IMG/VR virus record: IMGVR_UViG_3300037840_000442
Span: 1 to 28,234 of that record
Strand: one strand, 5' to 3'
Source: a virus
Length of the DNA: 28,234 nucleotides
Position 1 is the first letter of the stretch. Each line of letters opens with the position of its first letter. The notes beneath the pieces are model-generated. The model saw nothing but the letters and a program-made list of their open reading frames with translations, made no database searches and had not been told where the DNA came from. A program made the translations under genes and the position numbers. Shown here one piece after another: positions 1 through 28,234 of the stretch.

Positions 1-231
1 AGGCCTGGAAAACCCGAATGCGTGTTCGGATGATTCGTTTCGAACAGATTTTCGAAAGGGGGAGAGCGTCAAGCACCCCCGCAGATTTTAGGGAAAGCAC
101 CCCCGCAGTGTTAAAAACCTTCCGTGACCATCCGGATGCGTGGACTGCCAGGATTTTGAGGAAGGTTTCTGCCGCGCGTTAAAGGCTGGAGGCCTGGTTG
201 CGCGTTAAGAGGGGAGGCTTCCGGAAGATTA

Positions 232-261
232 TTCCAGGGCGCGTTTTTGCGCCCCCTGGAA
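232..261. other. Hairpin with T-rich loop
   Basis: TTCCAGGG plus CGC (232-242) pairs with GCG plus CCCTGGAA (249-251 and 254-261), leaving a two-base bulge and a GTTTTT loop. No clear T run follows on either strand, so a terminator role is only possible. Confidence 0.5.
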
Positions 262-418
262 ATAAGGGAAGGGCGTGGTTTTCGGCGCCCTGACTTCCCG
301 CCGGGGTGGATACACTCGTCACCTAGGGACCTAACGTTTTGCAAGCGCTTACATGTTCCCGGACACGCCGTACCGGGAATACCCAGTTTTCCCAGTATGC
401 CCTTGAAGGCCCGGACCC

Positions 419-447
419 TGTGGATAATCCCCCGGGGCTGTGGACAT
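419..447 (-). other. Two tandem DnaA-box-like nonamers
   Basis: TGTGGATAA at 419-427 is the exact complement of the classical DnaA box TTATCCACA. TGTGGACAT at 439-447 is the complement of ATGTCCACA, one base from the Streptomyces-type box TTGTCCACA. They share orientation with starts 20 bp apart. The second box overlaps a candidate -35 element (441-446). The match is seen; function in replication or regulation is inferred. Confidence 0.4.
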
Positions 448-468
448 CCGGGGGGAGGGGGGTATCCT
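441..468 (+). promoter_or_regulatory. Candidate promoter for the 500-772 gene
   Basis: TGGACA (441-446), a 16-bp spacer and TATCCT (463-468) fit an actinobacterial sigma-70-type promoter. Transcription would begin near 475, just ahead of a GAAGG ribosome site and the GTG at 500. The -35 overlaps the second DnaA-like box. Confidence 0.4.
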
Positions 469-499
469 GGCCTGGGAACGAACGGAAGAAGGTACGGAC

Positions 500-772
500 G
501 TGAAGATCGTCGTCACCCTCCATCACCGCGCCATGACCCGGACGGTCGTGACAGACAGCGCCCCGGCCCTGCGGACGCCCTGGTTTTTCCCCGGGGAGCC
601 GGAACCCTGGCTGGTTACCGGGTTCTGGTTCCTCGCCAGGGAGTTACCGGGAAATAGGGCAGCCGCAGTGGCAGATGCACGGGCGCCCCGTGGTGAGTGC
701 AGGTCATCGCCCGGCACCGGGTGCAGTACAGCCACCGTGACCACCCCGTGTGGTCCATGGTCTCCCGGTTAA
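500..772 (+). CDS. Hypothetical protein (90 aa)
   Basis: I do not recognise this protein. GTG at 500 is preferred over the upstream GTG at 440 because GAAGG lies a suitable distance upstream and the candidate promoter at 441-468 would exclude the longer start. The first half (MKIVVTLHHRAMTRTVV, then a Trp/Phe-rich stretch) looks protein-like. The second half is rich in Gly, Pro, Cys and Thr and could be out of frame. It runs toward a convergent minus-strand operon and stops just before a tandem repeat. A frame disruption or a false gene remains possible. Confidence 0.4.
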   Translation: MKIVVTLHHRAMTRTVVTDSAPALRTPWFFPGEPEPWLVTGFWFLARELPGNRAAAVADARAPRGECRSSPGTGCSTATVTTPCGPWSPG

Positions 773-821
773 CCGGCATCAGATCACCCTGGATATCGCC
801 GGCATCAGATCACCCTGGATA
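773..821. repeat. 26-bp-period tandem duplication over a stop codon
   Basis: The 23-bp sequence beginning CCGGCATCAGATCACC occurs at 773-795 and 799-821, period 26. The stop codon of the minus-strand DUF1707-like gene (805-807) lies in the right-hand copy, so the left-hand copy is a downstream duplicate of that gene's end. Confidence 0.85.
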
Positions 822-1185
822 CCGCGAGGATGAACAGGATCCACCCGCCGAGAATGAAGGCGGCAGCGCCGAGGAGGATGAGGGTGTCCCCGGCCGTCCA
901 GGCCACCAGGGAAGCCGGCAGGTCCGGGGTGATGATTCCCTCCGGCACGATCTCCGCCTCGCGGTAGATGCCTTTCCCTCGCGCCGCGTTCCAGGCGTCG
1001 TTCCAGGGTATCCACGGGAGATCCTGGTAGGCTTTCTCTGCGCTTGCCGTCGTCGTCGCCGACAGGACGATCCCTGCCCGGCGCTCAAGCTCCGCTGGGG
1101 AAATGTAGCCCAGTTCCAGGGCTTTCCCCAGGAAGGCGAGCCACTTGTCGCGGGTAGGGTCCCCGATGCGCTCGATCTTGCTCAT
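805..1185 (-). CDS. DUF1707-like membrane protein
   Basis: The N-terminal half (MSKIERIGDPTRDKWLAFL, then a stretch containing ISPAELERRAGIVLSA) matches the pattern of actinobacterial DUF1707 domains: a short helical module beginning R-x-G-D and ending in an ERxxxxLSA-like helix. The C-terminal third (about residues 95-125) is strongly hydrophobic, with one or two membrane segments. ATG at 1185 is chosen because the upstream gene's TGA overlaps it by one base (TGATG), giving coupling. It is last of a three-gene minus-strand operon. DUF1707 proteins are usually host-encoded and of unknown role, so this may be host-derived. Confidence 0.75.
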   Translation of the reverse strand: MSKIERIGDPTRDKWLAFLGKALELGYISPAELERRAGIVLSATTTASAEKAYQDLPWIPWNDAWNAARGKGIYREAEIVPEGIITPDLPASLVAWTAGDTLILLGAAAFILGGWILFILAVSRVI

Positions 1186-1445
1186 CAGCAGTACCCGTCG
1201 ATTCCACGGCGAGACCGGCAGCCGGAGCACCAGCAGCAGCTTCCGGCCAGGATCAGGTCCCGGCACCGGGCGTAGATGAAGAACCGGCCGGTCCCGTGTA
1301 CCGGGCACGCGGACACGATCCGCCAGGCCGAGGGTTTCCCGCATTCCACCCACCAGTCCAGGACGCGAGAGGTGAGTACCTGGCATCGCGGGGATCCCTC
1401 GGTGTCAATGCCTTCCAGGGGCAGGATCTCTGTGGTGATGGTCAC
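1185..1445 (-). CDS. Hypothetical Cys-rich protein (86 aa)
   Basis: GTG at 1445 overlaps the previous stop in a GTGA arrangement, and its own stop overlaps the next ATG, so the reading frame is well supported. The middle carries WWVECGKPSAWRIVSACPVHG, a Trp/Cys/His pattern seen in small actinophage proteins, and the C-terminus is Cys-rich (CCWCSGC), suggesting metal binding. The longer upstream start at 1550 would bury the frame in the preceding gene. No function can be assigned. Confidence 0.65.
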   Translation of the reverse strand: MTITTEILPLEGIDTEGSPRCQVLTSRVLDWWVECGKPSAWRIVSACPVHGTGRFFIYARCRDLILAGSCCWCSGCRSRRGIDGYC

Positions 1446-1681
1446 GTCGTCATTCTCCGTTCGCAGGCGGGGCAGGCAACCTGGGAGATAGCCCCGCAGC
1501 TGGGGCAGGTCCCGGTGACGGCCAGCGGGCCGGAGCATGTCAGGCAGCACGGCTGGCCTTCCCGGAGCAGCCCTTCGGCGCGCAGGGCCACGGCGATCCG
1601 CCGGGCCAGGGACAGCCCCGGCTGGCGGTTGAGGTAGGCGTCGCTGATCGCGAGGTCGATGACCTTCTCGGCAGTGTCCAC
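1442..1681 (-). CDS. Zinc-ribbon-like protein (79 aa)
   Basis: It has a helical N-terminal half and a C-terminal double CxxC module (CCLTCSG, CPSCG, CPACERR) typical of a treble-clef or zinc-ribbon fold. GTG at 1681 follows a GAGAAGAG ribosome site. It is first of the minus-strand operon and is probably read from the TTGTCA/TAGGCT promoter at 1710-1739. The partner is unknown; protein or nucleic-acid binding is the usual inference. Confidence 0.7.
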   Translation of the reverse strand: MDTAEKVIDLAISDAYLNRQPGLSLARRIAVALRAEGLLREGQPCCLTCSGPLAVTGTCPSCGAISQVACPACERRMTT

Positions 1682-1709
1682 GGGTCTCTTCTCTGTCGGC
1701 AGTGCCCGG

Positions 1710-1739
1710 AGCCTACCGGCCGCCCTCCCGGGTTGACAA
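1710..1739 (-). promoter_or_regulatory. Minus-strand promoter sharing its -35 with the plus strand
   Basis: On the minus strand TTGTCA (1739-1734), an 18-bp spacer and TAGGCT (1715-1710) precede the gene starting at 1681. The -35 overlaps the plus-strand -35 because both lie in the palindrome GGTTGACAACC (1731-1741). Confidence 0.55.
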
Positions 1740-1760
1740 CCGCCCTGGCCAAAGTATTCT
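1733..1760 (+). promoter_or_regulatory. Leaderless-type promoter for the 1767 gene
   Basis: TTGACA (1733-1738) is perfect. After 16 bp TATTCT (1755-1760) fits the TAnnnT -10 consensus. The GTG start at 1767 lies six bases after the -10 box, so the transcript would begin at or next to the start codon. Confidence 0.7.
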
Positions 1761-1766
1761 CAAGCA

Positions 1767-1970
1767 GTGACCGAGAACCCGGACTGCGCGATCACCGTCA
1801 GCACGATTAGCGAAAGCGTTATCGAAGGGCGCTCGTGGACTGTCCCCCCGCAGGTGGCCAGGCGGGTCGCGGCCATGCTCGCCGGGGAGTTCGGCCTCCC
1901 GGTGTCCACCCTCCTGCCGCTGACGCAGGCGGAAGCGTGGGGAGAAGAGCTTATCTCCGTCAAGGAGTGA
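1767..1970 (+). CDS. Hypothetical protein (67 aa), probable leaderless gene
   Basis: It begins MTENPDCAITVSTISES and contains an amphipathic stretch (VPPQVARRVAAMLAGEFGLP) like small regulatory or adaptor proteins, but I recognise no family. There is no ribosome site; the -10 box sits six bases upstream, consistent with leaderless translation. It opens the rightward operon that continues to about 5495, which makes it an early or regulatory candidate by position only. Confidence 0.65.
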   Translation: MTENPDCAITVSTISESVIEGRSWTVPPQVARRVAAMLAGEFGLPVSTLLPLTQAEAWGEELISVKE

Positions 1971-1972
1971 CA

Positions 1973-2161
1973 ATGGGCAAGCATGAGAAACCACAGGAAA
2001 AGGAATGCCCGTCCTGCGGGCACGAGTCCCACGAGGAGGGCCGGTGCTATCATTGCGGCATTTTCTGGTCCGGCGGGGACAAGCCGCAATGCGCAGCGCT
2101 GCTGCTAACGGAAGGCGGATCACATGACAACCCGGTGGACCCTGGATCACATCCCCTTTAA
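1973..2161 (+). CDS. Zinc-ribbon protein (62 aa)
   Basis: Two knuckles, CPSCG and CYHCG, about 15 residues apart, indicate a single zinc ribbon after a charged N-terminus (MGKHEKPQEKE). ATG at 1973 follows AAGGAG, which includes the end of the previous gene. The last 38 bases overlap the next gene in another frame. Function unknown. Confidence 0.65.
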   Translation: MGKHEKPQEKECPSCGHESHEEGRCYHCGIFWSGGDKPQCAALLLTEGGSHDNPVDPGSHPL

Positions 2162-2396
2162 GTCCGGGGAGTATCCCGCCGCCTACCTTTACGTGCTCCC
2201 CCCGGAGGATAACCGCCAGGTTGTCACCGTGGACCTGCAGGGCTGCCACGTCCTGCTGGACGTGGACGCCGAGGGGGACATCGCGGGCCTGGAGATCATC
2301 GGCCCCGCCGTCCGGGTGGACCTGGCGAAGCTCGGTGACTTCCTGAAGGCTGAGCCGGAAGAGCTGACCGAGGGCGGGCAGGAGGATCATGAGTGA
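2124..2396 (+). CDS. DUF2283-like protein (90 aa)
   Basis: The core VLLDVDAEGDIAGLEIIGP resembles the beta-hairpin signature of DUF2283 proteins (a D-x-G-x-hydrophobic-G-hydrophobic-E pattern), small proteins often carried in phage and mobile-element operons. ATG at 2124 follows GGAAGG. It overlaps the upstream gene by 38 bases and the downstream one by 8. The family role is unknown, and the assignment rests on a short motif. Confidence 0.7.
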   Translation: MTTRWTLDHIPFKSGEYPAAYLYVLPPEDNRQVVTVDLQGCHVLLDVDAEGDIAGLEIIGPAVRVDLAKLGDFLKAEPEELTEGGQEDHE

Positions 2397-2607
2397 CATC
2401 CGGGTGGCGCAGATCATCGCGGGCGACCCGGCCGGCCCGTTCCCTGACGCGGGGCAGCACATCCGGTGCTACCTCACCGACGGGCAGGTGATCGACGGGG
2501 TGGTGCAGCGGGTCTGGCTGGACCTGGACACGGTCCGCATTGACGTGGCCGTGCCCCCCCTGGGCCGCCTGACCCCGGCACGCGGGGATAAGTGGGAGGC
2601 GCGGTGA
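2389..2607 (+). CDS. Hypothetical protein (72 aa), small beta-barrel-like
   Basis: Sequence features such as IRCYLTDGQVIDGVVQRVW followed by TVRIDVAVPPLGR suggest an Sm- or SH3-like small beta barrel, but this is only a pattern impression. ATG at 2389 overlaps the upstream stop by 8 bases and follows AGGAGGATC, a strong ribosome site. The next gene's GTG overlaps its stop (GTGA). Confidence 0.65.
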   Translation: MSDIRVAQIIAGDPAGPFPDAGQHIRCYLTDGQVIDGVVQRVWLDLDTVRIDVAVPPLGRLTPARGDKWEAR

Positions 2608-2921
2608 GAGTCCAGGCGAAAGACCTGCACGGCGAGACCCTGGACTGGGACGGCAGCCCGGAGAGCCTGGAGCGGATCCGCGTCCTCGCCGCAGACTCGT
2701 TCCTCCGGACGCACGGCGAGTACCTGATCGTCACCACGCAGGACGAGGTGGCCTGCTGGGTCCGTCCCGGCTGGTTCGTCACCCGCTGGGACGGCAATGA
2801 CTACATCACCGTCAGCGCCCCGCATTCCCGGGCCATGATCCAGGAACCGGAAAGACGGCGGCCGGAAAGACGGCGGCCGGAAAGACGGCGGGACGAAGAC
2901 CGAGAGGAACCGAGAGGATAA
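2604..2921 (+). CDS. Hypothetical protein with Arg-rich repeat tail (105 aa)
   Basis: The first 80 residues look globular, with beta-rich stretches (EYLIVTTQDEVACWVRPGW). The tail holds three tandem RRPER-type units encoded by a 15-bp repeat, followed by an acidic-basic end. The basic tail could bind nucleic acid. GTG at 2604 overlaps the previous TGA. I do not recognise the globular domain. Confidence 0.65.
   Translation: MRVQAKDLHGETLDWDGSPESLERIRVLAADSFLRTHGEYLIVTTQDEVACWVRPGWFVTRWDGNDYITVSAPHSRAMIQEPERRRPERRRPERRRDEDREEPRG
2847..2891 (+). repeat. 15-bp tandem repeat, three copies
   Basis: CCGGAAAGACGGCGG occurs at 2847-2861, 2862-2876 and 2877-2891 without mismatch, in frame, near the 3' end of the host gene. 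Confidence 0.95.
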
Positions 2922-2924
2922 GCC

Positions 2925-3263
2925 GTGAAATCATCCGACGCCTGCTTCGCCGCTGCGGACATCATCGCCACGCGAGGGCACTGCAAGTTCACCGAGGAAG
3001 ACCCTTCGGGCCGGGTCTGCCTGGTCGGCGCCCTGAACGTCGCTCTCTGCGGGAATGCGTTCCGTCATCGCGCCGAGTTCGGAGCGGGGCAGCAGGCCCT
3101 AACCCGGGTTCTGGCGATTCTCGGGACGGCGCGCGGCCTCCTGGCCCTGGAACATGACGTGAATGGGCCTGTCCAATGGAATAACCTGCCCGGGACCAGC
3201 GGCGAGGATGTCATCCTGCTGCTGAAGCGCACGGGGACCGCGCTGGCTGACGCGGGAGACTGA
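2925..3263 (+). CDS. DUF6197-like protein (112 aa)
   Basis: The layout matches DUF6197: an N-terminal helix (ACFAAADIIATRGHC), the segment GRVCLVGALNVAL, a conserved QWNN region, and a final helix (EDVILLLKRTGTALAD). This family is frequent in Streptomyces and their phages and has no known function. GTG at 2925 follows GAGAGGATAAGCC. The next gene starts directly after its stop (TGAGTG). Confidence 0.75.
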   Translation: MKSSDACFAAADIIATRGHCKFTEEDPSGRVCLVGALNVALCGNAFRHRAEFGAGQQALTRVLAILGTARGLLALEHDVNGPVQWNNLPGTSGEDVILLLKRTGTALADAGD

Positions 3264-4037
3264 GTGAACCTTTCTGGCCTGTCCCCCGGCAAGGTCCTGG
3301 TCGCGGGCGACTGGCATGGTAGTAAGGACTGGGCGCTTTCCGTCATCGAGGCTGCCCACGGCTGGCTGCCCGGGGAGGAGAAGATCATCCTCCAGCTCGG
3401 GGACTTCGGGTACGGGGGCGGGTTCTACGGGAGCAATTACCTGATGCAGCTGTCTGACCGGGCATCTGACCTCGGGGTGAAGCTCTTCTTCATCGACGGG
3501 AACCATGAGGATCATCCCCTGCTGGCCAGTGAAGAGGATGAGGACGGGAAGGTGGCGGAGAGCATCTGGCACCTTCGCCGGGGCACCCGGTGGGAATGGC
3601 ACGGGCACAGGTGGCTCGCCCTCGGCGGGGCTGTCTCCCTGGACCGGAGCACCCGCAGGCTGGGCAGCACCTGGTTCCGCGAGGAGGAGATTTCCCTGGT
3701 CACCGCCGGGATGGTGACGATGGGAGGGACCGCCGACGTGATGATCACCCACGACTGCCCGAGCGGGGTGGTGCACTCGTTCGGTACGGGCTATTTTGAC
3801 CCGAAGGATATCGCGAGGTGCGAGTGGCACCGGGAGCTGCTCCAGGGGATCGTGGACGAAGTAAGACCTTCGCATCTTCTCCACGGGCACCTGCACCGGG
3901 GATACGTGCGGGATGTCCGGATGCGGCACGGGGAGGTGCGGGTCACCGGGCTGGACATGGACGGGGAGGAGTCCAGCATGGGATTGCTGGACACCCGGAC
4001 GCTGGAGTTCATCCTGCCGGAGGAGGTGCCGGAATGA
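3264..4037 (+). CDS. Calcineurin-like metallophosphoesterase
   Basis: All family metal-site motifs are visible in order: GDWHG (15-19), GDFGYGG (46-52), GNHED (79-83), a His in MITHD (about 160-164) and GHLHRGY near residue 215. This predicts a two-metal phosphodiesterase or phosphatase in the cytoplasm; substrate unknown. Length (257 aa) is normal for the stand-alone form. Phage members are thought to act on nucleotides or nucleic-acid ends, but that is family knowledge, not shown here. GTG at 3264 abuts the upstream stop; the stop overlaps the next ATG. Confidence 0.9.
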   Translation: MNLSGLSPGKVLVAGDWHGSKDWALSVIEAAHGWLPGEEKIILQLGDFGYGGGFYGSNYLMQLSDRASDLGVKLFFIDGNHEDHPLLASEEDEDGKVAESIWHLRRGTRWEWHGHRWLALGGAVSLDRSTRRLGSTWFREEEISLVTAGMVTMGGTADVMITHDCPSGVVHSFGTGYFDPKDIARCEWHRELLQGIVDEVRPSHLLHGHLHRGYVRDVRMRHGEVRVTGLDMDGEESSMGLLDTRTLEFILPEEVPE

Positions 4038-4198
4038 CCTCAGAGCGCCTGGACGAGCTGCTGTCCCAGGGTGAGGCTAACATGGATACCATAGAACGCA
4101 ATAACGCCCTGGCTAAGGCTAACCTGGCTTACGTTCGGCTTCGCCGGGAGAAGTGGTGGTATCGGCTCCGACGGGATCAGGGAGAGGGCTTATCGTGA
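4034..4198 (+). CDS. Small helical protein (54 aa)
   Basis: ATGA overlap with the phosphoesterase gene and GTGA overlap with the next one support this frame. The sequence is almost entirely helical (LDELLSQGEANMDTIERNN, then a Tyr/Arg-rich end). It may be a coiled-coil adaptor; no family recognised. Confidence 0.6.
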   Translation: MTSERLDELLSQGEANMDTIERNNALAKANLAYVRLRREKWWYRLRRDQGEGLS

Positions 4199-4323
4199 AG
4201 GATAAGACCAGGGAGGGGGTGCGGGAAACCCTCGGCTGTCTTGCCGCCTACGGGATACTGGTCCTGATCTGCATCGCGATTGCTGTCGCTATCTACTTCC
4301 TGGGGGGACTCCCGCCGAAATGA
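4195..4323 (+). CDS. Single-pass membrane peptide (42 aa)
   Basis: GTG at 4195 overlaps the previous TGA, and its own stop overlaps the next ATG (ATGA). The N-terminal 15 residues are charged (VKDKTREGVRE), and residues 16-37 form one hydrophobic segment rich in Leu, Ile, Val and Ala. It is a plausible inner-membrane peptide, perhaps related to lysis timing, but nothing shows that directly. Confidence 0.6.
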   Translation: MKDKTREGVRETLGCLAAYGILVLICIAIAVAIYFLGGLPPK

Positions 4324-4559
4324 GAGCCAAGATGATGGTGCAGGTCCTGCTCCGCTCCCCCAATAAGGACGGGGAAGGCTACGCCGTCCGGGTGTGCTGG
4401 GTGGATAACGCCAGGGTGCTGCGGAAAGGCTCGAAGATCACCCTGGCCAACTCGGAGAACCGGCGGCGGAAATGGGAGGTCATGTGGATGTCGGACGCGA
4501 TGGACGCTGCCCTGATCCACGCGGACTGGAACGTGGGCGGGCTGCAGGGTGAACGATAA
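4320..4559 (+). CDS. Hypothetical protein (79 aa)
   Basis: It begins MRAKMMVQVLLRSPNKDGEG and looks like a small beta-rich protein with basic patches (GSKITLANSENRRRKWEV). ATG at 4320 overlaps the upstream stop, and the 3' end overlaps the next gene by 11 bases. No family recognised. Confidence 0.6.
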   Translation: MRAKMMVQVLLRSPNKDGEGYAVRVCWVDNARVLRKGSKITLANSENRRRKWEVMWMSDAMDAALIHADWNVGGLQGER

Positions 4560-4815
4560 ACTGCAGTGCGCAATCGAGGGTCTCCGGGCGCTTAACGGCT
4601 TCTCTCTCCGGGAGAAAGATAACTGGTATCGTAAATGGTGCCCGGAAAAATGGCAGGAAAACTACGAGCGTCATGTCAGGAATTGCACGTGCTGTGCCTG
4701 GAAAGGATTCCAGCCTGCCGGTCATCACTATCCGGGACTGCCTATAACCTCAGAAATGGCATTGACCTGTTCCATGATCCGTGATGTTCTCTCGCTTACC
4801 GAGATCACCGGGTGA
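4549..4815 (+). CDS. Hypothetical Cys/Trp-rich protein (88 aa)
   Basis: A central NCTCCAW motif with flanking Trp, Tyr and His residues (WYRKWCPEKWQENYERH) could bind metal. GTG at 4549 follows GCAGGG. Its codons are visibly less G+C-rich than the neighbours, which suggests a separate origin. It overlaps the HNH gene start (GTGA). Function unknown. Confidence 0.6.
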   Translation: MNDKLQCAIEGLRALNGFSLREKDNWYRKWCPEKWQENYERHVRNCTCCAWKGFQPAGHHYPGLPITSEMALTCSMIRDVLSLTEITG

Positions 4816-5495
4816 GCAGCGGCCGTTCCATTCCCCGCAGGCGCAGGAACCTGCTCGCCGAGGATCCGCACTGCTTCTACTGCGGCAGGGAAGTGCGGGA
4901 ATACGGGCAGTTCTTCGCTAAAGGCGAGAAGATCCCCGATGACATGGCGACTGTTGATCATGTCAACCAGAAGACCGGGGGGAAAGAGCCGAGGCCGCAG
5001 CCGGGTTCCACGGTCCTTGCCTGCTGGCCGTGCAACAACGACCGGGGCAGGGCAGGCCGGCAGGCGCGGGAATCTCTTGCCTGCGCCGAATGCGGGACAG
5101 CGGCTCATTCCCGGTTCTGCTCGCGGGAATGCTTCACCGCCAGCAGGGCACGGCTGCTGGCGCACCCGCGTCCCTGGGAGGAACGCTGGCGGGAACAGCA
5201 GGCCGCCCGCAGGAGAGCGAAAAACCGCAGGAGAGCGAAGAACCGCAGGCGGATGCTGCGGCGGCGAAGGCTGCGGCGGCAGGGGAAGGCGCGGACGATG
5301 CCGATCGACGTGTTCTACATGGACAGGACGGAGCTGGGCTGGCGGGCGGCGATGAGCCTGCTGCTGGAGAACCGCAAGCCGAAGGAGGGGGGGCTGCCCT
5401 GCGGGCCGGCGGTGGCGGTCCGGCACATGGAGCAGCTATATGCATTTGCTCCCGGCGAACCAGGCCTTGCAAGCCAGGCACCACCAGATTCCTGA
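4812..5495 (+). CDS. HNH-endonuclease-like protein with second zinc finger
   Basis: Residues 20-75 show an HNH/treble-clef layout: CFYCG, then VDHV, then ACWPCNNDRGR. A second Cys cluster follows (CAECG ... FCSREC, about 90-110), then a strongly basic segment with a repeated RRAKN motif (about 130-155) and a C-terminal helical domain. It would cut or nick DNA using a metal. HNH proteins near TerL assist packaging in several phages such as HK97; here TerL is 4.7 kb away, so that role is inferred. GTG at 4812 overlaps the previous stop. Confidence 0.8.
   Translation: MSSGRSIPRRRRNLLAEDPHCFYCGREVREYGQFFAKGEKIPDDMATVDHVNQKTGGKEPRPQPGSTVLACWPCNNDRGRAGRQARESLACAECGTAAHSRFCSRECFTASRARLLAHPRPWEERWREQQAARRRAKNRRRAKNRRRMLRRRRLRRQGKARTMPIDVFYMDRTELGWRAAMSLLLENRKPKEGGLPCGPAVAVRHMEQLYAFAPGEPGLASQAPPDS
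5208..5243 (+). repeat. 18-bp in-frame tandem repeat
   Basis: CGCAGGAGAGCGAAAAAC (5208-5225) is followed by a copy with one change (5226-5243). It encodes the duplicated Arg/Lys segment of the HNH protein. Confidence 0.85.
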
Positions 5496-5543
5496 GCAGC
5501 GGCGGTACTGGGGGGGCTGCCAGTCATGAGAGTGGGGATACAC
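5436..5543 (-). CDS. Short Cys/Trp protein (35 aa)
   Basis: The sequence VYPHSHDWQPPQYRRC then WWCLACKAWF has the look of a tiny actinophage metal-binding protein. GTG at 5543 is preferred over ATG at 5621, since the longer form would run through the preceding minus-strand gene in a poor frame. The last 60 bases overlap the 3' end of the HNH gene in antisense. Ribosome site is weak. Confidence 0.5.
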   Translation of the reverse strand: MYPHSHDWQPPQYRRCSGIWWCLACKAWFAGSKCI

Positions 5544-5559
5544 CCGATGACCGTCGTGA

Positions 5560-5703
5560 TCAGGGATGCTTGCCTGCGCAGTCCCGGCAGTAGTGTCCCT
5601 CGTAGTCTTCCGGGGTGGCATATCCTTCTCCCAGCCTGCGGTACAGCCATTTCCTCATCCGGTCCGGCAGGTACCAGCCTATCTCCCAGAGTTTCAGCTT
5701 CAC
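5560..5703 (-). CDS. Small basic protein with CxxC (47 aa)
   Basis: The protein VKLKLWEIGWYLPDRMRKWL then a stretch ending HYCRDCAGKHP is amphipathic and rich in Trp, Tyr and Arg, with one CxxC. GTG at 5703 lies seven bases after a TATACT -10 box, so a leaderless transcript is predicted. It was read directly because it is shorter than usual cut-offs. Function unknown. Confidence 0.6.
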   Translation of the reverse strand: MKLKLWEIGWYLPDRMRKWLYRRLGEGYATPEDYEGHYCRDCAGKHP

Positions 5704-5710
5704 GCCCTGT

Positions 5711-5718
5711 AGTATAGT
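5711..5718. promoter_or_regulatory. Overlapping divergent -10 boxes
   Basis: AGTATAGT holds TATAGT (5713-5718) for the plus strand and TATACT (5716-5711) for the minus strand. The minus start codon is seven bases past its box. The plus transcript would start near 5725, ahead of a GAGGAAA ribosome site. Both -35 regions are weak, which suggests activator use or low activity. Confidence 0.5.
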
Positions 5719-5739
5719 AGGCGCGCTGAGAGGAAAGAC

Positions 5740-5775
5740 ATGAAGCCGGACGTGGACGGGACGCTGGATCAGTGA
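5740..5775 (+). CDS. Eleven-residue leader peptide candidate
   Basis: ATG at 5740 follows a strong GAGGAAA site and encodes MKPDVDGTLDQ. Its TGA overlaps the GTG of the next gene (GTGA), so its translation would couple to the membrane protein. It may be a true leader or simply a device to load ribosomes. Confidence 0.45.
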   Translation: MKPDVDGTLDQ

Positions 5776-6044
5776 GCCCGGAGCAGTCGTTCTGGAACGC
5801 CTTCTACGCCTGGAGCCTGGCGCTCGGGTTCGTCCTGGTCGTCGTCATCCTGATCCTGGTGATCGTGGCGATTCACGAGGAAGTGTTCCGCAATCCGCTC
5901 GCCCCGTTCATCCGCGCGTTCGAGAAGCGGCAGGCGCACCGGCACCGGATGGCGGAGCTGGAGCTGCGTGCCCGGCTGGCCAAAAGCGGGGTGGACCCGG
6001 AGTACATCAAGGTACTGGAGAAGGAGTCCCGTGCATCCCGGTGA
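5772..6044 (+). CDS. Single-pass membrane protein (90 aa)
   Basis: Residues about 14-34 form one long hydrophobic segment (LALGFVLVVVILILVIVAIH). It is followed by a charged amphipathic, probably coiled-coil, tail (FEKRQAHRHRMAELELRARL). The short N-terminus would lie outside and the tail in the cytoplasm. GTG at 5772 is coupled to the upstream mini-ORF. No family recognised. Confidence 0.7.
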   Translation: MSPEQSFWNAFYAWSLALGFVLVVVILILVIVAIHEEVFRNPLAPFIRAFEKRQAHRHRMAELELRARLAKSGVDPEYIKVLEKESRASR

Positions 6045-6171
6045 ATGGATTCCCTATGCGGGAATGGCGATCGGGGCGGGGCTGATCCTCTGGACGTATT
6101 TCCGCAGGGGCAGCGACCTGCGGCGTGACCTGCGCAAGGCGATGCGGCGGTCAGGAAAGAGGAAGAAATGA
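6031..6171 (+). CDS. Small membrane protein (46 aa)
   Basis: GTG at 6031 lies behind AAGGAG. The chain has one short hydrophobic segment (YAGMAIGAGLILWTYF) and a strongly basic tail (RRDLRKAMRRSGKRKK). Together with the preceding membrane protein it could form a pair such as a holin-like or anchoring set, but no family signature proves this. Confidence 0.65.
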   Translation: MHPGEWIPYAGMAIGAGLILWTYFRRGSDLRRDLRKAMRRSGKRKK

Positions 6172-6215
6172 CGGACCGCAGGAGACTGTTCGTGCCATTC
6201 GCAGACGAGGATTGA
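6168..6215 (+). CDS. Possible 15-residue peptide
   Basis: ATGA overlap with the previous gene gives MTDRRRLFVPFADED and then a stop. The frame is defended only by the overlap; it may be untranslated. Confidence 0.3.
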   Translation: MTDRRRLFVPFADED

Positions 6216-6253
6216 GTGACCACGAGCGGATGGGGGACGCGGCCAGGTCATGG

Positions 6254-6451
6254 TCAGTCCGCGTGGACAAGGCCGATGCGCTCAGCGTGCTTGCGGTAGC
6301 ACCGGGCCAGCCCGCATACCACGCACGCGCTCCCGCTCGGCCCGTCAGGAACGTACGGGTGCGCGACGTCCTGCGCGTCGCCCGCCGTGCCGTCGATGCC
6401 GAGGCGCTGGCGTTCGGCCTCGCCGCGCTCCTGGAACTCGCCGTCAGCCAT
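6254..6451 (-). CDS. Zinc-knuckle mini-protein (65 aa)
   Basis: The C-terminal half HPYVPDGPSGSACVVCGLAR then YRKHAE matches a common small actinophage protein type: His-Pro-[YF] followed by CxxCGL and Arg/His. The N-terminal half is charged. ATG at 6451 follows GGAGGGG. It is second in a two-gene minus-strand operon. One zinc site is likely; partner unknown. Confidence 0.7.
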   Translation of the reverse strand: MADGEFQERGEAERQRLGIDGTAGDAQDVAHPYVPDGPSGSACVVCGLARCYRKHAERIGLVHAD

Positions 6452-6466
6452 CTTCCTGCCCCTCCC

Positions 6467-6655
6467 TCACATGTAGTGACCCGCGCCGTTGGCGGCGAGC
6501 TGGTCGGACGGCCGGTACGTTGCCCGGCAGAAGAGGAGGCGGTTCTTGCTATCGACGGACAGGGTGTAGTAACCGGGCGGGAGGCGGGGGACGGTCTGGC
6601 CGCACGCGAAGTAGTGATTGCCGTCCTGGTCGTGTATCCACTGGACGTATGCCAT
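6467..6655 (-). CDS. Hypothetical protein (62 aa), probable leaderless gene
   Basis: The chain MAYVQWIHDQDGNHYFACG then a beta-rich stretch (YYTLSVDSKNRLLFCRA) looks like a small folded beta protein. ATG at 6655 is six bases after TAGACT (6667-6662), so the mRNA may be leaderless. No family recognised. Confidence 0.65.
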   Translation of the reverse strand: MAYVQWIHDQDGNHYFACGQTVPRLPPGYYTLSVDSKNRLLFCRATYRPSDQLAANGAGHYM

Positions 6656-6661
6656 GCGGGG

Positions 6662-6667
6662 AGTCTA
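6662..6667 (-). promoter_or_regulatory. Candidate -10 box for leaderless minus-strand operon
   Basis: TAGACT on the minus strand ends six bases before the ATG at 6655. No clear -35 is visible. Confidence 0.45.
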
Positions 6668-6693
6668 CTGCACGCGGGGCTGCAGCGGGAGAG

Positions 6694-6722
6694 TTGACGA
6701 TGATCCGGTCATCGGATAGAAG
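6694..6722 (+). promoter_or_regulatory. Weak promoter with an inverted repeat in the spacer
   Basis: TTGACG (6694-6699), a 17-bp spacer and TAGAAG (6717-6722). The spacer contains ATCCG-gtcat-CGGAT (6703-6717), a possible operator. It would give a leader of about 75 bases to the 6806 gene, in addition to the leaderless promoter. Confidence 0.3.
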
Positions 6723-6792
6723 CTGGCCGGGCAGGATACCGGTACAGGGAAAGCTCACCACGACGTCCCCTGGAAGAGATGCCGTAAGGTGA

Positions 6793-6798
6793 TAGTAT
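6793..6798 (+). promoter_or_regulatory. Candidate -10 box seven bases before the ATG at 6806
   Basis: TAGTAT fits TAnnnT and ends seven bases before the ATG. A poor -35 (CTGGAA) lies 17 bp upstream. Leaderless transcription is predicted. Confidence 0.5.
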
Positions 6799-6805
6799 TT
6801 TATGT

Positions 6806-7441
6806 ATGCCCTCGGTTATTCCCGTCCATGTTGCCCTCCGGTCCCGGCTGAGGGATTCTGCCTGCCAGGCTCTCACTCTGGCGGGCCGCCTGGAGCCGCT
6901 GCTCGCGGAGAAATCACGGGGCCCGGAGGAACGGTTCCACGGGAAGGTGGATCATTCCCAGCCGCCCTGGAATGCGCAGATCGCCAATGCCATCCTGGAC
7001 CTGCACCAGCTGGCCCGGGAAGCTGAGGCCTGGCTGCGCTTGTCTCAGGGCCTTCCCCTCCGGGAGCGGGGCGGCTCGGCCGCCAATACCCGGAGGGCCC
7101 TGGAGGCCGTGGTCCGGCTTTCAGAGAAGGCGGAGGACATCACCGTGAGGGGGCACATCCGGGACCTGGAGAAGTGGATCCGGGGCGCCCGGACGGCCCT
7201 GGGGGAGACGGAGGCCCCGAAGCGCCTGCCGCGCAGCGAGGGCCAGCCGGAGCCGAGGTGCCCGTTCTGCGAGCAGCACACCCTGCGGATGCAGCCCCTG
7301 CGGGGGCGGATCTTCTGCATCTCCCCGGGATGCAGGGATGACCAGGAGCGCAAGCCGTATGCTATACTCGAATACTCTCCCCATGTCGGGGATATGGTGC
7401 TCGTATGGCAAGACGGGATATCGGGGGTGCCGGCCGCATGA
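6806..7441 (+). CDS. Helical protein with C-terminal zinc finger (211 aa)
   Basis: Residues 1-140 are largely helical (RLRDSACQALTLAGRLEPLL, LDLHQLAREAEAWLRL). A Cys cluster follows: CPFC, then FCISPGC about 20 residues later. Similar proteins occur widely in Streptomyces phages without assigned function; the helical part resembles nucleic-acid or scaffold adaptors. ATG at 6806 is chosen over 6802 because the frame is long and the -10 spacing fits a leaderless start. Its stop overlaps the next gene. Confidence 0.75.
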   Translation: MPSVIPVHVALRSRLRDSACQALTLAGRLEPLLAEKSRGPEERFHGKVDHSQPPWNAQIANAILDLHQLAREAEAWLRLSQGLPLRERGGSAANTRRALEAVVRLSEKAEDITVRGHIRDLEKWIRGARTALGETEAPKRLPRSEGQPEPRCPFCEQHTLRMQPLRGRIFCISPGCRDDQERKPYAILEYSPHVGDMVLVWQDGISGVPAA

Positions 7442-7602
7442 TGACGAGGATCGGGTTGTTCATCAGGGAAGCCGTGTTCAGCACTGACGCCCTGACCGGG
7501 GAGAAATGCTGTCCCACCGAGGTGTGCAAGTGCCCGCTGAACCATATCTGCTCCTGCCGTTTCTGCCGGTGCGGCACGTATTACCCGAAAGCCTTCGCGT
7601 GA
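7438..7602 (+). CDS. Very Cys-rich mini-protein (54 aa)
   Basis: Eight Cys residues lie within 24 positions (CCPTEVCKCP then CSCRFCRCG), a density typical of multi-metal clusters. ATG at 7438 is preferred over 7405 because it overlaps the upstream stop (ATGA). A TATACT box inside the upstream gene (7363-7368) could give an extra transcript. Metal binding is likely, function unknown. Confidence 0.65.
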   Translation: MMTRIGLFIREAVFSTDALTGEKCCPTEVCKCPLNHICSCRFCRCGTYYPKAFA

Positions 7603-7925
7603 CGGAGCAAGGCCCGAAAGGCTGGCATGGCCAGCCGTTCGTGGCCCTGGACGGGCAGAACTGGCCCCTGAAGACGGCAGCGGGGCTGCTGGACCTCCCG
7701 GAGCAGGATCTCCGGGACCTGGTCCGGGTGGTCGAGAACCTCCGGGGGGAAGCCCTGTCCGCCGGGGTGATCCGGATTTCCGGGTTCGCCCGGCAGGGCC
7801 GGCAGCCGAAGGCGTATCCTGCCCGGGTACTCATTGCCCTCACTGAGGGCATCCGGGACCTTGCCGAGAGGATCGCGAGTGGAGAACAGGAAGACTGTCC
7901 GGAGGACCATCCTCGCGCAGCCTGA
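7599..7925 (+). CDS. HTH-like hypothetical protein (108 aa)
   Basis: GTG at 7599 overlaps the previous stop (GTGA). Residues 20-60 (WPLKTAAGLLDLPEQDLRDL, then VRVVENLRGEALSAG) read like a winged-helix or MerR-type helix-turn-helix in which a residue pair is recognised before choosing a partner. The C-terminus is acidic. DNA binding is inferred from pattern only. Confidence 0.6.
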   Translation: MTEQGPKGWHGQPFVALDGQNWPLKTAAGLLDLPEQDLRDLVRVVENLRGEALSAGVIRISGFARQGRQPKAYPARVLIALTEGIRDLAERIASGEQEDCPEDHPRAA

Positions 7926-7941
7926 GCACGTCACGGAAGTC

Positions 7942-8220
7942 ATGACCCGGGAATTCACGTGCGATAACGGCTGCGGGGCCGTCATGCCGGAGTATAACAT
8001 GACTGGCGGAGCCCTGGCTTCGCATGACGGGAACCCGTACCGCAACCGGATCGAGGTTTATCTCAACCCGGAGAATTTCAGCGGCCAGGACGGGTACCAG
8101 AAGCTCTCCCGGGACTACTGTGATGAATGCCTCCCGGAGATCTGGAAGGAGATCACGGCGGTTCTCGCCTACCGGCCGCTCCGGACGGGAACCTTGCTAC
8201 GGCGGGAGGAACGCGAGTGA
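7942..8220 (+). CDS. Zinc-ribbon protein (92 aa)
   Basis: FTCDNGCG near the N-terminus and YCDECL about 60 residues later make a split CxxxC/CxxC pair. The middle is beta-rich (RNRIEVYLNPENFSG). ATG at 7942 follows CGGAAG and gives the natural N-terminus; GTG at 7879 would overlap the upstream gene deeply. Stop overlaps the next GTG. Confidence 0.65.
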   Translation: MTREFTCDNGCGAVMPEYNMTGGALASHDGNPYRNRIEVYLNPENFSGQDGYQKLSRDYCDECLPEIWKEITAVLAYRPLRTGTLLRREERE

Positions 8221-8396
8221 TTCATGTCTTCCGGTGGGACCGTACCGCGATTGCGGTTCCGCGAGAAGGCAGGTCCCTGGATCGGAAATTCCGGAAGGGT
8301 GGTGCCTGGATGTGCGTCATGTGCCGGATCCTGCTGGATTTCGCTGTCGCATACGACCTGGATCACTACGATGACTGCCCGGGGGGAGTAGAGTAA
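8217..8396 (+). CDS. Hypothetical protein (59 aa)
   Basis: GTGA overlap with the upstream stop. The chain contains WMCVMCRILLDF, a CxxC in a hydrophobic setting, and an acidic end (DLDHYDDCPGG). The last 80 bases overlap the minus-strand gene 8317-8709. A direct repeat crosses its stop codon. Confidence 0.55.
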   Translation: MIHVFRWDRTAIAVPREGRSLDRKFRKGGAWMCVMCRILLDFAVAYDLDHYDDCPGGVE

Positions 8397-8709
8397 TGAC
8401 TGCCCGGGGAGAGCTGAGCCACGGCTGGGGTGTGCCCCCGTCGTTACGGAACGGGACGGTAGCGGGACGTCGCGGCATTACCGGGAACACGAGACAGGAT
8501 GGTTCCCGGGCCCTGCCCGAGCACCAGCCGCAGACCTCATCCTCGTGATCTTCGAAGACCTCGATGATCTGGCGTATCTCGTCAGGCCCGTGGAACAGGC
8601 TGCACTCTCCGGTACAGTTCTCGTCTTCGCAGCGCGGATGACGAGAACAGTAATGACATTCCTGCATCCTGTCGAAACGTTCCAGGAGCCATTGCGCGGG
8701 AGACTGCAT
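8317..8709 (-). CDS. Cys-rich hypothetical protein (130 aa), leaderless
   Basis: Residues 14-70 hold Cys/His groups (CHYCSRHPRC, CTGECSLFHG, CGWCSG) consistent with one or two zinc sites separated by an acidic helix (DEIRQIIEVFEDHEDE). The C-terminal 60 residues are low-complexity Arg/Pro/Ser and overlap the convergent gene. The third ATG, at 8709, is chosen because the promoter TTGAAA-N17-TATGAT ends seven bases before it. No family recognised. Confidence 0.6.
   Translation of the reverse strand: MQSPAQWLLERFDRMQECHYCSRHPRCEDENCTGECSLFHGPDEIRQIIEVFEDHEDEVCGWCSGRAREPSCLVFPVMPRRPATVPFRNDGGTPQPWLSSPRAVITLLPPGSHRSDPGRMRQRNPAGSGT
8371..8409. repeat. Direct repeat across a stop codon
   Basis: ATGACTGCCCGGGG occurs at 8371-8384 and 8396-8409 (period 25), with the stop codon of the 8217 gene at 8394-8396. 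Confidence 0.8.
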
Positions 8710-8716
8710 GAGGGGC

Positions 8717-8745
8717 ATCATAATCGTTTCCGGCCCCGTTTTCAA
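8717..8745 (-). promoter_or_regulatory. Leaderless-type promoter for the 8317-8709 gene
   Basis: On the minus strand TTGAAA (8745-8740), a 17-bp spacer and TATGAT (8722-8717) form a near-consensus promoter. The start codon at 8709 follows after seven bases. Confidence 0.7.
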
Positions 8746-8769
8746 CCAGGGAGAATCTCTCAGAACCGG

Positions 8770-8806
8770 TTGACAGGGTTGACATCTCATGCCAGGGTGA
8801 TATAAG
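8770..8806 (+). promoter_or_regulatory. Promoter of the lysozyme-like gene
   Basis: Two TTGACA boxes (8770-8775 and 8779-8784) precede TATAAG (8801-8806). The second box has a 16-bp spacer. Transcription would start near 8813 and give an 89-base leader. Confidence 0.7.
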
Positions 8807-8839
8807 TGAGATAAGGACACCTGTCTCTCTCACGAAAAG

Positions 8840-8880
8840 AGCCGCAGGTCTTCCTGTTTTTTTCCCGGAAGATAGCGGCT
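8840..8880 (+). other. Hairpin in the leader of the lysozyme-like gene
   Basis: AGCCGC (8840-8845) pairs with GCGGCT (8875-8880), and TCTTCC (8849-8854) with GGAAGA (8867-8872), around a loop with seven T. A small internal loop separates the two stems. It may control translation or RNA stability. Confidence 0.6.
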
Positions 8881-8901
8881 GCCCTGCGTTTCTAGGAGAG
8901 C

Positions 8902-9510
8902 ATGTTGTCTTCTGGCAGACACGAACGTCCCCGTCACCGCCATCGCAAGCCCGGGTGCGCTAGGCAGACATACCTGGCCGCTGCGAGAACCGGCGTGATC
9001 CTGGCCACCGGAGCCGTTATCCTGACCCCGGCCACCGGAGCCCTCGCGGTTCCCGGGCCGGAGGTCACCGCTGCGGCAGCGATCACCGCTGCGGCAGCGG
9101 TCACCGCTCATCACCGGGACCACCTGCTCCACCTCCGCCACCTGGCCCACCTGCGCCACCTTCTGGACGGGAGGACTGACGGGAGGGCGGCTGCTGCGGT
9201 CCCGTCAGTTCCGTCCGCAAGAGGAGCCCTGGACTGCCGGGAACTGGAGAGCCTCTGGCTCCAGGCCGGCGGCTCGCAGGGCGAGGCGCTCACTGCGGCC
9301 GAGATCGCCATGGCGGAATCCGGCGGCAACCAGTTCGCTACGGGCACGGTCGGCGAGCGCGGGTACTGGCAGATCAACCCGAACCACGGCTCGCTGTCCA
9401 CCTACGACCCGATGGGCAACGCCAAGGCCGCCGTCATCCTCTCGGCCGACGGCACCAACTGGACGCCCTGGACGACGTACACCAGCGGTCTGTACATCGG
9501 CCGCTGCTGA
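8902..9510 (+). CDS. Secreted lysozyme-like / transglycosylase-type protein
   Basis: A basic N-terminus (RHERPRHRHRK) and a hydrophobic stretch (about residues 26-50) suggest a signal peptide or signal anchor. After a low-complexity Ala/His linker, the last 90 residues form a lysozyme-like domain: the Glu in EIAMAESGGNQ is the expected catalytic residue, followed by YWQINPNH and WTPWTTY. It should cut peptidoglycan outside the membrane. The form is typical of host-type secreted actinobacterial enzymes. ATG at 8902 follows TAGGAGAGC. Own promoter, leader hairpin and terminator make it an independent unit. A virion-associated or moron role is possible. Confidence 0.8.
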   Translation: MLSSGRHERPRHRHRKPGCARQTYLAAARTGVILATGAVILTPATGALAVPGPEVTAAAAITAAAAVTAHHRDHLLHLRHLAHLRHLLDGRTDGRAAAAVPSVPSARGALDCRELESLWLQAGGSQGEALTAAEIAMAESGGNQFATGTVGERGYWQINPNHGSLSTYDPMGNAKAAVILSADGTNWTPWTTYTSGLYIGRC

Positions 9511-9519
9511 GAGAATCGA

Positions 9520-9560
9520 CACGAAACCCCCGGGGCGTCAGAGGCGCCGGGGGTTTCGTG
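9520..9560. terminator. Strong bidirectional intrinsic terminator
   Basis: A perfect 14-bp stem (9520-9533 with 9547-9560), flanked by AAA/TTT-containing arms, has a 13-base loop. It lies between the convergent ends of the lysozyme-like gene and the minus-strand operon, 10 bases after one stop codon and 3 bases from the other. Confidence 0.85.
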
Positions 9561-9562
9561 TT

Positions 9563-9676
9563 TCACACCAGGGACATCCGTGCCCCGCAGCAGGCCGGGG
9601 CGCTGCGTGCAGCTTTTACCTTGCAGCATTCCGCGCACGTCCAGATCCTGATGTCAAGCCAGGCCAGCAGCCTCAT
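9563..9676 (-). CDS. Cys-rich mini-protein (37 aa)
   Basis: ATG at 9676 follows GGAGGAG and encodes MRLLAWLDIRIWTCAECCK, then a second pair of Cys (ACCG). Its start overlaps the preceding stop (ATGA). It ends right beside the bidirectional terminator, as expected for the last gene of the operon. One metal site is likely. Confidence 0.6.
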   Translation of the reverse strand: MRLLAWLDIRIWTCAECCKVKAARSAPACCGARMSLV

Positions 9677-9777
9677 GTTGTTCTTCTCCTCCGGTAACTC
9701 TGCCTTCCGGCAACGGGCGGTTTGCGGGGACGTTCCGGCAGGGCCTGCCGTCTCGCTATTTCCGCCTCGATGCTCAG
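9673..9777 (-). CDS. Possible small basic protein with a CTG start (34 aa)
   Basis: An open frame between two supported genes encodes a helical, Arg-rich peptide (IEAEIARRQALPERPRKPP). It has no ATG, GTG or TTG start outside the upstream gene. A CTG at 9777 overlaps the upstream stop (CTGA), mirroring the GTGA/ATGA pattern nearby, and its stop overlaps the next ATG. A CTG start is rare, so this may be non-coding. Confidence 0.35.
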   Translation of the reverse strand: MSIEAEIARRQALPERPRKPPVAGRQSYRRRRTT

Positions 9778-10148
9778 CTTCTCGACAGGAATGATATAAG
9801 GCGGTACTCCGGGCAGTCCCCCGGGGTAATCCGCCTGCCGAGGATCTTCCCGCAGTACATGCAGTATTCCTGGTGATAACAATGCCAGGCTATCTCGTAA
9901 TGCCCGTCTTGCCAGGCGAGCCACCAGCCGCAGGAGCGGATCGTGTTCCAGATCGGGTGGATTTTCCGGAGGGCCGGCTGGTACGGTTCTTTCCACCGTC
10001 GGCCTTTGCACATGTCTTTCGGTGCCGGAGCGCGTTTTGCCGGGCTCGGATCCTCGGCCAGGGCTTCCCGGAGCAAGTCACCCCGGGAACGCTGCGGCTC
10101 GGGCCAGGAGGCGCGGTTCCCCGGCCGGGCGTGCCGTTCGGCCAGCAC
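9774..10148 (-). CDS. Hypothetical protein with C-terminal zinc site (124 aa)
   Basis: The N-terminal part is Arg/Pro/Ala-rich. Residues 68-112 look folded, with Trp, His and Cys (GWWLAWQDGHYEIAWHC, YCMYCGK) and a CPEY ending. GTG at 10148 follows AAGGAG with good spacing. It diverges from terL with only 26 bases between start codons. Likely metal binding, function unknown. Confidence 0.65.
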   Translation of the reverse strand: MLAERHARPGNRASWPEPQRSRGDLLREALAEDPSPAKRAPAPKDMCKGRRWKEPYQPALRKIHPIWNTIRSCGWWLAWQDGHYEIAWHCYHQEYCMYCGKILGRRITPGDCPEYRLISFLSRS

Positions 10149-10174
10149 TTGTCTCCTTCTAGTCCTAGGAGTAT

Positions 10175-11845
10175 GTGGATCTTAGCAAGCTCAGCCCGGA
10201 AGCGCAAACCAGGATCGCCCGCGAGATCCTGGCCCTGAAGACGGTACCGCGTGCCTGGGAAGACCAGGCGTACTACAAGCAGCTGCCCCCTGATCATCCC
10301 CGGCATCATCTTGCCGATCCCGTGACCGGGCTGGCCTGCGGCTGTGCCGGGATGGACCTGGAGTGGGAGACCTGGCTCCTGGTGACGGGGAGGGGGACGG
10401 GGAAAACCAGGTGCGGGGCCAACTGGGCGCTCACCGTCGGGCTTTCCGAGCCGGATATCTGGGTCGGGGTCTGCGCGCCGACGTTCATCGACATCAAGCG
10501 CGTCTGCTTCGAGGGCCCGTCCGGGATCGAGAAAGTAGCCGAGAAAGGCGAGATCCGCGAGTACAACAAGAACGGGCTGCGGTTCACCCTCCGGAACGGC
10601 AGCGTGATCCAGGGGTATACGGCAGACCGTCCCGACTCCATCCGGGGCGCGAACCTGGCGTATGTCTGGTTTGACGAGCTGGGATCCATCCGCGCTCCCG
10701 ATTTCTATCACTTCGGCTTGCTTCCCGCGTTGCGCGAGAGCAAGGGCCGGATGCTGGTGACAACCACCCCGAGGAATGTCGGGATCATCGGCAGCCTGAT
10801 CAAGGACGCCAAGGACCCCGCCAAGCACGTGCATTACACCAGGGCGACGTCCATGGAGAACTGGAAGTCGCCGTCGGTCCTGAAGATGGTAGAGAAGGTC
10901 AAGCGCCAGTACGGGCTGGATTCATTCCTCGGGAGGCAGGAGCTGCTCGGCGAGCTGGTGGATGACCTCCCGGGCCAGCTCTTCCGTATCCAGGATATCG
11001 ATAAGTACCGGGTGGATGAATTCCCGTCCCTGCGGCGGACGATCGTTGCCGTGGACCCGGCGAGCAGCGCCAATATGCGCAGTGACGAGACCGGGATCGT
11101 CGTCGTCGGCGAAGGGGAGGACCGGCATTACTACACCCTGCAGGACGTATCCATGCAGGCCACCACCGATAAGGTCATGTCCGCTATTGTCGGCGCTTTC
11201 TACCGGTGGGAAGCGGACATCGTGGTGGTGGAGAAGAACGTGGCGGGAGACTGGTTCCGGCAGGCCCTGTATGACAAGGACCCGCACGTGTCTTATAAGC
11301 CCGTGCAGGCCATGAAGGGCAAGCTGATCCGGGCCCAGCCGCTGTCCCCGCTGATGGAGCGGGGCTTCTTCCACATGGTCGGGAGGGAATTCGATGAGCT
11401 GGAGCGCCAGCTGACCGCGATGACCGCGTACGACGACCGGGTCAAGCAGCATGACGACCGGGCAGACGCCTGGGTGTGGGGCATGCGGGAGCTGTCCGGG
11501 ATGGGCAACGTGGACTGGGGGGAGATCTACGGTTTCCGCACCTGCCTGGCCTGCGGGCATAAGGTCAACATCCGGCTGGAGAAATCGTGCCGGGCCTGCG
11601 GCAACCCGGTGGAACCTGATTCTGAGCCGAAAGAGAAGAACACGACGCGCTCGGTCCGCTGGTCTAATGCGTACCAGAAGACCTGCGAGCAGGGGCACGA
11701 GTATCCGATGCGGCTGCCTCGCTGCCCGAAATGCCATGACGACCAGGAATACCTGGCGCGGGTTTCCGGGTTGACTAATCCTTCCCGTGGCTCGCGTTCT
11801 GTGTATACTGGCAGGGACCCTCTTTCCAGGAGAAATCATGTGTAA
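10175..11845 (+). CDS. terL: Terminase large subunit (TerL)
   Basis: The ATPase-nuclease motor that packages phage DNA. Walker A is GRGTGKT (72-78); Walker B ends in the acidic pair D167-E168 (YVWFDE); the coupling motif is TTTPR (196-200). Nuclease acidic residues are D294 (VAVDPASS), E353 (VVVEKN) and D431 (DDRADAW). After residue 450 a C-terminal extension carries zinc-ribbon groups: CLACG and CRACG, then C...CPKC. GTG at 10175 follows AGGAG. No small subunit is recognised in the window. The 3' end contains the promoter of the next gene. Confidence 0.95.
   Translation: MDLSKLSPEAQTRIAREILALKTVPRAWEDQAYYKQLPPDHPRHHLADPVTGLACGCAGMDLEWETWLLVTGRGTGKTRCGANWALTVGLSEPDIWVGVCAPTFIDIKRVCFEGPSGIEKVAEKGEIREYNKNGLRFTLRNGSVIQGYTADRPDSIRGANLAYVWFDELGSIRAPDFYHFGLLPALRESKGRMLVTTTPRNVGIIGSLIKDAKDPAKHVHYTRATSMENWKSPSVLKMVEKVKRQYGLDSFLGRQELLGELVDDLPGQLFRIQDIDKYRVDEFPSLRRTIVAVDPASSANMRSDETGIVVVGEGEDRHYYTLQDVSMQATTDKVMSAIVGAFYRWEADIVVVEKNVAGDWFRQALYDKDPHVSYKPVQAMKGKLIRAQPLSPLMERGFFHMVGREFDELERQLTAMTAYDDRVKQHDDRADAWVWGMRELSGMGNVDWGEIYGFRTCLACGHKVNIRLEKSCRACGNPVEPDSEPKEKNTTRSVRWSNAYQKTCEQGHEYPMRLPRCPKCHDDQEYLARVSGLTNPSRGSRSVYTGRDPLSRRNHV
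11804..11809 (+). promoter_or_regulatory. Candidate -10 box inside the 3' end of terL
   Basis: TATACT is 29 bases before the ATG at 11838, which would give a leader of about 22 bases with AGGAGAAATC. The best -35-like TTGACT (11771-11776) is too far away (27-bp spacer). Confidence 0.4.
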
Positions 11846-12029
11846 CTGCACCGGGAACCTCACTAGTACTAATTTTACGGCAAGTTACCCGCCCTGGCTC
11901 AGTGCGGGTAACTTGCCCTTGCCCAGCACCGCTACCACCTTGCCGCTTACGGCGGCGCTGGCCTCCATGAAATGCCCTAACTGCGGATACTGTTCGCATT
12001 GCGGGCGGAGCGATGAGAATAAGCAGTGA
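11838..12029 (+). CDS. Thr/Leu-rich protein with zinc-binding tail (63 aa)
   Basis: MCNCTGNLTSTNFTASYPPW at the start and CPNCGYCSHCG at the end point to one metal site with an uncharged middle. ATG at 11838 follows CAGGAGAAATC. The stop overlaps the next GTG. Function unknown. Confidence 0.6.
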   Translation: MCNCTGNLTSTNFTASYPPWLSAGNLPLPSTATTLPLTAALASMKCPNCGYCSHCGRSDENKQ

Positions 12030-12199
12030 GAGCAAGAGCCGCGCGTTTCTGCCGCAGGTGGAAATACACGATCTCGGCAGTGATCCTGGTGGTGACGGTC
12101 TTGCCTCTCATCGGGATCTTCGGGAGCCCGAAGCAGGCGGTGCTCCTGGCAGTTCTCCTGCTGACATACTTCCTTGCCGCGCGACCACGCCATGGCTGA
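12026..12199 (+). CDS. Two-segment membrane peptide (57 aa)
   Basis: GTG at 12026 overlaps the previous stop. After a basic start (VRARAARFCRRW) come two hydrophobic stretches separated by a short Gly/Lys turn (IFGSPK), a hairpin topology with the ends in the cytoplasm. Such peptides can be holins, but a single lysis partner is not adjacent. Shorter than usual gene-finding limits. Confidence 0.6.
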   Translation: MRARAARFCRRWKYTISAVILVVTVLPLIGIFGSPKQAVLLAVLLLTYFLAARPRHG

Positions 12200-12213
12200 G
12201 TGACGGGGGCTGG

Positions 12214-12294
12214 ATGGTACTGAAGTGCACCCTGCCGGAGCATAACGGCAGGCACTATGACGAGGCTTTTTCTCTTTCCTGGCGGAAAGAGTGA
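12214..12294 (+). CDS. Short peptide (26 aa)
   Basis: ATG at 12214 encodes MVLKCTLPEHNGRHYDEAFS and a short basic end. A GGGGC site lies upstream and its stop overlaps the next GTG. A Cys/His pair is visible. Supported mainly by position. Confidence 0.45.
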   Translation: MVLKCTLPEHNGRHYDEAFSLSWRKE

Positions 12295-12518
12295 CTCCCG
12301 AGCAGAAAGAGGCCCTGCGCCAGGTCTTCCCGGAACGCCCGGAGACGAGCTGCCAGTGGTGCGGGGGGTATCACCTCCGGGCCTGCCCCCGGGTGAAGCG
12401 CATGACCTTCATGGGCCAGGGTGCGGGAACCGGGAATGTTACCGAAGTGGAGTACTGGCATCATAACGAGGTGGACTGGTCGGAAGTGATCTTCCCGGAG
12501 GAGGTTTTCGGTGACTGA
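12291..12518 (+). CDS. Zinc-knuckle protein of the actinophage type (75 aa)
   Basis: The segment CQWCGGYHLRACPRVKRM has a C-x2-C-x3-H-x3-C zinc knuckle, then a beta-rich domain with VEYWHHNEVDWSEVIFPEEV. Proteins with this pattern are widespread among actinophages, often close to terminase and portal genes; their role is unknown. GTG at 12291 overlaps the upstream TGA. The 3' end lies in a 29-bp duplication. Confidence 0.75.
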   Translation: MTPEQKEALRQVFPERPETSCQWCGGYHLRACPRVKRMTFMGQGAGTGNVTEVEYWHHNEVDWSEVIFPEEVFGD

Positions 12519-12559
12519 GATTCCCGGAAGGGAGGTTTTCGGTGACTGAGATTCCCGGA
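12500..12559 (+). repeat. 29-bp tandem duplication of a gene junction
   Basis: An identical 29-bp sequence, beginning GGAGGTTTTCGGTGACTGAG, is at 12500-12528 and 12531-12559 (period 31). Each copy contains GTGACTGA, a stop overlapping a GTG start. The upstream gene stops in copy one and the downstream gene starts in copy two. Confidence 0.95.
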
Positions 12560-12739
12560 GACCCGTTTTCCTCACCCGAGGCGGACGAGGCCATGACGGG
12601 GCTGTATGACTACTACGTGGCCGCCATCAAGGCCGGGTTCATCGAGGACCGGGCCTTTGCCCTGGTCCATGACTTGTTCATTACCCAGATGGGCGTCGTT
12701 CTCGCCTCAGCGCTCCGGGCTCGGCTGAAGGAAGGCTGA
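12542..12739 (+). CDS. Small helical protein (65 aa)
   Basis: GTG at 12542 lies in the second copy of the junction repeat, behind GGAGG. The sequence (MTGLYDYYVAAIKAGFIEDR, then ALVHDLFITQMGVVLASAL) is almost all helical, resembling small scaffold-like or regulatory phage proteins. The stop overlaps the next ATG (TGATG). Confidence 0.6.
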   Translation: MTEIPGDPFSSPEADEAMTGLYDYYVAAIKAGFIEDRAFALVHDLFITQMGVVLASALRARLKEG

Positions 12740-13017
12740 TGCCTCTCCCGGTATGCCCGCGCTGCGGGAAGAGCAGCCGGGCCCGGCATATCTGCACCGG
12801 GAACCTGACCCCGACCCAGGACGCCCGCAAGAGCGCCCGGCGGGCCGAGCGCCGGGCGGCCACGCCGATGGTGACGATTGAGGTGACAGAGAAAACCCGG
12901 AGGGAGCTGAACCAGCTCCGCGCTCAGCTGGCAGCCGGGACGGGAAAGACCCGGGTGATTTACGACGAGGTCCTGGAGATGCTGCTGGCCGTTTACCGGA
13001 ATACCAGGGAAAAGTAA
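12739..13017 (+). CDS. Zinc-ribbon and RHH-like protein (92 aa)
   Basis: The N-terminus has CPRCGKSSRARHIC, a small zinc site. Residues about 45-90 (MVTIEVTEKTRRELNQLRAQ, then a helix ending VLEMLLAVYR) follow a strand-helix-helix plan typical of ribbon-helix-helix DNA-binding proteins. It may act as an operon repressor. ATG at 12739 overlaps the upstream stop. Confidence 0.65.
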   Translation: MPLPVCPRCGKSSRARHICTGNLTPTQDARKSARRAERRAATPMVTIEVTEKTRRELNQLRAQLAAGTGKTRVIYDEVLEMLLAVYRNTREK

Positions 13018-13020
13018 TCC

Positions 13021-13049
13021 TTGCGTATATTCTTCCTGCTCTATATACT
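13021..13049 (+). promoter_or_regulatory. Promoter before the zinc-ribbon mini-gene
   Basis: TTGCGT (13021-13026), a 17-bp spacer and TATACT (13044-13049). Transcription would start near 13056, 15 bases before the ATG at 13071. The flanking bases are notably A+T-rich. Confidence 0.6.
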
Positions 13050-13070
13050 GTGATTGGATTAGCCTGCCCT

Positions 13071-13229
13071 ATGCTCGCCTATCTCTGCCCGGCTTGCGGG
13101 AACGTTGACGGCTACGAACCTTCCTTTCCCGTTCCTCTCGACTTCCCGGTGGCCGTCTTCTGCGTCCGGTGCCGGACGCTCCGCCAGCCTGTTTCTGTAA
13201 CTCCTGAAGTGTCAGCGCCTGTCAAGTGA
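13071..13229 (+). CDS. Zinc-ribbon mini-protein (52 aa)
   Basis: MLAYLCPACG and FCVRCRTLRQ form a single zinc ribbon. Between them lies a Pro/Phe-rich loop. No ribosome site precedes ATG 13071, but the transcript leader is short. It is in the same frame as the following structural gene, separated from it only by its TGA. Confidence 0.6.
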   Translation: MLAYLCPACGNVDGYEPSFPVPLDFPVAVFCVRCRTLRQPVSVTPEVSAPVK

Positions 13230-13238
13230 GGTGATAGT

Positions 13239-13841
13239 GTACCGGTCCAGTTTTGGGAAGCTCTCCAGAATCCCGGCGCTCCCTGGCAGACGTCCAGCGG
13301 TGCCACGGCGAACACTGCATCTGCCGTCACCCTGTCCCCGGAAGGCGCAGGCGGCACGGGTGATGACCCGCTCGTCCCCGCGTACGGGTTCTACCAGGGA
13401 CTGATCCTCCGGATCAGCGCGCGGGGGATTTACACGGTCGGGTCCACGGCGACAAACCAGACGTTCCAGCTGTACATTTCCGCGCCGGGTACCGCCTTGT
13501 CGGGCGGCACGTCCCTGGCCACCACGGGTGCCCTGGCCCTGCCCGTGTCGGTCACCGGCCTGTGGTGGCGGCTGAACGCGTTCATCCAGTGCCGCCAGAT
13601 CGCCCAGGGCACGGCCACGAACACGCTGTGGACGGCCGGCGAGGTGGAGATCCAGACCGCGACCGCCAGCGGCACCACCGGCAACGTCCAGGTATGGCCG
13701 ATGCCTGCCGTCAGCGGCCCGACGATTGCCACCGTGGACACCACCGTGGCGCACACCCTGGGACTGGTCGGGGCTCTCTCGCAGACGACCGGCGCGCCTA
13801 CCGTCACGTGCACGCAGTTCGCCATCGAGCTGATGTGCTGA
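13239..13841 (+). CDS. Putative virion structural protein without a normal start codon
   Basis: The open frame has no ATG, GTG or TTG between the TGA at 13227 and 13497. Yet it encodes QFWEALQNPGAPWQTSSG and more, clearly homologous to the 15129 gene product along its length (PWQT, the LRI-ARG segment, the -FxIExxC end). A strong GAGGTGAT ribosome site lies just ahead of GTA at 13239. A GTG-to-GTA change, a -1 slip at TTTTGGG after GTG 13237, or readthrough of the TGA are the options. The 13239 start is provisional. Confidence 0.6.
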   Translation, partial: VPVQFWEALQNPGAPWQTSSGATANTASAVTLSPEGAGGTGDDPLVPAYGFYQGLILRISARGIYTVGSTATNQTFQLYISAPGTALSGGTSLATTGALALPVSVTGLWWRLNAFIQCRQIAQGTATNTLWTAGEVEIQTATASGTTGNVQVWPMPAVSGPTIATVDTTVAHTLGLVGALSQTTGAPTVTCTQFAIELMC

Positions 13842-13851
13842 AAGGGTGCTC

Positions 13852-14109
13852 ATGAACGACGAGGCGAAGGTCCCGGTTTCCCGCGCCGACGTCTCCGCTG
13901 TCATCGTGCGGGCCTGCAAGGCCTGCGGCGGTGCCCGGGAAGCCTCGGGGGACTGTGTTTCCTGCGGTCTCGCCGAGCCGCCGGAGATCATCGACCTGGG
14001 CATTATCGCGGCCAAGCGTCCCGGCCTGGAAGCCGCGTGGTGGAACGTCATCGGGACACGCAGGGCGGACATGCGCATCCGCAAAGCCAACAAAGCGATA
14101 GAGGAATAA
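13852..14109 (+). CDS. Zinc-ribbon protein (85 aa)
   Basis: CKACGG and CVSCGL, about 15 residues apart, make a zinc ribbon in the middle of a mixed helical protein that ends in a basic helix (RADMRIRKANKAIEE). ATG at 13852 follows AAAGGG; the GTG at 13846 is a weaker option. It sits between structural genes, so a virion-assembly role is plausible. Confidence 0.65.
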   Translation: MNDEAKVPVSRADVSAVIVRACKACGGAREASGDCVSCGLAEPPEIIDLGIIAAKRPGLEAAWWNVIGTRRADMRIRKANKAIEE

Positions 14110-14110
14110 T

Positions 14111-14791
14111 GTGGCCAACTTCGTCCACGTGACCCGTACCGGCGCGAACGTTATCGTGGACCGGCTGAAGCTCCAGGCCACGTACACGACCGAGCCGAAG
14201 AACATCGCGTGGGGACTCGGCGGTGTCGGGACTGAGACCGCAGGCGGCGCACCGCCGTTCCAGGCCGCGATTACCGATGTCGGGATGTTCCAGGAGGCCG
14301 CTGAGTCACGTACTGCGGGAACCTCGGCTATCACCACCACCACCACCACGAACGATACCTACACGGTCACGGGGACGATTACTTCCCTTTCCGCGCAGAC
14401 CGTCACCGAAATGGGCTTGTTTGACTCCACCACCAAGCCGGCGGCTACCACCCTGGCCAGCCCTGCGATTGCCGCGACGGGCACGACGACACTGAACCTC
14501 GCATCTGCTTCCGGTTTCGCCACATCTTATCCTTATGACCTTCAGGTCGGGGTCGAGGTCATGCAGGTGTCGAACCTCACCGGGGTCGCGATCACCATGT
14601 CCCGTGGCGCGAACGGCAGTACCGCGCAGTCCGTCATCCCCATCGGCGAGATCATCACCCAGGGAGTTGCCCCCGGGCAGACGGTCATCGCGGGAAATGT
14701 CTGCTTCCTGCACGCGAGCTACACGGGCCTGGCCTTGAATATCAACGACAGCATTTCCTATACCGTGAACGTGACATTTGCACCCCAGTAA
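14111..14791 (+). CDS. Putative structural protein (226 aa), tail/fibre type
   Basis: The Thr/Ala/Gly-rich, beta-dominated sequence (GLGGVGTETAGGAPPFQAAI, a run of Thr, then VTEMGLFDS) is typical of minor tail or fibre proteins of actinophages. A later segment resembles a carbohydrate-binding-like beta domain (about residues 110-200). GTG at 14111 follows GAGGAATAAT. No catalytic motif is seen. Confidence 0.6.
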   Translation: MANFVHVTRTGANVIVDRLKLQATYTTEPKNIAWGLGGVGTETAGGAPPFQAAITDVGMFQEAAESRTAGTSAITTTTTTNDTYTVTGTITSLSAQTVTEMGLFDSTTKPAATTLASPAIAATGTTTLNLASASGFATSYPYDLQVGVEVMQVSNLTGVAITMSRGANGSTAQSVIPIGEIITQGVAPGQTVIAGNVCFLHASYTGLALNINDSISYTVNVTFAPQ

Positions 14792-14836
14792 TGCCTGACC
14801 TGCTTACGGATGACACCTACCCAGTATTAGGAGCAT

Positions 14837-15136
14837 GTGACTGTTGGCAACACGCTGGGCGTCTCGCAGCTGAATCAGCAGCTGGCAAGCCTGGCTATCC
14901 AGATCTGCATCTGGGCCTACCAGGCAGGCCAGCTGCAGGAGGTTACCACTGCTGCCGGGACCGCAGGCCTGGAGGCGGCAGGGTTCAGTGCCGGCGACGC
15001 GGCAACGTACGCCACGATGGTGTCCTACCTGAACACGGTAGCCGGGGCATACCTGGGCACTGCCACGCAGGGTTCGGAGTTCAATTTCGACAATGCGCTG
15101 TGCCTGGTACGCGGCGGGCAGGTTAGCAATGGCTAG
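14837..15136 (+). CDS. Small structural-region protein (99 aa)
   Basis: GTG at 14837 follows TAGGAGCAT. The chain is mostly helical and Ala/Gly-rich (QLNQQLASLAIQICIWAYQ, then GDAATYATMVSYLNTV). It may be a head-tail joining or assembly helper by position. Its stop lies 5 bases inside the next gene (ATG 15129). Confidence 0.6.
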   Translation: MTVGNTLGVSQLNQQLASLAIQICIWAYQAGQLQEVTTAAGTAGLEAAGFSAGDAATYATMVSYLNTVAGAYLGTATQGSEFNFDNALCLVRGGQVSNG

Positions 15137-15716
15137 CCAGAGCTGGATGAACCTGCTGAATGCCGGCGTTCCCTGGCAGACCACTGCGGGCACCGTCCTC
15201 AATACAGCCGCCAGTGCGACGATCAGCCCGCAGGTCGCGACAACGCAGGATTTCGTCCTCCCGGGCCAGCCGAACGGGTTGCAGTGGTATCCGGGAATGG
15301 TGCTGCGGATCATCGCGAGGGGCACGCTGGCGTCCGGCGGCACGACGTCGACCCTCACGGTTTTCCTGGCCTGCGGGGCGTCGGGGACGCTGGGCAGCAC
15401 CCTGAGCACCACGGCGGGGATAGTCCTGGGCACCGGGTCTATCACGGCGCAGCCGTGGAAGCTGGAAGCCCACGTGGGCTGCACGGCTATCGGCACCTCC
15501 GGGAACACGCTGTCCACCGAGGGCGAGCTGATATTCGGGGATACCGCGACCCCGGCATTCGGCACCGCGAACGTGGTGATCTCCGCGCTGCCGCTGACGG
15601 CACTCGCATTCAACACCTACACCGCAGGGACGGCGCTGGGATTGCGCGCTACGCTGTCGGCTGCATTCGGCAGCATCTTGTGCAACCAGTTCCTGATCGA
15701 GCAGCTCTGCTTATAG
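15129..15716 (+). CDS. Structural protein paralogous to 13239
   Basis: ATG at 15129 gives MASQSWMNLLNAGVPWQTTA and a beta-rich Gly/Thr/Ala chain ending in FLIEQLCL. The 13239 product aligns from its PWQT motif to its -FAIELMC end, so the two genes are ancient duplicates. Such domains are common in actinophage virions as decoration or tail-surface modules. No enzyme motif. Confidence 0.65.
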   Translation: MASQSWMNLLNAGVPWQTTAGTVLNTAASATISPQVATTQDFVLPGQPNGLQWYPGMVLRIIARGTLASGGTTSTLTVFLACGASGTLGSTLSTTAGIVLGTGSITAQPWKLEAHVGCTAIGTSGNTLSTEGELIFGDTATPAFGTANVVISALPLTALAFNTYTAGTALGLRATLSAAFGSILCNQFLIEQLCL

Positions 15717-15717
15717 C

Positions 15718-15735
15718 CGCCTAGCGGGAGGCGGG
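15718..15735 (+). other. Hairpin covering the ribosome site
   Basis: CCGCCT (15718-15723) pairs with AGGCGG (15730-15735) around AGCGGG. The AGGCGG is part of the ribosome site of GTG 15741, so the stem could moderate its translation. Confidence 0.4.
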
Positions 15736-15740
15736 TAAAC

Positions 15741-17924
15741 GTGTCCTGGAATGAACTCCAGTCCGCCTCGTTTACGCAGCCCTCCGCCGCAGGTACCGTA
15801 GCCGTGACGTACGGCAGCAACGTCTCCTCCGGGACGAAGCTGATCGCGGCTGTCTCCATCCCGACGACCGCTGCCAGCAGCCCCATCTCATCCGTCAAGG
15901 ACGGCGCGGGCAACAACCTCACCCTGATCAAGGCTGTCACCGGGAGTTCCGGCGGCAGCAGCCAGGTCGCGCTCTACGCGATGGACACCCCGGCCGGCGA
16001 TGTCGGGACCAAGCCGACGATCACGGTCACCTGGACCGGGACTTTCACGACCGGCTCGCTGCTGATCAAGGAAGTCTCCGGGCTCCTCGCCGGCAACACC
16101 ACCGCGATGGCCGACGGCATCCCGGCGGGCGTCCAGGAAACCCCGAGTGCGTCCCAGGCGCAGCCCGCGTACAGCAGCACCACCGCCGGCGAATACCTGG
16201 TCTCCATCCTCGGCGACAACGGCAACAGCGTCACCTGGGCGCTGTCCGGGTACTCGCTTGACGTCAACAGCGTCCAGGGCAGCGCTGACGCTGACATCAT
16301 CCTCGGGTCCAAGAACTCCACGGGCGGCGCTGAGACCGGGACGTGGACGACCGGGGGCACCCCGACCGGCTCCGGGCTGATCGTCGTCGCGTTCAAGCTG
16401 GCACCAGCGGTGGTTCCGTATACGAGAACTATCCCGCCGGGAAGAATGTCCCCGGGTGCATGGGGCGAGCTGGCCACGAGCTGGCAGAGTGTCGCCACCT
16501 CGGTCACCTACCCGCAGACCCTGGGCGGCTCGGTCAATGTCTCCGGGAGTACGGCAGAGGGGACAGGCAAGATCCTGCCTGGTTCCGTGAACGTCTCCGG
16601 GACGATCCTGAGACAATCAGGGAAGATCTTCGCAGGCACGGTGAACGTCACGGGCACCCTGACCCGCAGCATCCAGAGAATCCTCAGCACCTCAGCCAGC
16701 GTGACAGCGGCACTGCTCGCGAGCTTCATCCACGCCTTGCACTTGAGCGTCCCCGTGAACCTTCCCGGGACCTTGGTCCGCACTCCCGGGAAGCTGCTGG
16801 CCGCGACGGTTAACGTCACGGGTTCGGTGGCACGTGGTCTTGGCAAGATTCTCCCGTCCTCGGTGAACCTGACAGGGACCGTCACCAGGAATCTCGGCAA
16901 GATCCTCCTTTCCTCGGTGAACCTGGCCGGCACCCTCACCAAGGGCAAGCTGGTTACCCTGGCCGCGAGCGTCAATGTCGCAGGCAGCCTGATACGCATC
17001 CTCGGGAAAATCCTTCCCGGATTAGTAAATGTCACCGGGACTCTCGTGCGCACTTCCGGGAAGTTCCTTTCAGCGGCGGTGAATGTCACCGGGGGGATGG
17101 TCAGGCAGGCAGGGAAAACCCTGCCTGCGACGGTGAACCTCGCAAGTACGCTTGCCCTGATCAAGATCAAGCTGCTGACGCTGGCAGCGGCAGTGAATAT
17201 CAGTGCCATGCAGAAGATCACTGCAGGTAAGCTCCTCGCCGGCACGGCAAATATCACCGGAGTGCTCGTTAACCAGGCAGGCAAGCACCTTGCTGCGGCT
17301 GTCAGCATTCCCGGGACCCTGGCCAGGCAGGCAGGGAAGATTCTTGCTGCCGCAGTTAACCTGACCGGGGCTCTTGCGGTCGTCAAGGTCAAGATCCTTG
17401 CCCTGGCGGCGGCAGTGAATGTCACCGGGACGCTGAAAGTGAGCACCGGCAAGATCTTCTCCGTCTCGGTAAGCGTGTCTTCTGCTATCAGCAGGAGCCT
17501 GGGGAAGATCTTTTCTTCCGCTGTCCAGGTGACCGGCAGCCTGACCCGGAATACAGGGAAGCTCCTGTCCGGGACCGTGCGGGCGAGCGGCGGCATCACC
17601 GCCCTGAAGGTGTCCCTGCTCACCTTGACGGCGGCAGTCCGCGTCACCGCGTCCCAGTCGGTGCGCATCAGCAAGGCCGTCACCGCGCAGGTGGCCGCAG
17701 CAGCGTCCCAGGGCGTCCGTATCGGCAGGAACCTGGCTGCTACGGTGCACGTCACCGCAACGGCAGTAAGGGCGCGTGCCGTCGTCCTGACGGCAGCAGT
17801 GAAGACGGCTGCCTCGGTCGTGGCGAATGTCACCCACCCGGTGGGGCTGCTCATCTTCAAGCTCGGGCTCCCCGCGAAGCGATGGATCACGGGGACGATC
17901 AAGAAGAACTGGCGGATCCCGTGA
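15741..17924 (+). CDS. 727-residue protein with an 18-residue repeat, virion fibre-like
   Basis: Residues 1-220 form a beta-rich domain of the type seen in actinophage tail proteins (YLVSILGDNGNSVTW, VVAFKLAP). From about residue 265 to 705 the chain repeats every 18 residues with consensus GKxLxxxVNVTGTLxRxx. Several insertions of the form LTLAAAVN give intermediate units. Alternating hydrophobic residues suggest a beta solenoid. The last 25 residues (LGLPAKRWITGTIKKNWRIP) abut the next gene by GTGA overlap. Virion surface or fibre role is inferred. Confidence 0.7.
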   Translation: MSWNELQSASFTQPSAAGTVAVTYGSNVSSGTKLIAAVSIPTTAASSPISSVKDGAGNNLTLIKAVTGSSGGSSQVALYAMDTPAGDVGTKPTITVTWTGTFTTGSLLIKEVSGLLAGNTTAMADGIPAGVQETPSASQAQPAYSSTTAGEYLVSILGDNGNSVTWALSGYSLDVNSVQGSADADIILGSKNSTGGAETGTWTTGGTPTGSGLIVVAFKLAPAVVPYTRTIPPGRMSPGAWGELATSWQSVATSVTYPQTLGGSVNVSGSTAEGTGKILPGSVNVSGTILRQSGKIFAGTVNVTGTLTRSIQRILSTSASVTAALLASFIHALHLSVPVNLPGTLVRTPGKLLAATVNVTGSVARGLGKILPSSVNLTGTVTRNLGKILLSSVNLAGTLTKGKLVTLAASVNVAGSLIRILGKILPGLVNVTGTLVRTSGKFLSAAVNVTGGMVRQAGKTLPATVNLASTLALIKIKLLTLAAAVNISAMQKITAGKLLAGTANITGVLVNQAGKHLAAAVSIPGTLARQAGKILAAAVNLTGALAVVKVKILALAAAVNVTGTLKVSTGKIFSVSVSVSSAISRSLGKIFSSAVQVTGSLTRNTGKLLSGTVRASGGITALKVSLLTLTAAVRVTASQSVRISKAVTAQVAAAASQGVRIGRNLAATVHVTATAVRARAVVLTAAVKTAASVVANVTHPVGLLIFKLGLPAKRWITGTIKKNWRIP

Positions 17925-18331
17925 TCTCCACCGAATGGGTAACAGGGGATGCATTCACTAACTGGTCATCCGACCTTGCCTGGACGGAGTGGACTGTGGG
18001 CTTCGAGACGATAGGCCTGAATCACCTGTCCACGGAGTATGTCCTCATTCCCGTATCCGCGACCAAGGCGGGTTCTCCTTATAACCCGACGGGCGATGTC
18101 GTGCAGTTCGCGTTCATGCCGACCGTCATCCAGGTTCCCCAGTCTGGTGACTGGATGACGGGGAGCTGGGACAGCGACCCGGGCAATTTCATCTATCCTT
18201 ACCAGGCAAAATGTCTTGTAGGACCAGCCGGAACAGTTACTCTCGGGATCGGCACCTATATTATCTACATCCGTATTCAGGACAATCCAGAGGTGCCAGT
18301 TTTGGTAGCCGGACAGGTCCAGATCTCATGA
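17921..18331 (+). CDS. Structural-region protein (136 aa)
   Basis: GTG at 17921 overlaps the previous stop. It begins VISTEWVTGDAFTNWSS and contains STEYVLIPV, GDWMTGSW and DNPEVPVLVAGQ, a beta-sandwich-like pattern typical of small proteins near portal genes in actinophages. A head-tail or baseplate-like role is possible. Its stop overlaps the next ATG. Confidence 0.65.
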   Translation: MISTEWVTGDAFTNWSSDLAWTEWTVGFETIGLNHLSTEYVLIPVSATKAGSPYNPTGDVVQFAFMPTVIQVPQSGDWMTGSWDSDPGNFIYPYQAKCLVGPAGTVTLGIGTYIIYIRIQDNPEVPVLVAGQVQIS

Positions 18332-18450
18332 GACCCCGTGATATGCCGTACGATCCGTGCCCGCAGTGCAATGAGGATGACCTTGTGCAGGCTGGCGGTA
18401 AGTACCGCTGCGTGACCTGCGGCTACCTGCAGCCTTGCTGTAATCCCTGA
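18328..18450 (+). CDS. Zinc-ribbon peptide (40 aa)
   Basis: ATGA overlap with the previous gene. CPQCNEDDLVQAGGKYRC plus CGYLQPCC forms a rubredoxin-like zinc ribbon. The tight coupling ties it to virion genes, but the role is unknown. Confidence 0.65.
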   Translation: MRPRDMPYDPCPQCNEDDLVQAGGKYRCVTCGYLQPCCNP

Positions 18451-18460
18451 GGAGGATTCC

Positions 18461-18832
18461 ATGGCCACCGAGATCCCGTTCAGGGTTATCCGGAATTCCC
18501 TGTACATCAAAGCCGGGGCAGCCGGGCAGCCATGCCTGTTCATCCTGGACACCGGGGACGCTATCGGCCCGGTCTTCAACTCCGCCGACGCGGAGCGCCT
18601 GGACCTGAAAGCCACGGGCGTCATCGGGGTGTCCGGGGCAGGCGGCGCTACCGAGAATTACGGGACCGAGACGGACATCATGCTAGGCGACCTGACTTTC
18701 CAGGGGGAGCCGGGTGCCATTGACCCGTACCTGCAGGGACCTTCCCTGCTCGGGCTTCCTTTCTTCCTGGGAAAGGCCCGGTTGCTCACTTTCGACTTCA
18801 CTCGCGGTATTCTCGCGATCGAGCCAAAGTAA
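18461..18832 (+). CDS. Retropepsin-like aspartic protease (123 aa)
   Basis: The N-terminal half has hydrophobic residues followed by the catalytic triad motif LFILDTGDAI (DTG at about residues 31-33), a flexible Gly-rich flap (GVSGAGGATENYG), and the C-terminal signature SLLGLPFF and LLTFDFTRGIL. This fits single-domain clan AA proteases, which work as dimers. Length matches. ATG at 18461 follows GGAGG. It lies directly upstream of the portal gene, so maturation cleavage of head proteins is a natural hypothesis. Confidence 0.8.
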   Translation: MATEIPFRVIRNSLYIKAGAAGQPCLFILDTGDAIGPVFNSADAERLDLKATGVIGVSGAGGATENYGTETDIMLGDLTFQGEPGAIDPYLQGPSLLGLPFFLGKARLLTFDFTRGILAIEPK

Positions 18833-18841
18833 GGAATCGCA

Positions 18842-21800
18842 TTGGCTCACCCGGCGGCTGTCGTCGCGGCCCTCAAAGCTCTTCCCGGAGTGACCCGGCC
18901 TGCGGGCATGGCCCGGGTGTCCCCGGAGATGTTTATCCCCGGCCCCGGGTACGGGGCTATCTACGGGAATAACCTGCCCCGGGACCCCCGGATCTTCACC
19001 GATGGCGCATTTGCTCCCTCGGCGCCGATCTTCCCCACTCCGGTCGACCAGCCTGAGTATCCCGGGGGACTGCCGGGTCCCCGGTGGTGGCAGCCGCGAG
19101 TGGGCTGGAACCTGCCCACTCCCCCGGGCACCGAGGGTTTGAAGCTCGCGTGCTACCAGGGTGCGACAACTGAGATCCTGACCAGGCGTGGCTGGTTGCT
19201 ATTCCCGGAACTGGATGACAGCGACGAGGTTGCTACCCGTAATCCCGTTACGAAAGCGTTCGAATGGCAGAAGCCTGGTGCTCGTCACGCCTATGCTTAC
19301 GATGGAGAACTTATCCGCTTCCTGAGCAGGGGTATTGATCTTCTAGTTACCCCCAACCACCGGATTCTGCACACTTCCGGTCACGGGAAACATTGCGGCG
19401 AACTCATCAAGCGTGCCGACGAGTGTGAACTGCTACGCAGCGGCGCGATGATCGCTACCAGTAAATGGGATGCGCCCGATCTTGACAGGTGGAAGGTTCC
19501 TTCCTGCCTGGAGCATGGTTATATCCATGTAGATACTAAGACTCTCCGGTGCGCCCGTGAGCAGCTTGGCTGGTCCCGTGAACAACTAGCAAGCAAGGCA
19601 GCGACTACTGCTAGTGCAATTTGTGTCATGGAAACGGGAACCGGCAAGATGCACCTTGCCACCTTGAATCGTGTGAGAACAGTCTGCGGTCTTCTCGGGA
19701 TTGACGGAGAATCAGTCATCCGTCCCGGGTGGCTGACCGAGATGTCCGGGGATGATTTCGCTGCCTTCATGGGTGCCTATCTGTCCGGAGGATGCACTTC
19801 GGGAACCCGGATTTTCATCGCACAGATGCCCTATTCCAAAGGTTTCGAGCCGTTCCGGTCTCTCTTGACCCGCATACTCGGATATGAACCCTGTTATGAC
19901 GGCAAGTCCTGGACTTTCGGTCATGAGGGACTTGCGCTGTACCTGCGAGGCTGCGGAAAATCCGCTCCCGAGAAGAAAATCCCCCAGGATATCCTGGAAC
20001 TTTCCACTAGGCAGCTCCGCATTTTCTGGGATTTCTATGTTCTCGGTGACGGCTGGACCTATAAGACTGGGCAGGCTATTACTACAACCAGCCGTGTTCT
20101 TGCCGGTCAGCTTCAAGAAGTTGCCCAGAAGATCGGACTGTCTGCAACGGTAAAAAGCCATGAAGTTCAGCCTGGCGGTGTTATCCGGGGTCGCCTGATC
20201 AGTAATACTCATACTCGTTACGACATTTTCCTGCGCACGACCAAGTGCCCGAGGTGGACTTCGGTCGAGCGCGTGGAATACGAGGGAACCGTCTACTGCG
20301 TGAGCGTGCCGAACGGTATCATCTATGTGCGCCGGAACGGGAAAGCAATCTGGTCCGGGAACAGCTTCGATAATCTCGCTACGCTGAGTAAGCGCTACTC
20401 GGTGGCCCGTGCCTGCCTGGAAATCCGGGTCGAGGAAATCCGGGCACTGGAGTGGGATATCACCCTGACCACCGACGCCGCCAAGGCATACCAGGGTGAC
20501 CGGAACGCCATGCGGGATTTCGGCGAGCGCAAGGCAGAGGCGCGGCGGTTCTTCCGCCGCCCGGACCCGGACTTCTTCTCCTTTGATCATTTCCTGAATG
20601 CGTTCCTGGAGGAGATTTTCGTCTTTGACGCGCTCGCCCTGGTTTTCCGGCCGAAGTTCGGCGCGGCCTTCGGCATGGGCGGCCGGGGCCTGCTCGGCAG
20701 TAACCTGGATAGCCTCAACCTGGTTTCAGGGCCTACCGTACGGCCTTTGGTCGGATTGCACGGAGAGATTCCCCTGCCGCCCTCGCCGGCTTACCAGCAG
20801 TTCCTTTTCGGGGTACCCCGCAGTGATTACATGACAATCGCCTCCGGCGCGGACCTGGACGAGACGGGGCTGCGGGGAACGGAGATCGGGGAATACGGCA
20901 GCGATGTCATGCTGTACGCCCCGTACTGGCGTACCAGGGAATCCCCGTATGGTTTCCCGCCGATCGAGCGGGCACTGCTTCCCATTATCTCGGGACTGCA
21001 GAAGCAGGAATACCAGCTCGATTACTTCCAGGAAGGGACAATCCCGGCAGTCTATATCAGCCCCGGGGACCCGAACATCTCCCCGCAGCAGGTCGGGGAA
21101 CTCCAGAATGCGCTGAACTCCCTGGCCGGGGACCCCGCGTACCACCTGAAGGTGGTCGTGCTGCCGCCAGGATCCAAGGTGGATCCGCAGCGCCCGGTGG
21201 ACCTGAGCGACTCCTTTGACTACCTGGTCATGAACCAGGTGCTGATGGCGTTCGACTGCCAGCCGACCGAGCTGGGCATTATTCCCGATATCGGGCAGAC
21301 GGCCGCCGGCCCGGGAGCCTCGTCGGTCCGGTTCGCAGGCCAGCAGAAGCGTGACATCAAGTCCCGGGTCAGTGCCAAGCCGCTGCTCAAGTGGATCTGC
21401 GATATCTTCAACTACGTTTTGCAGGACATCTGCGGCCAGCGTGATATGCAGTTCCAGTTCGAGGGCCTGGTGGACGATGAGGACAAGGCAGCTATCACCG
21501 AACTCGGCGTCCAGCAGATCCAGAACGGGATGGCGTCTATTGACGAGGTCCGGGAACGCCTGGACCTTCCTCCCTGGGGCATTCCGGAGACATCCGAGCC
21601 CGTGCTGTTCACGGCCCAGGGTGCTATCCCGCTCTCGATGTCCACGGAGCTGATCCGGTCGGCAATCCAGGGCAACATCACGGCCGGCCAGGGGACGAAC
21701 TCGGGACAGAAGAAGAAGGCTCAGCCCTCGATCCGCCGGGGCGGTGTGACCCGGCCGAACGGGTCGCATCCGGCCCCGGTCGCACCGCACCGCGAGCCGG

Positions 21801-23836
21801 TCGGCACCCCGCAGCATGCCGCCGCTGCCGCGTCTATCCAGTCGCCTACGCCGCGAACGGGCGGCTCGGCGGCCCGCACCCCGGTGGCCGGCAGCCGGAA
21901 GAAGAACCCTGCGGACAGCCGCCGGACCATTTCCGGCAAGGCTGCCGTATCGGAACTTGAGTCCCTGAAGCGGCATCTCCGCAAGGGCCGGGAGATCACG
22001 ACCTGGAAACCAGAGCATATCACTAACGGCATTCTCGGGGTGATCGCGGAGGACATGGCCAAGGGCGTGCTCATCGATATCGCGGTGGCCCGGGCCCAGG
22101 CGCTTCTTCTTGCCAAGAACCGGCAGGAAGAGAACCGCGAGTTCACCGAGGATGAGCCGCATCTTTCCAGCATTTCCGGGGATGATGCTGATCCAGGCAC
22201 TTCCGGAGATGATGCTGATCCAGGCATGGATGACGGCGATCCGGGAGAAGGCAGTGAAGAAGACGAAGACGACAAAGACGAAGAAGACAATGACCAGCAT
22301 CTCCTGAACTTGACGAAAAGGCGCCAGTTTCCCGGGTGGGAGCATGACCTGCGTCTTATTGAAAACTCCCGGGGTGACATTTCCCAGGCCTTCCTGCGAG
22401 CGGCAGAGAAAAGCGCTGGCCTGCGCAAGAAGGTAGCGACGGGACAGATGTTCGTTTCCGCTATCGTGCTCAAGGGCCTGATCAGCGATACTATCCGTGA
22501 TGTCTTCACTGACGTGATGACCCTTATGTGGACGAAAGCATGGAATCTGGGATATGAGTCAGCAGAATCTCTCGTCACCGGCCGGGATCCCGACTTTGAG
22601 CGCAAGCATGAGGGTGATTCTCTCCAGGGGTTCCTGGGAACCGAGGGCCAGCACTGGCTGGATCAGGTCAGCCGCACTGGCCTCGGCGGCGCCCCGGCCC
22701 GCTCGGACGCGATTGCACGGACCGAGGTTGCCCGCGCGGTGAATGCCGCCGTTATCCAGTGCTACCGGGATAACGGGGTCCAGTATAAGCACTGGATTAT
22801 TTCCCCGGATGAGAAAACCTGCAAGACTTGCAGGTCTGCTGTTAAAGAAGGTATAATCCCCCTTGACAGTATATTCCCTAATTCCGGTCTGGCCGGCCCG
22901 CTGCATGTCTCGTGCCGTTGCACGGTCGCCCCGGCGGGCATGAACCCGGAACCGGTGCTGGCCCATCTGGGCAAGCGGTTCATCACGACGGGCGAGGCTC
23001 GCCAGAAGGCGCGCGAAGACCCTTCCCGGCTCGGCTGGCTGCTGCTGCGCGCGAAAGACGAGGACGGGAAATACCGCTTCCTGCTCCAGCAGCGCAGCGA
23101 AGGCACCTGGGGCATGCCGGGCGGGACTCTTCACGCCGGGGAAGCGCCCTGGGACGGGGCCCTTCGTGAGACCACCGAGGAAATCGGGGACCTGCCGGAC
23201 CTGACCCCCTCCGGGGAATTCCATCACATGGAAGATGACGGGAAAACCCAGGTTTACCTGTACCTGTGCGATGTTCCTTACTTCCAGCCGAAGTTCAACG
23301 GAGACACCCCGGAGGAAACTCAGGGTGCCGCCTGGTTCCGGAAAAAGGAAATCGGCGAGCTGAACCTGACCCCGAAGTTCCGGGAAGACTGGGAAAAAGG
23401 CATCAAGCTCAAGGATAACGTTTCCAAGGCCATGGACCGGCGTGATACCGGCGAGATTCTCACCAGCCCGCAGCAGAACCCGCAAGGTTCCGGGTCGCGG
23501 TGGAACTACCCGCACGACGGCGACGGGACGGAGACCCTGCCCTGCCGCTGCGGTCACGGGACGGGGCAGCATGAATGCCGTCCTGACAGCCTGACCTGCC
23601 AGTGGTGCGGCTGCCCCGAGAGAACTTATCCCCTCGGCGCCCTCCGGCCCGGCGGCGGCCAGGCTCCCGGGGAGATGGGCGCCACGGAGCCCCCGTCCTG
23701 GGATATGCCGCAGTCCCGGATCTACTCCGGCGGAGATGACGGCGCTTTCGGCAGGACCGGGGGGGTGCCGCCTTCGGCCGGAAGGTTTCCCCGGCAGGGC
23801 CGGGAGCTGCAGGACCGGCATCCGGTGACCACGTGA
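18842..23836 (+). CDS. Portal-MuF-NUDIX fusion polyprotein interrupted by an intein
   Basis: Residues 1-103 and 508 to about 960 are portal protein (typical segments ARACLEIRVEEIRALEW, YGFPPIERALL, the MNQVLMAFD region). An intein occupies 104-507. A linker with two 9-residue acidic repeats follows. A SPP1-gp7/Mu-gpF-like minor head domain spans about 1160-1365 (ARTEVARAVNAA, CKTCRSA, GPLHVSCRC). A NUDIX hydrolase is at about 1395-1520, with nudix box pattern GTLHAGE...RETTEEIGD near 1425. A final zinc finger (CRCGHGTGQHEC, CQWCGC) is at about 1567-1593. TTG at 18842 is the start, behind AAGGA. The portal is the DNA channel; MuF assists head assembly; the nucleotide-hydrolase role is unclear. 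Confidence 0.9.
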   Translation: MAHPAAVVAALKALPGVTRPAGMARVSPEMFIPGPGYGAIYGNNLPRDPRIFTDGAFAPSAPIFPTPVDQPEYPGGLPGPRWWQPRVGWNLPTPPGTEGLKLACYQGATTEILTRRGWLLFPELDDSDEVATRNPVTKAFEWQKPGARHAYAYDGELIRFLSRGIDLLVTPNHRILHTSGHGKHCGELIKRADECELLRSGAMIATSKWDAPDLDRWKVPSCLEHGYIHVDTKTLRCAREQLGWSREQLASKAATTASAICVMETGTGKMHLATLNRVRTVCGLLGIDGESVIRPGWLTEMSGDDFAAFMGAYLSGGCTSGTRIFIAQMPYSKGFEPFRSLLTRILGYEPCYDGKSWTFGHEGLALYLRGCGKSAPEKKIPQDILELSTRQLRIFWDFYVLGDGWTYKTGQAITTTSRVLAGQLQEVAQKIGLSATVKSHEVQPGGVIRGRLISNTHTRYDIFLRTTKCPRWTSVERVEYEGTVYCVSVPNGIIYVRRNGKAIWSGNSFDNLATLSKRYSVARACLEIRVEEIRALEWDITLTTDAAKAYQGDRNAMRDFGERKAEARRFFRRPDPDFFSFDHFLNAFLEEIFVFDALALVFRPKFGAAFGMGGRGLLGSNLDSLNLVSGPTVRPLVGLHGEIPLPPSPAYQQFLFGVPRSDYMTIASGADLDETGLRGTEIGEYGSDVMLYAPYWRTRESPYGFPPIERALLPIISGLQKQEYQLDYFQEGTIPAVYISPGDPNISPQQVGELQNALNSLAGDPAYHLKVVVLPPGSKVDPQRPVDLSDSFDYLVMNQVLMAFDCQPTELGIIPDIGQTAAGPGASSVRFAGQQKRDIKSRVSAKPLLKWICDIFNYVLQDICGQRDMQFQFEGLVDDEDKAAITELGVQQIQNGMASIDEVRERLDLPPWGIPETSEPVLFTAQGAIPLSMSTELIRSAIQGNITAGQGTNSGQKKKAQPSIRRGGVTRPNGSHPAPVAPHREPVGTPQHAAAAASIQSPTPRTGGSAARTPVAGSRKKNPADSRRTISGKAAVSELESLKRHLRKGREITTWKPEHITNGILGVIAEDMAKGVLIDIAVARAQALLLAKNRQEENREFTEDEPHLSSISGDDADPGTSGDDADPGMDDGDPGEGSEEDEDDKDEEDNDQHLLNLTKRRQFPGWEHDLRLIENSRGDISQAFLRAAEKSAGLRKKVATGQMFVSAIVLKGLISDTIRDVFTDVMTLMWTKAWNLGYESAESLVTGRDPDFERKHEGDSLQGFLGTEGQHWLDQVSRTGLGGAPARSDAIARTEVARAVNAAVIQCYRDNGVQYKHWIISPDEKTCKTCRSAVKEGIIPLDSIFPNSGLAGPLHVSCRCTVAPAGMNPEPVLAHLGKRFITTGEARQKAREDPSRLGWLLLRAKDEDGKYRFLLQQRSEGTWGMPGGTLHAGEAPWDGALRETTEEIGDLPDLTPSGEFHHMEDDGKTQVYLYLCDVPYFQPKFNGDTPEETQGAAWFRKKEIGELNLTPKFREDWEKGIKLKDNVSKAMDRRDTGEILTSPQQNPQGSGSRWNYPHDGDGTETLPCRCGHGTGQHECRPDSLTCQWCGCPERTYPLGALRPGGGQAPGEMGATEPPSWDMPQSRIYSGGDDGAFGRTGGVPPSAGRFPRQGRELQDRHPVTT
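19151..20362 (+). other. Intein (404 aa) inside the portal sequence
   Basis: Cys1 begins CYQGATTEILT (block A), TPNH lies in block B, and the C-terminal part VYCVSVPNGIIYVRRNGK, then WSGN, is followed by Ser of the extein (SFDNLATL). Extein residues LKLA and SFDN join in frame. A XRE-like HTH lies at about polyprotein residues 231-287, and LAGLIDADG-like motifs at FMGAYLSGG and FWDFYVLGDG. The penultimate His is replaced by Gly (SGN), and motif 1 lacks its acidic residue. G+C is lower than in the exteins. Confidence 0.9.
22174..22226 (+). repeat. 27-bp-period tandem repeat in the acidic linker
   Basis: A 26-bp near-identical unit starts at 22174 and 22201 (period 27, one mismatch), encoding two SGDDADPG units in the linker between portal and MuF domains. 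Confidence 0.85.
22828..22857 (+). promoter_or_regulatory. Internal promoter-like site in the MuF region
   Basis: TTGCAG (22828-22833), an 18-bp spacer and a perfect TATAAT (22852-22857), with A+T-rich codons not typical of the gene. An in-frame ATG at 22940 marks the MuF/NUDIX boundary. A separate NUDIX transcript is possible but unproven. Confidence 0.35.
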
Positions 23837-23872
23837 AAAACGAAGGTACCTGCGATTACCGGGAGCCGGAAC

Positions 23873-24184
23873 GTGAAGTTTGCCGAATTCCAGGAGCTGT
23901 GCCGGAAGGAATGGCAAGAATATCACGGCGATATTCATACCCTGTGGCTGACCGAGGAGTCTTACCGGGAGCTGAATACCGAAGCCATCCTGGCCCGGGA
24001 GCTGCATTCCGTGGACTTGCAGGTGCACGAGGACTTCCGGGACCGCGCTCCGGGACGCCCTGTTATCGGCACCCTCCGGAACCCGGTAACGAAGAGCCCG
24101 GTGAGAATGAAGCTGTGCCGGGACCGGGACGTCGCGGACATCTACAACGGGAACACCCGGCAGCTGTTCACGAAAGTCCTGTGA
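23873..24184 (+). CDS. Hypothetical protein (103 aa)
   Basis: It begins MKFAEFQELCRKEWQEYHGD, with a mixed alpha/beta sequence and a conserved-looking C-terminal segment (RDVADIYNGNTRQLFTKVL). GTG at 23873 follows GGAGCC. A GTG at 23833 overlaps the portal stop, but that frame becomes unlikely after 13 codons. Its position suggests a head accessory, no motif recognised. Confidence 0.6.
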   Translation: MKFAEFQELCRKEWQEYHGDIHTLWLTEESYRELNTEAILARELHSVDLQVHEDFRDRAPGRPVIGTLRNPVTKSPVRMKLCRDRDVADIYNGNTRQLFTKVL

Positions 24185-24199
24185 CAAAAGGAGGGATTC

Positions 24200-24877
24200 A
24201 TGGATCTCCTGAATCCTTTCCTGCCTAAAGGGCCGGTCGAGGACCACGCGTACGGTAATCCTATCCCGGCGCATGTCGTCTACCTGAAGATGGCCAGCAA
24301 CTTCCCGCCGGAAGCCATCCAGTGGGTGAACCGGGCCACCTGGGAAGGACCCCTGGATATCGCCTGGGACAATATCGACACCGATAACGTGAACGGCTGG
24401 GCGGCTTCCCGCCAGCCGGAGAAAGTCCAGGATTTCGAACAGCAGATCCAGGCACACGACGGCAACGTCGAGCCATCCATCCTGATCAAGGATGATGACA
24501 GCCCGAAATCCATCATCATCGACGGCCATCACCGTGCCATTGCACGGCATAACCTGGAGCGCCCGATCCTTGGCTATGTGGGCCGCATTAACCCGGCCGA
24601 CCGCAAGGCTGCCCTGGAGACGCATACGAAGCAGGTCCACCAGGGCACAGACCCGCAGAACAAGGTATCCGTGAACCAGCTCCTGGATGCCCTGGATACT
24701 TTCTGGTATTACCGCGAGATCGGGCATCCGGTGAACCGCCGGGAAATCTTCAAGGCGCTGGCTGCCCTCCGGGACGCAGGCCGGGCCGAATTCTTCCTGG
24801 AGCGGGAGGCGGCGCAGTTTGGCTGGACTCTCGGCCAGCTGGACAGTCCTTACCTCCGGTCCTGGCTATGTGACTGA
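24200..24877 (+). CDS. ParB/sulfiredoxin-fold protein (225 aa)
   Basis: The core has ILIKDDDSPKSIIIDGHHRA and LERPILGYVGRI, the ParB-N/Srx pattern (D-G-H-H-R) of an NTP- or phosphate-binding fold. A helical C-terminal part (about 150-225) follows. In phages such domains occur next to MuF proteins and are thought to act in head assembly or as nucleases. ATG at 24200 follows AAAGGAGG. The 3' end lies in a 27-bp duplication. Confidence 0.75.
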   Translation: MDLLNPFLPKGPVEDHAYGNPIPAHVVYLKMASNFPPEAIQWVNRATWEGPLDIAWDNIDTDNVNGWAASRQPEKVQDFEQQIQAHDGNVEPSILIKDDDSPKSIIIDGHHRAIARHNLERPILGYVGRINPADRKAALETHTKQVHQGTDPQNKVSVNQLLDALDTFWYYREIGHPVNRREIFKALAALRDAGRAEFFLEREAAQFGWTLGQLDSPYLRSWLCD

Positions 24878-24905
24878 GACCTCCGGTCCTGGCTATGTGA
24901 CTGAG
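24852..24905 (+). repeat. 27-bp perfect tandem duplication over a stop codon
   Basis: ACCTCCGGTCCTGGCTATGT and the following 7 bases occur at 24852-24878 and 24879-24905. Both copies hold GTGACTGAG, so the stop of the ParB-like gene overlaps a GTG start in the first copy. Confidence 0.95.
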
Positions 24906-24965
24906 AAGCCGGAGCCTGCTCCGGTTCTCTCCTGCCCGGCCCTCCAAGTGAAGGAGCTTTCATGA
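24870..24965 (+). CDS. Small Pro/Glu-rich peptide (31 aa)
   Basis: GTG at 24870 (first repeat copy) or 24897 (second copy) opens a frame that ends in a TGA overlapping the next ATG (ATGA). It reads VTETSGPGYVTEKPEPAPVL, then LSCPALQVKELS. The overlap chain supports translation, but the short length keeps it uncertain. A hairpin (24903-24929) lies within it. Confidence 0.45.
   Translation: MTETSGPGYVTEKPEPAPVLSCPALQVKELS
24903..24929 (+). other. Hairpin in a short gene
   Basis: GAGAA-(G)-CCGGAG pairs with CTCCGG-TTCTC around CCTG, with one bulged base. There is no T run after it, so it is not a classical terminator, but it could be a weak one or modulate translation. Confidence 0.5.
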
Positions 24966-25117
24966 TTGTTCTCGGCGTCATCCTGCTTGTCATCGGGCTC
25001 GTCGCAGGTCTCGGCATCCTGGTCACGGTCGGTGTCATCCTGCTTATCATCGGGGCGGTCCTGTTCATGCTCGGGCAGGTAGGGCGCCCGTTCCGGGGCA
25101 GGCGCCATTACTGGTAG
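24962..25117 (+). CDS. DUF6131-like hydrophobic membrane protein (51 aa)
   Basis: The sequence MIVLGVILLVIGLVAGLGIL, then VGVILLIIGAVLFMLGQVG and GRRHYW at the end, matches DUF6131, a small two-segment membrane protein of actinobacteria with a GGRRHY/W tail. Its role is unknown. ATGA overlap with the preceding frame and GAAGGAGC upstream. Carried between head genes, it may be host-derived. Confidence 0.8.
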   Translation: MIVLGVILLVIGLVAGLGILVTVGVILLIIGAVLFMLGQVGRPFRGRRHYW

Positions 25118-25125
25118 GGAGGCGT

Positions 25126-25410
25126 ATGGAGAAATCCGCGCAGACTCCCGAGCTTGCCTCCCGTCACGCCCCGATAGGGCATGAGGGAATCTGGCATTCC
25201 AAGAACCCGCCACTGCAGTATCCTGCATACTTGCAAAATGTGCGGAATGCTTTGATCCGAGCAGGTCACAGTGAAAGTGAAGCGCATCAGCTAGCAATAG
25301 GCGCGCTGCGTCGATGGGCAAGCGGTCAAGGTCACGTGCATCCAGAGGTACGACAGGCCGCGCAAGCTGCGCTTGCGGAATACGAAAAAGAGCGGGAACG
25401 TCATCCTTAA
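25126..25410 (+). CDS. Hypothetical protein (94 aa)
   Basis: The sequence PPLQYPAYLQNVRNALIRAG, then SEAHQLAIGALRRWASGQG and ending with an Ala/Glu helix, matches a small helical module that actinophages often carry near portal or protease genes. ATG at 25126 follows GGGAGG. The codons are clearly less G+C-rich (nearer 55%) than its neighbours, which suggests recent acquisition. Function unknown. Confidence 0.7.
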   Translation: MEKSAQTPELASRHAPIGHEGIWHSKNPPLQYPAYLQNVRNALIRAGHSESEAHQLAIGALRRWASGQGHVHPEVRQAAQAALAEYEKERERHP

Positions 25411-25485
25411 AATCTGCTGACCCCGGGAAAAGCTGAAGGCTTCTCACCACTGAAAGCAGCTTAAATCATTTAACCAGGGAGATAT
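25411..25485 (+). other. Intergenic gap with a weak inverted repeat
   Basis: Contains AAGCTG and CAGCTT as a 6-bp inverted repeat separated by 21 bases, and an A+T-rich end (TTAAATCATTTAACC). No promoter or terminator is convincing. Confidence 0.3.
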
Positions 25486-28197
25486 GTGGCAACCGTCCTC
25501 ACCGAGTCTTCTGCTCCGGAAGAGCTGGCCCGTTTCTCGTTCCCCATCCTGAAGTGGGACCAGGACGAAGACGGTGACCTGGTCGTCAAGGGCATCGCCA
25601 CGGACGGCACGGTAGACAGCGACTCCCAGATCGTGGACCCGGAGTGGAGCGCCAAGGCGCTCTCGGACTGGATTGCCACCGGAGGGAACGTCCGGCAGAG
25701 TCACGACCCGCACCGTCCTGTCGGCAAGGGACTGCGGATTGACGTGAACCGCGACAACTCCGGGAAGCACTGGGTGACCTCCGTCATCGTGGATCCCGTA
25801 GCCCAGCGGCTGGTCAAGAAGGGCGTGCTCACCGCCTACTCCGTCGGCATCTCCCGCCCGGTCATCAAGCATGATCTTTCCGGGAAGGCTCGCGGTGGCA
25901 TCATCGTCGGCGGCGAGCTGGCCGAGCTGTCCATTGTCGACCGCCCGAGCAACAAGTCCTCGTACCTGGAACTGGCCAAGTCTGCCGCCAACGGCGAGTG
26001 TGAGTTCGTCGGCAAGGTTGTCACCGGCACCGACGCCGAGAAGGCGCTGAGCGAGGCTCCTAAGGATATCTCGTCTTTTGCCGCCGACGATGAACTGTTC
26101 TCCTTTACCCCGAAGGACATGGCTCGCGTCATTAAGGAGAAGATCATCCAGCGGCATTACCGCGAGCTGGCCTCGGATGCGGCCTCCGGGTATGACCCGT
26201 ACCGTTACTCGGCTGTCGGCAAGCGTGACTTCGACCGGGGTGTCGGCGGCGGAGTAGATCGCGACCAGCTTTCCGATTCGGATTTCGCCGGGCCGCACCG
26301 CAGTTTCCCGGTCGTGAACCAGTCGGATGTTTCCGACGCCCTCGGACTGGCCGGGCATGCCGCCAACCCGGATGAGGTTCGCGCCAACATCAAGGCTATC
26401 GCCCGGAGGAAGGGGCTCAGTGTTCCTGACGACGCCAAGGAAGATACGCCGGACCTGGTAAAGGACCCGGGGAATGTCCCGGCCGGGACTGAGGGAGATG
26501 CTGCCAGCGCCACTCCCGGACGCGAGCTTCCTGATCCGCAGAACCTGGATGCTGACGGTGACACTGACGGTGACGGGGTAGTTGACTGCATTCCCAAGGC
26601 GGACACGCCTAAGCCGAAGAAGGGCAAGAAGGGCGGCAAGAAGGGCGGCAAGCTGCCGCCCTGGCTGAACCAGCCGGCCGAGAAGTTCACGGACCCGAAG
26701 TCGGCCAGCGGTGCCGAGGAAGCGGCCGACATGGACTCAGCTCCTTTGCCGGGAATGCTGGAATCCCCGGCTAAGGACTTCATGAAGGCAGCCGAGTCGG
26801 TGGCCTTGCGGTACAAGACCGTGGGCATCGACTTCGACCTGGGCGTCCTGCACGACCTGACCTGCCCGGCCTTCTCCCCGGAGGAGGTGGCGAAATTCCA
26901 CCCGCACGCTACCCTCCCGTCGGTCATCGACGTGGACATGTGGCAGCGCAAGGCGCTGACGGCAGCCGTCGGCCGGTCCATTGACGAGGCCATCCAGGCT
27001 CAGCAGGCCTGGCAGGCCGCAGCCTGCCTGAAGGCGGCCGACCAGGCCGACCTGGCTGCCTACCGGGCCGGGCTGCACAAGGCGTTCCGGGATGCGAACC
27101 CCGGGCCGACCAGCTTCCCGTCCCCGGGCACGCTGTCCCCGAAGCAGTTCAACCGCCCGTGCCTGACGGACGGGCATGCTCAGGACTCCCCGGGCTACGG
27201 TCCTCCCAATTCGGCTCCCAGTGTCGCGTCCACCGCGCCGAACGCGCATAGCTTCAACCGGCCGCCGCTGTCCTCGGGCCAGCAGAGCCCTTCTCCGAGT
27301 TTCATGAAGGCCGATTACCCGTATCCGGAGCGCCAGGGTGTTCCCACCCGCGTGGATTACCCGGAAATCGAGCGGGAAAAGGCCCGCCAGGCCCTGTCTG
27401 CGCTGCACGATCACATCAATCACATGTTCCCCTCATCCTGCCCGATGCTGGACCAGGATCCCTACCGGGTTGAGCAGCCGATCCCGGCGCCGGCCGCTGT
27501 TGGCCTGGCCAAGAGCGAGCCGGACGAAGTTGTCCTCGGGGACGTCTACAAGTACATCGCCAAGCTGGAGAAGCGGGTCCGGGCGGGCCTGATCACCGAG
27601 GCGCAGGCCCGGGACAAGCTGTCCAAGAGGACGGCGCGCAAGTACGCGGAATCCCTGTCCGAGCAGGTGAGCAAGGGCCTCACCTCCAAGAGCGAGATCT
27701 TGCGGGCACTCGGCATCGCCGAGCCCGAGGTAGTCAAGGCAGAGTTTGCCGCGCCTTTCGCCAGGATCATTCCTGCCGGTTCCGAGGACGGGCAGGCCGT
27801 CACCAAGGGGTTCAGCCCAGAGGTGATGAAGACGATGATGTCGGAGATTCTCCAGCCTTTCCAGGAGAAGATCACGGCGCAGGAGAACATGATTACCGAA
27901 AGCCAGCGGAATGCGGAGGCTCTGCAGCGGCTGGTCGCCGAGCAGCAGAACCACCTCAGCGAGTACGACCGGCGCTGGGAGGCGCTGGCGAACAGCGCCG
28001 ATCCTTCCACCGCCCCGTTTGCTGCGCTGGCACTCCGGAAGGCGGCCCCGGCGGGTGCTGCCAAGTCCGATACCTCTGAGCGGGCTCAGGGAATGATTGT
28101 ACACCAGCTTGAGCGGATGTCGCGCCTGAGTGAGAATCCCGTGGAACGGGAAGCTGCTTATGCCGCCCTCAAGAAGATCCAGAATCCTCTTCAGTAA
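25486..28197 (+). CDS. Prohead protease (XkdF/S78-like) with long scaffold-like tail
   Basis: Residues 1-160 match phage prohead proteases: H73 in RQSHDP, S119 in LTAYSVGI and the acidic segment ELAELSIVDRPSN. The remaining 740 residues include ALGLAGHAANPDEVRANIKA, an acidic Asp/Gly repeat (DADGDTDGDG), a Lys/Gly stretch (KKGKKGGKKGG), Pro-rich linkers and a C-terminal coiled coil (about 780-860). Such a fusion fits a protease joined to a head scaffold that is cut during maturation. GTG at 25486 follows GGGAGATAT. Well over twice the length of usual relatives. Confidence 0.85.
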   Translation: MATVLTESSAPEELARFSFPILKWDQDEDGDLVVKGIATDGTVDSDSQIVDPEWSAKALSDWIATGGNVRQSHDPHRPVGKGLRIDVNRDNSGKHWVTSVIVDPVAQRLVKKGVLTAYSVGISRPVIKHDLSGKARGGIIVGGELAELSIVDRPSNKSSYLELAKSAANGECEFVGKVVTGTDAEKALSEAPKDISSFAADDELFSFTPKDMARVIKEKIIQRHYRELASDAASGYDPYRYSAVGKRDFDRGVGGGVDRDQLSDSDFAGPHRSFPVVNQSDVSDALGLAGHAANPDEVRANIKAIARRKGLSVPDDAKEDTPDLVKDPGNVPAGTEGDAASATPGRELPDPQNLDADGDTDGDGVVDCIPKADTPKPKKGKKGGKKGGKLPPWLNQPAEKFTDPKSASGAEEAADMDSAPLPGMLESPAKDFMKAAESVALRYKTVGIDFDLGVLHDLTCPAFSPEEVAKFHPHATLPSVIDVDMWQRKALTAAVGRSIDEAIQAQQAWQAAACLKAADQADLAAYRAGLHKAFRDANPGPTSFPSPGTLSPKQFNRPCLTDGHAQDSPGYGPPNSAPSVASTAPNAHSFNRPPLSSGQQSPSPSFMKADYPYPERQGVPTRVDYPEIEREKARQALSALHDHINHMFPSSCPMLDQDPYRVEQPIPAPAAVGLAKSEPDEVVLGDVYKYIAKLEKRVRAGLITEAQARDKLSKRTARKYAESLSEQVSKGLTSKSEILRALGIAEPEVVKAEFAAPFARIIPAGSEDGQAVTKGFSPEVMKTMMSEILQPFQEKITAQENMITESQRNAEALQRLVAEQQNHLSEYDRRWEALANSADPSTAPFAALALRKAAPAGAAKSDTSERAQGMIVHQLERMSRLSENPVEREAAYAALKKIQNPLQ

Positions 28198-28221
28198 GCA
28201 GCTTTCTCTTCAAGGAGATGT

Positions 28222-28234
28222 GTGGCAGATATTC
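28222..28234 (+). CDS. Start of the next gene, probably major capsid protein (partial)
   Basis: AAGGAG (28212-28217) precedes GTG at 28222, giving MADI and then the window ends. Position after the protease/scaffold gene makes the major capsid protein most likely, but no sequence supports it. Confidence 0.4.

Follow-up and report, generated by a model that had tools for sequence, protein, structure and literature searches.

The genome of a soil phage, represented by a 28 kb virus record (the window, i.e., the whole stretch of 28,234 nucleotides that was analysed), contains one continuous frame in which Pfam, PHROGs and NCBIfam scans place a portal protein, a MuF head domain and a NUDIX domain in this order. 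Judging from the sequences of its relatives, the fusion is conserved, widespread and under purifying selection, and the NUDIX domain is probably catalytically competent, as its sequence and modelled fold indicate. The reading that we favour, giving it slightly less than an even chance, is that the portal–MuF head protein carries this domain as a cargo whose targets are nucleotide metabolites or defence signals, at the head or at genome entry. The fusion and its neighbours comprise the following features:

10175..11845, + strand: terminase large subunit, upstream of the fusion (PHROG 38, E 2e-28)
17882..18331, + strand: upstream neighbour, function unassigned (48–71% identity in closer relatives)
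18842..23836, + strand: whole fusion frame of 1664 codons, starting with TTG; 1260 aa predicted after splicing
18842..19150, + strand: N-terminal extension and portal start (N-extein, residues 1–103); 52–58% identity to intein-free relatives
19151..20362, + strand: intein, residues 104–507 (404 aa), splitting the portal
20363..21691, + strand: portal core (C-extein, residues 508–950); PHROG 2662, E 1.5e-43; 70–77% identity to relatives
22166..22294, + strand: acidic linker between portal and MuF; tandem 27-base repeats, variable in relatives
22619..22945, + strand: MuF (SPP1 gp7-type) domain, residues about 1260–1368; PF04233 at 1283–1362, TIGR01641
23027..23422, + strand: NUDIX domain, residues 1396–1527; PF00293, AlphaFold model, invariant catalytic residues
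23543..23614, + strand: Cys/His cluster CRCGHGTGQHECRPDSLTCQWCGC ("zinc finger"), residues 1568–1591, from direct reading
23873..24184, + strand: small gene, 103 codons, downstream of the fusion and ahead of the ParB-like gene; from the ORF list
24200..24877, + strand: ParB/sulfiredoxin-like gene (DGHHRAIAR); 42–57% identity to the C-terminal domain of relatives
25486..28197, + strand: head-maturation-protease-like gene (N-terminal part), 903 aa, downstream of the fusion and conserved in relatives (PHROG 9427, E 1e-7; PHROG 21715, E 4e-15)

Composition of the frame and the portal intein

An earlier sequence-only reading had described a single frame with a portal, a Mu-gpF/SPP1-gp7-type head domain, an acidic repeat linker and a complete nudix box. 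All of these were recovered, whereas the intein of 404 residues that splits the portal had been missed. The TTG start of the uninterrupted frame aligns with GTG or ATG starts of the relatives. The portal is assigned by PHROG 2662; its PF04860 match (E 1.2e-8, 35 bits) is below the cut-off of 39.1 in the window and exceeds it in the relatives L009 and L011 (L numbers denote the IMG/VR loci compared). The MuF match to PF04233 is above the cut-off (E 1.6e-8, 35.7 bits vs. 29.6). A start codon at the MuF–NUDIX boundary, which could yield a free NUDIX, is not conserved among the aligned relatives on inspection by eye, and this candidate was rejected.

Two genes upstream of the fusion can be noted. 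A 727-aa protein (15741–17924) consists of repeats that resemble GKILPGSVNVSGTLVR and matched no family; L009 has a related repeat protein. Immediately upstream of the fusion lies a 123-aa gene (18461–18832) reading FILDTGD..., which by eye resembles a retropepsin-type aspartyl protease. Since it has no match in the related loci compared, it was set aside as a fusion-processing enzyme. A blastn search of the window against isolated phages gave zero matches, and the genome collection, in which a host was sought, contains no relatives of the window's own group.

The insert in the portal has the parts of an intein: Cys1, a block B TPNH, an HTH, two LAGLIDADG motifs and ...SGN ahead of Ser+1; Pfam matches to HTH and LAGLIDADG fall within the portal region. 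In eight close aligned relatives that lack the insert, the sequence is LKL[AC]/SF[DE]QL, whereas the window reads LKLA/C...SGN/SFDN (the slash marks a junction). The intein-free relatives are joined exactly at the predicted splice points, which identifies residues 104–507 as an intein. The splice residues are C104, N507 and S508, with Gly in place of His at the penultimate position, as in most related inteins. Excision, as predicted from these residues, would give a product of 1260 aa.

The first LAGLIDADG motif reads LSGG in the window vs. LSEG or LAEG in all 15 aligned relatives. Because Gly replaces the Glu of this motif, so that the homing acids are not both present, the endonuclease of the window intein is probably dead; splicing need not suffer from this. 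Related inteins were found in 15 distant portals, at other portal positions, with 45–51% identity over the endonuclease part. Across all loci, at least seven insertion sites occur in portals of this group, which on this sequence comparison are an intein hot spot:

LKLA/S: window
VAQMC/C: L016; L156 (from the C-terminal join)
xxDG/T and similar: most intein-bearing loci
LLNAN/T: L018, L019
YFTEG/T: L076
TPYGF/S: L077
before CMAFDVQP: L080

The intein-bearing loci besides the window are L013–L031, L076, L077, L080 and L156. L016 has two inteins in one protein, and only some inteins of this portal group have an HTH domain.

The NUDIX domain, its distribution and the C-terminal end

The NUDIX domain matches PF00293 with E 2.5e-14 (53.8 bits vs. 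a cut-off of 21.1), a significant match. The box in the window is G1428-x5-E1434-x7-R1442 E1443-xx-E1446 E1447-x-G1449; compared with GX5EX7REUXEEXGU, the catalytic G, E, R, E, E and E are present, while T and D stand at the two hydrophobic U positions. In 30 aligned NUDIX sequences with 25–81% identity to the window, drawn from both groups described below, L30, P42, G43, G44, E50, A56, R58, E59, E62, E63 and W114 (alignment numbering) are invariant. The AlphaFold model (mean pLDDT 88) has the alpha/beta/alpha NUDIX fold, and a Foldseek search with it gave 6uuf with E 2.8e-8 and probability 1.00. RenU of M. smegmatis is the first structure match, and the matches are scattered over RenU, RppH, Ap4A hydrolase, NrtR and NudC; with such a spread over several kinds of NUDIX, the substrate is not decidable from sequence or fold.

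When the window is compared with L011, the NUDIX is the most constrained domain, with 82% identity and dN/dS of 0.15 vs. 57% and 0.44 for MuF, ratios that are rough because synonymous sites are near saturation. In the pair L007–L010, NUDIX and MuF are alike in constraint.

Scanning IMG/VR yielded 31 relatives when the window protein was the query and 45 loci when it was the window-group alignment. NUDIX follows MuF in one frame in 51 related loci (37 distinct without exact duplicates), which are not independent phages, since some of them are overlapping stretches of one contig. Domain models built here assigned 41 loci to portal–MuF–NUDIX–ParB and six to portal–MuF–NUDIX; split and intein-bearing forms were also found. 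A more distant IMG/VR group comprises 227 loci, and among the best 80 of these, at least 48 (about 50) have the order portal–NUDIX–MuF, in a set biased to NUDIX carriers because the query contained NUDIX. An alignment across both groups was too divergent to serve as a search query. The portal–NUDIX–MuF order is also present in prophages of Streptomyces, Kitasatospora, Catenulispora and Subtercola genomes. On the NUDIX tree, the MuF–NUDIX and NUDIX–MuF groups form separate clades, and a single origin of both is compatible with the AU test (p 0.44).

A 2H phosphoesterase, likewise an enzyme that works on phosphorylated ends of nucleotides, occupies the NUDIX slot in L014, L018, L139, L146, L147, L150, L151 and L159 and stands beside NUDIX in L075, L077 and L138. 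In L013, the C-terminal part of a MuF protein (5234–6727) weakly matches an ATLF-type metallopeptidase (E 0.02).

The same domain order was thus met elsewhere as far as portal–MuF–NUDIX is concerned, but the final zinc finger that the sequence-only reading placed behind it did not hold up. The Cys/His cluster has no family match in Pfam, PHROGs or NCBIfam, a recognised zinc-binding family included, and it is a small insert missing from all nine aligned close relatives. By this alignment, a zinc finger does not belong to the fusion design in general. A similar CxCGx(n)H knuckle occurs in L040, L049 and L063, but in the MuF–NUDIX linker.

In most relatives, the frame continues past NUDIX into a DGHHRA domain with a ParB/sulfiredoxin fold, whereas the ParB-like part is a separate gene in the window, and in L009 too. 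The fold is that of the ParB/sulfiredoxin superfamily (PadC, ParB, Srx) for both the fused domain and the separate gene, by weak matches (best E 3e-3). The small gene that precedes the ParB-like gene in the window was not matched by tblastn in any of the related loci compared; the start of a gene downstream in L053, at 9953, resembles it (MKLAEFKALCDREW). A Cys-rich tail or gene, CGNCxMxHP...CDLV...CxRW, adjoins the ParB-like domain in L011 (end of the ORF 5989–10338), L057 (9233–9706) and L069 (ORF end), and by eye it resembles an iron–sulphur (HiPIP-type) motif.

Possible roles of the fused NUDIX

In the reading that we favour, the intein would splice out to leave a portal of 1260 residues. 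In portals, the sequence past the core is expected to lie toward the capsid interior, so that MuF and NUDIX would sit within the head, close to the portal vertex. A portal dodecamer might then bear up to twelve MuF–NUDIX arms at this vertex, most likely directed toward the capsid interior. In the head, or in the cell during genome entry, the NUDIX would hydrolyse a nucleoside-diphosphate-linked compound, the candidates being ADP-ribose, an NAD-like compound, a dinucleoside polyphosphate or a defence-signal nucleotide. Since the fusion exists, is conserved and probably retains NUDIX activity, it is reasonable to expect this enzyme in the head or on it. Release speaks against this reading, since the NUDIX is covalently part of the portal and cannot leave with the DNA unless it is cut free.

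A serious rival to the cargo reading, if on balance an unlikely one, is that the NUDIX acts in the infected cell, late or on the procapsid before the head closes, clearing oxidised dNTPs, Ap4A or ADP-ribose, and is then trapped in the head. The fusion lies among structural genes, between the terminase and head-protease genes, and is therefore presumably made late. MutT-like structures are among the fold matches, and on this reading the covalent fusion to the portal requires no release. On the other hand, a cytosolic role needs no portal fusion, and NUDIX or 2H domains are paired repeatedly with portal or MuF in distant lineages and in different orders, which favours a role that depends on place.

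It is improbable that the NUDIX is a structural or ligand-sensing module, like NrtR, whose catalysis is irrelevant to the phage. Its location in a structural protein and the presence of an NrtR–ADP-ribose complex among the fold matches would agree with this, but the catalytic acids are invariant over the 30 sequences, despite identities as low as 25%, and binding alone would not require that.

We give an equally small chance to a scheme in which the head protease cuts the linkers at Lys-Ser/Ala sites and the freed MuF, NUDIX and ParB-like pieces are ejected together with the DNA. A protease-like gene follows the fusion, and LGK[S/A] recurs in the otherwise variable MuF–NUDIX linker of the window's group and flanks the inserted 2H module of L075 on both sides. 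The pattern [VLI]xK[SA] occurs in linkers more often than in shuffled sequences; however, this motif was selected post hoc, and after thinning to 50% identity it is clear only at the NUDIX>MuF (22 of 23) and 2H>MuF (six of six) boundaries. In the Arthrobacter phages Mufasa8 and Sonali, the NUDIX>MuF motif falls in an apparent helix (LAKAxRREL), and the window itself has LGKR, not LGK[SA], ahead of NUDIX. Such a shared protease site, a weak motif confounded by a likely helix, was not relied on.

That the fusion results from misassembly of the contig or from a frame error, conceivable for a virus record without a cultured source, can practically be discounted: it is refuted by dozens of other contigs and isolated genomes in which the fusion stays in frame and is under purifying selection.

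A broader extension of the cargo reading is rather doubtful: in a wide actinophage group, the portal might carry an exchangeable NUDIX/2H kit, often with a ParB/sulfiredoxin domain, that erases host nucleotide signals at entry, and might at the same time be a multi-site intein target. In any case, the fusion is a defined, conserved and testable instance of an enzyme built into the portal through which DNA enters. Packaging of this enzyme, as well as erasure of NAD/ADP-ribose or oligonucleotide defence signals at infection, become directly askable.

Comparison with known systems

Among the closest known systems are gp3 of Mufasa8, annotated as a MutT/NUDIX hydrolase, and gp3 of Sonali. Like the window protein, they unite portal, NUDIX and MuF in one protein and adjoin the terminase; unlike it, they have NUDIX between portal and MuF, not behind MuF, lack the intein and the ParB-like part, and show about 25% identity over the portal. 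The phage group has cultured relatives in these two phages, as well as Streptomyces prophages. The portal of Burkholderia phage Bcep1 (gp18, NP_944326) likewise has a C-terminal NUDIX, annotated as NUDIX-like, but its head morphogenesis protein is encoded by a separate gene. The Bcep1 domain clusters with that of gp4 of Klebsiella phage Chronis, not with the window. A literature search for work on the portal–NUDIX of Bcep781 found none, and another such search turned up no experimental study of a phage NUDIX in counter-defence.

An intein within a phage portal, as in the window, is present in mycobacteriophages of cluster C1 (PMC5050341), whereas the portal group compared here has by itself at least the seven sites given above, an unusually rich collection.

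Published surveys (PMC9503650, 2022; PMC5512222, 2017) cover fusions in which a NUDIX or 2H domain is attached to MuF, to the portal or to the capsid protease. They propose that both types of enzyme, when fused to MuF or portal, are packaged in the head and injected, with ADP-ribose or oligonucleotide signals as the targets. That NUDIX and 2H replace each other at the same position in the sequences compared here agrees with this proposal. The NUDIX joined to portal–MuF that the sequence-only reading singled out is thus real and conserved, minus a general zinc finger and plus an overlooked intein, and it belongs to a kind of fusion already described in PMC9503650, where NUDIX is joined to MuF, portal and capsid protease. 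The portal–MuF–NUDIX–ParB lineage and its intein are not described in the available portions of either survey. What is added here is a conserved portal–MuF–NUDIX(–ParB) lineage, an exactly delimited intein, the interchange between NUDIX and 2H inside a single portal group, and the many intein sites.
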